A DNA stretch of 64,000 bases from a virus, in the IMG/VR virus record IMGVR_UViG_3300026097_001455, positions 16,862 through 80,861 of that record. The stretch is one strand, 5' to 3'. A program made the position numbers and the translations under genes. The stretch's first letter is position 1. Each line of letters starts with the position of its first letter. The notes beneath the pieces were generated by a model. It made no database searches. It was not told where the DNA came from and worked only from the letters and a program-made list of their open reading frames with translations. Shown piece after piece: positions 1 through 64,000 of the stretch.

Positions 1-719
1 TCAGGAGTCTCAAACATACAGCAAAGCCTAATAGAGTAGTATATATCCCCTCTATTGAACTTGCTGTAATCACAATACTTAAGCATCTCTGGCCTTCTTT
101 CTAATAGGTTAATCCAGTCAATATTTGTCATCTTTGATGTACTTAGTATGTCAAGGTCACGTTCACCAGACTCAATTAATATCTCTGCTATCTGATACCC
201 TTTTAGAGCCTTATAGTTTACTTGTTCTATTATATCTCTTCTATAGTTATACCCCTGAATTATATTCATCGACTCCTTGAAGTTAAATCTGTAGTTTGAT
301 AGGTCGATCTTATTAAGAAAATATGTTTCGCCAATTGATAGAAGTGACGCAGCTTCAATAGTCTTTAGCTTATTGAGGTCTATAGGGAAATATTCTATAT
401 AATGAGGCCTCCTACCAAGTAGGTGAATTATATTCTTAATCTTATATTGGTGTCCGTCCAGGTGAGGCTTGATCTCATCAGCTATATCTGTACCAACATC
501 AATACACCTAATAAAAACCCTTATGAGTTTCATCTTGTCCATAGAATCCCAGTCAACAATTCTTCTAACATCTTCATTATTAACTATTACACGATCTGGT
601 ATAAGATTGAAGTCTACACTTTTAGACAATTTCTTAAGCATAGAAGGTGTGAGCTCATGCCAATGATTCACAAGGGTGTTAGCCAATATTGCATCAATTA
701 CTATGGGAATATTTTTCAT
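1..719 (-). CDS. Hypothetical protein, 3' end cut by the window edge
   Basis: An unclosed minus-strand frame of 239 codons runs from an ATG at 719 (MKNIPIVIDA) off the left edge with no stop. No catalytic motif is recognised. The protein is rich in I, L, N and Y and shows recurring units of the type L-L-x-R-R-P, at about residues 97-105 (IIHLLGRRP) and 202-210 (WINLLERRP), which suggests a helical repeat protein. It is divergent from the next gene with only 36 bases between. Shorter plus-strand frames over the same bases are taken as shadows because this frame is fully open and typical in composition. Function unknown. Confidence 0.75.
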   Translation of the reverse strand, partial: MKNIPIVIDAILANTLVNHWHELTPSMLKKLSKSVDFNLIPDRVIVNNEDVRRIVDWDSMDKMKLIRVFIRCIDVGTDIADEIKPHLDGHQYKIKNIIHLLGRRPHYIEYFPIDLNKLKTIEAASLLSIGETYFLNKIDLSNYRFNFKESMNIIQGYNYRRDIIEQVNYKALKGYQIAEILIESGERDLDILSTSKMTNIDWINLLERRPEMLKYCDYSKFNRGDIYYSIRLCCMFETP

Positions 720-755
720 AGTTGATTTTAAGAGTTTATTTGCTTATTTTTCCCC

Positions 756-1316
756 ATGGATACATTTATAGGTAATTGTGATAAATATATTGGACCTACC
801 TTATTAAAAATATATAATAAGGAAGGTAAACTAAAGCTGTATGTTAATAAAACTGAGCATGTAAAGATTATCTACATATATAGATATGAACAAGAAGTTA
901 CTCACATACATGCCTATACTATTCAACTGCCAGAACTTTCAAGAGATAGATTTATTAAAGACAAGAGTGGTAAGTATGTTAAAGGTAGACTTAGGCTTGG
1001 AGGTGATAAATTAAACGATAAGTACGCAACCTTTTTTGATTACACTAAGTTGATTGACAGTGTTCCACAGGAAACGGTTAGACTTTCAGAATCTAGAATG
1101 GAGCAGTGGGAGGTTGTAGGAGATATGGAAGAAATTAAAAATGAACACATATTTCTCAGTGGCAATAAATACGAAACTAGAAAGAAAGTGATTGAGGGCG
1201 ATGAGCTCACTATATATAAGACTATTTTTGAGAACGGAGAAATGAAGAACTTCCTTTTCTCAGTTCCAGAAAATAAAATTGAAGAATATTTAGATAAACT
1301 AAAACAAGAGGAATAA
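756..1316 (+). CDS. Hypothetical protein, first gene of a plus-strand operon
   Basis: A 186-residue acidic-basic mixed protein starting MDTFIGNCDKY. No signal peptide, membrane segment or recognised motif. Alternating short hydrophobic strands (for example KIIYIYRY near 38-45) suggest a beta-rich N-terminal half, and the last 20 residues form a charged helix (KIEEYLDKLKQEE). It leads a four-gene plus operon and its stop overlaps the next start by one base (TAATG), so the two are probably translationally coupled. Only 36 bases separate it from the divergent gene on the left, so its promoter must lie in or next to that gap. Function unknown. Confidence 0.75.
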   Translation: MDTFIGNCDKYIGPTLLKIYNKEGKLKLYVNKTEHVKIIYIYRYEQEVTHIHAYTIQLPELSRDRFIKDKSGKYVKGRLRLGGDKLNDKYATFFDYTKLIDSVPQETVRLSESRMEQWEVVGDMEEIKNEHIFLSGNKYETRKKVIEGDELTIYKTIFENGEMKNFLFSVPENKIEEYLDKLKQEE

Positions 1317-1633
1317 TGGAAAACGACAACAAAGTAGACATTGAGATGGCCGACATGATCGGTAAGACATATTTCAAAATAGCAACTTGGTATAACGAAG
1401 ACTTTGGTACCGAAGGAGAAAGAGCAGAAGGCCTTAAGCATGTTTGTGCAGAAGTAATACAACAAGTGCTTGAAGATACATTTATGCAAATACAAGGACT
1501 TGGCGGCACTGGAGTTAAGACAATAAAGAATGATCAGCCAGAAGATAATAGTACTCCAGGTAAAGGTGGAAGGATGTTCTCTGTAAATGAGGACGCTATT
1601 ACAAGAGCTATGAGAGAACAAAAAGAAGAATAA
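1316..1633 (+). CDS. Hypothetical small protein
   Basis: A 105-residue protein (MENDNKVDIEM) with a helical first half (residues 10-60) and a flexible Gly/Thr/Lys-rich second half. No recognised domain. The start shares one base with the stop of the gene before it and its stop is two bases before the next ATG, so it is an inner member of a tightly packed operon. The neighbouring membrane-anchored gene is the only functional hint. Function unknown. Confidence 0.75.
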   Translation: MENDNKVDIEMADMIGKTYFKIATWYNEDFGTEGERAEGLKHVCAEVIQQVLEDTFMQIQGLGGTGVKTIKNDQPEDNSTPGKGGRMFSVNEDAITRAMREQKEE

Positions 1634-1635
1634 CA

Positions 1636-2484
1636 ATGAAGATACTCAGAAATATATTAAAGTTCATTACAGACCCTAAGAATACACGCATGCTGCTTTT
1701 AGCTGGTGTTGTTGTATTGATTTTACTTTTGTTGCAGCAATGTAATGCTAAAAACGCAGCAAGAGATGAGGCTGAGAAACAAAAGCAGGAGACTCAAAGA
1801 ATAACAAACAACTATAGAGCTGCAGAAGATAGTATCGAACAGTATCAAATTGACAAAGATACGTGGGAGGCTGAAAAGAAAGGGTACCTACTTGACTATG
1901 ATGAGTTAAAATCTGATTACAGCAATCTACTTGCTGACTTCAAAGAGGAGAAAAATAAGCCGCCAAAAGTAGTTATTAGAACTGAGTACATCATTAAAGA
2001 CTCAATAAGAGATGTTCCAGTTCTGGTTGAAATTGATAGTCTGGGCAATAAAACAATGAAATTTGGAGACTCTATAAACCACGACAAATCTAACTTCATG
2101 GTATTTGACGGGAAGATACCTTATGAAATAACTTTTGATGAAATTGATTCAGTGTATAGATTAGTTCCTGGAAGTGCTTCTTTAGATTTTGAATTAGGTA
2201 TGAATCTTGATCTCGGACTATTCCAAGATGAAGATACAAAAGAAGTTTTCATTAAGGCGCAAACAAACTATCCAGGATTAAAGTTTACAACACTAGATGG
2301 AGCCTTGGTAAGAACAAGCGATGAAAATAAAAAAGCGCTAAGAGCTCTCAGAAAACCATGGGCGTTGGGATTAAACTTAGGGTATGGAGCTGTAGTTGAT
2401 GTTGGTACAGGCACGGTAAGTACTGGGCCTTATTTTGGAGTTGGGATTAGTTATAGTCCTAAGTTCTTGCAGTGGGGGAGGTAA
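1636..2484 (+). CDS. Membrane-anchored coiled-coil protein with C-terminal beta domain (spanin-like candidate)
   Basis: A 282-residue protein with a short basic N-terminus, one strong transmembrane segment at about residues 19-33 (LLLAGVVVLILLLLQ), then a long charged coiled coil to about residue 110, and a C-terminal beta-rich region ending in Gly/Tyr-rich strands (GLNLGYGAV, GPYFGVGISY). This resembles a group of Bacteroidetes phage and prophage proteins ending in GPY-x-G-V-G-I-S-Y; I am not certain of the family number. One inner-membrane anchor, a periplasmic coiled coil and a terminal beta domain would suit a single-protein spanin linking inner and outer membrane at lysis, but that is inference. 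The endolysin is encoded about 15 kb away. Phage structural or attachment roles remain possible. Confidence 0.7.
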   Translation: MKILRNILKFITDPKNTRMLLLAGVVVLILLLLQQCNAKNAARDEAEKQKQETQRITNNYRAAEDSIEQYQIDKDTWEAEKKGYLLDYDELKSDYSNLLADFKEEKNKPPKVVIRTEYIIKDSIRDVPVLVEIDSLGNKTMKFGDSINHDKSNFMVFDGKIPYEITFDEIDSVYRLVPGSASLDFELGMNLDLGLFQDEDTKEVFIKAQTNYPGLKFTTLDGALVRTSDENKKALRALRKPWALGLNLGYGAVVDVGTGTVSTGPYFGVGISYSPKFLQWGR

Positions 2485-2501
2485 ATTAGTCTTTTTTAAA
2501 C

Positions 2502-2509
2502 TATTTATA
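2502..2509 (+). promoter_or_regulatory. Late-type promoter motif TATTTATA
   Basis: CTATTTATAG lies 12 bases before the ATG at 2522, in gene-sense orientation. It is one of the best matches to the recurring CTATTTAT(A/T) element of this genome. It could give the last gene of this operon its own transcript. Confidence 0.55.
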
Positions 2510-2521
2510 GAAAATAGTAAA

Positions 2522-3160
2522 ATGGCAAAAAAAGAAGATAAAATACCAGGCGGACTAACTGATAATTGGACTGTTGAGCAAGTTGCAAAAAAACATGACG
2601 TATCTGTAGAGGATATAAAGAAACAACTTAAAAAAGGCGAAAAGGTAGAGCTTGAGCACACGAATAGCAAAGATAAGGCTAAAGAGATTGCTCTTGATCA
2701 TCTTTATGAAGACCCTAAATACTACACAAATCTAAAAGACATGGAAGATAAGGCTAAAAAAGACATGAACGAAGGAAAGGAAAGCATCACTGAATTTGCT
2801 AAAAGAATGAGAGAGCTTACTGGTCTATCGGAGAATGAAGACAAGAAAAGGCTTAAGACAATTCAAGAAGGAGAAAATACTTTTGATGGAGAATCTAAGT
2901 TCATGGCAAAAGATTTCATGAAATCAAATGATAATGTTGAGGAAGAAGATAAGAAAGTTCCTGGCGATCTTGATATAAATGGAAACCCTATTCCTGCCCC
3001 TATTAATGAGTCTGAGGACAAAACAGATGAGGAATTTGAAACTCACAAGTTTGAACAAAAGACAATAGAAGAGGGCGAGAATGATGATGAGCTTTATCAA
3101 CTAGATGAAAACACTATTATAGTTCTTGATTTCCTCGATGGTGAGGAAGAAGAGAAGTAG
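2522..3160 (+). CDS. DUF5661-type protein, acidic
   Basis: A 212-residue protein. I start it at the ATG at 2522 (MAKKEDKIPGG), not at an in-frame ATG at 2435 inside the previous gene, because the promoter motif and the end of that gene both lie between them. Residues about 8-75 (IPGGLTDNW, then ELEHT, IALDHLYEDPKYYT) match the small DUF5661 family, whose hallmark is E-H-T followed by A-x-x-I-A-x-D-H-L-x-E-x-P-x-Y-Y. The C-terminal half is very acidic and probably disordered. Followed by a strong bidirectional terminator. The role of DUF5661 is not known to me. Confidence 0.8.
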   Translation: MAKKEDKIPGGLTDNWTVEQVAKKHDVSVEDIKKQLKKGEKVELEHTNSKDKAKEIALDHLYEDPKYYTNLKDMEDKAKKDMNEGKESITEFAKRMRELTGLSENEDKKRLKTIQEGENTFDGESKFMAKDFMKSNDNVEEEDKKVPGDLDINGNPIPAPINESEDKTDEEFETHKFEQKTIEEGENDDELYQLDENTIIVLDFLDGEEEEK

Positions 3161-3215
3161 GATACCTTGGGACAAAAACGGCCCAGCCTAAAAGGACCGT
3201 TTGAGTTACAAAAAA

Positions 3216-3239
3216 AGAGGACTTATCGCTAAGTCCTCT
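3216..3239. terminator. Bidirectional rho-independent terminator
   Basis: A perfect 10-bp stem (AGAGGACTTA with TAAGTCCTCT) and a TCGC loop, with six A before it and a T-rich run after it. It lies between convergent genes ending at 3160 and 3265, so it can stop transcription from both sides. Confidence 0.9.
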
Positions 3240-3264
3240 TTTCTATTTTTAGAAAATTAATTTA

Positions 3265-3510
3265 CTAATAACTTGACGGCTGATCTCCAGGCTGTGGCTC
3301 ATGATCTTCTATTATTTCCTGACTATTTGATGGCGCCTGAGGCTTTTGCGTTTCACCTGCTTGTTCTGCTGCACCTTCTTGAGAAAGTTTGTTAAGGTAG
3401 TTAATTGCGAGATAAATGTAATGTGATTCCTCTAAAGAGTATGCTGATTTACCATGCGCAACATTAACTGCTGAGATTAGTGTGTTTATCGCTTCTGCTA
3501 CTGAATTCAT
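3265..3510 (-). CDS. Hypothetical small protein
   Basis: An 81-residue protein (MNSVAEAINTL). The first 45 residues look helical; the rest is rich in Q, P, E and S and probably disordered. No known motif. It is a single-gene unit ending at the bidirectional terminator. Its upstream gap contains an AT-rich stretch with AATAAATA in sense orientation and a palindrome (ATGAAGCTTCAT at 3539-3550), but no clear promoter match. Function unknown. Confidence 0.65.
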   Translation of the reverse strand: MNSVAEAINTLISAVNVAHGKSAYSLEESHYIYLAINYLNKLSQEGAAEQAGETQKPQAPSNSQEIIEDHEPQPGDQPSSY

Positions 3511-3573
3511 AATGTAAAATTTAATATTTATTAAATATATGAAGCTTCATCTTAAAACTAAATAGATATGATA

Positions 3574-4308
3574 TTAAAAATCTAAATTAAGAAAGCTTAA
3601 AACTTCTTTATTTTTTAAGTCTTTGTACCCACACACAAACAAGGCAAATTCTATGATCATATCAAGATACTTATCCACAGGCTTCTTATTCCCTTTTCCA
3701 TACTGCTGAACAACCTGCCTTCTGTCAACATCAATTTCTATAGTTACGTGAGGCATATTTTTACTATCCCTCAGAGATAGTATTAAAGATTTTCTGTTAT
3801 TTATCTTGTTTTTGTAATGACTACCTGCTACACAATGACCCATAACAGCACCTTCATGCTTAAGGTCTTTGGGTGTTAGTAGGTAAAGAAAGTGATTGTT
3901 ATCACTAAACTTGAACACAATTCTATCTTCTTCAACATCTGGCATGTCCATTTTTTGAATCTGGAGCTTTCTTCTCATTTCATCGTGCCAGTCAGTTTGC
4001 GCTTGATATGCGCTTTGAAAGTCGTATCTAAATATATCTGCTCTTGTTTCTGACGCCCAATCTACAATAAGCCTAAAGTCAGTGATTCTATTTATAAGCT
4101 CGTTATCCTTCTTGACTTCTTTAGAAATCCAAACATCATACTTATGCTTTCTTTTATCTGCCTTGTTCTGATCTTGATTAATACTACCTCCAACAAACCC
4201 TATAGAATCTCCTATTGAGGATATTTTCTTTACAATGTTATTAGCACTATCTTCTGGTAGATCAGAAAAGAATGAATCTTTTATGTATTGCTCTCTTTTA
4301 GTTAGCAT
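3574..4308 (-). CDS. PcfJ-like protein
   Basis: A 244-residue protein whose second half matches the PcfJ-like family named after a conjugative plasmid protein: L-x-x-E-G-x-x-M-G-H-C-V-A at about residues 152-164, then LILSLRD, PHVTIEID and a VVQQYGKGNKKP segment. Family function is unknown. The His-Cys pair (GHC) is intact here, unlike the larger paralogue at 10981-12936. The start overlaps the stop of the upstream gene by one base (TAATG). Third gene of a three-gene minus operon behind a Myb-like protein gene. The presence of two members in one phage argues for a real phage function. Confidence 0.75.
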   Translation of the reverse strand: MLTKREQYIKDSFFSDLPEDSANNIVKKISSIGDSIGFVGGSINQDQNKADKRKHKYDVWISKEVKKDNELINRITDFRLIVDWASETRADIFRYDFQSAYQAQTDWHDEMRRKLQIQKMDMPDVEEDRIVFKFSDNNHFLYLLTPKDLKHEGAVMGHCVAGSHYKNKINNRKSLILSLRDSKNMPHVTIEIDVDRRQVVQQYGKGNKKPVDKYLDMIIEFALFVCGYKDLKNKEVLSFLNLDF

Positions 4309-4565
4309 TATCCTACACTTATTCTAAGGTTGATACTCTTGTCATCGACATCACTCACTTCGAAACTTCCACCGTATTCTTTGGGGTCATCCATCTTAAG
4401 CCCATTGATCTTATGAGTTTTCTTGAAGGTGAATGTGTTGTCATCAGTTAGCTCAAAGTCTACTACGGTATAACATTTCATAAGTACTCGAAGCTTATGC
4501 TGTAGGATGGTTAGTTTCCTTCTTCTAAATGTTCTTCGTTTAATCACGAAATCCTTGTATACCAT
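4308..4565 (-). CDS. Hypothetical basic protein
   Basis: An 85-residue protein with a strongly basic N-terminal third (VIKRRTFRRRKLTILQHKLR) and a beta-like C-terminal half. The basic stretch could contact nucleic acid, but no family is recognised. It lies three bases after the Myb-like gene and is coupled by a one-base overlap to the PcfJ-like gene. Function unknown. Confidence 0.65.
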   Translation of the reverse strand: MVYKDFVIKRRTFRRRKLTILQHKLRVLMKCYTVVDFELTDDNTFTFKKTHKINGLKMDDPKEYGGSFEVSDVDDKSINLRISVG

Positions 4566-4568
4566 GGA

Positions 4569-5183
4569 TTACTTCTTTTTCTTCTTCTTTTTCTTCTTAA
4601 GACCCAGGGCGTTGATCTTCTTTTGGACTGAGCTCTCATTTCTATTGAGATTGTTAGCGCAATACTTCCTTCCCTTAGTCGGATAATGCTTCTTAAGGAA
4701 CTCTTCATCTTCATCAGACCAAGCTCCCTTGATATATCCGCCCTCTACATATTGTTTAACCTCGCTCTCAACGACTTCAAATGAAGTTGGGTCTTCTGGG
4801 TCCAGATCAATTTTAAAAGGCCCTGACGGCTTTTCTGAGGCTTCTGAAGATTTATCAACATTCTCTACTTCATGAGTTCTGGTTGTGTGAAACTTATCCA
4901 TAGTCTCATCGTTATTGGAATCAATAGTTGTGTCAATAGTATTATTGTCTGACTCCTGCTTAACAACTTCTTCACTTAATAGTGATGAGGAGTCTGATTC
5001 AAACAATTGAGCTTCCTTTGTGGTTATAAAATTTCTTTTCTTAAAAATTCTTATAGTCTTTGTCTCAAAGTCATCTGCAACTATTGAATTGCCGCCTAGA
5101 ATGGTTACTTTTTCGTCTACCCCATCCTTTCTGACAAATAGGCTAATTGGGTTGTCAGTAATGTTTTTGATCTGGATTTTCAT
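4569..5183 (-). CDS. Myb/SANT-like DNA-binding protein with poly-lysine tail
   Basis: A 204-residue protein. Residues 1-60 look like a small beta domain (MKIQIKNITDNPISL). Residues 60-130 are acidic, S/T/N-rich and likely disordered. Residues about 153-195 (W-S-D-E-D-E-x-F-L-K-K-H-Y-P, then AxNL-R-E-S-V-Q-K-K-I-x-x-L-G-L) fit a Myb/SANT or GcrA-like helix-turn-helix. The protein ends in ten lysines, encoded by mixed AAG and AAA codons. It is first in its operon, so it could be a DNA-binding regulator or DNA organiser; the exact role is inference. Confidence 0.7.
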   Translation of the reverse strand: MKIQIKNITDNPISLFVRKDGVDEKVTILGGNSIVADDFETKTIRIFKKRNFITTKEAQLFESDSSSLLSEEVVKQESDNNTIDTTIDSNNDETMDKFHTTRTHEVENVDKSSEASEKPSGPFKIDLDPEDPTSFEVVESEVKQYVEGGYIKGAWSDEDEEFLKKHYPTKGRKYCANNLNRNESSVQKKINALGLKKKKKKKKK

Positions 5184-5251
5184 CAGTATATTTTTCTATT
5201 TTTAGAAACATAAGAAACTACGGGTAAAAAATAAAATATTTGTCTAAAAAA

Positions 5252-5279
5252 AAGGCCTGCCAAATTAGCGACAGACCTT
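5252..5279 (-). terminator. Rho-independent terminator
   Basis: In minus sense, AAGGUCUG pairs with CAGGCCUU (one G-U pair) and is followed by a run of U. It follows the stop of the large gene that ends at 5300. Confidence 0.8.
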
Positions 5280-5299
5280 AATATATCTAATATTTGTTA

Positions 5300-7231
5300 T
5301 TATCCCTTGTAGTTACGGTTTCTTACCATTCTACCTTTTTCGGCATCAAAGTAATAAGCTGTATCTGGAGTCTTTTCTTCCTTAGGTTTAACAGAAACAC
5401 TCTCGTTAATAATTTCTTGCTTAGACTTTCTCTTAACTTCATTGATTGTTTCAATCTCATAGTTAGGATTCTTAACAAGATTTCCAGTGTTAAGATCAAG
5501 GATATAAGCCTTACTCTCATTAAGGTAGTCATCTTCGAATACCTTAAACTCTGCTCCAGAAAGAGAATCTGGCTTAGGAACTACTATCACTTCCTTACCA
5601 TCTACGCTGTCTCCAGCATCAATCTCTTGGTTTCTCTTCATGAATTCTTTTTCATTCTCTATTTCTCCTTGCTCTCTTGAAACTTCTTTGTGAGAAACTT
5701 CTGGCTCATCGCATCCGCACGATTCAGCAAGTCTAATAGTTGAGTTCTTCTCAAAGTCAGAAAGCGATTTCCATCTATTGCTTTCTTCTTCTTTAGATTT
5801 CTTGTGAGTAATTATATATCTCTTGTTAACTCCTTTTTCTTCGTTTTCTGTAAGACCAACAAATTTTCTTTTTGATGGGTCAAAGCTTTCAGAAAGACCT
5901 TTTGACTTCTTACCTTTCATTCCAGCTCTACCTCTTGGTGGGTTAGCTGCAAGATCGTTTTCTTCTTCAGAATTAACCTCAACTCCGTGAAGACCAAGTG
6001 CGTGGTTCTTATTCATTCCTTTAGGAACGTACCCACTTCCTGGCTCAAGCTCTACTTCTGTCCATCCATCTGAACTAGATTCTCTCTTGAGCGTTCTTTT
6101 CTTACCTTTCTTAGAATATGGAGTCTCTTCAAATCTCTCCTTGAGCTTTTTCTTGTTGATTTTGCTCTCTGGAGAATCTCCCATTTCTTCATCGAAGTCT
6201 CCACCCTTAGCGAATGCTCCTGGAGTTTGGTATGCTCCTGCTCCTGCTCCACCAGCACTTGCAGTAACTTCATCAATGTATTTCTCTTCCTTATCAGATT
6301 TCCATCCCATATCAATAGTTTCCCACTCAGAAGGCTTAAGTTCTTTAGGAGAAGATGCGCCAAATTTGTTCATCATCTTTTCGAAGTAATCTCTGTAATC
6401 TTTCCCCATCTTTTGCTCACACTCTTCTAGGTCATCAAATAGTAGATTACCTGGAGTGTTAGCATCTTTTACTTCTGGGTGATTCTGATCAACATCTTTG
6501 TCATCATGAGAGGATTCCATAATCCTATCAAGTGTTTCATCGTAATCAGATGTAATAATATCTGTTAGGCTTAATTTTTTCATATTGCTTTCAACCATTG
6601 AGTTTATACTTTTTTCGACTCTATCTTCAATTCCTAGCTTCGTCTTAATGAAGTAGTTCGCCTCTCTTTCGGCATACTCATCAAACTTTTTCTTAAGTTC
6701 TTTTTTGAATTTGCTCATGTTATCAAGCTTGAAGAATAGTTTATCATCTATCATGAATGGCCCTTTCTTGTCGTGGTGACCTCTAAAGAATGATACTTCA
6801 GTAGTCTTGTAAGTCATGTCCATTGTTTCTGATTCAGCGTCAATATCAACGTGAATCTCAACAACCATCTTCTTACCACCAAAGCTCAAGTTCTTTTCAA
6901 AGAATCCATTAGTTGACTTAGAGCCTTTAACTCTGTTAACAGTCACATTAACTTCACCTTTCTTGGAACCCATACCGTAAGTAGAACCATCACCGTAAAC
7001 ACCTCTATTCCAACCTTGCTCACCTTCACCTCTGTTCCAGTTAGTCTCGTCATCTTTCCTAATAGCTGTGTCTAAACGTGATTTAAAGCCTTCAGAATCG
7101 AAAGCTTTTTCAGAAGACTTTTCCAACTGCTCTTCAATTGCATCATAAACCTTAGCCTTAAGCTCTTGGTCTGTTGCAAAATGTGAACGTTGCTTGTCGT
7201 TTTTTTCTGAGTTATTTTCTATATTGGCCAT
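5300..7231 (-). CDS. Large charged phage protein of unknown function
   Basis: A 643-residue protein. I start it at the ATG at 7231 (MANIENNSEK): a late-type promoter motif lies 18 bases ahead and the longer frame opens only with TTG. Residues about 25-230 appear folded (beta segments such as NVTVNRVKG and KMVVEIHVDID). The rest is very rich in E, K, S and N with short repeated K/E patches, ending in YYFDAEKGRMVRNRNYKG. A C-G-C-D motif occurs near residue 516. It has its own promoter and terminator, so it is probably abundant and late. A virion-internal or scaffold-like protein is possible; no family recognised. Confidence 0.7.
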   Translation of the reverse strand: MANIENNSEKNDKQRSHFATDQELKAKVYDAIEEQLEKSSEKAFDSEGFKSRLDTAIRKDDETNWNRGEGEQGWNRGVYGDGSTYGMGSKKGEVNVTVNRVKGSKSTNGFFEKNLSFGGKKMVVEIHVDIDAESETMDMTYKTTEVSFFRGHHDKKGPFMIDDKLFFKLDNMSKFKKELKKKFDEYAEREANYFIKTKLGIEDRVEKSINSMVESNMKKLSLTDIITSDYDETLDRIMESSHDDKDVDQNHPEVKDANTPGNLLFDDLEECEQKMGKDYRDYFEKMMNKFGASSPKELKPSEWETIDMGWKSDKEEKYIDEVTASAGGAGAGAYQTPGAFAKGGDFDEEMGDSPESKINKKKLKERFEETPYSKKGKKRTLKRESSSDGWTEVELEPGSGYVPKGMNKNHALGLHGVEVNSEEENDLAANPPRGRAGMKGKKSKGLSESFDPSKRKFVGLTENEEKGVNKRYIITHKKSKEEESNRWKSLSDFEKNSTIRLAESCGCDEPEVSHKEVSREQGEIENEKEFMKRNQEIDAGDSVDGKEVIVVPKPDSLSGAEFKVFEDDYLNESKAYILDLNTGNLVKNPNYEIETINEVKRKSKQEIINESVSVKPKEEKTPDTAYYFDAEKGRMVRNRNYKG

Positions 7232-7249
7232 TTGAAAATCTTTATTTCC

Positions 7250-7257
7250 TATAAATA
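7250..7257 (-). promoter_or_regulatory. Late-type promoter motif TATTTATA
   Basis: Read on the minus strand as CTATTTATAG, 18 bases before the ATG at 7231. It lies directly after the terminator of the upstream operon, which supports a fresh transcription start. Confidence 0.6.
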
Positions 7258-7272
7258 GGCCAAAAAACAAAA

Positions 7273-7294
7273 AACCCATCACTTTGGATGGGTT
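7273..7294 (-). terminator. Rho-independent terminator
   Basis: An 8-bp stem (AACCCATC with GATGGGTT in either sense) followed on the minus strand by TTTTTTG and further T. It closes the operon whose last gene ends at 7301. Confidence 0.85.
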
Positions 7295-7300
7295 CAAGTA

Positions 7301-7576
7301 TTATGATTGTTTACTGAATATTCCTGGCTTTCTGAAAATCTTATTGCCTATCCAGACTAGATTTTTTTCTTTTGTAGTTTCGGCCTCTTCTATCTCCTCA
7401 AGGCCAAATTGCTCTGCGTGGTTATCAATCCAATGCTCGATCAGCTCAACCATTGGCTTGCTCCTAAAATCATCGTTATACTTTTTGGTGTCTGAGTATT
7501 CATTTACCAACTCACTTGCCATGTGAAATTCAGATCGAAATCCGAAAAATTCAAAGTCTTTAAAATAGTCTTGCAT
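7301..7576 (-). CDS. Hypothetical small protein
   Basis: A 91-residue protein starting at the ATG at 7576 (MQDYFKDFEFFGF); a longer frame would need TTG and would overlap the upstream gene. Helical, with many aromatics near the N-terminus and an acidic centre. The gap to the upstream stop is five bases. Last gene of the 7301-8841 minus operon, followed by a terminator. Function unknown. Confidence 0.6.
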   Translation of the reverse strand: MQDYFKDFEFFGFRSEFHMASELVNEYSDTKKYNDDFRSKPMVELIEHWIDNHAEQFGLEEIEEAETTKEKNLVWIGNKIFRKPGIFSKQS

Positions 7577-7581
7577 AATTT

Positions 7582-7878
7582 TTATTTTACGTATCCCCTT
7601 TTTAACCAACACTTCCAAGTATCTTTGTCCACAAACTCTCTGACACCTGGGTTATCAAGATATAGTTTATTTTTATACATATATCCCACAAAACGCCTGC
7701 TCTTAACCTTTTTTTTCTTAGATATTATCTTTCCAGTAATGTCTACATCTTCAAGGTTTAAGTCTTCTTCTACTTCATAAATATGGTCTTTATATATTTT
7801 CTCAGCATGTAGCCAGAAACGATAGTTCCATATTAAATTTAGTAGATAGAATCTTAGTCTTGAGCACTTCCATATCAT
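7582..7878 (-). CDS. Hypothetical basic protein
   Basis: A 98-residue protein (MIWKCSRLRFYLL) rich in K, R, W and Y. Residues 1-30 are amphipathic and aromatic rather than a clear membrane segment. A lysine patch (SKKKKVKSRR) lies near residues 53-62. Its start overlaps the end of the upstream small membrane protein gene by four bases (ATGA type). Function unknown. Confidence 0.6.
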   Translation of the reverse strand: MIWKCSRLRFYLLNLIWNYRFWLHAEKIYKDHIYEVEEDLNLEDVDITGKIISKKKKVKSRRFVGYMYKNKLYLDNPGVREFVDKDTWKCWLKRGYVK

Positions 7879-8105
7879 CCTATTGTAATTTTGGATATTA
7901 TGAAATATGCGATAATAAATATAAGGGAAGCTATTGACATCAGCATAAAGAAAAATACGAAGTTAAATCTCATTCTTCTCCATATAGATAGCTCATCATA
8001 ACCTTCTTGCCTCCTTGTTCCCTGGAAGTCCTTAAACACGAACCAACCAGCGAAGCCAGCAGCTACAGCCAATAGTCCAATAATTATTTTCAGTAATATC
8101 GCCAT
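7875..8105 (-). CDS. Small two-helix membrane protein
   Basis: A 76-residue protein with two hydrophobic segments at about residues 3-23 (ILLKIIIGLLAVAAGFAGWFV) and 50-72 (FFFMLMSIASLIFIIAYFI), joined by a basic loop (TRRQEGYDE, WRRMRFN). Size and topology would fit a class II-like holin, but the endolysin is far away and many small phage membrane proteins are not holins, so this is only a candidate. It overlaps the next gene by four bases and abuts the previous one. Confidence 0.6.
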   Translation of the reverse strand: MAILLKIIIGLLAVAAGFAGWFVFKDFQGTRRQEGYDELSIWRRMRFNFVFFFMLMSIASLIFIIAYFIISKITIG

Positions 8106-8378
8106 TTATTTATCTTCTTTATCAGTAGGTGAGTCTGCGCTTTCTGAATCACCTTCGTCTTTAAGTTCGTTAGAAGTTAGTTGAACTATGAACGCCTGAG
8201 TTTCTTGCATAGATGCGTGAATATCTGCTAAATCAGAAACCTTACCCTTAATCTTGTCAATTAAGCCAATCTGTTTATCCCTATCGTTAAGGATAGCATT
8301 GATGTCGTTCATTAGATCGTTTTGATCACTCTTGAGCGACATCATTACTTCACCTAATATTTCAAGTTTACTCTTCAT
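8106..8378 (-). CDS. Hypothetical coiled-coil protein
   Basis: A 90-residue helical protein (MKSKLEILGEVMMSL) with heptad-like spacing of I, L and M through residue 70 and an acidic disordered tail (DEGDSESADSPTDKEDK). It overlaps the end of the DUF4494 gene by 11 bases and abuts the small membrane protein gene, so it is in the same operon. Function unknown. Confidence 0.6.
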   Translation of the reverse strand: MKSKLEILGEVMMSLKSDQNDLMNDINAILNDRDKQIGLIDKIKGKVSDLADIHASMQETQAFIVQLTSNELKDEGDSESADSPTDKEDK

Positions 8379-8841
8379 TGCTAACTGGCTCTCTTGATAA
8401 TTCTACATCAAGGTCTTCATAAAAAACGTCCATGATTTTAGTGAGCGAAACATCTGTAGTTTCATAAGTAAACATAGCATCTGACAATTTATCCGCCAAT
8501 TTGTTATTAGCAGATTGAACTGAAAATTCTTCTACCATGTAAGTCTGCTTAGTCTTAGAAACCTTTCCGTTATCATCTTCTTCAGAGATTTCGATCTTGC
8601 ACTTATACCATTGTCCTCCATCTTGATTTCTGACTACATCAGTTACGTCAGTTACAGACATAGCATGTACAAGGAACTCTCCTTGTGCTGATTTTCCGAT
8701 TTCTTTTGTGATTCTTGCTTCAGCATCTGTGAATGATACTGCTGGAAGGAGGAACGCCTCATTTACCTTTTTAAGGTCTTCATTTCCGTTCTTTTCAACC
8801 TTCTTAGTGTACTTTACCTTTACGGTATACCATCTGTTCAT
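8368..8841 (-). CDS. DUF4494 family protein
   Basis: A 157-residue protein whose start (WYTVKVKYTKKVE) and centre (VNEAFLLPAVSFTDAEARI, about residues 26-44) match DUF4494, a small family found mainly in Bacteroidetes and their mobile elements. The biochemical role is unknown. It leads the 7301-8841 operon. The promoter is host-like: TACATTTG about 25 bases before the ATG with a TTG 20 bases further upstream, which suggests expression by the host sigma factor, perhaps early in infection. Confidence 0.8.
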   Translation of the reverse strand: MNRWYTVKVKYTKKVEKNGNEDLKKVNEAFLLPAVSFTDAEARITKEIGKSAQGEFLVHAMSVTDVTDVVRNQDGGQWYKCKIEISEEDDNGKVSKTKQTYMVEEFSVQSANNKLADKLSDAMFTYETTDVSLTKIMDVFYEDLDVELSREPVSNEE

Positions 8842-8865
8842 AATGTTGTCTCTTTTGATTTACTA

Positions 8866-8896
8866 CAAATGTAGAATTTTTTGAGACAAAAAACAA
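8866..8896 (-). promoter_or_regulatory. Host-type Bacteroidetes promoter (TTG-N20-TACATTTG)
   Basis: On the minus strand a TTG (8896-8894) and a TACATTTG (8873-8866) are 20 bases apart, matching the known Bacteroidetes -33 TTG / -7 TAnnTTTG pattern. It drives the DUF4494 operon and is the clearest host-type promoter seen here. Confidence 0.65.
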
Positions 8897-8899
8897 TAG

Positions 8900-9607
8900 T
8901 TATCTATGGAATCTATGATTGTTTGTGCTCATCATATTGGTATCAAATATACCCATCCCTTTATTAGTGGCAGCACCCCCAGCTTTTCTAAGGTTCTTTT
9001 TAGTGTTAAGGTTGTCTTGCTTGAGTGAACCCATTTCTTGGTTTACCCAATCTTTACCAGAATCTCCGCCATGAAGTTCCCAGGCTTGAATTATTCCAGA
9101 ATTTTTAACGGTTTTTCCTGCTTGCTTATCCTGGTTATATTCGTCTTGATTGGTTTCAAAGAAAGATTTAAGCCTTCTCATCTGATCAAAAGACTGAGTT
9201 TGCTTAGAAGCGAGTTCCTTGGCTTTAGATAGTCCAGAGCCAGTGTTTGTACCAGATGTGGTTAGATTATTGTTATGAGCAGCATTAAGCGCCTCCTGAG
9301 CTCTCTGAGCAACGTTTGGTGGAGGAGTAAATGTTTTGTTGTTATCGAATTGAAATGCTTCGTACAAAACCTTTCTAACTCTTTGCCTAACTTCAGCTAC
9401 CATTTTTGAATCCTGGTTTACTGAGCTAGTTTTTTTCTTGTAATCATTAACAACTGAGTCGGGATAAAGAGTGTTCTTATCCATAACATGAAGCCTATCT
9501 ATATCATATCCCATATCAAGATAGTCCTCTAACTCATCGCTCCAGATGTAAATCATATCACCTGATTCTTCTGGACTAAATTTATCTCCAAATCCTAGTT
9601 GTTCCAT
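8900..9607 (-). CDS. Probable virion or head-assembly protein with WGGD-like C-terminal domain
   Basis: A 235-residue protein. Residues about 92-190 have the order seen in a domain common in phage head or protease-associated proteins: F-x-P-P-x-x-V-x-x-x-A-x-x-x-L, then a serine/lysine helix, then M-R-R-L-K-S-F-F, then I-x-A-W-E-L-H-G-G-D-S-G-K-D-W-V. In those proteins the last element is usually W-x-L-W-G-G-D-A-G-x-x-W. The match is from memory and loose. It is the last gene of a three-gene minus operon, coupled by a one-base overlap to the gene before it. Confidence 0.6.
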   Translation of the reverse strand: MEQLGFGDKFSPEESGDMIYIWSDELEDYLDMGYDIDRLHVMDKNTLYPDSVVNDYKKKTSSVNQDSKMVAEVRQRVRKVLYEAFQFDNNKTFTPPPNVAQRAQEALNAAHNNNLTTSGTNTGSGLSKAKELASKQTQSFDQMRRLKSFFETNQDEYNQDKQAGKTVKNSGIIQAWELHGGDSGKDWVNQEMGSLKQDNLNTKKNLRKAGGAATNKGMGIFDTNMMSTNNHRFHR

Positions 9608-10098
9608 TACTTAATTAGATCAAGAATAGCGTTCTTAATATCTTGAGGTAATTTAGTAGGAAATCCTAATTGAGAAAGATTCCAGTTTACCTCGTCATAA
9701 AATGCTATGTCATTAACTGGCGCCCCGCTCTCAAGAGTTCTCTTAATAGCTATGTTTAAAGCCTCATCACTCTTAAGTGATATTGTATTTGCCTGAGCTC
9801 CTTGATATAAGGTGGGGTTGCTGTATAGGTTATCCACAATAGAAGATACGCTTCTTGGTTGATTGGTGCCGTTCATTCCTCCACTAGCGTCTCCACCCAT
9901 AAAATTACCTCCCTGAGTCTCTTGAATAGTTCCAGCCTTTTCTCCAGAAGCTAATTCCGATAGTCTCTTATATTCTTCTGATAGTTTTTCAGCGTTAGTT
10001 TCGTCTCTATCCTCTTTGAATACTTCGTTCTTCTTGTCTAGTGCTTTAGAAAGCTCTAGCATTCTGTTTTTTTCTTTATTCTCCTTGTTCTCTTCCAT
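9607..10098 (-). CDS. Hypothetical protein, possible virion component
   Basis: A 163-residue protein, started at the ATG at 10098 (MEENKENKEKN); a longer frame would need TTG and overlap the upstream gene. Residues 1-50 are a highly charged helix, 55-80 are Gly-rich and flexible, and the C-terminal 80 residues look folded (DEALNIAIKRTLESGAP, LPQDIKNAILDLIK). No family recognised. Its stop overlaps the next start by one base. Function unknown. Confidence 0.65.
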   Translation of the reverse strand: MEENKENKEKNRMLELSKALDKKNEVFKEDRDETNAEKLSEEYKRLSELASGEKAGTIQETQGGNFMGGDASGGMNGTNQPRSVSSIVDNLYSNPTLYQGAQANTISLKSDEALNIAIKRTLESGAPVNDIAFYDEVNWNLSQLGFPTKLPQDIKNAILDLIK

Positions 10099-10109
10099 AA
10101 TAATTATTT

Positions 10110-10574
10110 TTACCAAACGATAAACCCTTGGCCAAGATCGCCAGAATAAAACCTAATAGATTTAGGTACAAAAGACTTGTAAATTTTCTCAAGGTCAAAC
10201 TTAGGACTTGTAACCATACTGTTAGTTGAGTTGTTAGGCATTTCATCATCTGGCATGATATTACCATCATCGTCCACTATCTCATTCATATTCGCATCTC
10301 CCTCAGAAGAGTTAGATAAAAAGTCAACAAGAAAATCTCTAAACATATTGCTATACTGCTCCTTGTTAGATTGAACCCAGTTTTTAAATTGTCCTAGCTC
10401 AACTACAGCACTAGCATCCTTTTCGTAGGGTGTAGAGAAATTAAACTTTATGTAGTCATCTTCAACATTAAAGTCAACATCAGTAATATCTTTAACCATA
10501 TCAGGTGATACGTCCATAATATCTTCGTTCTCACTAATGAGAACACTCAAGCATAAGTCTTTTAATTTCTTCAT
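10110..10574 (-). CDS. Hypothetical protein with conserved leader
   Basis: A 154-residue acidic protein (MKKLKDLCLSVLISENED). The N-terminal helix ending in L-I-S-E loosely resembles the shared N-terminal helices of other genes between 13 and 25 kb. The most notable feature is its leader: 21 of 22 bases before the ATG are identical to those before the tail gene at 35794. No domain recognised. First gene of a three-gene operon. Confidence 0.65.
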   Translation of the reverse strand: MKKLKDLCLSVLISENEDIMDVSPDMVKDITDVDFNVEDDYIKFNFSTPYEKDASAVVELGQFKNWVQSNKEQYSNMFRDFLVDFLSNSSEGDANMNEIVDDDGNIMPDDEMPNNSTNSMVTSPKFDLEKIYKSFVPKSIRFYSGDLGQGFIVW

Positions 10575-10596
10575 GAAGCGCTTTTTAAATAAATAT
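10575..10596 (-). promoter_or_regulatory. Duplicated promoter/leader element, copy 1
   Basis: On the minus strand this contains TATTTATTTAAAAAGCGC and ends directly at the ATG. It equals the leader at 35772-35793 at 21 of 22 positions with the same spacing to the start. It includes a TATTTATT late-type motif. Confidence 0.65.
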
Positions 10597-10612
10597 GCGG
10601 AAATTAAAGAAA

Positions 10613-10981
10613 CTACAACTTATTTAGACAATCGCTAATGAAATCTGGCTTTACTGTAAAAAGGTTTTTAGACAAAGATTTGGTTTCTGTCTCCTGATAT
10701 GTATCTACTCTCTCGATAATATCAATTTTGCCATATGAGTTTATAGTGCCTCCGCTTTCTATGGCAGTATACGAAGTGCTTTCATGCCAGGGTACAGAGT
10801 GGAGCATTACTGGTGATATATATTCTATAGTACTACTCACAAGCTCTTTGTCGCATTCATTCACAAATTTCCTGTGCATTACATTGTTCTGAACCCTGTA
10901 GTAGCAATTAAGATTACCACCATCATTAAACTCCACAAAATCAGTGAGGTTATTGGTCTTGTCGTAAATACTTATCTTCAT
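10613..10981 (-). CDS. Hypothetical protein
   Basis: A 122-residue, probably beta-rich protein (MKISIYDKTNNLTDF) with no recognised motif. Its start shares one base with the stop of the large PcfJ-like gene, so it is translationally coupled to it. A 38-base gap separates it from the next operon, which has its own leader. Function unknown. Confidence 0.65.
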   Translation of the reverse strand: MKISIYDKTNNLTDFVEFNDGGNLNCYYRVQNNVMHRKFVNECDKELVSSTIEYISPVMLHSVPWHESTSYTAIESGGTINSYGKIDIIERVDTYQETETKSLSKNLFTVKPDFISDCLNKL

Positions 10982-12936
10982 TACACCTCCTCTGAAAGTC
11001 TTAAGTCCTTGATAGGTCTAAATGATACATCTTTCTCTGTAAGATAATCCATAACAAGTTTCTTAAACCTATCGCTACCTAATTGGTTTGCAAATCCTTT
11101 AACCTGATCGAATTCAATACCATCTCTCTTGTTGTATGTGAATCCAATGGTATATCTCTCCATTTCATCTTCTGGTCTTTCTGGGTCTCTATCATAAGCT
11201 GAGCCTAACAGATATGTTCCCTGAGCTACGTTAGGAGCGTATGCAGAGGCGCTATGACGCATTTCTACACCTTCCTTAATGATCATGCCAGGAGAGTTGT
11301 GTAAAACGATCTCAAGAGGCCCATTGTAATCATCCTCTCCTTTAGTCTCAAGGAAATGGAATTTCTCAACAAATTCCTTAATAGCTCCCATCTTCTCCTC
11401 ATCACTCTTAACCTTGTAATACTTAACTAGCATATCGTGATATTCTACAAGATCATCATACGTCTTGATCTTGTTAAAGTGTCGCTTGGGGTCAAACTCC
11501 ATTATTTCCATCATCATCCTCGCATCATCGTATTCAACGAACGAGAATTCTTTAACATTCTTATAGGTTTTAAAGAAATGCCTTGACTCAAGATATGAGT
11601 CAATAATCTGAAGCACTCTGTCTAGCTCATCAAACTCCATTTTACTTCTAAAGTAAATTGCTTCAATAGCGTGAGTTAACAAGTCAAGATCATGCTTCTG
11701 CAGAAGGGCAATAACTTCTTTCTTTTCATAAAACTTAAAATACTTGATGATTTGCTTATAATCAGCAAATGTATTTATTGTCTTAAATATGAACTTCGAG
11801 ATTGTCCCATCCTCAACAGCGTCAAGAACCTGGTATCCAGAGTCAGTCTTAACAACCTTACCTCCTTTGTAGTTCTTGTTTTCCCTAACCATGTAGTTAG
11901 CGTCAACATCTTCATTCTTAACTTCAAACTTCAGATCATCTTCAGATTTATTCTTTTCATTCTCATACTCGATTCTTTGCTTAGACTTATAAACAAAATC
12001 ATGAGCTTCTTTATTATCTTCATTAACCTCTTCATTAAGCTTATTGATGTATTTAGTTACGAGGAAGTTGAATATCTTAACTGGAGATGTAGCTCCAGAC
12101 TCTTCCATTTCTTTAGAATTAGGTATCTCACACTCAAGCATAAGATCGTATAAAAACTGAGAACCTTTTGTAAGAGCAACTGTAGAAAGATTGCTGTATT
12201 TGATTATGCCAAAAAACACAGACAATAGCTTCTTTACATAAGGAAGCCCTACATCATTTGACCTATTTCTTACAAACTCTAGAAATTCCGAAACAATGCT
12301 TGCATTCTTTGTATCTGAAACAAAATTAGCTAGTCTATTAATGTATAAGTGAAGGCTGAAGAAGTTGATTATCTTGTCTGTGTCCATAGTAAAGAACCTG
12401 TCAACATATTCAATAACTTCATCAAGATCGAACTCAACCTCTGGTTCATCCCCAAATTCTTGGAAGAATAAGTTTTTAGAGTTCTTTTCAAATCTCAGGT
12501 ATTTGATTGATTCTTCAAACACAACTTTAAACTCATTTTCTCCACTTGAATTTGCTCTACTTGCAATTCCTGGACAAACTTTAGCATAGTATATGATAAG
12601 ATCAGTATCGGTCTCTACAAACTCATATCCAGATATAAAAAACTCCCCAACGCTAATTAATTTCTTCTTTGCTTCTGGGTCGTTATATTTCTTTTCGCAG
12701 TGAGGGCATTTAATTTCTCTATCGAATGCAAGTTTAATATCCTTATAAACTCCTTCATAAAGACCTTCTTCGTCATCCTGCATTACATGCTCAAGGTCTA
12801 CCAACTCCTCTTCGTTACTAACAACAAACTGCTCTCCACAGTTGCAAAAGAACCTATCTTCTGTCTTGTTTTCTCTGAAAATAAAGGAATACTCCTTGTC
12901 AATATTTTCTAAATTTATAATCCTATCTTTTACCAT
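10981..12936 (-). CDS. Large PcfJ-like protein with N-terminal zinc ribbon
   Basis: A 651-residue protein. Residues about 25-95 hold C-x-C (FCNCGEQF) and C-x-x-C (IKCPHCEKKY) pairs, likely a zinc ribbon. The middle is long, helical and charged. The last ~150 residues match the PcfJ core: ...YNGPLEIVLH, IIKEGVEMRHSASAYA, then a strand-rich segment, YTIGFTY and VKGFANQLG. At the position of the GHC motif of the smaller paralogue it has RHS, so the Cys is replaced. Function of PcfJ-like proteins is unknown; the zinc ribbon suggests nucleic acid or protein binding. Confidence 0.7.
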   Translation of the reverse strand: MVKDRIINLENIDKEYSFIFRENKTEDRFFCNCGEQFVVSNEEELVDLEHVMQDDEEGLYEGVYKDIKLAFDREIKCPHCEKKYNDPEAKKKLISVGEFFISGYEFVETDTDLIIYYAKVCPGIASRANSSGENEFKVVFEESIKYLRFEKNSKNLFFQEFGDEPEVEFDLDEVIEYVDRFFTMDTDKIINFFSLHLYINRLANFVSDTKNASIVSEFLEFVRNRSNDVGLPYVKKLLSVFFGIIKYSNLSTVALTKGSQFLYDLMLECEIPNSKEMEESGATSPVKIFNFLVTKYINKLNEEVNEDNKEAHDFVYKSKQRIEYENEKNKSEDDLKFEVKNEDVDANYMVRENKNYKGGKVVKTDSGYQVLDAVEDGTISKFIFKTINTFADYKQIIKYFKFYEKKEVIALLQKHDLDLLTHAIEAIYFRSKMEFDELDRVLQIIDSYLESRHFFKTYKNVKEFSFVEYDDARMMMEIMEFDPKRHFNKIKTYDDLVEYHDMLVKYYKVKSDEEKMGAIKEFVEKFHFLETKGEDDYNGPLEIVLHNSPGMIIKEGVEMRHSASAYAPNVAQGTYLLGSAYDRDPERPEDEMERYTIGFTYNKRDGIEFDQVKGFANQLGSDRFKKLVMDYLTEKDVSFRPIKDLRLSEEV

Positions 12937-12978
12937 ACTTATTACGTTTTCAAAAATATATTCATTTAATACAAAAAA

Positions 12979-12998
12979 ACCAAGGCTTTCACCTTGGT
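12979..12998 (-). terminator. Rho-independent terminator
   Basis: A 7-bp stem ACCAAGG/CCTTGGT with a six-base loop, followed on the minus strand by seven T. It closes the single-gene unit ending at 13030. Confidence 0.85.
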
Positions 12999-13029
12999 CT
13001 TATTATAAATGATATGATTGTTTTGCTTA

Positions 13030-13719
13030 TTATAGAAGCTTAGATACTTTCTTAGATTCTTCGTTAATGAAGTTGAATAGCTCTTTTTTGCTTTTAAATG
13101 ACTCTGGTAGTTCAATTCCTTTTGCAATTCTTCCATATGGGTCATCAGCGCTTGGCGCCTTTTCCTTAGCATCAGCTTTCTTCTGACCTGTTGTATGCTT
13201 TTCTCTTCCTTTAATGTCTCCACCAGCCTCAACGTAAGTTTTAGCTCCTTTGTCGCCCTCCTTATCTTGTGAGTTCATTTTAACTTCATCCTTTCTATCT
13301 TCAAAAGGAGTAGAGGCGTCTGTTCCTTGATTTCCTTTTTTAGAATCAAAGTCACTGTTGTGCATTCCTTCAATGTGTGGATTATCAGAGCTTCCTTTTT
13401 TAGTTGAAGATTTAGCGTCTACTTTTGCGGCTGCAGCTATTTCTTCATCATGTCCCTGATCTTTATCTTGCTGATTCATTTTAACATCTGTTGGAATGTC
13501 TGAATTTTCCATGTTAGCTTTCTTCTTTTCAAACTTACCATCAGTGTTTTTAGTATAAGCAGAGCCGTCAGAATTGTCAACTCTATCCATAGCGTTCATC
13601 TTAACATCCATGGTATCACCAGCATCAGTGATCTTATCTGCTTCCTCAGAAATAATTCTAAGAGCTTCTTCTTTAATAAGTTCTTTCAACTCCTTTGGAG
13701 AAATGTTTATCTTATCCAT
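13030..13719 (-). CDS. Low-complexity protein with N-terminal helix motif and VKMN repeats
   Basis: A 229-residue hydrophilic protein, started at the ATG at 13719 (MDKINISPKELKELIKEEA) because the longer frame opens with TTG and the promoter motif lies in between. Three copies of V-K-M-N-x-x-D-(K/R) occur at about residues 39-46, 78-85 and 148-155. The rest is rich in D, K, G and S, probably disordered. The N-terminal helix matches those of several nearby genes and resembles in style the cleaved targeting peptides of T4 internal head proteins. It forms a single-gene unit with its own promoter and terminator. A virion-internal protein is my best guess. Confidence 0.65.
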   Translation of the reverse strand: MDKINISPKELKELIKEEALRIISEEADKITDAGDTMDVKMNAMDRVDNSDGSAYTKNTDGKFEKKKANMENSDIPTDVKMNQQDKDQGHDEEIAAAAKVDAKSSTKKGSSDNPHIEGMHNSDFDSKKGNQGTDASTPFEDRKDEVKMNSQDKEGDKGAKTYVEAGGDIKGREKHTTGQKKADAKEKAPSADDPYGRIAKGIELPESFKSKKELFNFINEESKKVSKLL

Positions 13720-13735
13720 TGTATTGCAATTTTTA

Positions 13736-13743
13736 TATAAATA
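13736..13743 (-). promoter_or_regulatory. Late-type promoter motif TATTTATA
   Basis: Minus-strand TATTTATA, 16 bases before the ATG at 13719. Confidence 0.55.
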
Positions 13744-13787
13744 TGGAAGAAAACGCAAAATTCACCCCTTCTACAAAACTTTTTTAT

Positions 13788-13795
13788 TATATTTG
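13788..13795 (+). promoter_or_regulatory. Host-type -7 element (TATATTTG) ahead of IF-3
   Basis: TATATTTG matches the Bacteroidetes TAnnTTTG consensus and lies 39 bases before the IF-3 start. No clear -33 TTG at the right spacing is visible. No late-type motif is found here, so this gene pair may be read by host polymerase. Confidence 0.45.
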
Positions 13796-13834
13796 CGTAT
13801 AAGTACTAACCTATAATTAAAAAGACGTACACTA

Positions 13835-14386
13835 ATGGCGAACAATAGAGGGCGAAATAGAGGTCGAAAAAGAGATAGAGGACCTAAGCATAAAATAAAC
13901 GATAAGATCAGATACCCAGAAGTAAGAGTTGTTGAAGGTATTGATACTGGAATTTACGATACCTCTGAGGCTCTAAGAGAAGCTGAAGACCTTGGCTTGG
14001 ACCTTGTTCTAATAACTGAGAATGCTAAACCACCAGTTTGCAAGGTGATTGATTACAAAAAATTCTTGTATGAAGAAAAGAAAAAGCAGAAAGAGCAAGA
14101 AAAAAATCAAATCAAAGTTGTTGTAAAAGAAGTTAGATTGTCTCCAAACATAGGAGATCATGATTTTGATGTGGTTAAGAAAAGGGCTCACGGCTTCCTA
14201 GAAGATGGGAATAAGGTAAAGGTGACTTTAAGATTTAAAGGCAGAAACATTGTTTTTAAAGAAAGAGGTGAAGAGGTAATGCTTAGATTTGCAGACGAGC
14301 TTAGCGAAGTAGGCGTTCCAGAGTCTATGCCTAAACTACAGAACAGGCAAATGATCTTTACAATAAAGCCAAAAAAGAAAAAATGA
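13835..14386 (+). CDS. infC: Translation initiation factor IF-3
   Basis: A 183-residue, full-length IF-3 (E. coli IF-3 has 180). The N-terminal domain starts INDKIRYPEVRVV (residues 21-33). The linker carries the hallmark PPVCKVIDYKKFLYEEKKKQK (residues 66-86). The C-terminal domain has KEVRLSPNIGDHD (98-110), FLEDGNKVKVTLRFKGR (121-137) and MPKLQNRQM (165-173). In bacteria IF-3 binds the 30S subunit, blocks premature 50S joining, checks the start codon and helps recycling. It uses ATG, not the AUU start used for autoregulation in E. coli. It overlaps the next gene by four bases. A phage copy could shift start-site choice or reinitiation toward phage messages, which lack Shine-Dalgarno sites. 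Confidence 0.95.
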   Translation: MANNRGRNRGRKRDRGPKHKINDKIRYPEVRVVEGIDTGIYDTSEALREAEDLGLDLVLITENAKPPVCKVIDYKKFLYEEKKKQKEQEKNQIKVVVKEVRLSPNIGDHDFDVVKKRAHGFLEDGNKVKVTLRFKGRNIVFKERGEEVMLRFADELSEVGVPESMPKLQNRQMIFTIKPKKKK

Positions 14387-14898
14387 GTAACAAAGAAGAA
14401 AAGTTTAAGCTTTGGCCGACTATATCACCATCAGACAAACAGGTGAAATCAGTTGTGGGAGAAGCTACTTGGGAGAGCATGAAAAGCAATGCGTTCAGAA
14501 GAGATAACTATACCTGTCAAGGGTGTACATTTGAGCCTTATGAAGTTCCTCCAGAGGAAGTTCTTGATATACATGTTGTTTCTGTTGATGAGAGTAATCC
14601 AGAGAACTCAGAAGTAAGAACGACTTGTATGTTATGTCATTTTATAGAACATATTGACGCAGCTCTGGCGAAAGGTTATGTTGATCTGGTTAATAGCCAC
14701 TTTTCTCAAGGTCAGATTATAAACATATGCCGCAACAATTCTTTAAGTGATCACATAGAGAATGGTGACATTAGATACATAAAAAAATCTCCTCAAGAAT
14801 ATCTTGAAGAGATTAAATCTGGTATCGCCAAAGAAGGACGTGTAAAAGTTGTATTCACGGAAAAGTTTATGCGTGAAATGGGTATAATGAGTGATTAA
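14383..14898 (+). CDS. HNH-like zinc protein
   Basis: A 171-residue protein. Residues about 44-95 contain R-R-D-N-Y-T-C-Q-G-C, then L-D-I-H-V-V, then C-M-L-C-H: two Cys pairs that would bind zinc around a beta-beta-alpha HNH-type core with the His of DIHVV as possible catalytic base. The final Asn/His of a classical HNH site is not obvious, so nuclease activity is uncertain. It overlaps IF-3 by four bases, so both are made from the same message. It ends convergently, overlapping the opposite gene by four bases. Confidence 0.65.
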   Translation: MSNKEEKFKLWPTISPSDKQVKSVVGEATWESMKSNAFRRDNYTCQGCTFEPYEVPPEEVLDIHVVSVDESNPENSEVRTTCMLCHFIEHIDAALAKGYVDLVNSHFSQGQIINICRNNSLSDHIENGDIRYIKKSPQEYLEEIKSGIAKEGRVKVVFTEKFMREMGIMSD

Positions 14899-14910
14899 GA
14901 CTTCTTAATC
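14893..14910. other. Hairpin formed by overlapping convergent stop codons
   Basis: GATTAAG and CTTAATC form a 7-bp stem with a four-base loop right where the plus and minus genes overlap. There is no strong T run, so termination would be weak. Confidence 0.5.
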
Positions 14911-15713
14911 TTCACTGGAACCATTTTGTAAAACTTTCCATCTTGTCCTTTGACAACTTGGTATCCGTCTTTAGTTTTGGTGTAATTTTCGTAAGTTAGT
15001 TTTCCTTTAGTTTTTTCTGTGTAGCTATCAAGAACATCTGAAATTGTATTTCTTGCAATCTGCTCCATCATTTTCTTCATGTTGTTGAAGTCAAAGTTAG
15101 GTTGTCCTTGAGTTTGCTGATCTCCCATGACATTTGCCATTTGATTTGCACTAGCCTTAGAAGCATACTGTAAATATTCACTATCGTTCTGCATCTTAGA
15201 CCTTTTCTCTGCCATCATTCTTTGTGGATTGAATTCTGGTACGTATCCATTATCATCAACACTCAAGTCTGGTTGCGATGTATTTGCAGCATTTGGGTTG
15301 TAAGTAGGAGTTGAGTATGAACCTCCGCCTCCACCTCCGAACATAGCGTCAATAGCGTCTAACTCAGAGTTTCCACTACTTTTTGGCTTTGGTGGCAACC
15401 CAGCATCTGGATTAATCTTATAGCTTGGGTCGCTTACACTGTTGTTAGGGTTGTTAGGATTTTTTTTCATCTTAGGCTCTGGAATACCTTGAAAACCCCC
15501 TGGGCCTGCTCCGTTCTTTTTAGCATTAACAAGGTTTGACATATCACCTCTCTTAGCACCGCTTTTAAGAGCCTGAAGCCTTGAGTGCATGTCTGAATTT
15601 TGAGCTGTAACTGGAACGTGTGCTGTTCCTCCCTCATTCAAAGGGACTTCTGTGATAGGCATTGGTATACCCGCTTTTTTAGCTCTTGCTCTTTTTTCTT
15701 CTAATGTTGGCAT
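14895..15713 (-). CDS. Gly/Asn/Pro-rich protein, probable virion protein
   Basis: A 272-residue protein (MPTLEEKRARAKK). Much of it is low complexity: Asn/Pro-rich stretches and six glycines in a row near residue 131. The C-terminal 70 residues appear folded: a helix (MKKMMEQIARNTISDVLDSYTEK) then beta strands (GYQVVKGQDGKFYKMVPVKI). That C-terminal layout occurs in head-associated phage proteins, but I cannot name a family. It is last in the 14895-16472 minus operon. Function unknown. Confidence 0.65.
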   Translation of the reverse strand: MPTLEEKRARAKKAGIPMPITEVPLNEGGTAHVPVTAQNSDMHSRLQALKSGAKRGDMSNLVNAKKNGAGPGGFQGIPEPKMKKNPNNPNNSVSDPSYKINPDAGLPPKPKSSGNSELDAIDAMFGGGGGGSYSTPTYNPNAANTSQPDLSVDDNGYVPEFNPQRMMAEKRSKMQNDSEYLQYASKASANQMANVMGDQQTQGQPNFDFNNMKKMMEQIARNTISDVLDSYTEKTKGKLTYENYTKTKDGYQVVKGQDGKFYKMVPVKIKKS

Positions 15714-15727
15714 AATATTGTTTTTAA

Positions 15728-16195
15728 TTAGTCCTCTTCCTCTTCGCCTTCTCTTATCCTTCTAGCTTCTTCTTCAGTTATTTTTTTAAACTTAAGTCTT
15801 TCAGCTGTATTTAGCTCTCTTATATTAGAGATCACAAAGTCATGAAAAAATCTAAATTTTTTGTATTTTGTTTCACCCTCTGGGTTTCTAACTTCATCAT
15901 TGGTAGCTTCTTCATCGACCTCTTCCTCTTTAAATATCCTTAAAAATAATTCATACTCATTTGGCTTCATATCCGCCTTTACTGTAAGTACGCCTTTTTT
16001 TTCTCTACCAAACTTTCTGAACCTAACTCCTCTGCCGATCATCTCAAAAACCATATCTTTAAGGTCTATATAACTGGCCTGTTCTATTTCTGAATAACTA
16101 ATCCAGTCTCCATAGAACTCTTCAAAAGTATTCATTGGATATTTGTAATGGATGTCGATAAGTATTGGTGTTGTACCTTTTCTATTTTTTGCCAT
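15728..16195 (-). CDS. Hypothetical protein
   Basis: A 155-residue protein (MAKNRKGTTPILIDIHYKYP), mixed alpha and beta by eye, with many aromatics (FEEFYGDWISYSE, FRFFHDF) and a charged tail ending in EEEED. No motif recognised. It overlaps the upstream gene by 14 bases and precedes the Gly/Asn-rich gene by 14 bases. Function unknown. Confidence 0.65.
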   Translation of the reverse strand: MAKNRKGTTPILIDIHYKYPMNTFEEFYGDWISYSEIEQASYIDLKDMVFEMIGRGVRFRKFGREKKGVLTVKADMKPNEYELFLRIFKEEEVDEEATNDEVRNPEGETKYKKFRFFHDFVISNIRELNTAERLKFKKITEEEARRIREGEEEED

Positions 16196-16472
16196 AACTT
16201 AAAATAACTGCTTCTGCACCTTCAGAATCCCACCAAACGTAAAACTCTTCGTTTCTCTTAGGGTGCAAGAAAAATAATCTATCAATTTCTTTCTTGTACT
16301 TCGCTCTCTTGAACGTTTTTTTAAGTTTATCCACTTGATCTTGGATGTACTCATCCTCGGTATCAATGCTAAGCAAATCATCTTTAGTTTCTTTTAGGTC
16401 GTCAGTAAACCACCTAAGAATCTCTTTTCTGTAGACTTTTTGATTGTCTATTATTTGCTGAATAGTATGCAT
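16182..16472 (-). CDS. Hypothetical helical protein
   Basis: A 96-residue protein started at the ATG at 16472 (MHTIQQIIDNQK); three more codons upstream would begin with TTG. It is helical and charged, with a WW pair near the C-terminus (FYVWWDSEGAEAV). Upstream is CTATTTACT in gene sense, an imperfect late-type motif. Function unknown. Confidence 0.6.
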   Translation of the reverse strand: MHTIQQIIDNQKVYRKEILRWFTDDLKETKDDLLSIDTEDEYIQDQVDKLKKTFKRAKYKKEIDRLFFLHPKRNEEFYVWWDSEGAEAVILSYGKK

Positions 16473-16529
16473 AAACTTCAAAAGAAATATAATACAACAG
16501 CTATCTAAAGTAAATAGTTATGAATGTAA

Positions 16530-17192
16530 TTATGCTTCAGGGATTGGTTCTTCACCCCCTGCTGCTGGCTCCTGTGGCTCTGGTTCTTTATCAACTGGGT
16601 CACCTCCAGGTTTTCCTGGAATTATAGTGAGCTTTTCTCTCCAATCTTTTTGCCAAGCATCATAATGGCTATAGAGTTTCTCTACTAATCTTTTATTACC
16701 AGAAGTAACCAAAAGGTCTTCGGTGTTTATAACAAGACCGTCTTTTAGAGAATAAGCCCAGCTTAGAGTTCCTTCTCTTCCCATTTTAATTTGTCCAGAT
16801 GCTCCAGCCTCAATTCCATCTTGTCCTACAGACATCTTAAGAGAGTATCCATTAGATTGCGTATCAAATACAACAGAAGCGCCATCAACCTCTTGAAGCA
16901 TTTGTTCGAAAGAGTTTTCAAACTCAGCTATTTCAGAAGACGTGATCTGTGGAATTCCGCTACCGTAGCTTTCTCTTATTGTTGTAGAAATAAGTTTATT
17001 TCCGTTCTTGTCTTCTTCTGGCTTATCTCCTCCGTAAAAAACAGCATATTCAAGCTCTTCTTCAGACAACCCCTTTGGCTTAAAGGTTCTGCTTCTAGCT
17101 TTCTTTTTTTTCTGAGCGCTATCTTTAAGAGTTTCAAAAGCAAGAGACTGAATCTCCTGTCTGATCATTTCTAATAAATCGTTTCTAGTCAT
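16530..17192 (-). CDS. Protein with shared N-terminal helix motif
   Basis: A 220-residue protein. Residues 1-25 (MTRNDLLEMIRQEIQSLAFE) fit the amphipathic N-terminal helix shared with genes at 13030, 17194, 18434 and 24627. The centre looks folded (DGASVVFDTQSNGYSLKMSVG, WAYSLKDGLVINTEDLLV) and the C-terminus is P/E/G-rich. It lies one base after the small gene that follows the endolysin gene, so it is in the endolysin operon. A head-internal or assembly role is possible. No family recognised. Confidence 0.65.
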   Translation of the reverse strand: MTRNDLLEMIRQEIQSLAFETLKDSAQKKKKARSRTFKPKGLSEEELEYAVFYGGDKPEEDKNGNKLISTTIRESYGSGIPQITSSEIAEFENSFEQMLQEVDGASVVFDTQSNGYSLKMSVGQDGIEAGASGQIKMGREGTLSWAYSLKDGLVINTEDLLVTSGNKRLVEKLYSHYDAWQKDWREKLTIIPGKPGGDPVDKEPEPQEPAAGGEEPIPEA

Positions 17193-17193
17193 A

Positions 17194-17418
17194 TTAAATC
17201 TGGTTTATCCACATGCCTTTCTTTTCCCACATCCACCTGTGATACTTAAGCATGGTTTTTTTAATTAAGTCTTTGACTTCTTTACTGGTCATGACGTCCT
17301 TAACAGCTTTCTCAGCTTCATCTTGAGCTATTTTTTTAACATCCTTATCATCAGGCATGTTTCTCAACTCGCTCTTAAGAACATCTTTCACTATACTCCT
17401 AACCTCTTTCTTGGTCAT
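17194..17418 (-). CDS. Small helical protein with shared N-terminal helix motif
   Basis: A 74-residue protein (MTKKEVRSIVKDVLKSEL) that is helical throughout and ends in a Trp-rich stretch (YHRWMWEKKGMW). The pattern K-K-x-x-V-R-x-I-V-K-D, followed by repeated D-x-A-x-x-x-V-K-D segments, is seen in small T4-like marine phage proteins of unknown function. Its start overlaps the endolysin stop by one base. Confidence 0.65.
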   Translation of the reverse strand: MTKKEVRSIVKDVLKSELRNMPDDKDVKKIAQDEAEKAVKDVMTSKEVKDLIKKTMLKYHRWMWEKKGMWINQI

Positions 17419-18323
17419 TACTCATTAATTTTTTCTTTAACTCGGTTAAGCATTTCAAAAAGTCTTTCATCTGGATAGGTGTCCTGCTTATCTCTTCTTA
17501 TGCTTGTATGGCTCCAGATACCTGGGGTTTTGTTCTTATATAAGTCCTGACTGTATTCGAGCCACTCTCTATCGAATTCGATATTTTGTACTGGTATTTT
17601 GTATTCCTTAACCATCCAAATAATAAGCTTTTCAAGAGATTTTATTTGCTTGTCAGAATACTTGTGGTAATACTTATCACCTCTCCACTTATCTTCAAGC
17701 GTGTATACTTCGTCTTCTGGAACCTGTCCTCCATAAACGTTATAGAACTTATCTCCTTTTTTAGTAAGTCTTCCCCAGGCGCAAATCTCAACACCTATTG
17801 AATGCTTATCAAGCTTACCTTTAGTTCCTTTTGCTCCAAGATGGTAACTCCAATAGTCTGGATTGTGAGCTTCATATACCTTTCCATCTTCTTCTCCTCT
17901 ACCACTTATTACAAATGCGGTAGCAATTCTTGGAGCGTTTCCGTCCCAGTATTTAATAACTCTCTTAGCATCAGGTCCACTTACTGTGTAGTGTATGAAA
18001 ATCTTATCTTTATCAAATACTTGCTTAATATATTGCTCTGGACCCATGTGATGATCTGCATCAACATCTAATCCTGGATAGTCTTTTGATCTGCTAGAAT
18101 CTTTATCTTCCTTTGAAGTTCTTTTTTGAGCAGCTTTAAGAGCAGCAAAAGTTTTAGGACCAGCAATTCCATCTACTACAAGTCCATACTTCTTCTGAAA
18201 TGCTTTAAGTGACCTCAAAGTTTTCGGCCCTAGATCGCCATCAATTACAAGATCATACCCTAACATGGATAATAATTTTTGTAACTTAGATACCTCTGCG
18301 CCTTTGTCTCCCAATGTAACCAT
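17418..18323 (-). CDS. Endolysin: peptidoglycan-binding domain plus N-acetylmuramoyl-L-alanine amidase
   Basis: A 301-residue protein. Residues 3-62 are a PG_binding_1 domain (LGDKGAEVSKLQKLL, IDGDLGPKTLRSLKAFQKKYGL, VDGIAGPKT). Residues about 105-295 are an Amidase_2 domain that cuts the bond between N-acetylmuramic acid and L-alanine. Likely zinc ligands are H111 (IFIHYT) and H272 (IWSHTSIR); the HTSIRRDKQDTYP segment holds the conserved Lys and Asp region, and SIGVEICAWG (175-184) the conserved core strand. No signal peptide, so a holin or other export route is needed. It leads an operon with its own late-type promoter. Confidence 0.92.
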   Translation of the reverse strand: MVTLGDKGAEVSKLQKLLSMLGYDLVIDGDLGPKTLRSLKAFQKKYGLVVDGIAGPKTFAALKAAQKRTSKEDKDSSRSKDYPGLDVDADHHMGPEQYIKQVFDKDKIFIHYTVSGPDAKRVIKYWDGNAPRIATAFVISGRGEEDGKVYEAHNPDYWSYHLGAKGTKGKLDKHSIGVEICAWGRLTKKGDKFYNVYGGQVPEDEVYTLEDKWRGDKYYHKYSDKQIKSLEKLIIWMVKEYKIPVQNIEFDREWLEYSQDLYKNKTPGIWSHTSIRRDKQDTYPDERLFEMLNRVKEKINE

Positions 18324-18336
18324 AAATCAATTTTAT

Positions 18337-18344
18337 TATAAATA
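18337..18344 (-). promoter_or_regulatory. Late-type promoter motif TATTTATA
   Basis: Minus-strand CTATTTATAA, 13 bases before the endolysin ATG. Late expression of a lysis gene is expected. Confidence 0.6.
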
Positions 18345-18385
18345 GGTAGAAAACTGGTGTTTTTAAGATTTAAAGCAAAATAAAA

Positions 18386-18406
18386 AAGCCCCCAAACTGG
18401 AGGCTT
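18386..18406 (-). terminator. Rho-independent terminator
   Basis: Minus-sense AAGCCUCC pairs with GGGGGCUU (one U-G pair) and is followed by a T run. It ends the gene that stops at 18434. Confidence 0.8.
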
Positions 18407-18433
18407 TAATATTATATATAGACTTTAGTCTTA

Positions 18434-19036
18434 TTACTTATTGTTTGAATTAAGCTTTTCTAATTCAGCTTGAAGTGCTTTCTTCTCGTTTTCAAGAACT
18501 ACTTTTTTCTTAAACTTAAGAGCTTCTTCTCTTACAATGCTTCTAAACTCGTCAATGCTAATTTGCTTTCCTTCGTTTTTTCCACCTGTCCAACCCTTAC
18601 GTCCTGAACCTGCTCCAGATGCAACGTCTGTAAAACTTGCTCCACCCTTCTGTGCTTGTTTCTTAAATGTATTTAAGTCCATAGGCTCAGCAACAACGTT
18701 TAAATCCTTGTAAAGAAGGTGAACATCGTTTTTATCTTTGATTCCATATTGCTTAGCAATCTTTCCAACTTGCTGTCTTGCAAGTTTCTTTAACTGGTCT
18801 GTAGCCTCAGAGTATGCTTCTACATTGTAGCTTTTATAAGCTTGCTGCATTTTGTCATACAAATCTTTGTTATTAGCAATAAATGCATTCTTTGCCTTTT
18901 TGAATTTATTTCCAAAGAGTTCGTCTAACTGCTCTCCTTCTTCGTAAGATTCTTCAATATTTTTGGCCATTAATTTCTCAGCTTCTTCCTTAACAAGGTT
19001 TCTGAATTCTTCAATAGTGATTTCTTTTTTTGCCAT
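18434..19036 (-). CDS. Helical protein with two copies of the shared helix motif
   Basis: A 200-residue protein started at the ATG at 19036 (MAKKEITIEEFRNLVKEEA). An in-frame ATG at 19072 is possible. The motif I-x-I-x-E-F-R-x-(L/I)-V-(K/R)-E-E-A occurs twice, at residues 6-19 and again near residue 163 (ISIDEFRSIVREEALKF). Between them is a helical, Lys-rich domain with A-x-x-Q-L-K-x-L-A-R-Q-Q. It forms a single-gene unit. A virion-internal or processed protein is plausible; no family recognised. Confidence 0.65.
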   Translation of the reverse strand: MAKKEITIEEFRNLVKEEAEKLMAKNIEESYEEGEQLDELFGNKFKKAKNAFIANNKDLYDKMQQAYKSYNVEAYSEATDQLKKLARQQVGKIAKQYGIKDKNDVHLLYKDLNVVAEPMDLNTFKKQAQKGGASFTDVASGAGSGRKGWTGGKNEGKQISIDEFRSIVREEALKFKKKVVLENEKKALQAELEKLNSNNK

Positions 19037-19076
19037 AGCGGTATTTTGTTTCAATAATTTCTTAACAATCATTTCC

Positions 19077-19084
19077 AATAAATA
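19077..19084 (-). promoter_or_regulatory. Late-type promoter motif, one-base variant (TATTTATT)
   Basis: Minus-strand TATTTATT, 40 bases before the chosen start at 19036 and four before the alternative ATG at 19072. Confidence 0.4.
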
Positions 19085-19110
19085 TGCTGAAAAAAACAAA
19101 ATACAATTAC

Positions 19111-19118
19111 TATTTATA
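19111..19118 (+). promoter_or_regulatory. Late-type promoter motif TATTTATA
   Basis: Plus-strand CTATTTATAG 63 bases before the ATG at 19182. It faces away from the minus-strand motif at 19077-19084, making a compact divergent promoter. Confidence 0.45.
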
Positions 19119-19181
19119 GTTAATGTTGTAACATTTTTCTAAATATGTCGTATAACAAGAAAAACCAACAAGATTAAAATT

Positions 19182-19604
19182 ATGAAAGCTATTGTTTTAA
19201 AATTTGCAGATTTAACTCCAGAACTAGAGAGTAAGATTGATAGGTTTATGTACGTAGAGATGCAAAAGCTTTTTTCTGAAGAAGAACAAGAGGAGATCAT
19301 GATTATGGATGAAGATGAAGCTACCTTAGTGGCTTTCGTTGACGAAAATCAGCATAATAAACTTAATCAATTGGTGGGCGGCATTAAGCTTTTAGACAAC
19401 TCTGCTATTGCAAAGTATGAGGATGTTACGGATAATTTCTTGTACAATAATGACTTTTCTGATTATACTAAGAAATCAGACAAAATTGATTCATTTATTA
19501 AAAGTCATCTTGATGTAGATGCTGTTCTTGATAAAATCTCAAATATTGGTATTGATAGATTGATTGATGCTGATCGAGAAATCCTTGAAGCTGCTAGTCA
19601 CTAA
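19182..19604 (+). CDS. Hypothetical acidic protein
   Basis: A 140-residue protein (MKAIVLKFADLTPEL) with a beta strand at the start and long acidic helices. No motif recognised. A single plus-strand gene between minus operons, with a leader of about 60 bases. Its end overlaps the end of the convergent helicase gene by 11 bases. Function unknown. Confidence 0.65.
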   Translation: MKAIVLKFADLTPELESKIDRFMYVEMQKLFSEEEQEEIMIMDEDEATLVAFVDENQHNKLNQLVGGIKLLDNSAIAKYEDVTDNFLYNNDFSDYTKKSDKIDSFIKSHLDVDAVLDKISNIGIDRLIDADREILEAASH

Positions 19605-21537
19605 GAAGTTTAGCAATGAGTTGAGTCATAATACTTTCGTTAGACACACGAACCTTCTTGTTGTAATCCTTGTTGTCAAGAACTTTACTAACAACCTGGC
19701 CTTTGCCCTCAAGTAACTCTACAATATCTTCATCAATTGTGTCAACCACAACATATCTGATTATATGAATATTATCATGCTGAGTTGTTGCTCTATGTAT
19801 TCTATCCTCCGCCTGTTCCATATCAGCAGGAGTCCATGCGTAGCCTAAGAATATTAGAGTAGCAGCCTCAGTTAAAGTAATACCAACTCCAGATGCACCT
19901 ATCATACCAGCAAATACATTAATTTTCTTGTCCTCCTGGAATCTATCAACAGATACTTGCTTTTCCTCTTGGTTCATACTTCCAGTGTGAATAACTGAAT
20001 TACCTGCGAACTTCTCATGAAGCTCTTCTGCTAGAAATTGATAGTCTGACATAACAACAAGCTTTTCATTATTTCCAGTCAACTCCTCAACTACGTCATC
20101 ACTAATCATCCTCTTAAGCTTAACACCTCCAGTAAACTGCTTTAGCTTGTGGACTTTTTCTAAAAAGGATTCTTCCTTTTCTTCCTCAGTTCCATCTTCA
20201 GCAACCACTTTCTTCATTTCTTTGACAAGTTTATTATACTCACGCCTTTCTGCGGGTGTAAGCTCTATTTGAATATCTGTGTAAGTCTTCTCTGGCAGCT
20301 GATCAAGAACATCTTTCTTAAGCCTTCTAAGGAAGAAAGGGGATATTCTGGAGAATAGCTCCTCAAGATTTGATGCTCCATCATAATCCCAGCCAAATCT
20401 ATCTTCAAATGCAGCACAGTATCTAATTCCATAATCATGATAACTATTCCACATGTCTGGATATAAGAAGTTAAGTCCAGAAAATAATTCTTTAGGCCTA
20501 CTCTTAATGGCGGTACCTGATATAAGTATCTTTTTTTCTATAGTATCTCTGAAAGCTTTCTTTATAATTTGTGTCCAATCTGTTTTTGGGTCCTTAATCC
20601 TGTGAAACTCATCAATCACTATAAGATCATATTCTTCAGGGTCAATATACGCATCGCCCTTATCTCTAAAATACGCAAGTCCATTGACCCTTGTTTTAAA
20701 ACTGTTCGTGTTTTTGCAGTCTTCACATTTCTTGTGCTTTTTCTTAAGATCAATGATCTCACAGCCGCACTGCTGAGAACCCTTTCCAGGAACTATTATT
20801 CTACCCTTACACTTATGCTTATATTCAAGTTTAATGTAAGTCTGAATTGACTCGTAGTTAATTATATGGAATAGAGAATCTTCTTTTGCATAGTTGATCT
20901 TGCCGCTCTTCTTAGTTGGGGCATATTTGTATACATGAGCTCTCTCGTTAGAAAACTTAAGTATTTCTTTCCTCCAGTTAAGCTTGAGAGATGCTGGACA
21001 TACCACAAGAGTCTTAAGACCATGCTTGGCAGCATAAGCAATAGCTGGGAGTGTCTTACCAACACCTGGCTGATCTCCAAGTATGGCTTTACCATTATTG
21101 ATTTCGAAAAACTTAACAGCTTGCTTCTGGTAGTCGTAAGGCTGAATTTTCATAAAACTGAAATCCATATCATCAAAACTAAGGTCAGCCTGCTTTACTT
21201 TAAGCGCTTCCTTAATTCTCTTTTGCCTGATTCTATATTCATTTCTTAGGTGATTCAATTCTTCTGGCAGAAGATTCTCAAACGCAAAAGGAATTGCGTT
21301 ATCAACCATAAAGGAGATAATGTTTCCCACTTGGACTTCACGAATAATTCTAACCCAATCATCCTTTGTCCCCTCTGGAGTCATGATATTATCTACACGA
21401 ACTGACCTATGTTCCTTAGGTAGCTTCTTTATAAAGTTTGTAAGCACTGGTAAGTAATCGTACCTAAGTTCGTAATTAGTCCTGAGTTTCTTGATCTTAA
21501 CCTCAGGGGTCTTTTTATTTTTGCTTTTCTTTGCCAC
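19594..21537 (-). CDS. SNF2-family DNA helicase/translocase
   Basis: A 647-residue superfamily 2 enzyme. Walker A is GDQPGVGKT (about residue 155), motif II is D-E-F-H (about 309), motif III is ISGTAIKSRP, a SNF2-type F-L-R-R-L-K-K-D-V segment follows, and motifs V-VI are GASGVGITLTEA and QAEDRIHR (about 574). It should use ATP to move along duplex DNA, for replication fork or recombination work, like SMARCAL1-type enzymes or T4 UvsW in role. An insertion near residues 240-277 has Cys pairs (C-G-C, C-E-D-C), a probable zinc knuckle. It leads no visible promoter and lies near other recombination genes. Confidence 0.9.
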   Translation of the reverse strand: MAKKSKNKKTPEVKIKKLRTNYELRYDYLPVLTNFIKKLPKEHRSVRVDNIMTPEGTKDDWVRIIREVQVGNIISFMVDNAIPFAFENLLPEELNHLRNEYRIRQKRIKEALKVKQADLSFDDMDFSFMKIQPYDYQKQAVKFFEINNGKAILGDQPGVGKTLPAIAYAAKHGLKTLVVCPASLKLNWRKEILKFSNERAHVYKYAPTKKSGKINYAKEDSLFHIINYESIQTYIKLEYKHKCKGRIIVPGKGSQQCGCEIIDLKKKHKKCEDCKNTNSFKTRVNGLAYFRDKGDAYIDPEEYDLIVIDEFHRIKDPKTDWTQIIKKAFRDTIEKKILISGTAIKSRPKELFSGLNFLYPDMWNSYHDYGIRYCAAFEDRFGWDYDGASNLEELFSRISPFFLRRLKKDVLDQLPEKTYTDIQIELTPAERREYNKLVKEMKKVVAEDGTEEEKEESFLEKVHKLKQFTGGVKLKRMISDDVVEELTGNNEKLVVMSDYQFLAEELHEKFAGNSVIHTGSMNQEEKQVSVDRFQEDKKINVFAGMIGASGVGITLTEAATLIFLGYAWTPADMEQAEDRIHRATTQHDNIHIIRYVVVDTIDEDIVELLEGKGQVVSKVLDNKDYNKKVRVSNESIMTQLIAKLLSD

Positions 21538-21574
21538 TATTAAATATAATAATATGAACCCTAAGTATCAAGAG

Positions 21575-21982
21575 CTAAGAAGCATTTGCTGCGTTCTTCT
21601 TTTTCTTTGACTTTCTAAGGTTTTCAGTTCGTTTTATATAGCTCTCTTCTTTTTCAACACTAATCTTCTTATCAACAATAGCTTTCTCCAGAGTGTTGTT
21701 AGGAATTTCCTCTCCCTTGTACTCTATAATCTTATCTGGCTTCTTTTTTGTTTTAGCGTTAGCTCTTTCAAAATATCCACTTCTAATCTGTATTTGATTC
21801 CTGATAATGTCAGCCATAAGCTTAATGTCCTGCATGGACTGTCTAACATCTACTCCAGCAGTTTTATTGTCTCTCAATACCTGCTCAGTCCTCTTTTTAA
21901 GGTCTTCAGCAGTTTCAATCAACTTGTAAAGAACATCTAGCTCATTACATTCTCTAAAATTTTCCAACTCATTAAGCTCCAT
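21575..21982 (-). CDS. Hypothetical helical protein
   Basis: A 135-residue protein (MELNELENFRECNEL), helical in its first 75 residues and very basic at the C-terminus (RKSKKKKNAANAS). No motif recognised. It overlaps the upstream gene by 11 bases and lies 37 bases before the helicase gene, probably in one transcript with it. The basic tail could contact DNA. Function unknown. Confidence 0.65.
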   Translation of the reverse strand: MELNELENFRECNELDVLYKLIETAEDLKKRTEQVLRDNKTAGVDVRQSMQDIKLMADIIRNQIQIRSGYFERANAKTKKKPDKIIEYKGEEIPNNTLEKAIVDKKISVEKEESYIKRTENLRKSKKKKNAANAS

Positions 21983-22376
21983 CTTTATTGATATTTTCCT
22001 TGACCTTTTCTTCTAAGGCACTCTGGTCAACTATACCTTGTTTTGCAAGTTCTTTGTCTTGCTCTCTTTTCTTGATAACGTCCGAAACCGTGCACCCCTT
22101 CTTGGCTGATTCATAAAGATCAATCGCAAATCTATCATCTGTGTAAATGTCGTGATCTACTCTAACAAAAGCTCTGCCTCCCATTTTAACTTTAGGAGAA
22201 TCTTTCTCTTCATCATCAGCATAGTCAAGCCAGAAAAAACCAACCATATCCTCCTCGTTCTCCAATCTCATAACGACCTCCTCCCTTGGATTAAATGGTT
22301 CAATTCCTTTTTCCTCGATTTCCTTTATACTTGAATCAACATATTCCAGGACTTCTTCTTTACTGTAGTACGCCAT
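21972..22376 (-). CDS. Hypothetical protein
   Basis: A 134-residue acidic protein (MAYYSKEEVLEYVDSS). Its middle looks folded (DMVGFFWLDYADDEE, GRAFVRVDHDIYTDD) and the last 45 residues are a charged helix. It lies five bases after the HhH gene and overlaps the next gene. No family recognised; the context suggests DNA metabolism. Confidence 0.65.
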   Translation of the reverse strand: MAYYSKEEVLEYVDSSIKEIEEKGIEPFNPREEVVMRLENEEDMVGFFWLDYADDEEKDSPKVKMGGRAFVRVDHDIYTDDRFAIDLYESAKKGCTVSDVIKKREQDKELAKQGIVDQSALEEKVKENINKDGA

Positions 22377-22381
22377 TTCTA

Positions 22382-23638
22382 TTATAATTTAATGTATTCT
22401 TGAATCTTGCCTGCAGTCTTCTTACCAACACCCTTTAATGTTGTTAGGTCATTATCCTCAAGGAACTTTTTAAGCTGACCATAGTTGGCAATATCGTTAT
22501 TGTTTAGGGTTTTAATGATTCTTTTATCATCAATAAATCTTTCAAGTTTACTGTTAGCTCTAAACTTCTTTTTCTTTGGAGCCTTCTTTGTAGGTTTTAG
22601 CTCTGGAGCATTGATTCCATTGATTGTCATCAGGTAGTAGCTCAAGTTCATTCCCACAAGGTCAAGAACTTTTACAATATCTAACAATTCAAAGAATGAT
22701 GAATCAAACTTAAAGCTCTCTATTTCAAATTCAAATTTATTGATCTGAGCTGAGCAGTTTTTTACATTCAAGTCAATATCAAACTCAAGAGAAAAATCAC
22801 CATCTAACAATCGACCTCCAAGACTTCTATTTCTTCCAATTTTATTAAAAGTGAAATTATAGACATCATCTTTTCTGTGTCTATAGTTAATATTTTTCTT
22901 AGCAGGCTCAAGTCTTGATATTCCTTCTTTTAATTTGCCCATAAAAAATCTAAGCTCTTCTATCTTAGAAGGTGTAAGTCTGCTATTTTCATCTTTTGAT
23001 GCTTTCTTAAGATTAGATTTACCAAGTTTTGCATCTAAAGAGAACGGTAGGTTCCCAATAGTTGCAGAAAGAGACTTGTCAACAAGCTCTCTATCATTAC
23101 CTTCCTTCATGTTTTTAAGAGCTTCAAGCTTTCTTAAAGTTGATTCTGACATATCTTCCGAAGCTTTTGCAAAAGGCATTGCTCCACGGAGTGCATCAAA
23201 ATCCTTAACAGACTCTAAAAGCTCTTCTTTAGACTTCCCTTTCTTCTCTCTTTCAACCCCTGCGTGCGGAGTTTCTTTCGGCTTTTTACCAGTAGCAAGA
23301 GATTTCATTTTATCTACATCAAATACAAATCCTTTGTAAGTATACCTTCCATCTTCCAATTCATCTACATCTTCAATAGGAGCGTCCATAGCTTCTCTGA
23401 TCTTTTCTTCTAACATGCTCTTAGGAGCTTCGCTATCATCACCACTATTGTCAGACTCATCTGATGTTTCAAAAATTTCCTTCTGGAGCTCAAGAAGTAT
23501 TTCTTCCTTAAGACTTTCAATATCTTCTTTTGGAGTTGTCTTATACAGTTCATCAAGAACTGAATTTCTTAAATCTTTTTCAAAAGACTTAAGTGCATCT
23601 TTTTTAATTCTTTTAGCAATCTTTTTACTGAATCCCAT
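22382..23638 (-). CDS. Helix-hairpin-helix protein of unknown function
   Basis: A 418-residue protein. Residues 1-230 are charged and largely helical. Residues about 265-345 are beta-rich (a DGDFSLEFDIDLNV type segment). The last 60 residues hold a DNA-binding helix-hairpin-helix, with LKGVGKKTAGKIQEYI at about 402-417, as in RadA/RuvA-type proteins and polymerases. It lies eight bases after the Cas4-like nuclease gene and in the recombination block, so a DNA-structure role is likely. The full-length family is not recognised. Confidence 0.7.
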   Translation of the reverse strand: MGFSKKIAKRIKKDALKSFEKDLRNSVLDELYKTTPKEDIESLKEEILLELQKEIFETSDESDNSGDDSEAPKSMLEEKIREAMDAPIEDVDELEDGRYTYKGFVFDVDKMKSLATGKKPKETPHAGVEREKKGKSKEELLESVKDFDALRGAMPFAKASEDMSESTLRKLEALKNMKEGNDRELVDKSLSATIGNLPFSLDAKLGKSNLKKASKDENSRLTPSKIEELRFFMGKLKEGISRLEPAKKNINYRHRKDDVYNFTFNKIGRNRSLGGRLLDGDFSLEFDIDLNVKNCSAQINKFEFEIESFKFDSSFFELLDIVKVLDLVGMNLSYYLMTINGINAPELKPTKKAPKKKKFRANSKLERFIDDKRIIKTLNNNDIANYGQLKKFLEDNDLTTLKGVGKKTAGKIQEYIKL

Positions 23639-23646
23639 AATTCCTA

Positions 23647-24552
23647 TTATTTTTTGTGTTCAAGTAACAGCTGTCTGTCTTGGTTTTTATCATTATTACA
23701 CAACGGATGCTTTCCTCCCTTGAACTTGCAGAACATGCATCCGAGAAACTCGTTTCCCGTGTGTTTTATTTTAGGAAATCTTTTGATTAGATGGATACTT
23801 TGTATAGTATCTGCCAACTTTTCAAGCGATTCCATTATTTCCTCTTTACTGGAGTTTATCTCCACATTCTGAACGCCTCCACATCCAGACTCTGGCTTTT
23901 TCTTATTTTTAAGCCTGTTTAACACGATGTACTCACAATCTATATTATCAAGATCAACATCGTTCTTTCTAGCCCAGAAGTACTTATAGAATCTCATCTG
24001 GCACAAGAATATATCATCCTCAAGTTTTTTCTTTAAGTTCCACTTCTGGCTTGATGTCTTCCAGTCTATTATGACATATCTACCAGTTTCTCTATCCTGA
24101 ACCACCAGATCAATAAATCCTTTAAAATAGAACTCACCGTATATGTGTTCAAATATTGGCTCCTCAACAGATACGATCTTATACTTTCTGACTATATCTT
24201 CAACTGAAAGAATTCTAAGCAATTCTTCGCCTTGATTCAAGTAATTTTTTAATTCTTCCTCAAACCCTGGCTCACCCTTCATATTATCAAGCATGTCCTT
24301 AGCAAAAGTTCTCTTAAAATAATCTATCCTCCTCTTCAGGCCCATAGTGTCTTTGAGCGTCTTTTCAAGCGACTCGTGAATAGCATTACCAAAAAATAGA
24401 TGGACTGTCATTACAGAATCCGTAAGCTTAAGGTGTTTTTCAACCAAATGCCTATGTCCGCATTGATTAAATAAACTGAACTCACTGAAGCTAATATGTA
24501 TTTTATTAGCATATTTATCATTGAGCGCTATGTAGTTTGAGTCCTTGTCCAT
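23647..24552 (-). CDS. PD-(D/E)XK nuclease with probable Fe-S cluster (Cas4/RecB-like)
   Basis: A 301-residue protein. Nuclease motifs: SFSEFSLFNQCGHRH (20-35), H in GNAIHESLE, G-F-I-D-L-V (about 142) with the metal-binding Asp, I-I-D-W-K-T-S (about 164), and Q-x-x-F-Y-K-Y-F-W. C31 plus C-x-x-C and a final Cys (CMFCKF...PLC, about 272-285) fit the four-cysteine Fe-S cluster of Cas4 and AddB. Such enzymes act as 5'-3' exonucleases on DNA ends. No CRISPR array or cas1/cas2 is near, so a role in phage recombination or host DNA degradation is likelier than spacer capture. Confidence 0.85.
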   Translation of the reverse strand: MDKDSNYIALNDKYANKIHISFSEFSLFNQCGHRHLVEKHLKLTDSVMTVHLFFGNAIHESLEKTLKDTMGLKRRIDYFKRTFAKDMLDNMKGEPGFEEELKNYLNQGEELLRILSVEDIVRKYKIVSVEEPIFEHIYGEFYFKGFIDLVVQDRETGRYVIIDWKTSSQKWNLKKKLEDDIFLCQMRFYKYFWARKNDVDLDNIDCEYIVLNRLKNKKKPESGCGGVQNVEINSSKEEIMESLEKLADTIQSIHLIKRFPKIKHTGNEFLGCMFCKFKGGKHPLCNNDKNQDRQLLLEHKK

Positions 24553-24626
24553 TTTTTAGATGGGGTTTTACTAAATAGAAGCAAAAAACATCTAAAAATC
24601 AAAAATTTAGAAGATTTTATACAAGA

Positions 24627-25343
24627 ATGAACCAGATCAGTGAGGCACATATTAGAAAAATAATAAGAGATGTCATATCAGAATCTCTAATTACAGAAAT
24701 TTCTGCTGAAGAAAAATCTAAGGTAATGGGAAAGAGTAACGAAAGAGTTCCTTTCTCAACCGAACTGATGAAACAAGCTATTCAACAAGGTCGTGAAGTA
24801 GGGATTAACTTCCAATCTAACAACACCAAGTATAAAATGCCTACTGTTAAGGCTAGGATAATTCACCCAGTAGCTATGGGGTATGACAGCAAAGGAAATC
24901 TTGTTATAAGAGGTCTTCATGTAACTGGTCAATCAGAAAAGGCTGCAAGAGAAACTGGAATTAGGAGTGCTGAGGTTGAAGCTGAAAAGGATGGAATGAA
25001 CGCTTGGAGGCTTTTTAGGTCAGATAATTTAAGGTCAATGTGGTTTACCGATAGGTTCTTTAGTGATAGCATACCAGGATACAATCCAAATGATAGCGCT
25101 ATGTCTTCAGTAATAGCTTCATACGACCCAGGGGCAGCTAAGAAATACCAAGACAATCTTGTTACAGGGGAGCCAGAACAACAGCAGCCAGAGCAGCCCC
25201 AACAAACACAAGCACAAGCACAACAACAACAACAGTCAGAGCCTGAAATGCAAAAAAGGCCCCCAGTAACTAAGGACCTTGATCAAATGGATTATGAAGA
25301 TCAGCCAGTTCAAGAAAAGAAGGTTAGAAGCCTATTTAAGTAG
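24627..25343 (+). CDS. Protein with shared N-terminal helix and WYL-like central domain
   Basis: A 238-residue protein. Residues 1-28 (MNQISEAHIRKIIRDVISES) fit the N-terminal helix motif of nearby genes, and the L-I-T-E that follows resembles T4 prohead protease cleavage sites. Residues about 70-165 (IIHPVAMGYDSKGNLVIRGLH, TGQS, WRLFRSDNLRSM, P-G-Y-N-P-N-D-S-A-M) resemble a divergent WYL-type domain as found in some phage proteins. A Gln/Pro-rich tract follows (residues 182-210). A single plus gene in a minus block. The WYL match is loose. Confidence 0.65.
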   Translation: MNQISEAHIRKIIRDVISESLITEISAEEKSKVMGKSNERVPFSTELMKQAIQQGREVGINFQSNNTKYKMPTVKARIIHPVAMGYDSKGNLVIRGLHVTGQSEKAARETGIRSAEVEAEKDGMNAWRLFRSDNLRSMWFTDRFFSDSIPGYNPNDSAMSSVIASYDPGAAKKYQDNLVTGEPEQQQPEQPQQTQAQAQQQQQSEPEMQKRPPVTKDLDQMDYEDQPVQEKKVRSLFK

Positions 25344-25344
25344 T

Positions 25345-25364
25345 TGCCACATTAAAACGTGGCA
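25345..25364. other. Hairpin 1 of convergent intergenic region
   Basis: TGCCAC and GTGGCA form a 6-bp stem with an eight-base loop just after the stop of the plus gene. There is no T tract, so it is not a standard terminator. Confidence 0.5.
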
Positions 25365-25410
25365 TAACAGCCGATAAAATTGCATTGAAACGCATTTTAT
25401 CTTGGTGTTA
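25365..25410. other. Long imperfect hairpin 2 (attC-like appearance)
   Basis: Two 19-base arms (25365-25383 and 25392-25410) pair with one extra base and small mismatches around an eight-base loop. The right end runs into GTTAGGC, which fits the integron core GTTRRRY, and the left arm begins with TAACA. Without a T run this is either a non-standard terminator or protector of convergent 3' ends, or chance similarity to an attC site. No integrase is visible. Confidence 0.45.
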
Positions 25411-25626
25411 GGCGTAATTTATAGCCTTCTTCAACTGTCTTAATACCCTTTTGCAATGTTTTTTATCTTCACCTTCGTTATTCCACACAAGAAACTCATA
25501 AGTGCTTATCATCCCCTCAATATCTTCATCTCTTAGGATAACTTTTGTGTGAGAAAAACTACGCCTAACAACAGGTATAGTTAATTCCTGTTCTGTGCTT
25601 GTTTCTAAGTTCTGTTCTTTTTTCAT
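25408..25626 (-). CDS. Hypothetical small protein
   Basis: A 72-residue protein (MKKEQNLETSTEQEL) with a basic helical C-terminus (HCKRVLRQLKKAINYA). No motif. It lies between the paired-hairpin region and the coiled-coil gene, and its stop codon is the end of hairpin 2. Coding status is supported mainly by the open frame filling the gap. Function unknown. Confidence 0.5.
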   Translation of the reverse strand: MKKEQNLETSTEQELTIPVVRRSFSHTKVILRDEDIEGMISTYEFLVWNNEGEDKKHCKRVLRQLKKAINYA

Positions 25627-25685
25627 CGTTATATCTATTTTGAAAGTTTTGTAATTCTATTCAGGCACTAACCATACCCAAAACG

Positions 25686-26345
25686 TTATACATCATTTTT
25701 TGGAGCATAATACTTCCCACGAATTTTAACACCCTCTTTTATGAAGCCATCTTTGGATTTATAGTTTTGTTTTGATAGGAGAACCATGCCTTTGGTTTTT
25801 ATCTCTATTTCTTCTAGCTTTTTATTTGACTCCTTAAGTATTTTATCCGCCTTTTCCTTGAGGCTATGTAAACTAATAGATGTGTGAGATTTTCTTTTCC
25901 ATTCTTCAACTAATATTTCATCACCTAGTATAAAAAGATGGAATAGATTAATTCCTCTACTTATTCTAAACACCGTCTTATCATTGTAGATGCCCTCATG
26001 TCTTATCCCCTTCTCATCTGGATTTTCCCAGTCTACCATGAATCTTGATTCGATAGCTTCTTTAATATCTTCTTTTCTTTCCTCTTTTTTCTGATCAGAC
26101 TCAAGCCTTCTGAGTTTGGACTTAATTCTATTCTGTGCCTCCTGCTTAAGTTTTTCTTGCTTAAGCTTAGCCTCTCTTTCGCCTTGCCTCTCATTCTTTT
26201 GCTTAGACTCCTTGATGGCTTTCATGGCCTCTCTAGCCAGTTCATCAATAGACTTTTCTGGCTGCTCTGAATCCCTGATCTCTCTAGCTAGATCATCAAT
26301 GGTCTTTTGAGACTCTGAATCTTTTTTATTTCCTTCCTCTGCCAT
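25686..26345 (-). CDS. Coiled-coil protein next to the Mre11-Rad50 fusion
   Basis: A 219-residue protein. Residues 15-115 are a highly charged helix with two copies of I-D-(D/E)-L-A-R-E near residues 16-22 and 33-39. Residues 115-215 look folded, with beta strands (KTVFRISRGINLFHLFILGD, KIRGKYYAP). The start shares one base with the stop of the fusion gene, so it is translationally coupled and may act with it. Function unknown. Confidence 0.65.
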   Translation of the reverse strand: MAEEGNKKDSESQKTIDDLAREIRDSEQPEKSIDELAREAMKAIKESKQKNERQGEREAKLKQEKLKQEAQNRIKSKLRRLESDQKKEERKEDIKEAIESRFMVDWENPDEKGIRHEGIYNDKTVFRISRGINLFHLFILGDEILVEEWKRKSHTSISLHSLKEKADKILKESNKKLEEIEIKTKGMVLLSKQNYKSKDGFIKEGVKIRGKYYAPKNDV

Positions 26346-29300
26346 TATGTTATTGTAATCTTAGAAATACCCGCTTTAGGGTTGTTTTCAACGACTTCTG
26401 GCTCTAATCCATCTGTTACCTTGGTAACCTCTATGATGTTGTCCGAGAAGTCCTTTATTTCGTTCCTGTGCGTAATTATAAGCACGTTCTTATACTTATT
26501 TCTTAAATAGTTCAAAATATTGACTACACCCATGGTAAGTTCATCATCAAGTGTCCCGAAACCTTCGTCTATAATTCTAACAGTAGGCTTTGTAAGTCGG
26601 CTCATATACCTCAGCGCCTCTGTAATTACGATTGAAGCTATAAACTTTTGTGAGCCAGATGCAGATGTCAATGGAAGCGTGTCTCCTTTGTCATCGCTAA
26701 AATAGAATGTCTCAACAATATCTCCGTTCTGCTGTATGTCAAGATCAATTTTAAAGTCAACTACCTCTTGAAGTATTGAGTTAATTTTTGAATTAATAAT
26801 AGGAAGCTTTCTTCTTATAATAGAAGCTGGTATTCCATCTCTATGTACAGCTTGTAAATAAATAGAGTATTTCTTATACAGCCTTTCAGAATTGTTTATC
26901 TGACTAAGTTTGTCATCATAGTTTTCTCTATTATTCTCAAGAACTTTAAGCTCACCATAGCACTTGTTTATGTTCTTATCCAGGTTAAACACTGTAAGCT
27001 TGTAAGACTTGTACACCCTAGTCTTTTCATCTACCTGTTCTTGAATCTCTTTGTTTCTCTTTATCTTCCCGATGTTCTCATCAAACTTGCTTATCTTAGC
27101 CTCAAGGTCAGATATTAACTTCTCATTAGCACTAACCTCTTTGTTCTTGGTAGAGAGTTTTTTGCTATTGATGTCAACCTCATTGTTATGATCAATAATG
27201 TCTTGAGAGTTTTCTATGAGGTTGATCTTATCTTTAAGAATCTTAAGTGACTCACGCTTCACTGATATAGATTCTTCAGCTATATCAAGCTGGTTTTTCT
27301 CGTTGTCTACAGTAGTGTTGTGCGCTATAATAGCATCATTCTCCTTAATTCTTCTTTCCTTGTAATCAACAAGTCCTTGCTTCATTTCAATCTCTTCTAA
27401 GCATTCCACCTCCTTTTCTGGGTCTGGCTTATGTTCTACATGTCCGCATGTTGGGCAGCACTTGCCTTGATATGTTGGTAGCTTGGCGTTTAAGTTGGTT
27501 ATTTCTCCTTTAAGCTCTTTTATCTGATCTTCGAAATTAGATACTTCAAGCTCTGAATTCTTAGGGTTGGTGTTAAGCCAGTCTTTCTTTGTTCTAATTT
27601 TATTCTCAAGACCATTAACTGTTTTTTGCTGTTCTGATAATTGAGATTTAAGCGAACTTATACTAACGCCCTTATCAAAAGGAAGTTCCTTCTTAAAGTT
27701 TTTGTCAAGCCATTTTTCAAGATTTCCAATAACTACCTTGTCACTTTCAATAGATTCTTTGATGGACTCTATTTTCTTAACTGCGGCATCTCTGTCTGTA
27801 ATTCCAGGGTCTTCAACTTTGTCAATTTTCTTATTAAGCTCAATGATCTCATCGTTTGTATCATTCTGCTTTATGAGCATCATGTCTTTCTCTTCCTCAA
27901 AAGACTTTAGCTCCTCTTTCTTTTCTTTGATTTCAGAGTCGATTTCTTTGATCTTATTCTCAATCTCTATAGCATTACCAAGGTCTTTCTGCTTACGCTT
28001 AACATCATTAAAAAAAGTCTTTCCATACTCATGCCTATCCTTGTATGGCTCAAGACCAAGAAATCTACTTATAAGAGCATTTTTTGGCTGCTGCTGTTGA
28101 TTAATGTAATCACCTTTTCCACCCTGAGCCTGGAGCGATGTCTTAGTGAAGTCATCAAACGTACCGATTGCATCAAGCACAATTGACTTAACTTCTTTTT
28201 TCTCCATTGTCTTTTTATCAGAAATCTCTGGAGACCACTTCTCTCCGACAACGTTTCCGTCATCATCATACTCCTTAGCAAGTTTGTCATACTTTATTCC
28301 AAAGCTATTTTTACCTTTCTTAGTAGTTATCTTCCTGTATATTCTATACTTTTCACCATTAATAGTTAGAAAAATTTTCACATAACCCGTATCCGAATCT
28401 GTATAAATATTTACAAGGTATTTTGAAGTGCTTCGATTTCCACCAAGCATTTCTTCATATAACCCCCATACAATAGCTTTGATCACATTTGACTTACCAT
28501 TAAAGTTCTTTCCAAATATTCCAGTAAGTCCCCCAACCTTATCAAAATCTATTTTTAAAGGCTTTTTGTCAAATGAAAGTATGTTACTTATTTCTATTGA
28601 GTTAAGGTCCCAGTCACTCATATGTCTTGATGAGGATTCATTGATTTCAAGAGTTTCGTCTACATGTCTTGCAAACTCCATAAGCTCCTTCATGAGATCA
28701 TCATCAACCTCAAAATCTCCATCTTCTATCCACTCCTTGAAAAGGTCTTCAAAAACTTGTTCCTGCTCTTCATCTTCTTGGAGTTCTGCAACATCCCTTA
28801 TTATTTCGACAAACTCAACACGAACACTTTCGCATCCATATTTATCACGCACAAGTCTCTTAATCTGATTTTCCTTCTCAATAGAGTAGTTCTCTTCATA
28901 ATCTTCCCAAGTGATATATACCTTTGTTTTTCTCTTGTTATTACTAAACTTAACGTATTCAATCCTTTCGTCAACATCCTCGCCTTTTGCGATGTCTATT
29001 TTAGCAAACCCATAATCATTTAGAACAAACTTTCTCTCGTGAGTACAGTTATCTAAATCCCACAGAAGGTATCCTTTATCAATAGATTCTCCAAAGTTCT
29101 GCTGAATTAAAGAGCCTGCATAAGCTACTGTATCATCATCTCTGAATGTCTGGTATTCATGAATATCTCCAAGCATAACAACATCAAAATTGTTAAAGGT
29201 GCTTAGTCTCATTAGGTTATCACCCTGCATTTGGTATCCATTATCTCCTCTAGCTCCGTAAACAGTGCCATGATACATTGCTACATACTTTTTTCCTGGC

Positions 29301-29788
29301 TCCTTTTTTTCTAAAGTTAGAATTTCATTATCCTTGCAAGAATAAACTCCGTAAACGAGATTGTCACTGATTTCATAGAATCCTGAATCTGGATAATAAT
29401 ATACAGCTTTCTTACTAAAGTCTATACTATCCTTGTTTTCGTTTGTAACAACCACAGCCTTTCTGTTACCTGAATCTTCCAGTAAGTTTGCTAGATTGAA
29501 TATTGGGGATATTGCGTCACCCTGCTCAAGCTGTTGAAGATTGAGATCATGATTGCCTAAAATAACATCTGTTGGGGCTATGTCAGAAAGTTTAATGAAT
29601 AGCTCTGCTAATAAGCTAAAAGAATTTGGTGACATATTAATCTTGTGGTGAACAAGGTCTCCTGCTAAATAGATTCTATCTGGCTTTTGTTTTTTAAGGT
29701 CTTCATAAAGTCTTTCAAATACTTGTCTGTATTCATCATGCCTTGTTCCAAACCTAATCTGTATATCTGCTAAGTGGGCTATTTTCAT
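26345..29788 (-). CDS. Fused Mre11/SbcD nuclease and Rad50/SbcC ATPase (T4 gp47-gp46 equivalent)
   Basis: A single 1147-residue protein. Residues 1-350 are a metallophosphoesterase: M-K-I-A-H-L-A-D-I-Q, Y-L-A-G-D-L, L-G-N-H-D-L, M-Y-H-G-T and L-G-D-I-H-E. From about residue 395 the Rad50/SbcC part begins: Walker A G-K-N-F-N-G-K-S (about 423), a long coiled coil, zinc hook C-P-T-C-G-H (about 774), signature motif S-A-S-G-S-Q-K, Walker B R-I-I-D-E-G-F-G (about 1070) and the I-T-H-R switch. The third residue after Asp of the first phosphoesterase motif is Gln, not His. The complex resects DNA ends for recombination-dependent replication. In T4 and bacteria these are two proteins. It overlaps the primase gene by four bases. 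Confidence 0.93.
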   Translation of the reverse strand: MKIAHLADIQIRFGTRHDEYRQVFERLYEDLKKQKPDRIYLAGDLVHHKINMSPNSFSLLAELFIKLSDIAPTDVILGNHDLNLQQLEQGDAISPIFNLANLLEDSGNRKAVVVTNENKDSIDFSKKAVYYYPDSGFYEISDNLVYGVYSCKDNEILTLEKKEPGKKYVAMYHGTVYGARGDNGYQMQGDNLMRLSTFNNFDVVMLGDIHEYQTFRDDDTVAYAGSLIQQNFGESIDKGYLLWDLDNCTHERKFVLNDYGFAKIDIAKGEDVDERIEYVKFSNNKRKTKVYITWEDYEENYSIEKENQIKRLVRDKYGCESVRVEFVEIIRDVAELQEDEEQEQVFEDLFKEWIEDGDFEVDDDLMKELMEFARHVDETLEINESSSRHMSDWDLNSIEISNILSFDKKPLKIDFDKVGGLTGIFGKNFNGKSNVIKAIVWGLYEEMLGGNRSTSKYLVNIYTDSDTGYVKIFLTINGEKYRIYRKITTKKGKNSFGIKYDKLAKEYDDDGNVVGEKWSPEISDKKTMEKKEVKSIVLDAIGTFDDFTKTSLQAQGGKGDYINQQQQPKNALISRFLGLEPYKDRHEYGKTFFNDVKRKQKDLGNAIEIENKIKEIDSEIKEKKEELKSFEEEKDMMLIKQNDTNDEIIELNKKIDKVEDPGITDRDAAVKKIESIKESIESDKVVIGNLEKWLDKNFKKELPFDKGVSISSLKSQLSEQQKTVNGLENKIRTKKDWLNTNPKNSELEVSNFEDQIKELKGEITNLNAKLPTYQGKCCPTCGHVEHKPDPEKEVECLEEIEMKQGLVDYKERRIKENDAIIAHNTTVDNEKNQLDIAEESISVKRESLKILKDKINLIENSQDIIDHNNEVDINSKKLSTKNKEVSANEKLISDLEAKISKFDENIGKIKRNKEIQEQVDEKTRVYKSYKLTVFNLDKNINKCYGELKVLENNRENYDDKLSQINNSERLYKKYSIYLQAVHRDGIPASIIRRKLPIINSKINSILQEVVDFKIDLDIQQNGDIVETFYFSDDKGDTLPLTSASGSQKFIASIVITEALRYMSRLTKPTVRIIDEGFGTLDDELTMGVVNILNYLRNKYKNVLIITHRNEIKDFSDNIIEVTKVTDGLEPEVVENNPKAGISKITIT

Positions 29789-30798
29789 CCTTTAAGTTTA
29801 TTTTTAATTTGAGAGGATAGGTTCATCTTTCTGACGCAACGCAGAGCTTTTGCTACTTCCTCTTTGCCGTGGTCTTCATAAATCTTTGCAATATCCTTTT
29901 GGTGGCCTGATAAATCTACAAAAAAAACGTTCAAACCTAAAGAAGAAAGTTCTTGATAGGTTTCGATAGTTTTTTTCATCGCATCTGGGTCAAAACAAAG
30001 AATTACAATTGGGTTGTGCTTAAGTAGTTGAGCTATTAAAAGTGGAGATGCTTGCTTTCCAAGTACAGGGATAGAGTTGGGTACTTGAAACATGTCAAAC
30101 ACCCCTTCTACAAGATAAACAGGTAGGTCCCAGTTAATGTTGTATTCATTAAATATGATGTCATTTTTATGAACTTCCTCACCGCTTGGCTTCATGTAAG
30201 GAATCTTAGGGTCTTTCATATAAGATCGAGCATCATAATAATTAAACCTACCAAGAGAATTCTTGGAGGGGATTATTATTCTAAACTTTCTATCTCCAGA
30301 TTCAGTGTAGCCTATTTGATATTCATCTATCACATCAAGACTTAGTTTACGCTGCTTTTTTCCGTGACCAGTAAAATACTCCCAAGCAAGATTATATAAA
30401 TTTGTATTTCTCTTTTTGCCAAGAGGCATATATCCCTCTGGGAGTTTACATGTAACAAGGTGGTGATCTGTTCTGGGCTTAGCTGCCTGCTTGCTAAATT
30501 TCTTGAGCTTATCTGGAGGGAGTATTAGTTTTAACTTATCATAATCAGCTTGGGTACCGTAATCTTTTGTAAGCTTGTACACGAAACCGTAGTATTCACA
30601 CTTCCAGCACTTAAATACTTTCTTTTTAGAATTAAATTCTAGATTGAATTTATCAACATCATGCCTACAGGTAGGAGTAGGGCAATTGAACTGCCACTGA
30701 TCTTTACTCAGCGCATCAACTTCACTCTTAGGTTTTCCAAGAAAGTTCTTTAGAACTTCGACTACCATGTAGCCCTTGTTCACTCCATCTCCATCCAT
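29785..30798 (-). CDS. DnaG-type DNA primase
   Basis: A 337-residue protein. Zinc-binding cysteines lie at 39, 44, 64 and 67 (C-P-T-P-T-C and C-W-K-C). The TOPRIM domain has L-V-E-G-V-F-D (about residue 228) and C-F-D-P-D-A (about 268), which bind the catalytic metals, then a final D-L-S-G-H-Q-K-D-I-A segment. It makes RNA primers for lagging-strand synthesis, as T4 gp61 does. No helicase domain is fused. It starts a transcript from a host-type promoter and is coupled by four bases to the Mre11-Rad50 gene. Confidence 0.88.
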   Translation of the reverse strand: MDGDGVNKGYMVVEVLKNFLGKPKSEVDALSKDQWQFNCPTPTCRHDVDKFNLEFNSKKKVFKCWKCEYYGFVYKLTKDYGTQADYDKLKLILPPDKLKKFSKQAAKPRTDHHLVTCKLPEGYMPLGKKRNTNLYNLAWEYFTGHGKKQRKLSLDVIDEYQIGYTESGDRKFRIIIPSKNSLGRFNYYDARSYMKDPKIPYMKPSGEEVHKNDIIFNEYNINWDLPVYLVEGVFDMFQVPNSIPVLGKQASPLLIAQLLKHNPIVILCFDPDAMKKTIETYQELSSLGLNVFFVDLSGHQKDIAKIYEDHGKEEVAKALRCVRKMNLSSQIKNKLKG

Positions 30799-30803
30799 AC
30801 TTA

Positions 30804-30811
30804 CAAATGTA
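30804..30811 (-). promoter_or_regulatory. Host-type -7 element (TACATTTG) ahead of primase
   Basis: Minus-strand TACATTTG, five bases before the primase ATG, so the transcript would be nearly leaderless. The same octamer precedes the DUF4494 gene. No clear -33 TTG. Confidence 0.4.
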
Positions 30812-30826
30812 CAGATTTTTTTGGAA

Positions 30827-31366
30827 TTATCCTTCTTTTTGTTCGTTCACTACGTTGATATGACATTTTCCCACAGTGTATGCATCACACATGTCATAAT
30901 TTTCTGTAGTTAACTTATGGCTTCTAGGTCCATATTTCCAAACAATATGAGGCTCTCTGTCACGAACTATAGTCCATATCTGATGCTTGTTCTCTGCGCT
31001 TTTTCTCTTTGCCTTATACTCTGGGAAAGCTGTCTTTCTAGCTGTATTAACATTGTAATAAATAGGCTCTATTCCGAACATTTCATAAACACATGCACTG
31101 ATCATCCCGTTAAAGAAGTTTAGGATAGCTATTGTACTTGCGCTTGAATATTTTCCAGCAAACTTTTTGAGTGGTTCCTCAATTGCTATTTGCTGTACAT
31201 CAACCTCTTCAAGAAACTTCATCTTTTTCTTAAATTCAGCTAATTTTTCAAAAATACTAATTTTGTTTTTGAATTTTATATAGTTAAGTTCCAATAGCTT
31301 TTCACCTGCCTCATCAAAGAGGGCATAGCCTATACAGCTTGTAGATACATCTAGTGCTAGAATCAT
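30827..31366 (-). CDS. RuvC-like Holliday junction resolvase
   Basis: A 179-residue RNase H-fold nuclease. D6 (LALDVSTSCIGYAL), E63 or E64 (IAIEEP), and D158/D161 (YDMCDAYTVG) give the acidic metal-binding set of RuvC-type enzymes; N-V-N-T-A-R-K near 105-111 is also typical. It should resolve branched DNA before packaging. It sits directly upstream of the primase and fusion nuclease genes. T4 uses the unrelated endonuclease VII for this, so this phage uses a different solution. Confidence 0.85.
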   Translation of the reverse strand: MILALDVSTSCIGYALFDEAGEKLLELNYIKFKNKISIFEKLAEFKKKMKFLEEVDVQQIAIEEPLKKFAGKYSSASTIAILNFFNGMISACVYEMFGIEPIYYNVNTARKTAFPEYKAKRKSAENKHQIWTIVRDREPHIVWKYGPRSHKLTTENYDMCDAYTVGKCHINVVNEQKEG

Positions 31367-31390
31367 AATTTAGATTTTATAAAACATAAA

Positions 31391-31419
31391 AAAAGCGCTC
31401 GAAAATATCAAGCGCTTTT
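31391..31419 (-). terminator. Rho-independent terminator
   Basis: A 9-bp stem AAAAGCGCT/AGCGCTTTT with an 11-base loop and a T run on the minus strand. It separates the structural gene ending at 31442 from the resolvase gene. Confidence 0.9.
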
Positions 31420-31441
31420 CATTAATAATGCTGGGGTTGCA

Positions 31442-32539
31442 TTAAACGTCTATGTCAAGATTAAACGTGATTAAGTTAGTGTAAGTTTTTTCTACTGGTC
31501 GATCAAGCTTCGCAACTGCAATCAACTCACTATTTTTGTTATACATACCAATTTCGGTTACATAAATAGAGTCAAACCCATTAGTACCATTTTGAAGTTC
31601 TTGCAAGTTAAAGGCAAGGTCCCAAGACGGGTTGGTTGAGAATGAAAACTCACCTGGCAACGCCAAACAAACGACAGATGTTCTGAAGTTAATGTTTATA
31701 TCGGTATAAGTTAACTGAGAATTTGCTGAGCCGCCTGTGAAATAGACATTTGTAGTTCCAGAGTTAGAAGCGTTGGTATATTGATCAAACCCTTCGTTCC
31801 AAGGAATGTTGTTAACAATGTCTGGGTGCGTTAATACCATAAATCCTTTATCAAGAACTGCAAACCCAACTGGAATATCATAATTGTATCCCTGATTTGT
31901 AGTTGTAGGATAGTTTTCTGTAATTGATGTCACCGCTAAATTAACTCCTGACCATGGTCTATTATCTGTGTTGATGTCGGCAGAATCAACATCTGAATAT
32001 GAATGTGCAGCTGGTCTATCAACAAAAGGTGAAACATTCCAGGTATTTCTTGGTGTAAATGTAGTTACACTAGGAGTTCCTGCATTTGTTGTTCCTGTTC
32101 TTGGTAAATTTACATCATCAGAAAAAAGAAAAGATATATTATCACCGAGTAATGTGGAGTTTTGAGATTTAGTTAGTTGTCCATAAGTAGATGAAACAAC
32201 CGTCTTAGTTGAACTAGAGCCTTGAGGCACTGTAAAAGTAATACTTCTACCATCAATTATTTCACTATACTCCTCTCTAGGTATTGGGCAGATTACTATA
32301 TTATCAACATTTAATTGCTGAAGTTCTGGGTTCTGCAAAGAAAGAGTTGACCCTGTAGCAAATTGAGCTGCTTCATGTGGTAGCCTAAAAGAAAGAAAGT
32401 AATTAGCTTCTTTGCTAGTAAGGTTAGTTCTATCACAAAGCGTGTAGGTAAGACCGCTTTCGCTTATCGCTCTAAAAGTGGAATTCTCTTGCTTTGTTGA
32501 TATTAAACTTGTTATTGGTTTATATGGTACGTTTGCCAT
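31442..32539 (-). CDS. Tail appendage or baseplate-associated structural protein
   Basis: A 365-residue protein rich in S, T, N and G with beta character throughout. Its last 45 residues (I-Y-V-T-E-I-G-M-Y-N-K-N-S-E-L-I-A-V-A-K, then F-N-L-D-I-D-V) match the end of the protein at 33624-35660 (Y-I-T-E-V-G-V, V-A-V-G-K, F-Q-L-E-I-D-F). This ending is common in phage tail-fibre or baseplate proteins. It closes a four-gene minus operon followed by a strong terminator. Exact position in the virion is unknown. Confidence 0.7.
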   Translation of the reverse strand: MANVPYKPITSLISTKQENSTFRAISESGLTYTLCDRTNLTSKEANYFLSFRLPHEAAQFATGSTLSLQNPELQQLNVDNIVICPIPREEYSEIIDGRSITFTVPQGSSSTKTVVSSTYGQLTKSQNSTLLGDNISFLFSDDVNLPRTGTTNAGTPSVTTFTPRNTWNVSPFVDRPAAHSYSDVDSADINTDNRPWSGVNLAVTSITENYPTTTNQGYNYDIPVGFAVLDKGFMVLTHPDIVNNIPWNEGFDQYTNASNSGTTNVYFTGGSANSQLTYTDININFRTSVVCLALPGEFSFSTNPSWDLAFNLQELQNGTNGFDSIYVTEIGMYNKNSELIAVAKLDRPVEKTYTNLITFNLDIDV

Positions 32540-32558
32540 CTTTTTTTAGTTTTATAGT

Positions 32559-33095
32559 TTATGCTGTTGCAAATTGCTGACTTCCACCACCGCTAGTAGC
32601 GCCAAACACACCTGTAAACCTAACTGTATATTGAATTGCTGCAGATGTTTGGTTGGTATCTAATCCATACACAGTAAATGTAAGGGTTTTTGGAATGCTT
32701 GTTGGTTGAGACGGAAGTCCTAATGGATTATCTGCAATCCAGTTTCTTAAATCAGTTCTATATTGAGAAGGTATCCCTGTTTGATAGTCATAGTATCCAT
32801 CTGAGTAGGAATTGTTTTTCTCGCAAAAAGTTACATAAAACTCACTTGAGTTTGGTTGAGGTAAGTGAAATTTTAAATAACTTGCCCCCTGCGAGCTATC
32901 AGATGTTAGTGGAACTACTATTTTGTTTCCTCCTATACTTATCGCATTAAGAGGGATATTAAATGAGCCCGTAGGTCCAGAAACTGTGTGTGGTTCTGAA
33001 AAAACAGTTCCATTACTCAGGTTAGTGGTAGTGAAATTTACTACCTGTGCCATTGGAAATCCTATATTTTGTGGGTCTTGATTTGCTGTTGCCAT
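32559..33095 (-). CDS. Probable tail structural protein
   Basis: A 178-residue beta-rich protein (MATANQDPQNIGFPMAQVV) with many T, S, N and Q residues and a Gly-rich C-terminus (FGATSGGGSQQ). Residues 130-165 (TLTFTVYGLDTN, IQYTVRFTGVF) resemble a small beta sandwich. It lies between appendage genes sharing N- and C-terminal modules, so a virion role is likely. No named family. Confidence 0.65.
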   Translation of the reverse strand: MATANQDPQNIGFPMAQVVNFTTTNLSNGTVFSEPHTVSGPTGSFNIPLNAISIGGNKIVVPLTSDSSQGASYLKFHLPQPNSSEFYVTFCEKNNSYSDGYYDYQTGIPSQYRTDLRNWIADNPLGLPSQPTSIPKTLTFTVYGLDTNQTSAAIQYTVRFTGVFGATSGGGSQQFATA

Positions 33096-33112
33096 TTTGT
33101 TTTATTTTTTAA

Positions 33113-33583
33113 TTATAAACCACCCAATCCTGCTACTGGTCCTATAAGTCCTGGAAGTGCTGGAAGGGTTCCGCCCCCTCCTGATGGAGGTATGATGTTT
33201 CCGCTTTCTGAAGAAGAAATATCTGGTAAATCACTTTCTCTAATAAGAAGCTGATCTCCATCAACATCTGTTGAATACTCGACATTAGTGGGAGTATCAT
33301 CAAACACATAAGCAAGCAAGCTAGTTTGGGTATAGTTAGCTGTAGCCTTAAGGCATCCTTCAGCCTTACCTGTTACATCTGGAACATCTCCAGACTCTAA
33401 TAAATAGGCATCAGAAAGTTGATAATTTGTGTCAGAATCAGAAAGTGCAAACTTTGTGATTTGAAACAAATCATCGCCTGCTCCATCAAACCTATTGTTA
33501 TTTTCATTAAATAAGTACCTCCTACCTGTCTCTGTTAGGTAGGCTGTTGCGTAAACTGTATCTGCCGAAGGTATATATCCCAT
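33113..33583 (-). CDS. Short tail appendage protein with LT-GR N-terminal module
   Basis: A 156-residue protein. Its start (A-Y-L-T-E-T-G-R-R-Y-L-F, then F-A-L-S-D-S-D-T-N-Y) matches the N-terminal module of the 678-residue neighbour (I-K-L-T-D-A-G-R-Q-L-L, then D-R-E-I-D-Y). The C-terminus is G/P-rich. The shared module probably fixes these proteins to the same virion site. Leads the operon 31442-33583 with its own late-type motif. Confidence 0.65.
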   Translation of the reverse strand: MGYIPSADTVYATAYLTETGRRYLFNENNNRFDGAGDDLFQITKFALSDSDTNYQLSDAYLLESGDVPDVTGKAEGCLKATANYTQTSLLAYVFDDTPTNVEYSTDVDGDQLLIRESDLPDISSSESGNIIPPSGGGGTLPALPGLIGPVAGLGGL

Positions 33584-33598
33584 GTTCTATCTTTTTAA

Positions 33599-33606
33599 TA
33601 TAAATA
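33599..33606 (-). promoter_or_regulatory. Late-type promoter motif TATTTATA
   Basis: Minus-strand TATTTATA, 15 bases before the ATG at 33583. Confidence 0.55.
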
Positions 33607-33623
33607 TCTCAATTTAAAAAAAC

Positions 33624-35660
33624 TTAGAAATCTATTTCTAATTGGAAAGCTAAGTATCTTGATGAATTCTTTTTAATTGGAAATGTTGGCTTACCAACTG
33701 CAACCAATACGTTATTATTATTTAGAACCCCAACTTCTGTTATGTAAGTGTCTGTATCAAGCAATCCATCAAAGCTTGAGTTTTGCGAATTATTGTATTG
33801 AGGGTCTGGAAGCTGTACTGTCATTATAGACTTAAACACAGTCGCTCTTATAGATGCTTTTATGTTACCGAAGAAAAATGATTCATTCCCAAAGGTAAGT
33901 CCATAACTATCGTCATCGTTATTATCGTGAAATGTGTTGTCAAGAACATAAGTGCTTCCGCTTACATAGTCTTCTCTTGAGGTTATAAACTGAAAACCTG
34001 CTAAGTTATTAGGGTCAATCGTTAAACTTCCTGTAGAGCCTGTATATAAGCCGTTACCAGTTCCTCCCGAAGACATTAATCTCCATCCATCTGTTGGTAT
34101 TGTATCTAAATCGACAGAAGGGCTAGTTGTCAAATCAACTTCATTTACGAGTAGCTGTACTTTATTTGCATTCCAACCAGTTCCAGAAAGGGCGCTCATA
34201 TTACTAGAGTTTCTCATGTAAGGAAATGACGAAGAATTAAAGTATGCCCTAAGGTATTGAGGATTCCCAGAAGAGTCTTCAACTCCATCTATCCTCTGAA
34301 TATATTGACACGGCAAAGATTGAGGGTATCCATAAGAACTACCTGAGGCGTATTCTGAATCACTTTCTGTTATATAAGTCACAAAGTATGTGTACCCGCT
34401 TCTAAGCACTCCTGTTGAATTATTTGTATTAAGAGGTGTCTTAGGAACAGTTGTTGATTCCACGGTTAATGGGGGGAGGGTGTATGATCTGTTAGACTTA
34501 TATGTCAACGCTGTTAGTAATTCAGCATCTGTTATCACAATAAGTTTTAGTTTATGATAAACTCTACCTACAACAAAATTTTGAGCCGAATTTCCATCTC
34601 TAAGTTCTCTATATGTTGTCTGAGCTGCTGCATCAAATATTGTCGAGCCTGCAGAATCACTTAACTGTATTCCATAAGAAGTTTCTGTTCCTATATTTCC
34701 AGGGTATCTGTGCCACTTTACATTTGGAATATCTATTACAACACTTTTTTCAACAAGCTGTTCTGCATACGTATTTCCAGTGTACTCATTTGTGTAATGA
34801 ATAACTCCAAGCTGTCTAGTCTCATCTTCAAATCCAAGATATTGCTTAGTTCCGTTGTATTCTATAGAGCCATATGTGGTATAACCACTTATTGAGGCGT
34901 CCGTACCTTCAACAGAGCTTGTTCTTACTATGTTCATATTCCACACTCTAGTGTTAACTGTTGCAGCAGAACCGTAAAAATCTTCAACTCCATTAAATGG
35001 ATAGAAATAAGTATTTAAAACTTGAGATGATGTTGTGCCTGTTCCTCCAAAATTAGGAACCTCCCTATCAAGAGTTACTACTGAAGTTCCAGTGTCAGCC
35101 GTCATTACTCTGTACCAAAGGTCGTTAATTGACTTTCCTGAGTTAATTAGCTCAGATGAATCATACACAAACCCACTTGCCTGAACTGGCTCCCAAGGTA
35201 TGTAAATTAGATCACCAGCAACAGGAATATATCCAGTTCCCCCTCCAGCAAGAGTTATTTCATTTGTCCCATCTGGAGTATATGTGGAGTAGTCTATTGT
35301 GTTAGAACCAATATATTCATCTGAATCAATCGCCCAAGAATTTGTTGAGCCTGTGAAAAATCCAGTAGAATCAGTGCTTGCTGTTATTATCTGTGTTGCA
35401 GAACCAACTGTAATAGGAAATGCATTGGAGCCATCAAAACTCGTTGGCGTTGCAAATCCAGGAGCTGAGTCCTTAGGGCTTAGTACTCTGTTGCAGCAGT
35501 CAATATCATACGCCCCAGTTCTATCAATGCCATAATCTATCTCTCTATCAGATACAATTGCATTATTAAACGTAAGCTGTCCGAGGGACAGAAGTTGTCT
35601 CCCAGCATCGGTAAGTTTTATGTTGATGAACGTTGTCGGCTCTTTTGGTAAATAACTCAT
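33624..35660 (-). CDS. Large tail appendage or baseplate protein
   Basis: A 678-residue beta-rich protein. N-terminal module: F-I-N-I-K-L-T-D-A-G-R-Q-L-L near residue 12-25 and a D-x-x-I-D-Y element. C-terminal module: T-Y-I-T-E-V-G-V, V-L-V-A-V-G-K, F-Q-L-E-I-D-F. The middle is S/T/G/Y-rich, typical of fibre or wall proteins. It shares its N-terminus with the 33113 gene and its C-terminus with the 31442 gene, so the cluster probably arose by duplication and trimming. It is divergent from the gpI-like gene across a 133-base promoter region. Confidence 0.7.
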   Translation of the reverse strand: MSYLPKEPTTFINIKLTDAGRQLLSLGQLTFNNAIVSDREIDYGIDRTGAYDIDCCNRVLSPKDSAPGFATPTSFDGSNAFPITVGSATQIITASTDSTGFFTGSTNSWAIDSDEYIGSNTIDYSTYTPDGTNEITLAGGGTGYIPVAGDLIYIPWEPVQASGFVYDSSELINSGKSINDLWYRVMTADTGTSVVTLDREVPNFGGTGTTSSQVLNTYFYPFNGVEDFYGSAATVNTRVWNMNIVRTSSVEGTDASISGYTTYGSIEYNGTKQYLGFEDETRQLGVIHYTNEYTGNTYAEQLVEKSVVIDIPNVKWHRYPGNIGTETSYGIQLSDSAGSTIFDAAAQTTYRELRDGNSAQNFVVGRVYHKLKLIVITDAELLTALTYKSNRSYTLPPLTVESTTVPKTPLNTNNSTGVLRSGYTYFVTYITESDSEYASGSSYGYPQSLPCQYIQRIDGVEDSSGNPQYLRAYFNSSSFPYMRNSSNMSALSGTGWNANKVQLLVNEVDLTTSPSVDLDTIPTDGWRLMSSGGTGNGLYTGSTGSLTIDPNNLAGFQFITSREDYVSGSTYVLDNTFHDNNDDDSYGLTFGNESFFFGNIKASIRATVFKSIMTVQLPDPQYNNSQNSSFDGLLDTDTYITEVGVLNNNNVLVAVGKPTFPIKKNSSRYLAFQLEIDF

Positions 35661-35673
35661 CTGAATATTTTCA

Positions 35674-35681
35674 TATAAATA
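35674..35681 (-). promoter_or_regulatory. Late-type promoter motif TATTTATA
   Basis: Minus-strand CTATTTATA, 13 bases before the ATG at 35660. A second variant copy (TATTTATT) lies at 35714-35721. Confidence 0.55.
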
Positions 35682-35713
35682 GACTGATAAAATTTATTTA
35701 ATTCACATCGAAA

Positions 35714-35721
35714 AATAAATA
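35714..35721 (-). promoter_or_regulatory. Second late-type motif (CTATTTATT) in the divergent region
   Basis: Minus-strand CTATTTATT, 53 bases before the ATG at 35660. It may be an alternative start for the same gene. Confidence 0.35.
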
Positions 35722-35771
35722 GTTTTGATCAAAAAGAATTTTCACATTTACATTCGAAAACTTTTTCACTA

Positions 35772-35793
35772 ATATTTATTTAAAAAGCGCTTT
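35772..35793 (+). promoter_or_regulatory. Duplicated promoter/leader element, copy 2
   Basis: Contains TATTTATTTAAAAAGCGC and ends directly at the ATG at 35794. It matches the leader at 10575-10596 (opposite strand) at 21 of 22 positions with identical spacing. Confidence 0.65.
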
Positions 35794-38277
35794 ATGGCAA
35801 CACCAGCAGAAACAGCAACCACTATATCTTTAGCATTCAGTCCAGGGGAACAAATATTGTTTGCACCAACTGGGTCTGAGTCTATTTTTACATTTGGTGA
35901 TTATAGAGTAGAAAGAGATGGTGGGCCAGATATATTAACTGGCACTTCTCAGAATTTGCAGTTTACGCCATTCTCTACGCTTAACAACTTAGGTGCATCT
36001 GGATTCAGCCCAAATTTTTCAGTATCAGTTCAGAACAACGAGCTTAAACCAGTACATAAAGACCCATACAGCTACACCTATTTTGGCTCATTCTACACTG
36101 AAGTTGCAAACGCAATAAACAACGTAATTAATGATTTTCCTTATGCAGCTCTTGCATACGACAGTTTTGAGGGGGATACGATTATAGATTACAGCCAGAC
36201 ATTCAATAACATAACTGGACAGAAACTTTCTACTTTTAAAGTTCCGCTAGATGTAGTAACAAATCAAGGGTTTATACTATTCGGCTCTGGCTCTCCAATT
36301 AACAATGCAGTAAGCTTAATGACAAACACAAATATGTTTGAAATTCAACTTAGTGGAGCTACAACTGCAAAGACGGATTCTTATGAAATAAAGTCATATT
36401 CTTTTACAGCTGGTACTACAAATATATTAGAGTTTGAAATATACGGGCACTTGTTTGAGGATGCTACAGAAGCATATACTGGACAGACTAATAGCAAATT
36501 ACCTCTTTATATAAGACCCTCAAGAAAGAGGATGACAGAGTATAATAGAAGTATATCAAGAATAGAGAAGCAATTACTTGGCTCTGGTCTTCTTGATATT
36601 CCAGATGTAGATGACGAAAAAAGAGAATGGACATATAGGGTTCCGTGGCCTAGAACAATTGACGGATTTAACCCAGACACAAGAGGTGCAAACTTTGAGA
36701 CTTTTAAAGATAATGTATTACTTCTTGCTGGCAATGTAGATATGGATAAGACTGACATCATGTTAAAGACTATGTTGCCAGACAACTATCTTCAGTTTGA
36801 TTCAGATCAGCAGATATACAAAAAATTAACTTCATCATATGCTAAACAATTCGATGAGATCAAGAATTTCATTGATAACATGGCGTATGCTCACACTATC
36901 ACATATAATGAGGAAGAAAATATACCTGACAAATTCTTGGTTAAACTAAGTAATTTGTTAGGATGGAAGCTTTCTAGTACTTTTAACGAGATAGACTTGT
37001 TTGATTACTTAGCAAATGATCAAGACTTACAAGGAAATCAATATGCTTATTACAACATAGAGCTGTGGAAGAGAATTTTAATTAATATAAATTGGCTATA
37101 CAAGAGAAAAGGTACTAGAGATGCGCTTCAGTTTTTATTTAAACTAATGGGTGCTCCAGACTGTCTTATAGTATTTAATGAATTTATATATGAAATTGAT
37201 TCTACTTTATCATCTGGCACAACAGTTCCAATAGGAACTCCTCCAAGTAGTCTTAAGACAAATCCTAGAGGCTACCCAAACTATGAGTGGAGTAATTTAG
37301 AGTTTCAAGAAGGAGGTTTAGGAAGAGGTACTGGTCAGGCGTACATAAATCAGTGGGAACCAGAATTTAATCCATTAAAAAAGGTAGATAACATCAAAGT
37401 TCAGGTTGGAGATACTGGATTTACTGGGAGTGAAAACATAATGAACACCAAGGAGCTTTGTGCAACTTTGGACCCTGCTAACGCAATTGAGTGTGACGTT
37501 TTTGATTGGTATAAGCTAAGTGGTACTTGCTGGGTTTGGGGAAGTTCTGCCCCACCATTTAGTGCAAATACAGTTCCGTTCGAATATGCTATTGATGATT
37601 GTGAATTTGTTAATCCAGATAGAATTACTGGAATGACGTTCAATGATTACATGGAGTTTATTTACACATCAAACATTGACCCTACGAATAGAAAAACTAA
37701 TGACCAGGGACATACGATGTTTACATATCCTGAGCTGAAGAAGATTTATATGAACTATTATTTGTTAGCCGAACCTCAATCAAATAGGCTAACAATAAAG
37801 AAGCTTGAGGCATTTCTTGATCTTATGGAGGTTAATTTCCAGGATTATCTACTTCAACTTATACCTGCTACAACTATTCTTGAATGTCAAGGGACTACAT
37901 ACAGAAACACTGTATTTCATAGACAAAAATTTGTTTACAAGGACGGTATAAACAAAGGTTCAGAATTTCAAAATTCTTTACCTCCAGATATTAGGCCAGG
38001 TGTAACACCTATAAAGGTAACCTCTAAAGTTAATGATTTCCAAAAAGCAACTATTAATCCGATAGTCATAAATTCAGACGTTAGTCAAGGAATAAGATCA
38101 TCAGTTAACGCAATAGAGATAAAAGGTTATATTAACGTAAATAATATAGGTACAGGTATTGAAGGTTTCGATGTATCTGGAGATATTAATCTGCCGAGCG
38201 GAAGTTCTAGTCTATCTCTGTCAAACGCCCCAGTTAGAATATCTCAACCAGCAAATCTAGCAGGGCTAAGCTCATAA
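35794..38277 (+). CDS. Large baseplate/tail protein with P2 gpI-like domain
   Basis: An 827-residue protein. Residues about 300-480 carry the tail protein I pattern: a helix-rich segment, L-S-N-L-L-G-W (near 387-393) and W-L-Y-K-R-K-G-T-R-D-A-L-Q-F-L-F-K-L-M-G-A-P (near 433-454), where the K-G-T and final G are the family hallmarks. In P2 and similar phages gpI links baseplate wedge to fibres. The N-terminal 270 residues and C-terminal part are beta-rich and less clear. It leads a plus-strand island of three structural genes. Confidence 0.75.
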   Translation: MATPAETATTISLAFSPGEQILFAPTGSESIFTFGDYRVERDGGPDILTGTSQNLQFTPFSTLNNLGASGFSPNFSVSVQNNELKPVHKDPYSYTYFGSFYTEVANAINNVINDFPYAALAYDSFEGDTIIDYSQTFNNITGQKLSTFKVPLDVVTNQGFILFGSGSPINNAVSLMTNTNMFEIQLSGATTAKTDSYEIKSYSFTAGTTNILEFEIYGHLFEDATEAYTGQTNSKLPLYIRPSRKRMTEYNRSISRIEKQLLGSGLLDIPDVDDEKREWTYRVPWPRTIDGFNPDTRGANFETFKDNVLLLAGNVDMDKTDIMLKTMLPDNYLQFDSDQQIYKKLTSSYAKQFDEIKNFIDNMAYAHTITYNEEENIPDKFLVKLSNLLGWKLSSTFNEIDLFDYLANDQDLQGNQYAYYNIELWKRILININWLYKRKGTRDALQFLFKLMGAPDCLIVFNEFIYEIDSTLSSGTTVPIGTPPSSLKTNPRGYPNYEWSNLEFQEGGLGRGTGQAYINQWEPEFNPLKKVDNIKVQVGDTGFTGSENIMNTKELCATLDPANAIECDVFDWYKLSGTCWVWGSSAPPFSANTVPFEYAIDDCEFVNPDRITGMTFNDYMEFIYTSNIDPTNRKTNDQGHTMFTYPELKKIYMNYYLLAEPQSNRLTIKKLEAFLDLMEVNFQDYLLQLIPATTILECQGTTYRNTVFHRQKFVYKDGINKGSEFQNSLPPDIRPGVTPIKVTSKVNDFQKATINPIVINSDVSQGIRSSVNAIEIKGYINVNNIGTGIEGFDVSGDINLPSGSSSLSLSNAPVRISQPANLAGLSS

Positions 38278-38292
38278 TGTAATAATATATAA

Positions 38293-40008
38293 ATGATAAT
38301 AAGACAGTCCATACAACAAACAACAGGAACAAGCAATGATGTAGTGCAAGCTTTTTACCAAAACATCTTTGTAAGATACACAGAAGTATCTATTACACCT
38401 GCTATATTTGATGTGCCTGAGTACACCACTCTTGGTGGCACAACAGATTACTATGGACAGGACCCTAAGGCTATATTTACAAATCTAGTAAAGCCTTTTA
38501 TTAGGTTTAATTTTTCTGAAAACACATCCAGTTTCGGTAATAATGTAAAAATAATACATGACATATATAGGGTAGATTGGGAGAATTTCAAAATGGCTAC
38601 TGGAAGGTTCAAGGTTGAGGGCGAGGAGAATGTTCAGAATCAAAATACTATTACCGAGACTATAGAGGAAACTGATGACAGCGGTAATGTTAGCAGGAAA
38701 ACGATTACAAGAAATATTACTGAGACAAAAAACACAGTTAGATCAAAAGATTCTTCTATTGGAGGTGATTCGTGTGATGTTAATAGTGAAGGCCAGACCA
38801 TAGATACTTCAGCTCCAATGGTTGATGATGCTAATATATTTGATTCCATGAAGGACTCTTATAGAGCGACAATTCAAGATCAGTTATCAGAACCAATATA
38901 CACAATTACAGCAGATACAACAGGTATTACTACAAGTGTATATGATTTTCAGCCAGATCAGTATATAAAAAATCTTGGTGACTTTAAGACAGAGCTATTT
39001 CAAGATCGTGCACAATACTTTGTTGATACAAGATTTGAGTTCAAATTTGCAACTCCTGAACTTAGTAATTTCATAACTATAAATGACAATGGAGATGTTG
39101 TTGATGGTACATATAGTGCTATAAAAACTGGAACTACAGAGACTACTGGAGGAACAATTGATAGAGGTGAGTTTGAAGGCATTTCGTTTAAAGGAGATGA
39201 TTACTTTACATATTTTACTGTTCCAGATAAGCCAACATTTGAATATCCAACTCCAGAAGGACAAATAGATACATTCACTCCAGAAATATACTGGACAAAC
39301 GGAGAGAATGATATTGATGAATATTTAGTTCAAGTTACATATAACACTGGAGATACTGCATTTACTGGAAGTGTGTTTTCTTATGTAGTTCCTAGATGTG
39401 ACGAATTAAAAGAAGAGGCTACAAACATAAGCAAAAACTCAACTAACGATTTTGAAACCACAAAAACAATAAGAAAATATCAACTTTCTCTTAAGTCAAA
39501 TAGCTGCGCACTTTATAGGGTTGGTAATGTTAAGACTATTACGAATATATTTGGCGTCAAACAGAATGTTGTCACCTTCTCTGATCACAAGCAGATATGT
39601 ACTCAAATAGAACCTATTAGGTCATATGTGTTTGTTGAAAACGATAGCCCTTACGTAGAAGGTATAGCTGGCCTCACCAGCCCTCCTTCTCTAATCGCAG
39701 AAAACCCTCTTGGGGAGTATGTACTTAGTGGAACAGTTTCTGGCTCTACTATAGAAGGAGCTACAATGCAGCTTATATATCCTAACGGAAGCTTTGTGAC
39801 AACTCTGACTGATAGTGGTGGCACATTCTCATTCGACAGTCTTGAAGATGGTGAGTATACTCTTAATACAACATACAGAGGTTATGCATCAGATAGCAGA
39901 ACTATCAATATTACTGAAGACACTGGAGTATTCATAGAAATAGAAATAAGATGGGATAATGAATTTGATATTTGGGCTGTTAAAGAAAATGACATAATTA
40001 AATATTAA
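38293..40008 (+). CDS. Tail structural protein with C-terminal carboxypeptidase-regulatory-like domain
   Basis: A 571-residue protein. The first 430 residues are beta-rich with S/T/N composition; an internal charged segment (about 110-160) carries repeated T-E-T and T-I-T patterns. Residues about 483-555 (LSGTVSGSTIEGATM, LTDSGGTFSFDSLEDGEYTL, TINITED) form a CarboxypepD_reg-like beta sandwich, common in surface-binding proteins of Bacteroidetes and their phages. It lies 15 bases after the gpI-like gene, so it probably builds a tail fibre or its attachment. Confidence 0.7.
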   Translation: MIIRQSIQQTTGTSNDVVQAFYQNIFVRYTEVSITPAIFDVPEYTTLGGTTDYYGQDPKAIFTNLVKPFIRFNFSENTSSFGNNVKIIHDIYRVDWENFKMATGRFKVEGEENVQNQNTITETIEETDDSGNVSRKTITRNITETKNTVRSKDSSIGGDSCDVNSEGQTIDTSAPMVDDANIFDSMKDSYRATIQDQLSEPIYTITADTTGITTSVYDFQPDQYIKNLGDFKTELFQDRAQYFVDTRFEFKFATPELSNFITINDNGDVVDGTYSAIKTGTTETTGGTIDRGEFEGISFKGDDYFTYFTVPDKPTFEYPTPEGQIDTFTPEIYWTNGENDIDEYLVQVTYNTGDTAFTGSVFSYVVPRCDELKEEATNISKNSTNDFETTKTIRKYQLSLKSNSCALYRVGNVKTITNIFGVKQNVVTFSDHKQICTQIEPIRSYVFVENDSPYVEGIAGLTSPPSLIAENPLGEYVLSGTVSGSTIEGATMQLIYPNGSFVTTLTDSGGTFSFDSLEDGEYTLNTTYRGYASDSRTINITEDTGVFIEIEIRWDNEFDIWAVKENDIIKY

Positions 40009-40014
40009 GAAGAC

Positions 40015-40022
40015 TATTTATA
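40015..40022 (+). promoter_or_regulatory. Late-type promoter motif TATTTATA
   Basis: CTATTTATAA, 16 bases before the ATG at 40039. It gives the fibre-like gene its own promoter in addition to read-through. Confidence 0.6.
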
Positions 40023-40038
40023 AGAAACTAATTAAAAG

Positions 40039-40983
40039 ATGACTGGCGAATTAATACCTACTGGCATAACCTTCGGAACAGGGAGGAAATCTATAAACAC
40101 TTCTTTTAGTGGAACTGCTGAATTGAATAATATTCAACTTGACCCAGGGGGTGATTTTTCTGGTGGTACTGGAGGTGGTGTCATCTACTCAGGTGGAACT
40201 GATCTTTATGACATATTTGGCTCAGGAGGTGGTTCTGGAGATATTACCAGAGTTCAGCCAGGAACTAACATCACAACTGGAGGTACTGCGAATTTACCGA
40301 TCATAAGCTTGTCTGACGATATTATAATAAATTCAATATCAGCAACAACAGTATCAGGAGGAACTATTTATTCTGGAGATACAAATCTTGAAAATATATT
40401 TTTAACTATTTCTAACACAAATTTTATACCACTTAGCGGTACAGATGGTGTTAATATTGTAACAGGGGATGTTGAATTTGATGATGACTTTGGGTTAACT
40501 TGGCACACTGGCTTAGATTCTATTGTATACGGAAGCGCAACAGGCTTAATAGAGGTGAACTCAAGTTTGGGGTTTGACTTCTCAACTGGAGCTATATTAT
40601 CTGCAGGAACTGATTTATATAGTATATTCTGCACTGATTGCAGTACAGGAACTACAGCTTCTGAAACAACATTTGACTTTAAAGCAGTTGGTGGGGCACT
40701 AGACTGGGATGTTGATGGAAGTTCTTTGAATGCTAAATTTGTAATTACCGCAAATACTACTTTAAATGTTGTTAATGTAAATTCTGGTGATTTTGGTACT
40801 CTTAAAATAACTCAAGATGTAGCTGGGGGTCATGAATTAACATTTGGTGTTGGTACACATAAAGTTGTGAATGGAGGTAGTGGTTCAGTATCACTTACAT
40901 CAGCAGGAGGAGCAATAGATGTTATATCATTCTTTTATGATGGAACCGAATTTTTATGGAGCCCAGGATATAATTATACTTAA
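40039..40983 (+). CDS. Probable tail fibre protein
   Basis: A 314-residue G/S/T-rich protein. Three copies of an element S-(G/A)-(G/D)-T-(D/N)-L-x-x-I-F occur near residues 51-60, 113-122 and 193-202, typical of a repetitive beta-prism or trimeric fibre. The C-terminal 100 residues (DFKAVGGALDWDVDG, FVITANTTLNVVNV, GTLKITQD, W-S-P-G-Y) look like a globular tip. It ends the plus-strand structural island, so it could be a receptor-binding fibre; this is inferred from context and composition. Confidence 0.7.
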   Translation: MTGELIPTGITFGTGRKSINTSFSGTAELNNIQLDPGGDFSGGTGGGVIYSGGTDLYDIFGSGGGSGDITRVQPGTNITTGGTANLPIISLSDDIIINSISATTVSGGTIYSGDTNLENIFLTISNTNFIPLSGTDGVNIVTGDVEFDDDFGLTWHTGLDSIVYGSATGLIEVNSSLGFDFSTGAILSAGTDLYSIFCTDCSTGTTASETTFDFKAVGGALDWDVDGSSLNAKFVITANTTLNVVNVNSGDFGTLKITQDVAGGHELTFGVGTHKVVNGGSGSVSLTSAGGAIDVISFFYDGTEFLWSPGYNYT

Positions 40984-40992
40984 TAGCAGTTG

Positions 40993-41017
40993 ATGTGGGG
41001 TGAAAATTCACATTTTT
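40993..41017 (+). terminator. Probable rho-independent terminator
   Basis: ATGTG and CACAT form a 5-bp stem with a ten-base loop, followed by a short T run. It lies 10 bases after the stop of the fibre-like gene. The stem is short, so strength is uncertain. Confidence 0.5.
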
Positions 41018-41231
41018 ATATAAACAACAAAAATAGGTGAAAGCTTTATCTTTTCAACTAATTCCGATAGAAGTGCCACACCTTACCCCATAGCAAGCAT
41101 GTTATCAGGTAAAAGTTTTAGGCGGGACTTTGGAGGTGGGACTAGATCAATCGCTTCTGGCCCAACAAAAATTTACTCAGATTCAGGTGGTACAAAAATG
41201 TTCTACTTTCTTTTGATAGAGCTAAAAAAAC
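41018..41231. other. Longest intergenic stretch, no gene supported
   Basis: Between convergent genes. A plus-strand frame from 41099 encodes a Gly/Ser-rich start (LSGKSFRRDFGGGTRS) that runs into the 3' end of the opposite gene; it has no motif upstream and no recognised relative. It could be a decayed fibre fragment. Nothing else is seen. Confidence 0.4.
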
Positions 41232-41246
41232 AACCCTTAAAGAGTT
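41232..41246 (-). terminator. Rho-independent terminator overlapping a stop codon
   Basis: Minus-sense AACUC pairs with GGGUU around a five-base loop and is followed by G and seven U. It overlaps the stop codon of the gene ending at 41237. Confidence 0.65.
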
Positions 41247-42118
41247 CCTCCGTTGGCTATCTCAAAGAATGTTTGAGCATTATTAATACTTGTCCTCTGT
41301 TCTTTAATATCAACCTCTCCGCTACTGAACTGCTTCTTTCTAGTAAGAAGATTATATTGCCTAAATAAGTTTCCGTTTTCATCGAATATAGAATACACAC
41401 CAGTCTCAAGGTCTCTTGTAGAATTACCATAAAGAGCATATGATAACGTCTTGATAGACTGGTCCACCATTTCAACCTCAACCATAACTGGGTCAAAAAA
41501 AGTGTTAGATAATAGTATTTCTTGACCAGATTTTCCGAGATCAGGACTTATCTCACTTGTAATAAGACTTACTTCATCTGGCGTAAGTGTTAGGAATAGT
41601 TGATTTCCGTTTGGGTCAAGCACATAATTTGTTGAACTTGCGTTAGATGTGTTGTTACTTGGGTTTACGCTAACTAAGTCTGAACTTGTAACAATTCTAT
41701 GAAAATTTTTAATCTTATTACCGTTGTCATCAAAATACTCAATTTGATAGCCTACAAGACTACCTGAACTCTGAAACTGGAGCTTTGGTATGATTATACC
41801 TTTTTTAGATAGCTGTATCTCCTGATCATTATTGGTAATAACAAATGAACAATCGACTATTTGCGTCTGAAATGTTTTTGGTCTAATTAGTATAGAATAA
41901 AAACCAAGTCTATTAAATATTGATGCTGGAAGTCTTAACTTATAGGCTCCGTCCGCTCCAATCATTTTTCTAAGCTCATTGTTGGTAACCGTGTTGTACA
42001 TCGGTTGAAACTGAGTGTCACCGAGCGTTTCTCTGTCTGGAGCATATGAATATAGGATGTCAACATCATTAAAGTCAACATCAGCTAATTTAACCATTCC
42101 GTAAGTTCCTACTGCCAT
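41237..42118 (-). CDS. Virion structural protein, unknown
   Basis: A 293-residue beta-rich protein (MAVGTYGMVKLADVDFNDVDILYSY) with strands such as YSILIRPKTF and CSFVITNNDQEIQL, and a charged C-terminus. No named family is recognised; the composition and its place between baseplate genes suggest a tail or neck protein. It forms a single-gene unit with a late-type promoter and a terminator that overlaps its stop codon. Confidence 0.65.
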   Translation of the reverse strand: MAVGTYGMVKLADVDFNDVDILYSYAPDRETLGDTQFQPMYNTVTNNELRKMIGADGAYKLRLPASIFNRLGFYSILIRPKTFQTQIVDCSFVITNNDQEIQLSKKGIIIPKLQFQSSGSLVGYQIEYFDDNGNKIKNFHRIVTSSDLVSVNPSNNTSNASSTNYVLDPNGNQLFLTLTPDEVSLITSEISPDLGKSGQEILLSNTFFDPVMVEVEMVDQSIKTLSYALYGNSTRDLETGVYSIFDENGNLFRQYNLLTRKKQFSSGEVDIKEQRTSINNAQTFFEIANGGTL

Positions 42119-42134
42119 AACATCTTTTGTTTAA

Positions 42135-42142
42135 TATAAATA
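42135..42142 (-). promoter_or_regulatory. Late-type promoter motif TATTTATA
   Basis: Minus-strand TATTTATA, 16 bases before the ATG at 42118. Confidence 0.55.
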
Positions 42143-42163
42143 TTCTTAGAAAAAAAATAAAGA

Positions 42164-42481
42164 TTAACGATCTACTCCAAGTATAGTATCTATTAGTGTA
42201 AATCCAGAATCGTCATCTGAATCGTCATCCGAATCATTATTGAAGTTAGTTCCTAGCAAGTCAATATTAAATGATGGTAGTAAATTGACGTCTGGGGTAT
42301 CATCATCTTCATTAGACTGGCCTCCACCTCCTAGTCCGCCTAAGTCAATAGGAGCTTGTAGATCAACATCAGGAATTAAAGCTCCAGGCTGATTTTCTGT
42401 ATCTATTGTTGTATTTACATTTTCATCTAACTCTAAGTTTAGATCAACAAACCCTTGTAATATTGTGTGTATTCTTGCCAT
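42164..42481 (-). CDS. Small acidic virion-associated protein
   Basis: A 105-residue protein started at the ATG at 42481 (MARIHTILQGFVDLN); the longer frame needs TTG and overlaps the upstream gene. It has a G-G-L-G-G-G-G linker and an Asp/Ser repeat (N-D-S-D-D-D-S-D-D-D-S). The D-rich repeat could bind calcium, but no strict motif fits. One base separates it from the upstream stop. Function unknown. Confidence 0.55.
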   Translation of the reverse strand: MARIHTILQGFVDLNLELDENVNTTIDTENQPGALIPDVDLQAPIDLGGLGGGGQSNEDDDTPDVNLLPSFNIDLLGTNFNNDSDDDSDDDSGFTLIDTILGVDR

Positions 42482-42482
42482 A

Positions 42483-43412
42483 TTAATTTCTTGTTTGAGC
42501 ACCTGGGTCAACTCCTCCTATTACTGAGCCTGTTCCTGTTCCTGAGCCTCCTCCAGAGCTTATTGGTCCTGATGGCTGGCTTGGCTCAGGTTCTCCAGCA
42601 CCTGGCTCAGGCTCACTACCGCCAGAGTCATCTCCTGAATCATCATTTATACCTGGTGGTATTATAATTTCTACATCAATAACTTCAAAATCACCGCCAT
42701 CATCTCCATCATCGTTATCACCACCCAAATCAAGCTCTGTTATTGGGTCTAAAGGAGCTATTATTTCTGGTAGGTCTCCAAAATCATTACCACCCCCATC
42801 TGGCTGAAACTCTTCGATTATAGCCTGTATGTTATCGAAAAAAAACTTTTGCCTATCCATCATTCCAGAGCTTCTCTTTATGTGAACTGGTACATAATAG
42901 CTTTCGTCTGTACTATATGTTGTTAAGGCAGAATAAACTCTAAAATTCCTAGTACCCTGATCAATACTTTGCGGCAAATAGTTAAGGTACTTTCCAAAAG
43001 AAACTCCATCATAATTATAAACCATATTTTCTACAACTGTTATACCAGTTGTTCCAGTTAGCGCCCCAACTATAGCTGTACCAGATGGAACTTGATTGTT
43101 TATAACGCTTGATTCGTAGTATTCATTAAACACAGTAGCTATCTTCAAATCACTATTCCATATTTCAGCAAATTCAATAGTCGTTGTACTGGCAGTTAAA
43201 TAAGAAAAGAAATCATTAATTATTCTCTCGTTGTTTTCATCATTTAAAAAACCTCTAATATTATCTTCATTAACAACTCCGCCACCTAATCCTTGGATAT
43301 TATTTACCTGATACTGGTTAATATCCTGAAGAGCTGAGTCAGTTGCTATTTCTGGAGCTGTTGTACCAGAAGAAAACCTTGGATTAAGTAATATAGTGTG
43401 CCTTTGAATCAT
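42483..43412 (-). CDS. Virion structural protein with acidic Pro/Gly-rich tail
   Basis: A 309-residue protein. Residues 1-205 look folded (mixed alpha/beta, FFSYLTASTTTIEFAEIW). Residues 205-309 are low complexity: Asp/Gly repeats, then E-P/G-E-P-E-P and Gly/Ser stretches, reflected in short DNA repeats near 42540-42640. The start shares one base with the stop of the upstream gene. Its place among baseplate genes suggests a tail component. Family unknown. Confidence 0.65.
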   Translation of the reverse strand: MIQRHTILLNPRFSSGTTAPEIATDSALQDINQYQVNNIQGLGGGVVNEDNIRGFLNDENNERIINDFFSYLTASTTTIEFAEIWNSDLKIATVFNEYYESSVINNQVPSGTAIVGALTGTTGITVVENMVYNYDGVSFGKYLNYLPQSIDQGTRNFRVYSALTTYSTDESYYVPVHIKRSSGMMDRQKFFFDNIQAIIEEFQPDGGGNDFGDLPEIIAPLDPITELDLGGDNDDGDDGGDFEVIDVEIIIPPGINDDSGDDSGGSEPEPGAGEPEPSQPSGPISSGGGSGTGTGSVIGGVDPGAQTRN

Positions 43413-43927
43413 TATTTGTTAATATCTATATTGAAATAATCTGCTTTAGAGATAATGTGATCAGCCTGAAGCGTTAGTACATCAAGATCATCAAGAGTGG
43501 TTTCAGAAGAAGTTCCTCTATTCCAAGGGAATTCGTTGATTCCTATGGCATCAAACCATTCTCTAACCTCAGTGTTAGTAAACTCTGCAGTCTCTGGTCT
43601 AACATCTCTGATTTTATTTATCATAGGAGAAGTTAAATCACTACCAAACAAGACTTTGTTTTGATTAATTGAGTCAAAGAAAGATAGCTCAAAAAAATAT
43701 GGGTTGATTTCTTGCCTAACAATAGGTTGTATTTCATCATCCTTATCTATTTGAATGTATTCATACACCTCGTTTGTTCTCTTGATAAAGATTGGAATAT
43801 GGAAGTCGTGTTCTGGAAATCTTTTTTTAACATTTCTGTCATCCCATACAAAATCCCAACACCCTGGGGCTACTAGCTCAGCCTCAACGTATATCTTAAG
43901 TTGTTGTATGTTATCAATCGGTTCCAT
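43412..43927 (-). CDS. Hypothetical structural protein
   Basis: A 171-residue protein (MEPIDNIQQLKIYVEAEL). Aromatic-rich segments (GCWDFVWDDRNVKKRFPEHD, NPYFFELSFFDS) suggest a compact fold. No motif recognised. First gene of a minus operon, with a late-type motif only four bases before the ATG, so the message may be nearly leaderless or the motif may act otherwise. Coupled to the next gene by TAATG. Confidence 0.65.
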   Translation of the reverse strand: MEPIDNIQQLKIYVEAELVAPGCWDFVWDDRNVKKRFPEHDFHIPIFIKRTNEVYEYIQIDKDDEIQPIVRQEINPYFFELSFFDSINQNKVLFGSDLTSPMINKIRDVRPETAEFTNTEVREWFDAIGINEFPWNRGTSSETTLDDLDVLTLQADHIISKADYFNIDINK

Positions 43928-43931
43928 TTGT

Positions 43932-43939
43932 TATAAATA
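43932..43939 (-). promoter_or_regulatory. Late-type motif very close to a start codon
   Basis: Minus-strand CTATTTATAA ends four bases before the ATG at 43927. If it is a -10 element, transcription would start at or inside the first codons. Confidence 0.4.
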
Positions 43940-43953
43940 GTAGCTATTAAAAT

Positions 43954-46026
43954 TTAGGAAAGCACCTTAGACATCTCTATAATATCATAGCAATTTATTA
44001 TTTGAGAAGTAAGAGGGTTTGGTCTAAATTGAGGCGTAAATGCTGGGATTCTTTCATTCTTAGCTTGAGCATCTGTATAACCTTGAACATTTGCTGCTAT
44101 AAAGGCAAGGCCATTTAAGTAATATCCATTAGAATCAAAATCATATGTACTAACGTTACAAACAGATGAGTCATTACTAGGAAGCGATGGAGCATCAACG
44201 TCTCTAATAGGCGTAACTAGGTAATAGTCATTTCCAGAAGTAGATGCAGCTAACGACTGAGCTGGAACGGTTACGCTTTTATAACCCCTCTTATTAATTC
44301 TAAATAAATAATTAGCTACTGTATTGTTATTATCATTAGCATATAACCTAATTTCAAAAGGAATTTGATCTGTTATTTCAAAAACTCTTCCATTTGGATA
44401 ATCTGGGGTATTATCATTTCCTTGCAAGGCCGTTTCAGGATTTAGAAGGCTAGACCCTGGAGCACTAGGTATCCAACCATTTACACTATTGGCTGGATGC
44501 TTGGCCGTAAGGGTAACTTCTGGACCACTCCTACTTATGTTAAATATCCTATCAACACCTATGTCATCAAAAGCGCTTTGAAGTTCATTTTCAAATTCCT
44601 CTGCAGCAAGTCTTATAGGACCTATTTCAACTCCATTAATAAAGAACGTGCTATTATAAACATTAGTTACAAAAAAATTACCAGCACTAACCTCTTTAAA
44701 GTTAAATACCGCTTGTTCTCTTGGTAAAGTGTCATGATCTACGTATTTAGTCTCAATATCTAGCGTTATAGTTTGTCCTGCACCAAAAAATTGTTCACCA
44801 AGAGTAACGCCTGGTATAATGGGGAGGGTTGTTGTATCACCACTGTTTATAATTTCTAACTCAAAGGTATCGTTTGGATAAAATCTGTAATTTTGCTGAA
44901 ATTGACCTATTCCTCCAGCACCAGGTCTTCCTCCAAATGCATTAAGTTCTACTCCAGGTATTCTTGGAGCAAGGCTTTCTTCTTGACTTGATGGGTTGGT
45001 AACAGGAGTTATGTTTTGAATAATCTTTTGAAAATTGAAGTTTACGTATTTCTTTGGCGTCTGGTCAATTATACTTACAGTTGTTGATGGTATGTTAACC
45101 ACTCCGTTATTTAAAGTTACGTTAACTGGGTTGGTAAGATCAAACTTAGCAATTTCTATACTTTTCTCAACAATAAAATCCTCAAGAGAATCAAATGGTA
45201 TAGTTTTATACTGCTCTCCAACAGACCAGTTAAGAGTAACAGGGAATGTTGTTCCAGGAGTATTAAAATCAACGCCAGGAGCTGCATCTGTATAGGTCTC
45301 TACGAAAGATGAAGCTAAATCAATTGTTACGCTTTCATTACCAAATACACTTGGCTCATTGAGGTAAACTCGTATATCTGTACCATTCCCTTCAATCAAC
45401 GTATATGCAGACCTCTCAAAAGAAACATTTCTTGTTTTAATTTCCTCTATCTGAAGGGGTTTTTTAATCCAATGCTTATTGTAGAAAAATGGAAAGTCAT
45501 TCTCTATTGTTGCAAATTGTCCATTAAATCCTATATCAACTGTTTCTGTTCCATAATCAATAAAATCACCATCAGCTCCATAAAACACAAGTTGTTGTTC
45601 AAAAACTTGATCTGCTGTATTAACTCCGTTCCCTTCAATTTTAATCCAAATAGAGTCTGATAACTGATAGTTGTCAAGCTCGATAATATATTTACCATCT
45701 TGTTTTCCGTATACGTTAAAATCACCGTACCCAAGAGAGTTTGTTGTTGTTGCGTAAACTTGACTTGTTAGGCCAGAGTCTGAGTACACTCTAATAGGGA
45801 GATTGTCGCAATCAATTACTGTAGAATCTACTATACCATATATCCTAAAGCTTCTAGATTCATTTCTCTCTTTTCTAAACTGTTCAGCAAGATCAAAGTT
45901 GTTATCATATTTTTCTTTCTTAATCTGCTTAAACGTCTTTTGTAGATTAACATTAAGAAATATGTCATCTAGACCTTTAGCTAAAAAATCTTCACTACCT
46001 AATACTATTTTCTTTTTATCATCCAT
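43954..46026 (-). CDS. Large tail/baseplate protein with regulatory-like beta sandwich
   Basis: A 690-residue beta-rich protein. Residues about 56-120 (FRIYGIVDSTVIDCDNLPI, TTNSLGYGDFNVYG, DGKYIIELDN) resemble a carboxypeptidase-regulatory-like domain, like the one in the plus-strand gene at 38293. The remainder has many strand-forming segments and ends with IINCYDIIEMSKVL. It lies two bases after the 1048-residue gene and in the baseplate block. Likely a baseplate periphery or fibre-base protein; exact equivalence unknown. Confidence 0.65.
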   Translation of the reverse strand: MDDKKKIVLGSEDFLAKGLDDIFLNVNLQKTFKQIKKEKYDNNFDLAEQFRKERNESRSFRIYGIVDSTVIDCDNLPIRVYSDSGLTSQVYATTTNSLGYGDFNVYGKQDGKYIIELDNYQLSDSIWIKIEGNGVNTADQVFEQQLVFYGADGDFIDYGTETVDIGFNGQFATIENDFPFFYNKHWIKKPLQIEEIKTRNVSFERSAYTLIEGNGTDIRVYLNEPSVFGNESVTIDLASSFVETYTDAAPGVDFNTPGTTFPVTLNWSVGEQYKTIPFDSLEDFIVEKSIEIAKFDLTNPVNVTLNNGVVNIPSTTVSIIDQTPKKYVNFNFQKIIQNITPVTNPSSQEESLAPRIPGVELNAFGGRPGAGGIGQFQQNYRFYPNDTFELEIINSGDTTTLPIIPGVTLGEQFFGAGQTITLDIETKYVDHDTLPREQAVFNFKEVSAGNFFVTNVYNSTFFINGVEIGPIRLAAEEFENELQSAFDDIGVDRIFNISRSGPEVTLTAKHPANSVNGWIPSAPGSSLLNPETALQGNDNTPDYPNGRVFEITDQIPFEIRLYANDNNNTVANYLFRINKRGYKSVTVPAQSLAASTSGNDYYLVTPIRDVDAPSLPSNDSSVCNVSTYDFDSNGYYLNGLAFIAANVQGYTDAQAKNERIPAFTPQFRPNPLTSQIINCYDIIEMSKVLS

Positions 46027-46028
46027 AA

Positions 46029-49000
46029 TTAGATAATTTCAATGGGCAATCCTTGTAGTCCATCATTAAACGATTCTCCACCACATATTGAGGAAATGGG
46101 TGAGCCTTGAAATCTGATCGCAAACAACCCACCGTTATTATTTGTGTTTGGTGTTTTAAATAAAGCTCCATCCATTTTTACAGAACTTTCCCACTTACTT
46201 CCACTTCCCCCAAATGTACCACTCGTATCACAACTTTGGTTGTTCTCATTGTATTGAGTTCTTAGGTTCGTATATATAGAAACCAGATAATAATTAGGAG
46301 GAGTAGTATCTGCAGCAACTGCTGTAGAACCTATTGTATAGTCATAAAAAACAGAATGAGATGAAGGAGTCCAAGCAGAGCCATCATCTTTTCTGTGAGT
46401 AATGTTTATAAATCTCATTGTATAATTTGCAGTATTATATTTACTGGTTCCAAAATCAAAGTTAGAATTACCTGGTAATTCAATAACAAGATTATCCAAC
46501 GCTATGTTTGTTGCATCGAATACAAAAGATTCTCCAGGGGCTAATTCAACAGCCGTCCCTGGTATTAACACATCTATATTACCATTGTTAGTTATTTCAA
46601 TTTGTAAAAACTGATAGTTTTGTGAGCCATGTATTCCTCCTACAGCTCTAGAAAAACATTCTTCTCTATCGTTAGGACCTGAGTTTTTAACTGCAGATTT
46701 AATCCTTCTAGTGTTGCCACCTCTTTGGTAGTATATTGACTGAAATCTATAAACAGCAGATGTAGGAATAACTTCTGGTTCAATGTCATTTCTTTCCTTC
46801 GGATTAACCAGTCTATACAAATCAAGCGAGCCTTCTGAAAAAGTTGCATCATCATCTAGTGCAAGAGCTAAATCACGATCTTCGATATTGTAAACATCAA
46901 TAAATTGATTTTGAGCACCGACAATTATACCCTGACCTTCCTCTCCCAAAGAAAGAACACCTGGACCAAAAGCAGAGCTAAGCGTTGTATTTGGAGCTAC
47001 TGAAGGTGGAAATATTGCATCTCCCCAAGGGTTTATAGAAATTGGCGGCCAACCTTCGGGCTTTAACCAGTATCCATACCCGCACTCTACTCTTTGATAC
47101 TTCTCTCCATTTAATACACTTGACGCCCCTGGGTCAATCGGGAAGGCTGGATTAGATGGTTCATAACCATTGGAATACTTTTCATTCCAAGCAACTCCTC
47201 TTTCGTATTTGTATATATAACTCCTTGTTACTTCTTTTGAAAATCTATTTCTAATCCAGGCTGAATTTGTACTACTAAACTGAACTCCATAGCCTCCTGT
47301 ATTGGCAGCACTATTTAAAAACAGAGGAAAACCTATTTCGTCACCATCTTTATACAAAGGCTGCTCTAAGAATGCGTTGTTGCTAGAGTTTGTAAGCCTT
47401 GTGTTAATATCTCCTCTGTCAAAATTTGGGTCAGATGGTCTTTCAGGAATTCTATATGGCTCTGGATAATTGTGGTCCCAAGGTCTGTCGTATGGCGGAG
47501 ACACTAAAGGAGATACGGTAGTGTTTTTTCTATCTGAAAGCTCCCCTCTATTTAAGTGATAATGATCTCTACCCACCCATCCTGGTGACGAAAAACCCCA
47601 ATCTCTTTGAAAGCCAGTTGTCCTAAATGTAGTAGAAGGCTGGTCGTAGTACATCTTCATCTGATAACCCGCAAGCCACACGCCTTTTTGCGAAGGGAAA
47701 TTTATTGGAGCACCGTTTGCATTAGTTCTGTAACCATTAGGGTCATACATATTTGCACGAAGCTTAAATGCTTTAAATCCATGGTTGAAAAAACTTGCTC
47801 GTCTCTTAAGTTGTATAAACTCACTCCCCCACTGAAGCGTTTGATCTTCGTCTTTATCATAAATGTCTTGTATTTCTACAATTGGAATATTGGTTGTGGG
47901 GAACCCTTCCTTAGACATATCTCTCACATCAACATTAAGAGACGGAGCAAAATTTAAGAGTTCAGCAGAGCCTAACAAATTACCTTTATAAGCCATTGGT
48001 GCTACATAATAAGTAGCCCACTTTCTAAGATCATAATTAACAGTAACATTCAACTCCGTGTATCCAGTCTGAGTATTCCCCCACGCAGGCACAACATCAA
48101 TTGGAAATTGTTTAAATGAAAAACTAGGAACTGAATCCACTACAACATCATCACCAGTTCCTGGAGGAAATGGATAAAAATTAAGCGCTATTTCATCTTT
48201 AGTAAGCCCTTGCTTAAACATATCTACTTCAAACACAACAATCTGAGTTCCTATTGGAGCATCATAAATAATAAACTCTCCATTCTCATTTGTTGTAGTT
48301 ACGTACTTATACTGATCTGGAACTGTTGTAAACTGAGATGCTGATCTTAAGTACTGAGTATCAGCGCTAAATGATTCTATGTTAAAATACTCGGAAGGGT
48401 TTGTGTTTTCTCTAAGATTAAGAAAAAGTCTGTCTCCATTTTCAGAAATAGACGAAGACGTTGGGTATTCTTCAGAGGGGTTGAATATGCCTATAGGAAC
48501 ATTCCTAAGAGGAATCTTTATAGGGTTCCCTTCAATATCTTTTATTGTTTGAAGTGCTGTGAGTCTACCAAACACAACTCCTGTATCAGCTTCTTGAGTT
48601 GGTATACTATTAACTAAATTGTTATAAATGTCTAGTGTATCAAGCGTTCCATAACTTCTGTTTAGCTTTACATTCACAAAGAAATCATCAATCTCTTGGT
48701 AATTAGAAAACACGAACTCACAATGCCAAGGCGTAGTTGTTGACACAGAATTTGGCTGTATCGCCAGAGTTCCACTACCATTAGGGTCAAGCGCACTTAC
48801 TCCTCCATTGGGAGAGAGAACTGTCTGAATAGCTTTAGTTAAGCCTGACTCAATCTGCCTAATCCTTTCTTCTTCAATAATTGTAGAATAATCCTCAGTA
48901 TAAGAATATCCAGTTAAATAATTATTAGTATATGAGGTGACAGGCACATAGTTGTTGTCGTCATTAAGAGTCCATATGTTTTCGCCATCAAAAGTGGAAG

Positions 49001-49175
49001 CTCTAACTGGTTGATTAAGAGAATTAAGCTCTACTATGGTTGGAGATATATTGGTAGAGTTTTCATCAATACTGTTAGTATTTTGGACGTATACATCTAA
49101 GTGTGTACTAAAGTACATTAGAGTGGTGCCGCTAGTAAACTGCTTTAACTGTATCTCTTCCCTTTCAAAACTCAT
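46029..49175 (-). CDS. Very large virion structural protein
   Basis: A 1048-residue protein, the second largest here. It is beta-rich, high in N, T, S, P and Y, with recognisable sandwich-like stretches (ENGEFIIYDAPIGTQIVVFEV, about 310-330) and a central P/Y/D-rich part (about 530-600). The spacing of large baseplate-block genes suggests a baseplate wedge or side-fibre protein. No enzyme motif seen. Leader contains CTATATTTAG, a weak variant of the late-type motif, after a terminator for the gene upstream. Confidence 0.65.
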   Translation of the reverse strand: MSFEREEIQLKQFTSGTTLMYFSTHLDVYVQNTNSIDENSTNISPTIVELNSLNQPVRASTFDGENIWTLNDDNNYVPVTSYTNNYLTGYSYTEDYSTIIEEERIRQIESGLTKAIQTVLSPNGGVSALDPNGSGTLAIQPNSVSTTTPWHCEFVFSNYQEIDDFFVNVKLNRSYGTLDTLDIYNNLVNSIPTQEADTGVVFGRLTALQTIKDIEGNPIKIPLRNVPIGIFNPSEEYPTSSSISENGDRLFLNLRENTNPSEYFNIESFSADTQYLRSASQFTTVPDQYKYVTTTNENGEFIIYDAPIGTQIVVFEVDMFKQGLTKDEIALNFYPFPPGTGDDVVVDSVPSFSFKQFPIDVVPAWGNTQTGYTELNVTVNYDLRKWATYYVAPMAYKGNLLGSAELLNFAPSLNVDVRDMSKEGFPTTNIPIVEIQDIYDKDEDQTLQWGSEFIQLKRRASFFNHGFKAFKLRANMYDPNGYRTNANGAPINFPSQKGVWLAGYQMKMYYDQPSTTFRTTGFQRDWGFSSPGWVGRDHYHLNRGELSDRKNTTVSPLVSPPYDRPWDHNYPEPYRIPERPSDPNFDRGDINTRLTNSSNNAFLEQPLYKDGDEIGFPLFLNSAANTGGYGVQFSSTNSAWIRNRFSKEVTRSYIYKYERGVAWNEKYSNGYEPSNPAFPIDPGASSVLNGEKYQRVECGYGYWLKPEGWPPISINPWGDAIFPPSVAPNTTLSSAFGPGVLSLGEEGQGIIVGAQNQFIDVYNIEDRDLALALDDDATFSEGSLDLYRLVNPKERNDIEPEVIPTSAVYRFQSIYYQRGGNTRRIKSAVKNSGPNDREECFSRAVGGIHGSQNYQFLQIEITNNGNIDVLIPGTAVELAPGESFVFDATNIALDNLVIELPGNSNFDFGTSKYNTANYTMRFINITHRKDDGSAWTPSSHSVFYDYTIGSTAVAADTTPPNYYLVSIYTNLRTQYNENNQSCDTSGTFGGSGSKWESSVKMDGALFKTPNTNNNGGLFAIRFQGSPISSICGGESFNDGLQGLPIEII

Positions 49176-49205
49176 GAAAACCCTTTATTCTAAATATAGA
49201 AAAAG

Positions 49206-49240
49206 AAAAATCTGAGATAAATAGTTAATCCCAGATTTTT
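49206..49240 (-). terminator. Strong rho-independent terminator
   Basis: AAAAATCTG-A-GAT pairs with ATC-C-CAGATTTTT around a nine-base loop; T runs occur on both sides. It ends the gp6-like gene transcript. Confidence 0.85.
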
Positions 49241-49262
49241 CCAAACTAATTATGTATTGTAA

Positions 49263-51158
49263 TTATATTGCAGAGGATGTGTTAGGAGTTCCTGCTGCTG
49301 TTCTTATCAAAATATCCTGTTCTGGAAATCTAACTTCAAACATAGAAGTTGGTGTTCCTTGTATTGCATTGTCTATATATGCAAAACGAGTTCTAAAAGA
49401 CCCAGTGTTTGGATTTTGAGTTCTCTCAAAAGTTGCCTGAGAGTGTCTAGTGTTTGAATAGCTTCCGCCTTCCATGTTGTATATCCTAATATCTACAACA
49501 TTTATAATGCCTGGAATATCTCTGAGCATATCAGTTATATGAGAAACGTAAATATTTTGATTCATTTGCCATTTTTCAACATCAAAGAAATCTCTAATTT
49601 CACTTATAGCTCTTGACTTAACTTCGCTAACATTAAAAGTCTTATCAACAAAAAGATCGACTTCAAGCTGAAGGTTTACAACTTTCCCATCATTTATTTC
49701 AACATAGTCATTTATCATTCTAAATGGAACCATATATCTCTGAATGTTCTGCTTTATTATACTTGTAGATACATCAAGAAGTTTTCCTCCACCATCTCTA
49801 GTCAAAACGTACATCTTGACTTTGTTATCCTCTACTTTGCCAAATATCCTAAATGGTGCTCCAAATTTTCCTGGCATCTGAAATGCCCTAGCAACATAAT
49901 CATCTAGCGTAACAGCTCTTTGTTGAGATGCGAAATTAGCTGCTATATAACTCTTAATTTCTTCAACACTTGGAAGCCCGACCCCACCAATAGCAGGTAT
50001 TGGGTTATTTGCTCTAGTTGAGGAAAGCACAGACTGAACAAGATCGGCATTAGACCCTAACGATAAACTTCTAATATTAGAAACTTCATTAAGGGTGTTT
50101 GCACCCACATTACTAAGAGGTCCTCCACCCGCTCTATATCGTATAAAGATAGTTGAATTAGATGGCACTTGTACACCCAAGGCTGTATTGTTGAGTATCT
50201 CTGAAACATCAAGATTATTTGAGTCGGGGCACTTAGTGGTATTTGTAAGACTGCTAATGTACGCTTCATAAGCATCATAATCCTTAGTTCCTCCACCAAA
50301 AGTGAGTCTGCATGTGCCGTCAGATAAGAACTCCTTTTCAAATCTTTGTTCAACTTCTACATATCTTCCAGTTTTAACTCCGTTAACATCGTTTACAGTA
50401 TCATCATCAAGAAATATTTTATCAGTAGGAAGTGAGTCTACTTCATAATACTTGTTGTCAAAATCATTGAATTCTGCAAAACTTGGAGTCCTTTGTATTC
50501 CAAGGCCATTTAATATAATTACATCAGTAACTTCAAGAACATTTTTATCTGGAAGCTCTACTTGATAAAATGGCTTAGCTTGATTTGCTGGAATTTCGAC
50601 TTTAAAAAGTTTGGTTACCCCAGCTTTAATCTTTTCTCTCTTAATTATTCTGTACCTAACAAGGTCTTGATTACCGTTAAGTATTGGCTCGATAGTTCTA
50701 TTAGCAATCCCATCAGCACTAAAGTCGCTTGCAAAATTTACTTCTTCAGTAGTTTCAAAGGTTTGTCCAGCGCCTCTAATCCTCATGCCTGGTCTATACA
50801 AGGGTAGGTAAGAAGAATCTGGGCCATCTGCTGTAGGTGGCACTTCTATAACAATATCAGCAACTGTTACTGCTGGCCTAACGCCAGGTGGGTTGTATCC
50901 AAATGTCTTAGCAAGTCTATAAACTGACTTTCTTTCTTTAACACCGTCAAGAAACAGCTCGTTGTACTTCTTATCTGTGGCATATGATAATAGATCACCC
51001 ACATAAGCATTAAGTTCAAGCAATGCCATCCCAGGAGACGCTACGTTGAAGTCTTGCCATTGCTCTGGAAAGAATGTCTTCAAATAATTGATTAGATCGC
51101 CTCTAATAGAGGTAAAGTCTCTGCTTAAGTAGTTTACTGTAACTGTTTTTTGCGCCAT
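49263..51158 (-). CDS. Baseplate wedge protein, T4 gp6-like (Baseplate J family)
   Basis: A 631-residue protein. N-terminus V-N-Y-L-S-R-D-F-T-S-I-R-G-D-L and A-S-P-G-M-A-L-L-E-L-N-A-Y-V-G-D-L-L-S-Y (residues 8-60) is the classic start of gp6/baseplate J proteins. C-terminal half has the P-S-V-E-E-I-K-S-Y-I segment and A-V-T-L-D-D-Y-V-A-R-A, also typical. In T4 gp6 forms the ring of the baseplate inner wedge with gp25 and gp53. It follows the gp25-like gene by ten bases, the usual order gp25 then gp6. Confidence 0.9.
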   Translation of the reverse strand: MAQKTVTVNYLSRDFTSIRGDLINYLKTFFPEQWQDFNVASPGMALLELNAYVGDLLSYATDKKYNELFLDGVKERKSVYRLAKTFGYNPPGVRPAVTVADIVIEVPPTADGPDSSYLPLYRPGMRIRGAGQTFETTEEVNFASDFSADGIANRTIEPILNGNQDLVRYRIIKREKIKAGVTKLFKVEIPANQAKPFYQVELPDKNVLEVTDVIILNGLGIQRTPSFAEFNDFDNKYYEVDSLPTDKIFLDDDTVNDVNGVKTGRYVEVEQRFEKEFLSDGTCRLTFGGGTKDYDAYEAYISSLTNTTKCPDSNNLDVSEILNNTALGVQVPSNSTIFIRYRAGGGPLSNVGANTLNEVSNIRSLSLGSNADLVQSVLSSTRANNPIPAIGGVGLPSVEEIKSYIAANFASQQRAVTLDDYVARAFQMPGKFGAPFRIFGKVEDNKVKMYVLTRDGGGKLLDVSTSIIKQNIQRYMVPFRMINDYVEINDGKVVNLQLEVDLFVDKTFNVSEVKSRAISEIRDFFDVEKWQMNQNIYVSHITDMLRDIPGIINVVDIRIYNMEGGSYSNTRHSQATFERTQNPNTGSFRTRFAYIDNAIQGTPTSMFEVRFPEQDILIRTAAGTPNTSSAI

Positions 51159-51168
51159 CTTTTAAATA

Positions 51169-51582
51169 TTAAAAATAAGTATGATCGTCTCCGCCTACTT
51201 CTCCAGGCTCGACAGGAACAACTACGCTAACAGTGTCTTGGAGTCCTCCTAGTTCAAGTATTCTGTAGGCTATTTTAACTTCTAATAAGTTTTGTTGCTC
51301 GGTAAATGTGAATATAATCTCATCAATATCAACCTGAGGTATGTATTCGCCAATCTTTTCTATGAGTTCTTCTCTAAGCCTAGTCTCAGAAATATCATCC
51401 CAAGGTTCAAATATATAGTCCCATAGCGGAGAATATAGATTATTACGCATAACTCTATTTCTTCTCTTTGTAGTTAAAAGAGAGATTAAGTCTGTTTGTA
51501 TCGCCTCTACTGTTGTATTGTTAGAGAAAAACACACCACCCTCTGTGGTCTCCTTAAATGGGAATTTAATACTAATCGGCAT
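51169..51582 (-). CDS. Baseplate wedge protein, T4 gp25-like (GPW family)
   Basis: A 137-residue protein of normal gp25 length. It contains I-Q-T-D-L-I-S-L-L-T-T-K-(R)-x-R-x-x (residues 28-42), Y-S-P-L-W-D-Y-I-F-E-P (49-59) and L-R-E-E-L-I-E-K-I-G-E-Y-I-P (68-81), all typical. gp25 binds the sheath initiator end of the wedge. It leads the gp25-gp6 operon with a late-type promoter, back to back with a plus-strand promoter. Confidence 0.9.
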   Translation of the reverse strand: MPISIKFPFKETTEGGVFFSNNTTVEAIQTDLISLLTTKRRNRVMRNNLYSPLWDYIFEPWDDISETRLREELIEKIGEYIPQVDIDEIIFTFTEQQNLLEVKIAYRILELGGLQDTVSVVVPVEPGEVGGDDHTYF

Positions 51583-51599
51583 ATCACACTTTTGTTTAA

Positions 51600-51607
51600 T
51601 ATAAATA
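51600..51607 (-). promoter_or_regulatory. Late-type promoter motif TATTTATA
   Basis: Minus-strand TATTTATA, 17 bases before the gp25-like ATG. Confidence 0.6.
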
Positions 51608-51660
51608 TGATGACAAAAAAAATAAAGGCCCCAAGAGCCCTTAAAAAAGAAATATAAGAG

Positions 51661-51668
51661 TATTTATA
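51661..51668 (+). promoter_or_regulatory. Late-type promoter motif TATTTATA
   Basis: Plus-strand TATTTATAAG, 13 bases before the ATG at 51682. With 51600-51607 it forms a divergent pair 53 bases apart. Confidence 0.6.
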
Positions 51669-51681
51669 AGAAAACAGTCTT

Positions 51682-53439
51682 ATGGGAGTTTTTAGAGTAT
51701 ATCCAAGGAAGAGCAATACAATAGCAAGCGGAGTTTATCAAATATACAACTCTGGACAAAATGCTGTTACCGATCTTTGGTACGGTGGTGGCGGAACTGA
51801 TACTGCACTTGCAAGGAGAAATTCTGTCAGTAGATTTATTGTTGACTTTGATCTTACAGAACTTATTCAAAAACTTTCTGAGAAAGAAATAAATGGTGAT
51901 CTTGTAAGCTCATACAGACTTAAGATGACAAATGCAATACCAGGAGATAAAATATTAGAACCTGAATACGAATTTGATAAACTTGACAAAAGAGTTGCTG
52001 CATCATTTGATCTCATAACATTCCCTGTAAACAAGGAATGGGACGAAGGTAGAGGGTACGACATGTTCCAAGAAAATTACCTTGTAAAACAGAGAGGCAA
52101 TCCAATAATCACTGGATATTCTAATTGGAACTTTGCAAAGCAAACAGTAGCTTGGGATGTTCCAGGTGTCTATTTCGACCCAACTGGCTCAACGTTTTCT
52201 GGCTCTGTAGTGCAAAGTGGAATTACTTTTGAGACTGCATCTATAAATACTGGACTTAACTCTGCTACTAATTTTGGATTTATAACTTCAGCAGCCACAA
52301 CAGCAGCTACAACAGCTATTTCCGCAACTACAATAGGAAATGATGTATTTGTTTCATACAACCCTCTAAGCGGTGTTGTATCTACAGAAGACTGGTATAA
52401 TTCAATAATAGCAACTTCTTTCAGCGGATTTGGTATTACTGCTTCTGGTTTTAGTGCAACAACATTTATAGGTACAGGTACTGATGCATTCTATTTATCT
52501 GCAAACACAGCTGTAGATAATATAAACTTCTATTCAACACAGCATTTTGATATTGGTAATGAAAATATAGATATGGATATTACTGATATTGTAAATGACT
52601 GGCTAAGTGGTGGTAGTGAAAATTATGGATTAGGAGTTGCCTATAGAAGGGATTATGAGCTTATGAGTACTGATACAAGGTATGTAGCTTCGTTCTATAC
52701 AGAAAAGACAAACTCTTCATTCAAACCTTATATTGAAGTTGTTTACGATCAATCTTTTCAAGATGATAGGCTTCAGGTTTCAAACAATAGGGTGTCTAGA
52801 TTATTTCTATACACATTTAGCGGAAACGATGCTGTTAATTACTCCTCAGCAAGTACGGTTGATATTAGAACAATGAATGGAGTAAATGTTTACACTGGGC
52901 TTACTCCTACTCAACTTGAGAAAGGAGTTTACTACGTGGATGTTAATATGAGTGGCGCAACTCGTGGAGAGCAATATAAAGATGTATGGAAGGGTGTTAC
53001 GTTTGTACCTGGAGTAGATCAACAAGACATAGAGCAGGTGTTTACAATAAGAGATAATTACTACACAAGTAACGTCCCTGAAGTAAATGATTATTCAATT
53101 ACTACATACGGAATTGGTAATAACTCTATACTTTCTCTTAACGAGACTCATAAAGTGTTTGTGGACCTCAGGGTTAACTATAGCAGTAGAAATCAACCTA
53201 AGACGGCTTACGATCTAAAATACAGGATAGTAATGAACTCTCAAGAAGAAGTGGTTCCATGGACATCGGTAAACCAAGCTGTGATCAATAGGTGTAAAAC
53301 AAATTACATGACACTTGAGACTGGGTGGTTATTACACAACCAAAGTTATCAAATACAGTTTAGGGTAGATGAGTTCGGAACCAAGAGAGTGCTTCCAGAA
53401 ACAGTTAACTTTAAAGTGCTAAGGTCTAATGACTTTTAA
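51682..53439 (+). CDS. Tail-associated protein with DNRLRE/carbohydrate-binding-like domain
   Basis: A 585-residue protein. Early residues (TIASGVYQIYNSGQNAVTDLWYGGG, RFIVDFDLTELI) and a later segment (MDITDIVNDWLSG, YGLGVAYRR, SSFKPYIEVVYD, about 298-355) follow the pattern of DNRLRE-type beta domains, in which D-I-T-x-x-V-x-x-W precedes a F-x-P-x-I-x-V-x-Y strand. Such domains bind surfaces or sugars. A single plus gene between baseplate operons, with its end overlapping the PncC gene by 14 bases. Likely a decoration, spike-associated or fibre protein. Confidence 0.65.
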   Translation: MGVFRVYPRKSNTIASGVYQIYNSGQNAVTDLWYGGGGTDTALARRNSVSRFIVDFDLTELIQKLSEKEINGDLVSSYRLKMTNAIPGDKILEPEYEFDKLDKRVAASFDLITFPVNKEWDEGRGYDMFQENYLVKQRGNPIITGYSNWNFAKQTVAWDVPGVYFDPTGSTFSGSVVQSGITFETASINTGLNSATNFGFITSAATTAATTAISATTIGNDVFVSYNPLSGVVSTEDWYNSIIATSFSGFGITASGFSATTFIGTGTDAFYLSANTAVDNINFYSTQHFDIGNENIDMDITDIVNDWLSGGSENYGLGVAYRRDYELMSTDTRYVASFYTEKTNSSFKPYIEVVYDQSFQDDRLQVSNNRVSRLFLYTFSGNDAVNYSSASTVDIRTMNGVNVYTGLTPTQLEKGVYYVDVNMSGATRGEQYKDVWKGVTFVPGVDQQDIEQVFTIRDNYYTSNVPEVNDYSITTYGIGNNSILSLNETHKVFVDLRVNYSSRNQPKTAYDLKYRIVMNSQEEVVPWTSVNQAVINRCKTNYMTLETGWLLHNQSYQIQFRVDEFGTKRVLPETVNFKVLRSNDF

Positions 53440-53902
53440 AATGCTCTTCTAGCATTTCAAGACCTCTCATTGTTGCTAAGTATATATTTCTACCTCTTCC
53501 TTCTTCAAGGTCAAGTCTTTCTACAAAAGTTCCTTCTGGAGTTGATATTGCGACATAAACTGTTCCTGGAGGATTAGCTTCTGTACCATAACCAGTAGTA
53601 TCTGCATATCCAGTTGTTGCTATCGAGTAATCGGTTCCCATGAGAACTTTAACTTTTTCTGCCATATCACATGCAACTTGATCACTTACCTCTGTGTAAG
53701 TATCAATAAGATTCTTATCAACTCCAAGTATGTTTATCTTAGCCTTATTACTATAGACCACCGCAGAGCCTTCGAAATAATTTGAACTTCCTGGTATTGA
53801 CGTTAGCAGTCCGCTAATGTATCCTGCTGTGCAGCTTTCTGCTGTAGAAATCTTTCCACCTCTTTCTTCTAGTGCAAATTTAATTGAGTTAATTATGCTC
53901 AT
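53426..53902 (-). CDS. pncC: Nicotinamide-nucleotide amidohydrolase (PncC/CinA C-terminal family)
   Basis: A 158-residue stand-alone CinA C-terminal domain, the normal PncC length. Hallmarks: S-T-A-E-S-C-T-A-G (residues 19-27, with the likely catalytic Ser at 23), S-I-P-G-S-S-N-Y-F-E-G (35-45), Y-S-N-K-A-K (50-55), L-G-V, and N-P-P-G-T-V-Y-V-A-I. The enzyme deamidates NMN to nicotinate mononucleotide and ammonia, feeding NAD regeneration. The usual G-x-A-G-P-x-G loop is altered to G-Y-A-D-T-T-G. It lies among tail genes, where such an enzyme is out of place. It could support NAD supply or counter NAD-depleting defences; that is inference. Confidence 0.9.
   Translation of the reverse strand: MSIINSIKFALEERGGKISTAESCTAGYISGLLTSIPGSSNYFEGSAVVYSNKAKINILGVDKNLIDTYTEVSDQVACDMAEKVKVLMGTDYSIATTGYADTTGYGTEANPPGTVYVAISTPEGTFVERLDLEEGRGRNIYLATMRGLEMLEEHFKSH
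53439..53457. other. Hairpin at convergent gene ends
   Basis: AAATGCT and AGCATTT form a 7-bp stem with a five-base loop across the overlap of two convergent genes. Short A/T runs flank it, so it may act as a weak bidirectional terminator. Confidence 0.45.
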
Positions 53903-53910
53903 ATTGTCTT

Positions 53911-54147
53911 TTAATTATAACCATTATCTTTAAGGTCTTTGCCAGTTGGAAAACCCATTATGTGTCCACAAAAAACGCAGATTTTTCTTAATTTAGAAGC
54001 TCCAATTCCATTAATATCCTTGACTTTATAATCGCTGTGTGAACAAGTATCTCTCAATTCCATTAATTTGTTTTCTTTTTCTTCGATCTCCTTTTTTAAT
54101 TCTTCTGCTTCTTTTTTAATTTCTTCATTTCTGTCGAAATTACTCAT
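53911..54147 (-). CDS. Small coiled-coil zinc-binding protein
   Basis: A 78-residue protein. Residues 7-33 are a Glu/Lys coiled coil; the second half has C-S-H (residues 35-37) and C-V-F-C-G-H (57-62), a probable zinc site of C-x-H...C-x-x-C type. No named family. It lies eight bases before the PncC gene in the same direction and may share its transcript. A DNA-binding or adaptor role is possible. Confidence 0.6.
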   Translation of the reverse strand: MSNFDRNEEIKKEAEELKKEIEEKENKLMELRDTCSHSDYKVKDINGIGASKLRKICVFCGHIMGFPTGKDLKDNGYN

Positions 54148-54233
54148 CGGTAGTTGTTTGGTTAGACTTAATAAGACATGACATCTTCTTTGTCTATTAC
54201 AAATATATTCAAAAATTGCTATACAGCAATGTT

Positions 54234-55220
54234 TTAATTAATTCTTATGTGATTAGATATAAGTCTTTGCAGCTCACCGTCTATTGTATAAGCTGATAAT
54301 TCTTCAGATTCTGGTATTGTAACCAGCGGTTTATGAGGTGTGTGTATGTGATTTAGCATAACTTTAACAATTAAATCAAGGAGTTTGATTAATTCATCGC
54401 CAAATACCGCTGGGTGAAGTGCACTAGCTACGCCCTCAAATGATTCTAGGTCATCATTAATTTCGAATTGAGCGATTCCTTCATCACGGAAAGTTCCTCT
54501 TGGTGAAAACAGGTTGATGTTTGTTGATGTCAAATTTGCTTGAGAGTAGTTTGGTATTAGATCAGCATTTTCTTCGTTATCATTTTCTTGTTGTATTAAC
54601 TGAAATTGAGATGGGTATTCTGTGTTTATATTTGTTGTGCCTTTTATAAGTTTTCCAGCAGTAAGAAAAACCTCTCTGTTTTTTAGCATAACATCAGAAT
54701 CATTTCTACCCTGAATCGCTATGTCTCCAATCTTGGGATACACATCCTCTGTACTAAGTTTAGCATCCTTCTGGGCATTAAGGTTAAACTCAGTATCTTT
54801 AAAAACTCTATGAGCCTCATCAAATGATTGAAATTTTAATTTAAAAGGCGTGTTAATTTGAGAGCCCATATAATATCTGGGCGCTGAGTTATCAGATGGG
54901 TTTTCAAGAAATAAGTAAACCATTTCATCAACAAAAGGAACTATGTGAAAATGATTAGGAAACATAGGCACGCAAAGAGGTAAGTCTTCATCTGGAGTAT
55001 CTCTATCTCTACCTCCACCTTTGTTTATAACTCCTTCTTCCCCAAGATTATTAGGGTCAATTATACGAGCTACAACTCTTTTCATACCAAGAGGGTCTTC
55101 GTTGCTTATCACAATTGCAGGATATATATTTCTTGAGGTTTGGTTTCCTTCAGAAGCTATTCCCCCACCCTGACCTTGGCCTTGCAGTGTCGCTTTTGCT
55201 AATCTATCTATTCCAGGCAT
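54234..55220 (-). CDS. Baseplate hub/spike protein with gp5-like OB fold
   Basis: A 328-residue protein. Residues about 30-120 fit the OB domain of T4 gp5/VgrG proteins: I-Y-P-A-I-V-I-S-N-E-D-P-L-G-M-x-R-V-x-A-R-I-I-D, then L-P-L-C-V-P-M-F-P, P-F-V-D-E-M-V-Y-L-F and P-R-Y-Y-M-G-S. No lysozyme domain is present, unlike T4 gp5. A His-rich element (LNHIHTPHKP) near residue 293 occurs in tail-tip proteins. It probably forms the central hub or spike base. Confidence 0.7.
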   Translation of the reverse strand: MPGIDRLAKATLQGQGQGGGIASEGNQTSRNIYPAIVISNEDPLGMKRVVARIIDPNNLGEEGVINKGGGRDRDTPDEDLPLCVPMFPNHFHIVPFVDEMVYLFLENPSDNSAPRYYMGSQINTPFKLKFQSFDEAHRVFKDTEFNLNAQKDAKLSTEDVYPKIGDIAIQGRNDSDVMLKNREVFLTAGKLIKGTTNINTEYPSQFQLIQQENDNEENADLIPNYSQANLTSTNINLFSPRGTFRDEGIAQFEINDDLESFEGVASALHPAVFGDELIKLLDLIVKVMLNHIHTPHKPLVTIPESEELSAYTIDGELQRLISNHIRIN

Positions 55221-55221
55221 A

Positions 55222-55455
55222 TTATTTCTTTATCTTTTCAATTATCTTAAGCTGCTCAAGCTCTATGGCTTCATACTCTGAGAATAAAGTCTCAACAAGA
55301 GCAATTCCCTCTGCATGCTCCTGACTTACTTTAGTCTTTGCTTTTTCATCAAGATCATCAAGCACAGAGTATATTAAAGCCTTCTTTTCACTGAGCTTAT
55401 CAGCAAGTTCTTGAGCTTCTTTTATTAATTCGTTTTTTGACTTCTTTTTTTCCAT
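55222..55455 (-). CDS. Small coiled-coil protein in baseplate operon
   Basis: A 77-residue, fully helical protein with heptad spacing (MEKKKSKNELIKEAQEL...LEQLKIIEKIKK). It is coupled to the upstream gene by a one-base overlap and lies one base before the gp5-like gene, so it is likely a baseplate assembly factor or small structural part. No family recognised. Confidence 0.6.
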   Translation of the reverse strand: MEKKKSKNELIKEAQELADKLSEKKALIYSVLDDLDEKAKTKVSQEHAEGIALVETLFSEYEAIELEQLKIIEKIKK

Positions 55456-55871
55456 TAGCTTGCTATTCCAGTTGCTGTGTGAGGAGCTGTTGTTGCGCCA
55501 ACTACTGCAACAGGACCACCTGCGTTTGCACCAGCTGCGTTAACTACTGCTCCTGGGTCTGTGGCAATATCAATTCTCATATCAGCTTGAATTGCTGAAA
55601 CAATTTCTTCACACACAATTTTAACAAAATTTTCCATTACATTAGGCGCACCACCTGCTAGGGGTCCAGTAGGTATCCCAGCTTCCTCAAACCTTGATGT
55701 GATTGATGAGGCTAGTATTTGAGCGCTTAGCCCAGGCCTTGTCTTAGCAAGAAGTATTTGTCTAATGCTTGGTCTAGGAACTGGAATCCTATCCTCTTCA
55801 AGCATAAATAAAAGAAAATCTGCGACTTCTTCTGATTTTTGCAACTCTGGGTCTATTCCTATAACTGCCAT
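55455..55871 (-). CDS. Probable baseplate-associated protein
   Basis: A 138-residue protein with a helical first 100 residues (MAVIGIDPELQKSEEV; ILLAKTRPGLSAQ; MENFVKIVCEEIVSAIQADM) and an Ala/Gly-rich tail (VVNAAGANAGGPVAVVGATT). No family recognised. It lies between the 425-residue hydrophobic protein and the coiled-coil gene in the gp5-like operon. Confidence 0.6.
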   Translation of the reverse strand: MAVIGIDPELQKSEEVADFLLFMLEEDRIPVPRPSIRQILLAKTRPGLSAQILASSITSRFEEAGIPTGPLAGGAPNVMENFVKIVCEEIVSAIQADMRIDIATDPGAVVNAAGANAGGPVAVVGATTAPHTATGIAS

Positions 55872-55873
55872 AA

Positions 55874-57151
55874 TTATTCTGGTATTTGACCAAGTATACT
55901 AGCGAGAGCTGCAGCAGCTGCAGCATACTTAACAGCCTTTTGAGCTGTATCGCTAACTCCTTGGAATAATTGAAACTTCTGTCTTAATTTTTCAACCCTT
56001 CTCTTTTGTTTTTCAATTGCTGTCCTAGCAAAATAGTTAGCAACAAGTCTTTTAAATTCCTTAATTGCCAACACAAGCAACAACCTAAGGAGCTCTTTAA
56101 GAAGGGCGTTTGCTAGACTCTTAAAAAAAGCCTGCTTCTGCTCTGGGTCTTGACTTGGGTTGTCAGCGCTATTCATAATAGCACAAGTTCCATAAGCAAT
56201 GCTAGACGCATCAATTCCAGCACCTGCAGTGGTTCCTTGAGTTAAATTGAATATCGGTCCTAGAAAGGGAAATATTAAAGAAGAGATGTAATTTAATAAT
56301 TTAACCAACATTATTTCATAAAAACTCTTTCCAACTGAATTTGCATTCTCTTCATTGTTTATGTTCTGAGTTTGATTCCTTACATATTGCACAGCAATCT
56401 GAAGACTTTGAGAAGGTGTTGGAACCTGTGTTGATTGAGTAAATTGACCGCCTCCATCAAAGAAATATCCAGGCTCTTCTGGAAGGGTTATTTTAACATC
56501 CTGACAACTGATTTCGAAAACTACCTCACCCGCCTCTAATTGTTGTCTAAGAGCAATTCTATTGTACTCGACATTCTCTTCCTTAACAATAGGGTCGCTT
56601 GATATGCTGAATATATTCTCTCCACAAATAGCTTCTTCAATAAGCCTATCTCTTTCTGATGGGTCTGGATTAAGAGACTCAGCAGCTGGGCCCTCCTTAG
56701 GGCCGAATATCATTAAGACTAAATTTTTAGCTAATTGCTGCTTTACTGTCTGTAAGAAAGTTGCAGGCACAAGACCTCTTAGATAAAGTCTGTTTGATTC
56801 TTTGTAATCTTCTATTTGTTGAGGTGTTGGGTTTGGTGTTACCGTGCTAGGAAGTTGCCTGCCTTGTTCTGCAAAAGAGTCTGCAACAGCGTCTAACACT
56901 TTTTCCTCTAAGAATGTTCCAGTTTCATCAAAAATCTTATCCAAAAAAAGATTGAATACAATCTCTGGGTCAACTCCTATTGCCTTAAGCACTTTGATCA
57001 AATAATCATAAGTTGATATTTGATCACCCTTAGGTATGTTAAGGTTTGTGTCAATAGGTATTGACAACAAGCTCTTCATTGACCCTATTTTAGAGGTCAA
57101 CTCTGCTTGTGCCTCAGTTAAAGGCGATGTTACTGGAATCTGTAATGCCAT
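55874..57151 (-). CDS. Tail/baseplate protein with hydrophobic helices
   Basis: A 425-residue protein. Residues 1-130 are mixed; about 275-305 (LLNYISSLIFPFLGPIFNLT) and 345-375 (LANALLKELLRLLLVLAIKEF) are strongly hydrophobic helices. The C-terminus is Ala-rich (AAAAAALASILGQIPE). Membrane-seeking helices in a virion protein could take part in DNA ejection or line the tail. It is coupled by TAATG to the upstream gene. No family is named with confidence. Confidence 0.6.
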   Translation of the reverse strand: MALQIPVTSPLTEAQAELTSKIGSMKSLLSIPIDTNLNIPKGDQISTYDYLIKVLKAIGVDPEIVFNLFLDKIFDETGTFLEEKVLDAVADSFAEQGRQLPSTVTPNPTPQQIEDYKESNRLYLRGLVPATFLQTVKQQLAKNLVLMIFGPKEGPAAESLNPDPSERDRLIEEAICGENIFSISSDPIVKEENVEYNRIALRQQLEAGEVVFEISCQDVKITLPEEPGYFFDGGGQFTQSTQVPTPSQSLQIAVQYVRNQTQNINNEENANSVGKSFYEIMLVKLLNYISSLIFPFLGPIFNLTQGTTAGAGIDASSIAYGTCAIMNSADNPSQDPEQKQAFFKSLANALLKELLRLLLVLAIKEFKRLVANYFARTAIEKQKRRVEKLRQKFQLFQGVSDTAQKAVKYAAAAAALASILGQIPE

Positions 57152-57579
57152 TATTCTTCGTAGTTATCTTTTTCGTCTGTTACGTCTAAGTCTACATCGT
57201 CAATGTTGTCATCCTCATTCTCTCCAGTTTCATCCTTGATGGCGTCAATTATAGCTCTCTTATCGAGGTCATTAAAGTTTACATCAATAGATGAGTCTGC
57301 CCCATCCTTGTAGACAATAGTTTTGATTTCTTTAGCAAGAGCTGCAATAGAATCAGATGAATCTGATGCTTGCTTTAGAAAGGAAATAGCATTCTTACCC
57401 ATAAGTATAAAACTCTCGGATGTATCCATTTGCTCATCAGCCCTTCTATATCTATCGAGAGCCATATCTCTTTCTTCAAGCTTATACTTATAAACCTGCT
57501 TGATCAACTCTTGATAAAGGTCTTGAGTTGGGTCCATTCTTTCGTCCCCGCTATTATTTTGATTTTGATTATCGTCCAT
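57151..57579 (-). CDS. Hypothetical acidic helical protein
   Basis: A 142-residue protein (MDDNQNQNNSGDERMD). Residues 15-85 are helical, the last 45 are very acidic (DETGENEDDNIDDVDLDVTDEKDNYEE). It leads the 54234-57579 minus operon with a late-type motif. Function unknown; the operon context suggests tail assembly. Confidence 0.6.
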   Translation of the reverse strand: MDDNQNQNNSGDERMDPTQDLYQELIKQVYKYKLEERDMALDRYRRADEQMDTSESFILMGKNAISFLKQASDSSDSIAALAKEIKTIVYKDGADSSIDVNFNDLDKRAIIDAIKDETGENEDDNIDDVDLDVTDEKDNYEE

Positions 57580-57601
57580 TGTTAACCATTTTTATTGTTT
57601 C

Positions 57602-57609
57602 TATAAATA
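57602..57609 (-). promoter_or_regulatory. Late-type promoter motif TATTTATA
   Basis: Minus-strand CTATTTATAG, 22 bases before the ATG at 57579. Confidence 0.55.
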
Positions 57610-57624
57610 GAAATTAGAAAAAAA

Positions 57625-57993
57625 CTATGGCAAACCGAGGATAAAGTCGTTTTTTATGAAAGAGTATATTTTTCTAAATTTGTAAAGTGAAAATTGAAAG
57701 TCCTCCTCTTCAAGGCCAGAGTAATCTAATAAATATTCTTTTATTTGCTTTGAGTTCCAAAAAGAAATATCGACATTAAGGGTGTCTAGATTTGATACTA
57801 ATTCTAAAATTGACTCCAAAACAACCCTATCAGCTTCCTCTTCTTCTGGTATTGCCTCTAATTCAAGGTCAAGTGTATCAATAAGAAAATTACAAAAGGA
57901 GACACAATTACCTTTATCTATCTCCTTTGTATCATCTGCAAATAATTCTTCAATTATACGCAAAAATATTTCTTTCTTAACTTTAAGTTCCAT
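57625..57993 (-). CDS. Small companion of the late sigma factor (possible gp33-like coactivator)
   Basis: A 122-residue acidic protein encoded five bases after the gp55-like gene. Its C-terminal 37 residues (about 80-116: L-E-E-E-D-F-Q-F-S-L-Y-K-F-R-K-I-Y) align with the C-terminal region of the sigma protein (L-E-T-K-D-I-T-Y-S-L-H-R-F-K-I-L-Y): about 9 identities in 26 positions and many conservative changes. T4 gp33, a late-transcription coactivator of 112 residues, works with gp55; size and position fit, but homology to gp33 itself cannot be shown here. Confidence 0.6.
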   Translation of the reverse strand: MELKVKKEIFLRIIEELFADDTKEIDKGNCVSFCNFLIDTLDLELEAIPEEEEADRVVLESILELVSNLDTLNVDISFWNSKQIKEYLLDYSGLEEEDFQFSLYKFRKIYSFIKNDFILGLP

Positions 57994-57998
57994 GTCAT

Positions 57999-58919
57999 CT
58001 AGTATGTAAACATATCATCGTCATGACCGTAGTATTTATCCTGGTGCCTTTCAACAAACTCCTTCTTCTTGATCTTATATAATATCTTGAATCTGTGAAG
58101 GGAGTAAGTAATGTCTTTAGTCTCAAGGTTTGTATGCTCCTTAATTAACTTATATACAGTACTCTTAGTATATGCACCAATGATCTCATGATTTCGAAAA
58201 ATCTCTACTATCGCATCAGCAACCTTAGCATCATTCTTAGAAATATCTGGTCTATCTATTTCGTCTTCGAATATATCTGTAATGTATTCGAATAATGCGT
58301 AAGAGCTATCAAGGTCGGACTCTTCATCAATTTCGTATTGAGTCATTTCCTCAGCCTCGGAGCTATGATCTTCGTAGTTAAGAGAAGACTTGGTTTTTTT
58401 ATCCACAGCCTTCTTCTCATTTTGAAGATAATGCTTTGCTACAGTGCCATAAAAAGAAAAAGATTTTGTATTCTGATCTGGGTCAAAGTTACAGAATTTC
58501 TCTAAAACAAAAGACATGCAGTCGTTGTGGAGTGTCTTTACGTCAACTCCAGGTCTGAACAGTCTAAAGCTAAAGATAATATTCTCGACTAACCTAGTAA
58601 GTGGCTTGTAAATTTTGTTTCTGAATACCTCTTCTTTTTTAGCTATGATCTCTGGTCTCTTGGTGTGGTCCACCATGGACTGATTGATCGCTACAAAATC
58701 CTCATCAACCTCAAGAAATTTTTTATATCTCTTGGGATTTTTCCTATTTCGTTCAACGCTTTTTTCTACTTCTTCAAGATGTTTATCAATCTTATACTGA
58801 TAAAAATTGAAGTCGTTTTTAAGATATTCTCTTACCGCCTCTTCTGTCTCTTCGGTCCAATATTCTCTCTTCTTTTTTGCTGGCTTTTCCTTATTATGCT
58901 TTTTGTGGCTCTTGCTCAT
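57999..58919 (-). CDS. Late-transcription sigma factor, T4 gp55-like
   Basis: A 306-residue protein started at the ATG at 58919 (MSKSHKKHNKEK); an alternative ATG exists at 58991, deeper inside the upstream gene. A Lys-rich N-terminus is followed by a sigma region 2-type helix set near residues 130-180: L-V-E-N-I-I-F, then D-C-M-S-F-V-L-E-K-F, F-D-P-D-Q-N-T-K-S-F-S-F-Y-G-T-V-A-K-H-Y. This is the pattern of gp55-family phage sigma factors that direct host RNA polymerase to late promoters. The end D-D-D-M-F-T-Y may be a clamp- or polymerase-binding tail. It overlaps the upstream gene by 26 bases. Confidence 0.75.
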   Translation of the reverse strand: MSKSHKKHNKEKPAKKKREYWTEETEEAVREYLKNDFNFYQYKIDKHLEEVEKSVERNRKNPKRYKKFLEVDEDFVAINQSMVDHTKRPEIIAKKEEVFRNKIYKPLTRLVENIIFSFRLFRPGVDVKTLHNDCMSFVLEKFCNFDPDQNTKSFSFYGTVAKHYLQNEKKAVDKKTKSSLNYEDHSSEAEEMTQYEIDEESDLDSSYALFEYITDIFEDEIDRPDISKNDAKVADAIVEIFRNHEIIGAYTKSTVYKLIKEHTNLETKDITYSLHRFKILYKIKKKEFVERHQDKYYGHDDDMFTY

Positions 58920-59856
58920 AAATCTTTTCTCTATCTTGGTCAAAGAAATATTCCTTTTTAGCGAGCTCCATCCAGAAGTGAATTTCGTCATTAGACAACC
59001 CACCTTTATCTGGTTCAATAGCACCTAAGTTATTAGGAATTTTAGAAGATGAGTGGCTAAACTCCTCTACATCTTTTACTCTAAAATCGTAACCAACTCT
59101 TGGAACAGTCATAACTTTAATATCGTTATAGATCATTCTCAAGAAAAATTCGTAGTAATTGCTAACTTTGAAGCTTTCCTTCATAGGGTAATATCTCCCA
59201 TCCTTCTCCTCACTATATTCTTCAAGTTCTTCAACTCTGTAAACACCAGCTAGAGGGTTAGCACAGTTGTACTTTAGAAGCAAGTTCATATCAAACTTAC
59301 CAGCTTCTTCAGAGAAGCCTTCAGCCCAACAAGCATCGTTCATAAGTCCCATAACAGCACCGTTCTTCCAGTTTCTAACAAGCGGAAGGAAAAATCCTAC
59401 TTCTTCATTCTCTTGCATGTACTCATTGGCAATGTTATACCAATTAGCTCCAAGAGCATCATCAACTTCAACAACAGACATTCCTTCATACTCTCTTTCA
59501 AGAGCAATGTTAAATAGGTCGTTGAATACTTTTGAGAAGTTACTTGTCCCAGTCTTCACAATGTTAAGTTTAACACTTCCATTAGCTTCAATCTTATTCT
59601 CCTTAGGATTGCCATCTTCATCTGTTTCAATTGTAGTGACAACAGGTTTTTTTGCAATCTCTGTTAGCTTTTCTAATTCATCATTAGAAAGACCTCCATC
59701 AAGAACAACAATATCTACTGCGTGTATCTGATTTGCAAGACCGAAAAGACATCCATTAAGATCGTCTTCGTTCTTGATCTTGTCTAGGTAAAACCCTACA
59801 AGTATATTATTTTTTGAGTCCTTCAAGTTCTTTGATTCTTTCATCTCTGTATTCAT
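58894..59856 (-). CDS. Glycosyltransferase-like protein (GT-A type)
   Basis: A 320-residue protein. Residues about 15-60 show a nucleotide-sugar-binding-like start (ILVGFYLDKI, AVDIVVLDGG). V-V-E-V-D-D-A-L near residue 128 could be the D-x-D-type metal site. F-F-L-P-L-V-R-N-W-K-N-G-A-V-M-G and P-L-A-G-V-Y-R follow. It overlaps the upstream GT-B gene by 50 bases and precedes the sigma gene. It probably transfers sugar to a virion protein, host envelope or DNA base; the acceptor is unknown. Confidence 0.6.
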   Translation of the reverse strand: MNTEMKESKNLKDSKNNILVGFYLDKIKNEDDLNGCLFGLANQIHAVDIVVLDGGLSNDELEKLTEIAKKPVVTTIETDEDGNPKENKIEANGSVKLNIVKTGTSNFSKVFNDLFNIALEREYEGMSVVEVDDALGANWYNIANEYMQENEEVGFFLPLVRNWKNGAVMGLMNDACWAEGFSEEAGKFDMNLLLKYNCANPLAGVYRVEELEEYSEEKDGRYYPMKESFKVSNYYEFFLRMIYNDIKVMTVPRVGYDFRVKDVEEFSHSSSKIPNNLGAIEPDKGGLSNDEIHFWMELAKKEYFFDQDREKIYEQEPQKA

Positions 59857-61036
59857 TTAAAAGTGCAATAATTGTTTCTTTCTCACCCTCAACCGTGTAG
59901 TTTGAAAGTGTATTTTCATATTTCTCTTGTATCTCTGGATTGTCCATTTCTCCATTAAGCCATTTGTCAATAGCAAGTCCAAGAACTTCTGCTGTCTGGA
60001 AGATGTCTCCATTGTTACACCAGAAACCATTCTCCTGGTTCATGTACTCCTTACCTCCAAATGAAGCCCATCCAATTGTATGAGTTCCACAAGCCATTGC
60101 TTCTAGTGGTGCTGTACCAAATCCTGCAATGTCATCTGTATAAAGATAGAATGCACATGACGAAAGTCTTTCTGCAAATTGATCTCTATCCATTCCCTCA
60201 AGCTCTTGGAATCTAATCCACTTAAGATGTGGGTAGAATGCATAAAATGTCTTGATTATGTTATAAGTCTTAAGCTTATTCTCTGGTCCTCTTGAGGCTG
60301 AGAATGCTACCATAGGCAACTTATCAGACTTCTTCTCAGGAACTTTGAAATACTCTCTGTTTATTCCTTGCTTAAATTGCTTAACGTTTAGCCCAGGCAT
60401 AACAGAACTTAAATATTCTGTAATAGCATCTGAAACAGAGATCACATCTCTAATTCCAAAGTGTTGCCACTTTTCTCCTGGCTGCATAGCGTTAAGTACG
60501 TAGAACCAACTCTGAGCAAACACAATTCTCTTACAAGATACTTGCATTGTCTTCTTCATTAGGTCAGGGAATCCTTCTGGGATTAGTAAGAAGTCTTCTG
60601 GCTTAACGCTAAGTGGAGTACATTGTACTCTGTTAGCTTTTATTTCATTACCCTTCTTATCAACTACCTCCTTATCGTTGAAGTATATCTCCTTATCTCC
60701 TAGAGGAACAATATCAATGTCAGAAACATCAAAGTCTGTCCACGTTGGGTCAAACTTGTCAAATACATTGACTTCTTTCTTTAACTTCATTGAAGCTTCG
60801 TATGAAGCTCTTTGATCTTGTCTTGGCTCATAGACAACAACAACTTTTTTCCCGTTGTCTTTTAGGTTTCTTGCAGCTCTTAGCAATACACCAATACCAC
60901 CACTAGGTGAGTTCATTGGTGGGCAATAGATATACGTTGTATACTCATCGCCTCTCAGTTTACTAATAGCGTCATCAACTATTTCATTGTGAGTTGGCTG
61001 TTTAACCTCCTCTTGTACTTCAGCATTTTTTTCCAT
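59807..61036 (-). CDS. Glycosyltransferase, GT-B fold (GT4-like)
   Basis: A 409-residue protein. N-terminal domain begins Y-I-Y-C-P-P-M-N-S-P-S-G-G-I-G-V-L-L-R-A-A (about 35-56), a typical GT-B acceptor-side loop. The donor domain has V-A-F-S-A-S-R-G, then G-F-G-T-A-P-L-E-A-M-A-C-G-T-H-T-I-G-W (about 305-323), the E-x7-E-like motif. It overlaps the second glycosyltransferase gene by 50 bases. Sugar and acceptor unknown. Upstream are two TATTTATT motifs. Confidence 0.8.
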   Translation of the reverse strand: MEKNAEVQEEVKQPTHNEIVDDAISKLRGDEYTTYIYCPPMNSPSGGIGVLLRAARNLKDNGKKVVVVYEPRQDQRASYEASMKLKKEVNVFDKFDPTWTDFDVSDIDIVPLGDKEIYFNDKEVVDKKGNEIKANRVQCTPLSVKPEDFLLIPEGFPDLMKKTMQVSCKRIVFAQSWFYVLNAMQPGEKWQHFGIRDVISVSDAITEYLSSVMPGLNVKQFKQGINREYFKVPEKKSDKLPMVAFSASRGPENKLKTYNIIKTFYAFYPHLKWIRFQELEGMDRDQFAERLSSCAFYLYTDDIAGFGTAPLEAMACGTHTIGWASFGGKEYMNQENGFWCNNGDIFQTAEVLGLAIDKWLNGEMDNPEIQEKYENTLSNYTVEGEKETIIALLNEYRDERIKELEGLKK

Positions 61037-61081
61037 GAAACTATATTTATTTCTATTAATTTAAAGTGTTAAGCGTATCGA

Positions 61082-61116
61082 AATAAATATATGAAGGCAT
61101 CTGAGCAAAATAAATA
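61082..61116 (-). promoter_or_regulatory. Two variant late-type motifs (TATTTATT) ahead of the glycosyltransferase
   Basis: Minus-strand TATTTATT occurs at 61082-61089 and 61109-61116, 45 and 72 bases before the ATG at 61036, just after the terminator of the upstream gene. Confidence 0.4.
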
Positions 61117-61130
61117 GTTTTCAAAAAAAA

Positions 61131-61160
61131 AAGGGCCAAGACAAAAAGTCTTGACCCCTT
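61131..61160 (-). terminator. Rho-independent terminator
   Basis: A CAAGAC/GTCTTG core extended by a mostly paired GGG/CCC segment, about 12 bp in all, with a five-A loop and a T run on the minus strand. It ends the VWA gene. Confidence 0.85.
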
Positions 61161-61180
61161 ATAGTTTAAGAATCTGTGAA

Positions 61181-62059
61181 TTAAGCGTTGTCCTCAGAGT
61201 TATCTTCAGACGTTTCTGTTTTCACATTTGATATATCTTCTGTAATAGTATTACCATCAACTACACTTGACATAAATGATGTATTATCAAGATTCATAGA
61301 ATCAAAAGTAACATCTGAACCAGATGCGGCTGCAGTAGCCTTAGCTTTCTTATATATTCTACTATTAGAATTTGCCCTTGTAGTCACTGCCAAAGACAAT
61401 GTGTTATAAGCAGCTGTTGTACCTCTGTTAGTAGAAGAGTAGTTTACAACGTTTCCAGCACCGATACCAAAGTTCCTCGCTGTAAGAACAGAATCTTGAT
61501 TGGCTCCCATGAAACTAAATGTCCATGAACCATCTTCTTCAAGCTCTTCAACCATGTTCTTGATAGATTTAGATGTATGCTCCTTAGAAGCATTTTCTCC
61601 ACCATCTGTCATAACAACTACAAGTGCAGTCGAGATGTTGTCTTCTTTCTTATTCTTTTTAGCAATAGTTGCTTTAAGATTAGAAATACCAACACCCATT
61701 GCATCATGAAGTGCAGTTGAACCTCTTGGCGGAAACTCTGTTCCATCAAAATCATCAATTTTCTTGATTGCTCTGTCCTCGAACACTGTTGTGATCTCGT
61801 AGTCAAATACTACAAGAGTAACATAGTACCTTTGTTCTGGATACTCTTCTTCGAGTGATCTAATTGTTGCGAGTTGCTCGTTGAGCCCCTCAATTGTAGA
61901 ATCCCAGCATGAACTCATTGAACCACTCCTGTCGAGTACCAATAAGTAATGCGTGTCTAAGTTTTTGTCTACTGTTGTGGTCGTAGTAACCGTGGTAGTT
62001 GTTACTGTTTTTTTAGTAACATTCTTACCACCTTTCTTTGCTTTGTTTTTCTTAGCCAT
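61181..62059 (-). CDS. von Willebrand factor A (VWA) domain protein
   Basis: A 292-residue protein. A Lys-rich start and a Thr/Val repeat (residues 17-30) precede a VWA domain from about 36 to 215. The metal-ion-dependent adhesion site is complete: D43-x-S45-x-S47 (DRSGS), T115 (PRGSTALHD) and D152 (MTDGG). VWA domains bind protein partners through a metal ion. The C-terminal 75 residues are S/T/N/A-rich. A single-gene unit. In phages such proteins are known but their roles are not settled; no MoxR-type ATPase is next to it. Confidence 0.85.
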   Translation of the reverse strand: MAKKNKAKKGGKNVTKKTVTTTTVTTTTTVDKNLDTHYLLVLDRSGSMSSCWDSTIEGLNEQLATIRSLEEEYPEQRYYVTLVVFDYEITTVFEDRAIKKIDDFDGTEFPPRGSTALHDAMGVGISNLKATIAKKNKKEDNISTALVVVMTDGGENASKEHTSKSIKNMVEELEEDGSWTFSFMGANQDSVLTARNFGIGAGNVVNYSSTNRGTTAAYNTLSLAVTTRANSNSRIYKKAKATAAASGSDVTFDSMNLDNTSFMSSVVDGNTITEDISNVKTETSEDNSEDNA

Positions 62060-62095
62060 CTTGGTAAGTTTTTAAAATTAATAAATAAAGAACGT

Positions 62096-62112
62096 GTGGG
62101 GCGTTTCCCCAC
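62096..62112 (-). terminator. GC-rich hairpin, possible terminator
   Basis: GTGGGG and CCCCAC form a 6-bp GC-rich stem with a five-base loop in an AT-rich gap between minus genes ending at 62161 and starting at 62059. The following T tract is broken, so termination is uncertain. It may instead sit in the leader of the VWA message. Confidence 0.5.
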
Positions 62113-62160
62113 TGTAAATATATGTAAAAAAATTTTACCAGAAAAGCAAGAGATAATAAA

Positions 62161-62883
62161 TTATCCCTTAACTTCTTTCTTTCCAGTAAAGACTTCTTCC
62201 AAAAATTCTGGAGTAACATCTGTAATAGAACTAAACGAATGCTCAACCTTATCCCACTGATTGAAGTCGTGTTCTATTTTAATTACAGTCTTACCCTTTG
62301 GGACATCTTGAATTACCTCTGGTACGCAATCAATAATTACGTCACAGTGCTCCCATTTTTCATAATCCTCATCTACAACCTGGAAGTCCCTGACTCTACA
62401 GGCGTTTTTAGATAAGAAATGAAACGTAGCTGGAATAGCTGGGCTCTTAACGCTTGTTATAACTTTTGTCTTAAACAATTTGTTTCTAAGCCCATATGAT
62501 TGAATCTTATTGATAGTATCACAAGCTCTCTCATATTCTTCAGCCTGACCAAATACTTGAAATGGGTACTTCTTGTACAAGAATTCATCAAGCGCATCTT
62601 TTGGCATAAGAACAGTTTCTCCATCAAGAGCAATTGATTCTTCAAACTTATAGTGGTTTGTTAAATCGTATGAATCTATAGGAAGAGAGATTGACTCCTT
62701 TTCTTTTAAAGCGATCTTTTTCTCAAGCTCTTCCCAATCTTCTTCTGTTCTCTCTTTAACAGTCATGTCCTGGTTCATCTCAACGTGATTTGGGTTGTTG
62801 ATGTAAACCTTTCTGTAATGCTTGTCAAATTGTGAGTGCATGTCCCTTAGCACTCCGTCTATACTTATACCTAGTGTTTTCAT
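62161..62883 (-). CDS. HAD-like protein lacking the catalytic nucleophile
   Basis: A 240-residue protein that resembles a haloacid dehalogenase or 5'-nucleotidase fold: first strand L-G-I-S-I-D-G-V-L-R-D (residues 4-14), V-I-I-D-C-V-P-E-V near 182-190 and T-V-I-K-I-E-H-D. In active HAD phosphatases motif I is D-x-D; here the first Asp is Ser7, so activity is doubtful. It may bind a ligand without catalysis. It stands alone between the VWA gene and a small gene. Confidence 0.6.
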   Translation of the reverse strand: MKTLGISIDGVLRDMHSQFDKHYRKVYINNPNHVEMNQDMTVKERTEEDWEELEKKIALKEKESISLPIDSYDLTNHYKFEESIALDGETVLMPKDALDEFLYKKYPFQVFGQAEEYERACDTINKIQSYGLRNKLFKTKVITSVKSPAIPATFHFLSKNACRVRDFQVVDEDYEKWEHCDVIIDCVPEVIQDVPKGKTVIKIEHDFNQWDKVEHSFSSITDVTPEFLEEVFTGKKEVKG

Positions 62884-62927
62884 TATTCTATTTTTTTCCT
62901 TCTTATCTTGAGTTAAATGAGTGTAAA

Positions 62928-63167
62928 TTATATATCTAAATAATATTTCCCATCAACTAAAACTCCGCTTACCATTTGTGTATCCGAGTATTCTCCGTCA
63001 TGACCCTCTTCAAGTGCTTCCTCCACCTCTTCTTTATCATCAAAACAAAGTTTTACATCATTTGTGTAATCCCACAACTTTCTTATCGAAATCTCATGAA
63101 ATGCAGCATAATCTCCTGACATTCTAACTGCTACTTCTACTTTTTGTACTTCTTTTTTCTCTGACAT
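62928..63167 (-). CDS. Hypothetical small acidic protein
   Basis: A 79-residue protein (MSEKKEVQKVEVAVRM). Two beta strands (VEVAVRM, VSGVLVDGKYYLDI) and an acidic helix (DDKEEVEEALEEGHDGE). No family recognised. Lies 44 bases before the HAD-like gene in the same direction. Function unknown. Confidence 0.6.
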   Translation of the reverse strand: MSEKKEVQKVEVAVRMSGDYAAFHEISIRKLWDYTNDVKLCFDDKEEVEEALEEGHDGEYSDTQMVSGVLVDGKYYLDI

Positions 63168-63234
63168 ATATTATAAATTACTTTTATGATTAAATATAAG
63201 AAGGATGATTTTTAAAATAAATGTTTTTATAAAA

Positions 63235-63259
63235 AAGGCTAGAGATGTACCCTAGCCTT
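63235..63259 (-). terminator. Rho-independent terminator
   Basis: AAGGCTAG and CTAGCCTT form an 8-bp stem with a nine-base loop; the minus strand continues with a T run. It ends the metallophosphoesterase transcript. Confidence 0.85.
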
Positions 63260-63300
63260 TTGTAGACAAACAAATATATTATGAACTACTATTTGTTATC

Positions 63301-64000
63301 TTAAATGAATGTGGTAAACTCTCCCTCATGGAAACTAATCAACTGAGCCTTACCGTTAGGGTGTATAATCGAATGCGCCTGCATCCACCTACTTGGTCCT
63401 ATGTTGTATCCAACTCTTAAGAATGTTGATGTTCCTACTTGTACTACTCCGTCCTTACGACAAGGAGAGTGAGAGTGACCGATAACCATTTTCGTATTTA
63501 GTTTTCTAAACTGATTAATAGAACCTCTACTTCCGCTTGCTCCAATATCTCCATGTTGACCAAGCTCCCAGTCATGAACTCTATAACTGTCGCTTCTTCC
63601 AAGTGTCTTCATATTAGGATACCTCTCGTTAATAACGTGGGGAATTATTCCGTTTGGAGCTTTTCTCTCAAGAAGCAGTGAAGCGAATTTCATGTAAGCA
63701 AGAGAGTTTTTCATAGTAGACGCTTTCCTCCAATCAATTCTCTTAAGCCATCTATCTAGGAAATCATCATGATTACTTCTTACGATAATCGTGTTATACT
63801 TTTCAAACGGCTTCAAGCCATTTAGCATATACTCTATTTCTTTGTTTAGATCATTTCGACCTTCAAGCTCCTTATGGTACTGAGCAAATGGGTCCTTCTC
63901 ATCGTGGTGACTTATCGAGTGTCCATCAAAGACATCATGTAGCACAACTGTTTCTGGCTTTAATTTCTTAAATAGATGATTGAGGGTTGCGTCCATAACA
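63301..64000 (-). CDS. Calcineurin-like metallophosphoesterase, 5' end cut by the window edge
   Basis: Last 232 residues. The frame stays open to the edge (Val before the first visible Met), and the first D-x-H phosphoesterase motif is missing, so the true start lies outside. Present are D-V-F-D-G-H-S, I-V-R-S-N-H-D-D-F (metal-binding N-H-D), G-Q-H-G-D-I-G and V-I-G-H-S-H-S (final G-H-x-H). The set fits phage phosphoesterases such as the T5 A1-like group. Substrate (DNA, RNA or nucleotide) cannot be read from this part. Confidence 0.85.
   Translation of the reverse strand, partial: VMDATLNHLFKKLKPETVVLHDVFDGHSISHHDEKDPFAQYHKELEGRNDLNKEIEYMLNGLKPFEKYNTIIVRSNHDDFLDRWLKRIDWRKASTMKNSLAYMKFASLLLERKAPNGIIPHVINERYPNMKTLGRSDSYRVHDWELGQHGDIGASGSRGSINQFRKLNTKMVIGHSHSPCRKDGVVQVGTSTFLRVGYNIGPSRWMQAHSIIHPNGKAQLISFHEGEFTTFI

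Follow-up and report, generated by a model that had tools for sequence, protein, structure and literature searches.

The 64,000-nucleotide window analysed here covers positions 16862-80861 of an 80,861-base virus record (labelled G000), and a window position equals the contig position minus 16861. The gene of interest, pncC, lies on the minus strand at the end of a baseplate block, and its surroundings in window coordinates are as follows.

49263..51158, minus strand: baseplate wedge protein (gp6/J-type; phrog_219, E=4.8e-22)
51169..51582, minus strand: baseplate wedge protein (gp25-type; phrog_261, E=1.6e-12; phrog_43, E=3.6e-12)
51682..53439, plus strand: convergent baseplate-block gene, 585 aa, no good database match
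53426..53902, minus strand: pncC, predicted stand-alone NMN deamidase of the CinA-C/PncC family, 158 aa, ATG start (from profiles, residues and an AlphaFold2 model)
53911..54147, minus strand: protein of 78 aa whose two Cys pairs suggest a zinc ribbon by eye, no Pfam match
54148..54233, minus strand: intergenic gap before the pair formed by the 78-aa gene and pncC, AT-rich, holding TATATTTG
54234..55220, minus strand: conserved structural-block protein, 328 aa, no database match, bordering the pncC slot on its upstream side in every relative

The pncC product matches the Pfam CinA family PF02464 over residues 5-153 with 153.5 bits (E=4.4e-45; cut-off 23.5) and the NCBIfam PncC domain TIGR00199 with 116.9 bits (cut-off 68.9), and residues Ser23 and Lys55 are present, which bears out the catalytic Ser motif and CinA hallmarks claimed in the first-pass annotation. 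The protein lacks the COG1058/MocF domain and thus represents the stand-alone form. Its AlphaFold2 model, made from 48 sequences, has a pLDDT of 96.3 and a TM score of about 0.9 against solved CinA/PncC structures. The nearest solved relatives by sequence are the T. thermophilus and A. tumefaciens CinA proteins; the top Foldseek matches to the model are enterobacterial CinA-superfamily entries, among them 5kol (E. coli ECK1530), which by its label appears to be YdeJ. No PDB relatives were found for the neighbouring proteins of no assigned function.

The baseplate setting that the first-pass annotation had assigned to pncC stands, with the two wedge proteins at 51169-51582 and 49263-51158 matching PHROG baseplate-wedge families; the larger of the two is 56% identical to its counterpart in the related contig G018 and 81% identical to that in G049. 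In six related contigs pncC, at 63-100% identity, occupies the equivalent slot between the 328-aa gene (with or without the 78-aa gene) and the convergent gene. The 3' ends of the convergent gene and pncC overlap by 14 bases, and the 78-aa gene lies 8 bases upstream of pncC; it is present in loci L126-L128 and in G018 and is missing from L004 and L129, where pncC stays. Where synonymous sites are unsaturated, pairwise dN/dS for pncC is about 0.13-0.2, which indicates that the gene is under purifying selection. Because orthologues share the slot in six other contigs and because of this selection, the pncC open reading frame is far beyond chance occurrence.

A position at the end of the baseplate block, kept in seven contigs, raises the question of whether PncC is itself part of the virion, produced late together with the baseplate, carried in or on the tail and delivered with the DNA, or playing a structural part. 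There are precedents: NARP2 protein has been detected in KVP40-like phage particles (PMC12028318), and dihydrofolate reductase has been noted among the baseplate proteins of phages (PMC11097641). The contig G018 points the other way. Every relative has the convergent gene beside the slot. This holds for G018 too, which shares the tail block and has both slot neighbours and a homologue of the 78-aa gene, yet there an unrelated open reading frame replaces pncC, and no PncC was found anywhere in the 106 kb of this contig. A structural protein would be present wherever the tail block is shared, and G018 has the block without PncC, which argues against a tail-structural role. The catalytic residues of PncC are, moreover, all retained, and no structural gene was recognised beside pncC in the unrelated contigs G053, G056 and G059. 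We consider a virion role quite improbable. Since G018 combines the tail block with an unrelated gene in the slot, the slot looks like a cargo position and pncC does not look like a baseplate part. The G018 slot gene itself (L113 9701-10189, minus strand) encodes 128-162 aa depending on start choice and has no Pfam match.

The motif TATATTTG at 54200-54207 (minus strand), which resembles the Bacteroidota -7 element, lies shortly before the 78-aa gene and pncC, and is seen upstream in L004 and L127 as well. It occurs at 11 sites in the window against 4.9 expected, the full Bacteroidota pattern TTTG-N-TAnnTTTG is not enriched in the window, and scans for promoters and terminators did not rise clearly above shuffled sequence; the motif is thus weak evidence for a candidate promoter. 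Rfam and tRNA scans were empty. Elsewhere in the window there is a complete gene for translation initiation factor IF-3 (13835-14386, plus strand; TIGR00168, 182 bits, both IF3 domains), found also in G003 (56% identity) and G018 (52%), and an 1147-aa open reading frame (26345-29788, minus strand) that by eye looks like a fusion of an SbcD/gp47-type nuclease with an SbcC/gp46-type ATPase.

The residues that distinguish active NMN deamidases from inactive paralogues have been described (PMC5384747, PMC3855486), as have the roles of individual AtCinA residues, including the catalytic dyad S31/K63 (PMC5384747). In the alignment, the dyad corresponds to S23 and K55 of phage PncC, and AtCinA G46, S48, Y58, R145, T105 and G106 correspond to G38, S40, Y50, R136, T97 and G98, with Tyr50 and Arg136 predicted to take part in phosphate/nicotinyl binding. 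Sixteen of the 18 conserved positions that were checked are retained (E22, S23, C24, T25, G27, G38, S40, Y50, N52, K55, M80, T97, G98, A100, G113 and R136). The two changed positions lie in the ribose loop, where AtCinA G109 and P110 have become D101 and T102, while A108 is kept as A100. The altered G-Y-A-D-T-T-G loop singled out in the first-pass annotation is therefore real: phage residues 97-106 read TGYADTTGYG in place of the usual TG(I/V)AGPxGG, with AGP changed to ADT and the loop one residue longer than the cellular form, and TGYAD is invariant across the phage clade (five distinct sequences). In block P-IV, phage PncC has TEVS rather than G(A/V)VS.

These changes could mean that the NMN activity of PncC is lost, as in E. 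coli YdeJ, or altered, and that the enzyme acts on a related nucleotide. The TGY of the phage TGYAD is common to the inactive YdeJ lineage (TGYGGP, PMC3855486), the AGP of active enzymes and the G(A/V)VS block are absent, and the Foldseek top matches, with 5kol as the apparent YdeJ, lean in the same direction. However, none of the changes that mark YdeJ (loss of GxS, Tyr58 to Phe, Asn60 to Asp, loss of Arg145) is seen in the phage protein; aligned YdeJ lacks G46/S48, Y58, N60 and R145, all of which phage PncC keeps. The phage sequence is also nearer to Bacteroidota CinA (46% identity), Shinella PncC (39%) and active YgaD (34%) than to YdeJ (26%), the gene is under purifying selection, and the NAD genes described below offer it a fitting pathway. 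The A-G-P ribose loop, which phage PncC lacks, is conserved in the family and is not itself demonstrated as required. Contacts at the G109/P110 positions are made to the ribose through the backbone, or are structural (PMC5384747), so the ADT change does not exclude NMN activity. A YdeJ-like loss of function therefore strikes us as improbable. Because the catalytic and phosphate-binding residues are kept where YdeJ has lost them, phage PncC is likely to be an NMN deamidase, with the loop leaving some doubt.

The 16.9 kb to the left of the window (L002) hold a cluster of NAD genes, listed here in contig coordinates with the GIY-YIG-like gene given by its L002 position.

577-1500, minus strand: NadE (TIGR00552, 167 bits)
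1445-2095, minus strand: NadD (TIGR00482, 160 bits)
2043-2768, minus strand: NUDIX hydrolase, ADP-ribose type (YffH/AdpP family; TIGR00052, 99 bits)
2755-3207 (L002), minus strand: hotdog (YciA-like) thioesterase, within the NAD cluster
L002 3180-3893, minus strand: GIY-YIG-like homing endonuclease, by eye
3966-5186, minus strand: PncB (TIGR01514, 411 bits)

NadE, NadD, PncB and the NUDIX hydrolase all score above the curated cut-offs with signature motifs intact, and form one cluster (contig 577-5186) outside the window, about 65 kb from pncC and in a different gene block. All four enzymes of the module, PncC, PncB, NadD and NadE, are thus encoded in one phage record, and on paper the predicted routes NMN to NaMN to NaAD to NAD+ and nicotinate to NaMN to NaAD to NAD+ are both complete. 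Genes beyond the window accordingly lend strong support to the idea of NAD salvage put forward for pncC. The companion genes proposed with it were found in part: there is an adenylyltransferase, of the NadD type (TIGR00482), but no NadV was seen in the 80.9-kb record, whose phosphoribosyltransferase is of the PncB type (TIGR01514), and no Adps/Namat was recognised by eye among the record's open reading frames. A search of the record and of 12 relatives turned up no NAD-dependent DNA ligase, and the suggestion that NMN is recycled from a phage ligase is not supported, with the host ligase being a possible source instead. No PncA was found in the 80.9-kb record either, so that a nicotinamide branch would depend on host PncA.

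Other genes in or near the cluster are of separate interest. The thioesterase gene is inside the NAD cluster of G000, G003 and G018 (L002 2755-3207, minus strand; L114 7191-7601, plus strand). The GIY-YIG-like gene stands between pncB and the thioesterase gene in both G000 and G003 (L023 7283-7993, plus strand), the two copies being 81% identical. A CCA tRNA nucleotidyltransferase-like protein is encoded near the cluster (L002 6007-7416, plus strand), no tRNA gene was found in the 80.9-kb record, and a thymidylate synthase is also encoded in the record.

The linkage of pncC with the NAD cluster was examined by comparing 83 open reading frames of the record, each of at least 90 aa, with three other contigs. 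Over its first 34 kb, G000 is collinear with the 142-kb contig G003; this part takes in the NAD cluster, which is arranged alike in both (PncB, GIY-YIG, thioesterase, NUDIX, NadD, NadE), and the stretch from 35 to 80.8 kb is collinear with the 101-kb contig G049, including pncC (63% identity). The end of G003 and the start of G049 nearly coincide on the map, so that the genes of one lie outside the reach of the other. G018, a more distant contig, runs across the junction and carries the tail block and the NAD cluster (PncB, thioesterase, NadD, NadE) on one contig. The NAD cluster was seen without a detected PncC in G018 and in G003, which ends before the tail block; within the clade only G000 has pncC and the NAD cluster on the same contig, the other members being fragments. 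Because both parts of the record are collinear with other phage contigs and G018 crosses the junction, a chimera or bacterial contamination was rejected as unlikely on this gene-order comparison. A terminase search with PF03237 gave no match in 13 records, and phage identity was for this reason taken from PHROG matches to baseplate, sheath, terminase and replication proteins. The G000 clade consists of large phages with T4-type baseplates, and a Bacteroidota host is likely for them.

In the explanation we prefer, to which we assign a probability of roughly 0.72, PncC is an NMN deamidase carried as cargo at the 3' end of a baseplate operon and feeding a phage-encoded deamidated route to NAD+, with upkeep of NAD+ as the likely benefit. 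PncC would convert NMN and water to NaMN and ammonia, and PncB would make NaMN from nicotinate; NadD would then adenylate NaMN to NaAD, and NadE would amidate NaAD to NAD+. The NMN could come from the host NAD-dependent DNA ligase or from NAD pyrophosphatases, and the nicotinate from nicotinamide via host PncA. Judged from its family, the NUDIX hydrolase could convert ADP-ribose to AMP and ribose 5-phosphate. This explanation draws on the gene identities, the intact active-site residues, the linkage in one record, the conservation of the slot, the purifying selection and the co-occurrence of pncC with NAD genes; from these we infer catalytic activity, flux, timing, host and benefit. The sequence PncC-NadD-NadE is an established bacterial route (PMC4246079).

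The benefit would lie in keeping up NAD+ while NAD-consuming defences, the demands of replication, or both deplete it. Nicotinamide and ADP-ribose are the products of NADase defences, and it is plausible that the PncC route counters NAD-depleting defences. A rival explanation invokes the same enzymology for another benefit: the module would be mainly anabolic, with PncC clearing and recycling the NMN that the host ligase generates while phage DNA is being made in large amounts, and PncB, NadD and NadE raising NAD+ for a large genome. NAD-dependent ligase releases NMN and is inhibited by it (PMC4246079), marine phages (cyanophages and pelagiphages, for instance) commonly carry NadE alone, and the thymidylate synthase and CCA-type nucleotidyltransferase of the record fit a general metabolic support. 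PADLOC, furthermore, returned weak matches only, and no known defence or anti-defence gene was recognised beside pncC. On the other side, neither the record nor the 12 relatives encode an NAD-dependent ligase, although the host has its own, and the partners of PncC in unrelated phages include PncA-like, NadV-type, Prs-like and macro/DarG-type proteins, which fit nicotinamide and ADP-ribose from NADase or ADP-ribosylating defences better than they fit NMN from ligase. We regard a mainly anabolic role as possible, clearly short of even odds.

The recurrence of pncC among phages was assessed with IMG/VR scans using broad alignments, which returned 193-195 PncC relatives, the best 80 being kept each time. 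Among the 82 loci examined from these best 80 per scan, 70 lay within 1.5 kb of a contig end and nine lay at least 4.9 kb from both ends. The end-proximal loci, which show the pattern expected of host cinA beside prophages, were left uncounted, and INPHARED matches were not used, as they mostly resemble bacterial contigs deposited as phage. Four of the nine internal loci belong to the studied clade, and the other five represent three lineages; in all five the record also has NadE and/or PncB, which lends further support to NAD salvage. G053 and G054 encode PncC with NadE, PncB and NadD, and the G053 cluster adds PncA-like, Prs-like, NUDIX and macro-domain proteins, with PncC about 15 kb away. 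G059 encodes PncA-like, Prs-like, NadV-type, NadE and PncC proteins, and there NMN made by NadV reaches NadE only if it is deamidated and adenylated. G056 has PncC and NadE, and G057 (57 kb, with the same pncC as G056) has PncC, PncB and a DarG-type macro domain. A terminase is encoded in G053, and a tail sheath, a baseplate wedge and a DNA polymerase in G056. Co-occurrence of pncC with NAD genes in unrelated phages is suggestive and not statistical proof, since it comes from five contigs, a small number, and since phages commonly encode NadE.

Some genes of these phages deserve mention in their own right. The DarG-type macro domain beside PncB in G057 (L297 10357-10806, minus strand) scores 192 bits, below the full-length cut-off, and might possibly counter DNA ADP-ribosylation. 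In G056, pncC is flanked by protein kinase-like and Thg1 (tRNAHis guanylyltransferase) genes (L293 5148-8403, minus strand). G053 encodes an RtcB-like RNA ligase, recognised by eye, and a TROVE/VWA Ro60-like protein with a weak Pfam match (L290 2073-3284, plus strand; L291 8761-10377, plus strand).

In a tree whose cellular rows were chosen by similarity to the phage PncC query, the phage clade is monophyletic (100/99) and placed among Bacteroidota CinA proteins, with weak deep branching. Identity between phage PncC and the cellular members found is at most about 47%. A broader reading, which we put forward tentatively and at a little under even odds, is that these phages possess a third NAD+-rebuilding pathway, running through NaMN and NaAD to NadE in at least four large-phage lineages that are unrelated to each other and restoring NAD+ after NAD-depleting defences, with PncC as the entry point for NMN. 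As parts of the same proposal, PncC would bridge NadV to NadE where both are present, and the PncC arm of the studied clade might be expressed late or enter the cell with the virion. NAD+-rebuilding phages blunt a large class of bacterial defences. If a complete deamidated route is indeed encoded, phages would have matched the metabolism of hosts whose own NAD+ synthesis passes through NaMN and NaAD, and sets of PncC, PncA, PncB, NadD and NadE, now annotated as scattered single auxiliary metabolic genes, would be worth looking for.

The phage protein shares family and fold with bacterial PncC/CinA-C (E. coli YgaD, A. tumefaciens CinA 2A9S, T. thermophilus CinA 4UOC). YgaD and AtCinA are stand-alone like phage PncC, and the catalytic Ser/Lys, Tyr and Arg are shared; unlike the bacterial proteins, the phage copy sits in a baseplate block, has ADT and one extra residue in its loop, and forms its own clade. 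PncC of the marine megaphage Mar_Mega_1 has been reported as an auxiliary metabolic gene (PMC9723777), and its sequence did not appear among the phage matches of this analysis; a fixed slot and PncB-NadD-NadE partners are found here, and in the part of that description considered no such partners are mentioned. NadE or PncB of cyanophages, pelagiphages, Atu_ph07 and Phosso represents single steps of the same pathway, whereas the full set with PncC is a feature of the present phage that is not demonstrated for those records. In the literature searched, of which coverage was partial, we found no description of PncC together with PncB-NadD-NadE in a phage. Phage PncC and the NARP1 and NARP2 pathways are already known, and it is this combination that appears to be new.

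Phages use NARP1 and NARP2 to restore NAD+ under attack by NADase defences (PMC13232231, PMC11984713). NARP1 (Adps and Namat) is a two-enzyme phage path restoring NAD+ after NADase defence; it rebuilds NAD+ from ADP-ribose and nicotinamide via ADPR-PP, a step we do not propose here. The NARP2/KVP40 salvage (NadV and NMN adenylyltransferase) resembles the present system as a multi-enzyme phage rebuilding of NAD+, and the likeness extends to Prs-like and NUDIX partners, which recur in the relatives. The NARP2 route runs from nicotinamide through NMN to NAD+ and is of the amidated kind. In contrast, this phage, in whose record no NadV was seen, would take a route through NaMN and NaAD that ends with NadE.

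Follow-up and report, generated by a model that had tools for sequence, protein, structure and literature searches.

The genes described here lie on the minus strand of a marine T4-like phage, in a window of 64,000 nucleotides (bases 16,862-80,861 of IMG/VR virus record IMGVR_UViG_3300026097_001455; "the window" means this whole stretch). As the record comprises 80,861 bases, it is possibly a fragment. The initial annotation reported a gene for a gp55-like late sigma factor followed by a gene for a 122-residue protein, and both open reading frames were found where it had placed them. The features of the locus are as follows.

57999-58919, minus strand: late sigma-like transcription factor, 306 amino acids (open reading frame with its ATG at 58919)
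58398-58634, minus strand: sigma region 2-like core, residues 96-174 (VIA-align structural matches)
58047-58313, minus strand: C-terminal four-helix domain of the sigma protein, residues ~203-291, the putative donor of the duplication (AlphaFold helices)
58002-58025, minus strand: acidic-aromatic C-terminal tail of the sigma protein, ...GHDDDMFTY (clade alignment)
57994-57998, minus strand: 5-nt gap between the sigma stop codon and the start of the small gene (sequence)
57625-57993, minus strand: small acidic protein of 122 amino acids, a paralogue of the C-terminal sigma domain (open reading frame; profile and BLAST evidence)
57637-57924, minus strand: duplicated domain inside the small protein, residues ~24-119 (hhalign register and helix pattern)
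57628-57651, minus strand: C-terminal tail of the small protein, ...KNDFILGLP (alignment and DNA)
57602-57609, minus strand: candidate late promoter box TATTTATA of the gene after the small gene (motif analysis)
57151-57579, minus strand: helical, acidic protein of 142 amino acids (conserved gene order)

The sigma gene, the small gene and the gene for the 142-residue protein occur in the same order in contigs L001-L007 and L194, which we refer to as the clade. The L007 copy and the window's copy are identical. The pair is syntenic in seven further contigs. The gap between the sigma gene and the small gene is 3-7 nt in the relatives, and a gap this short suggests that the two genes share one transcript and that their translation is coupled. 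Downstream of the pair are tail/baseplate-like genes. Elsewhere in the window, an open reading frame of 183 amino acids (13835-14386, plus strand) is one that we take, by eye, to resemble translation initiation factor IF3; such a gene is unusual in a phage.

The larger protein was assigned through its family. Searched singly against Pfam and PHROGs, the window proteins gave nothing significant, and the window's sigma protein alone had no Pfam sigma match. Among 30 members of its family, 15 matched Pfam Sigma70_r2 (best E 0.0015), 10 matched PHROG_234, 'late sigma transcription factor' (best 0.012), and 5 matched PHROG_1740, 'RNA polymerase sigma factor'. The PDB matches of the sigma model were mostly sigma factors, with Foldseek E-values that were not significant by themselves. 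VIA-align superimposed region 2 on the N-terminal domain of SigE (8b3z) with Z 8.2 and an rmsd of 2.3 Å over 76 residues, and the sigma model on SigB (7pp4) with Z 8.5 and an rmsd of 2.8 Å over 106 residues, values of Z that helical bundles can also attain. In several of the model matches, residues ~20-95 aligned with region 1.2 of cellular sigmas. The clade sigmas have an N-terminal insertion of ~70 amino acids (residues ~34-95; 58634-58820, minus strand) that is absent in the broad family of sigma relatives. The matches are weak but convergent, and the protein is probably a sigma70-family, gp55-like late factor with an extra C-terminal domain. The description of this protein as a gp55-like late sigma is supported to that extent, but T4 gp55 has no counterpart of the domain that was duplicated.

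That C-terminal domain is conserved across the broad sigma family as KVADAI...KKALYIYIREMTDCET..LT..I..LK. Alignments of the whole sigma protein put it at region 4 of SigH and sigma70, with a large rmsd over the flexible domains, and a search with the Sigma70_r4 profile found no match in the sigma family members or in the window proteins. As a Foldseek comparison of the small-protein model with the PDB and a viral library gave no confident match, the equivalence with region 4 rests on position and on the helix-turn-helix-like pattern. On the models, the four-helix domain appears helix-turn-helix-like and is positioned like region 4 of ordinary sigma factors. It is followed by the tail GHDDDMFTY, which is kept in all clade sigmas and absent in the broad relatives; the sigma protein is the only protein of its own genome that was flagged with an acidic-aromatic tail.

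By sequence comparison, the 122-residue protein is paralogous to the last ~90 residues of the 306-residue sigma protein, from which it has diverged. This relation had been proposed from a shared pattern, and the pattern does stand literally in both proteins, as NLETKDITYSLHRFKILY and GLEEEDFQFSLYKFRKIY. The letters 'LE..D...SL', however, are peculiar to this genome's copy; as the relatives do not keep them, we rejected them as an ancestral signature. Common to the relatives are only [KR]-F-[KR]-x-x-Y-x-x-x-K and a few core positions, and these are the main features shared by all small copies. The similarity exceeds the motif: it covers ~90 residues (sigma ~203-291 against small protein ~29-119), with predicted helices that match.

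Several searches support the relation. BLASTP aligned the sigma protein and the small protein over 64 amino acids at 23% identity (E 4e-5), and when the small protein was searched against its own genome with tblastn, the second match, which spanned residues 23-118 of the small protein, lay in the sigma C-terminus (E 6e-5). A profile was built from six orthologous small proteins and run against 2033 ORFs, the distinct ORFs of the collected loci. Directly below the six small proteins ranked exactly the six clade sigmas (23.0 to 17.8 bits, E 9e-6 to 3e-4); the significant stretch was always their C-terminus, and the next unrelated ORF followed at E 0.2. Column-shuffled profiles, 200 in number, scored at most 8.3 bits against these sigmas. 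In the reverse search, a profile of the sigma C-terminal domain recovered the small proteins, with a best E of 4.6e-5. The small-protein profile also matched the sigma protein on the 63-kb contig of a relative at E 6e-7, and an eighth pair, which had no part in profile building, behaved in the same way (16.0 and 12.5 bits).

The models agree with the searches. The helices predicted by AlphaFold lie at residues 30-47, 53-67, 81-92 and 96-119 in the small protein (pLDDT 88) and at residues 203-221, 228-243, 252-263 and 267-291 in the sigma C-terminus, and they correspond in number, order, approximate length and register; hhalign sets sigma 206-289 against small protein 31-119. At the level of the helix pattern in these models, the two C-terminal regions do not have the unrelated folds that would have spoken against paralogy. 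It is very improbable that the likeness is chance between two helical proteins: identity is low (17-23%, with a mean of 17% between the small proteins and the sigma domain) and heptad patterns are common among helical proteins, but the profile matches are specific and reciprocal, they stand out from the shuffled controls, the helices share one register and the trees described below run in parallel.

The small paralogue appears to be confined to the clade. Within it, identity is 75-88% for the sigma protein and 38-61% for the small protein, and the pair is also present in L004 and L006. A search that used a broader alignment of sigma proteins found 541 stretches encoding relatives, of which 80 were retrieved. 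The broad-family sigmas that were read in detail (those of immuto, Mel-JY01 and others) are 231-256 amino acids long and keep the C-terminal domain. The small paralogue was absent in the broad-family members that were read (L011, L012, L036-L115, immuto and Mel-JY01); the small-protein profile found nothing in the whole records of immuto, Mel-JY01 and LR756508, and no relatives of the small protein were found among 50,697 phage records.

In the broad family, wherever the contig reaches that far, the gene after sigma encodes a protein of 115-134 amino acids, which carries ...GELKPLIENIGDATLIVPMIKEYMEIGVKNDEHL... Judged by position and motif, the 142-residue protein, which has an acidic tail, is its probable counterpart; the small paralogue would thus sit between two genes that are normally adjacent. 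The adjacency of the sigma gene and this gene hints at a role with the sigma factor or with the tail genes. On the other side of the sigma gene, the broad family has a conserved protein of ~97-120 amino acids that overlaps or abuts the sigma start and has an N-terminal hydrophobic stretch (..G.F.SDDE.G..F..I..I..). It lies at 5634-5924 in L011, 5550-5912 in L012 and 4608-4931 in L013, and it is missing in the window's clade.

In a tree of the domain, the small proteins group together (0.996) beside the clade sigmas (joint group 0.997), and the small-protein and sigma subtrees show largely the same grouping of contigs. The simplest reading of tree and synteny is that one partial tandem duplication took place on the stem of the clade and that both genes were then inherited jointly. 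The proposal that the small protein arose by partial duplication of the sigma C-terminal region is supported by profiles, synteny and tree.

The copy has since changed in character. The small proteins have a net charge of -10 to -15 and a pI of 4.2-4.5 (-15 and 4.2 for the window's copy), and the net charge of the helix-turn-helix-like part is -7 to +1 in the copies compared with +3 to +6 in the clade sigmas. Among relatives for which dS is unsaturated, dN/dS of the small protein is 0.09-0.34. For the closest pair it is 0.25 in the small protein versus 0.05 in the sigma protein, and for one pair dN is 0.22 versus 0.05. By these estimates the small protein is under purifying selection yet evolving faster than the sigma protein; dN/dS together with conservation led us to reject the idea that the small gene is a pseudogene or a decaying duplicate. 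The conserved [KR]F[KR]xxY residues could have a role in folding alone. Outside the shared domain the small protein has its own N-terminal helix.

Its C-terminus is also characteristic. Most small copies end in [DE]F[LIF][LF][GD][LF], as in KDDFLLGLS, KDDFLLDLM and KDEFLLDFP of the relatives, and in the AlphaFold model the tail continues the last helix (96-119) and is not on a flexible linker. The L004 and L006 copies have an altered tail that ends in FFIDFF. We rejected a frameshift as its source, as the ending looks more like an insertion.

Candidate late promoters place the small gene in its transcriptional context. Of 384 upstream regions examined in the clade, 63 have TATTTAT in the sense orientation 20-29 nt before the start codon; permuted 7-mers averaged 5.8 such genes, and the antisense strand gave 5. 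The promoter profile of the clade is (A/C)TATTTATA(A/T)nAAAA; a weak T tract directly precedes it, and it has no -35 block. Within the window, the TATTTAT box precedes tail and structural genes. Boxes stand, for example, at 57602-57609 (minus strand) and before 33624-35660, 35794-38277 and 51682-53439. The motif could be due in part to other constraints near start codons. We infer that the clade sigma reads (A/C)TATTTATA late promoters. As no box precedes the small gene itself and one precedes the next gene, the small gene is probably part of the sigma transcription unit. In immuto, the late region is enriched in TATTTA/TTTATA. The immuto genes (L118, 30000-79000) also have a common upstream element around TATATTTAGGTATCAATAATTAA, which probably represents promoters of another class than those with the late box.

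Based on these findings, we propose a model in which the small protein is a free-standing accessory subunit of the late holoenzyme that acts on RNA polymerase in late transcription. We give this reading a probability of about 0.45. The late sigma factor of the phage would consist of region 2 and the C-terminal four-helix domain, and the latter would have been duplicated in tandem in the ancestor of the clade. The free-standing copy is probably co-transcribed and co-translated with the sigma factor. It has retained the order of the helices and the [KR]F[KR]xxY helix, has turned strongly acidic and has lost the net positive charge of the helix-turn-helix part. Since the candidate late promoters show a -10-like box but nothing conserved at -35, we consider it most likely that the copy works through protein contacts and not by reading DNA. 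We propose RNA polymerase as its binding partner, the simplest site being the beta-flap position used by sigma region 4 domains; there it may stand in for or displace the C-terminal domains of the phage and host sigma factors. Either action would favour late promoters that lack a -35 element.

The same binding could also be inhibitory. The copy, on the flap or as a heterodimer with the sigma C-terminal domain, might act as a competitor or anti-sigma factor of the phage or host sigma and so time the switch instead of activating late genes. A copy of the domain that lacks region 2 would be expected to compete for that same site; the small protein is also strongly acidic, evolves faster than the sigma protein and is apparently made from the sigma transcript. 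Sequence, however, does not separate inhibition from cooperation, and such tight co-expression with the sigma factor would be unusual for a pure inhibitor that acts later. We consider an inhibitory role doubtful.

A fuller analogy with T4 would have the small protein on the flap and its tail, and that of the sigma protein, on the sliding clamp, which would couple late transcription to replication. The small-protein tails (DFILGL, DFLLGL, DFLLDL and EFLLDF) resemble the T4 tails, which read ...TNTLDFLL in gp33 (translated) and ...SLDFLYEAND in gp55, although this is resemblance only; the clade-specific sigma tail, with its DDDxF, is acidic and aromatic. The tails are the only positive pointer to a clamp. 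Against this, no T4-type clamp (PF02916, PF09116) was found in the clade contigs or in immuto and Mel-JY01, two relatives with complete genomes, and T4's own clamp, the control, was matched at E 3e-35. For the clade contigs this absence is not proof, as they are fragments in which no DNA polymerase of family A or B was recognised; the polymerase of immuto is of family A. The helical, linkerless course of the small-protein tail and its altered form in L004 and L006 also count against this reading. Such a bridge is unlikely.

Still less to be expected is a new role that has nothing to do with sigma, such as one in assembling the tail or baseplate, with the sigma gene serving only as the origin of the sequence. 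The downstream neighbours are indeed tail/baseplate-like, and the divergence from the sigma protein is large. Nevertheless, the small gene apparently belongs to the sigma transcript and the next gene has its own promoter box, and the helix motif shared with sigma is kept in every relative.

How far do the two proteins resemble the gp55/gp33 pair of T4? Both the clade sigma and gp55 are region 2 homologues in T4-like phages, the candidate late promoters of the clade share with those of T4 an AT-rich, -10-like box and the lack of a -35 box, and both proteins end in an acidic/hydrophobic tail. The promoter core is TATTTATA in the clade and TATAAATA in the gp55 system, the clade motif being the reverse complement of the T4 late box. 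The folded part of gp55 is region 2 and a helix-loop-helix (PMC7892883). T4 gp55 (185 amino acids) lacks the C-terminal four-helix domain, whereas the clade sigma tail, which cannot be aligned to the LDFLYE of gp55, comes after that domain. In profile comparisons with the gp55 and gp33 families, neither protein showed a significant sequence relation: the sigma protein against gp55 in hhalign gave P 0.27, which is at noise level although the register is that of region 2, and six small proteins against ten gp33 proteins gave P 0.37 and no meaningful alignment. No gp33 structure was among the Foldseek and VIA matches listed for the small-protein model, an absence from the list that excludes nothing. 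With no homology found in these comparisons, we do not consider the small protein a member of the gp33 family. The suggestion of a gp55/gp33-like pair is supported as to a late sigma with a duplicated small protein, but a gp33-like role or a bridge to the clamp would be hypothetical: neither homology with gp33 nor a clamp was found.

Apart from sequence, the small protein and gp33 have several features in common. The two proteins are similar in length (112 amino acids in gp33, 122 in the small protein), both are acidic (net charge -10 and -15), both have five helices (for gp33, PMC7892883) and both end in a DFLL-like tail, and by hypothesis the small protein, too, works alongside a late sigma, but gp33 is encoded far from gp55 whereas the small gene directly adjoins the sigma gene. 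T4 gp33 clamps the flap tip helix as sigma region 4 does and represses basal transcription (PMC7892883, PMC2988020). It is structurally unrelated to sigma region 4 (PMC7892883) and therefore did not visibly arise by duplication of a sigma domain. The copy in the clade would do the job that gp33 does in T4, having arrived at it by another route. In its most specific form, our proposal is a gp33-like co-activator of RNA polymerase built from the phage's own late sigma factor, an acidified copy of the domain that binds the flap, is possibly linked to a clamp, and is convergent with the T4 pair. This form is tentative and, taken as a whole, has the odds against it.

Other systems divide sigma functions differently. 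SigO-RsoA of Bacillus subtilis is listed as a two-subunit sigma factor (PMC10141391) and is similar in that sigma functions are split over two polypeptides, one of them small (9 kDa). There, however, the subunits supply different domains, whereas the clade sigma has retained a C-terminal domain of its own, which the small protein duplicates. The Flavobacterium phage immuto (immuto26A_153) and more than 500 IMG/VR relatives have sigmas with region 2 and the C-terminal domain at the same site upstream of tail genes. These sigmas lack the N-terminal insertion and the acidic tail and, in those that were read, the small paralogue.

Our search of the literature found no account of this sigma family or of the sigma/small-protein pair, and transcription in this group is, so far as we found, unstudied. 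The aquatic phages that carry the family are abundant, and a Flavobacterium phage is among their relatives. For T4, where gp55 and gp33 amount to sigma domains 2 and 4, a review of late transcription raises the question of why the two are invariably separate genes and why there is no fused late sigma (PMC2988020). The broad family described here is a candidate for such a late sigma, with the region 2 module fused to a C-terminal domain, and the clade is a case in which a copy of the second module was set free again as an adjacent gene. The fused form, the fused form with a copy and the fully separate form of T4 offer natural comparisons for the contribution that a separate partner on the flap makes to a late sigma factor.
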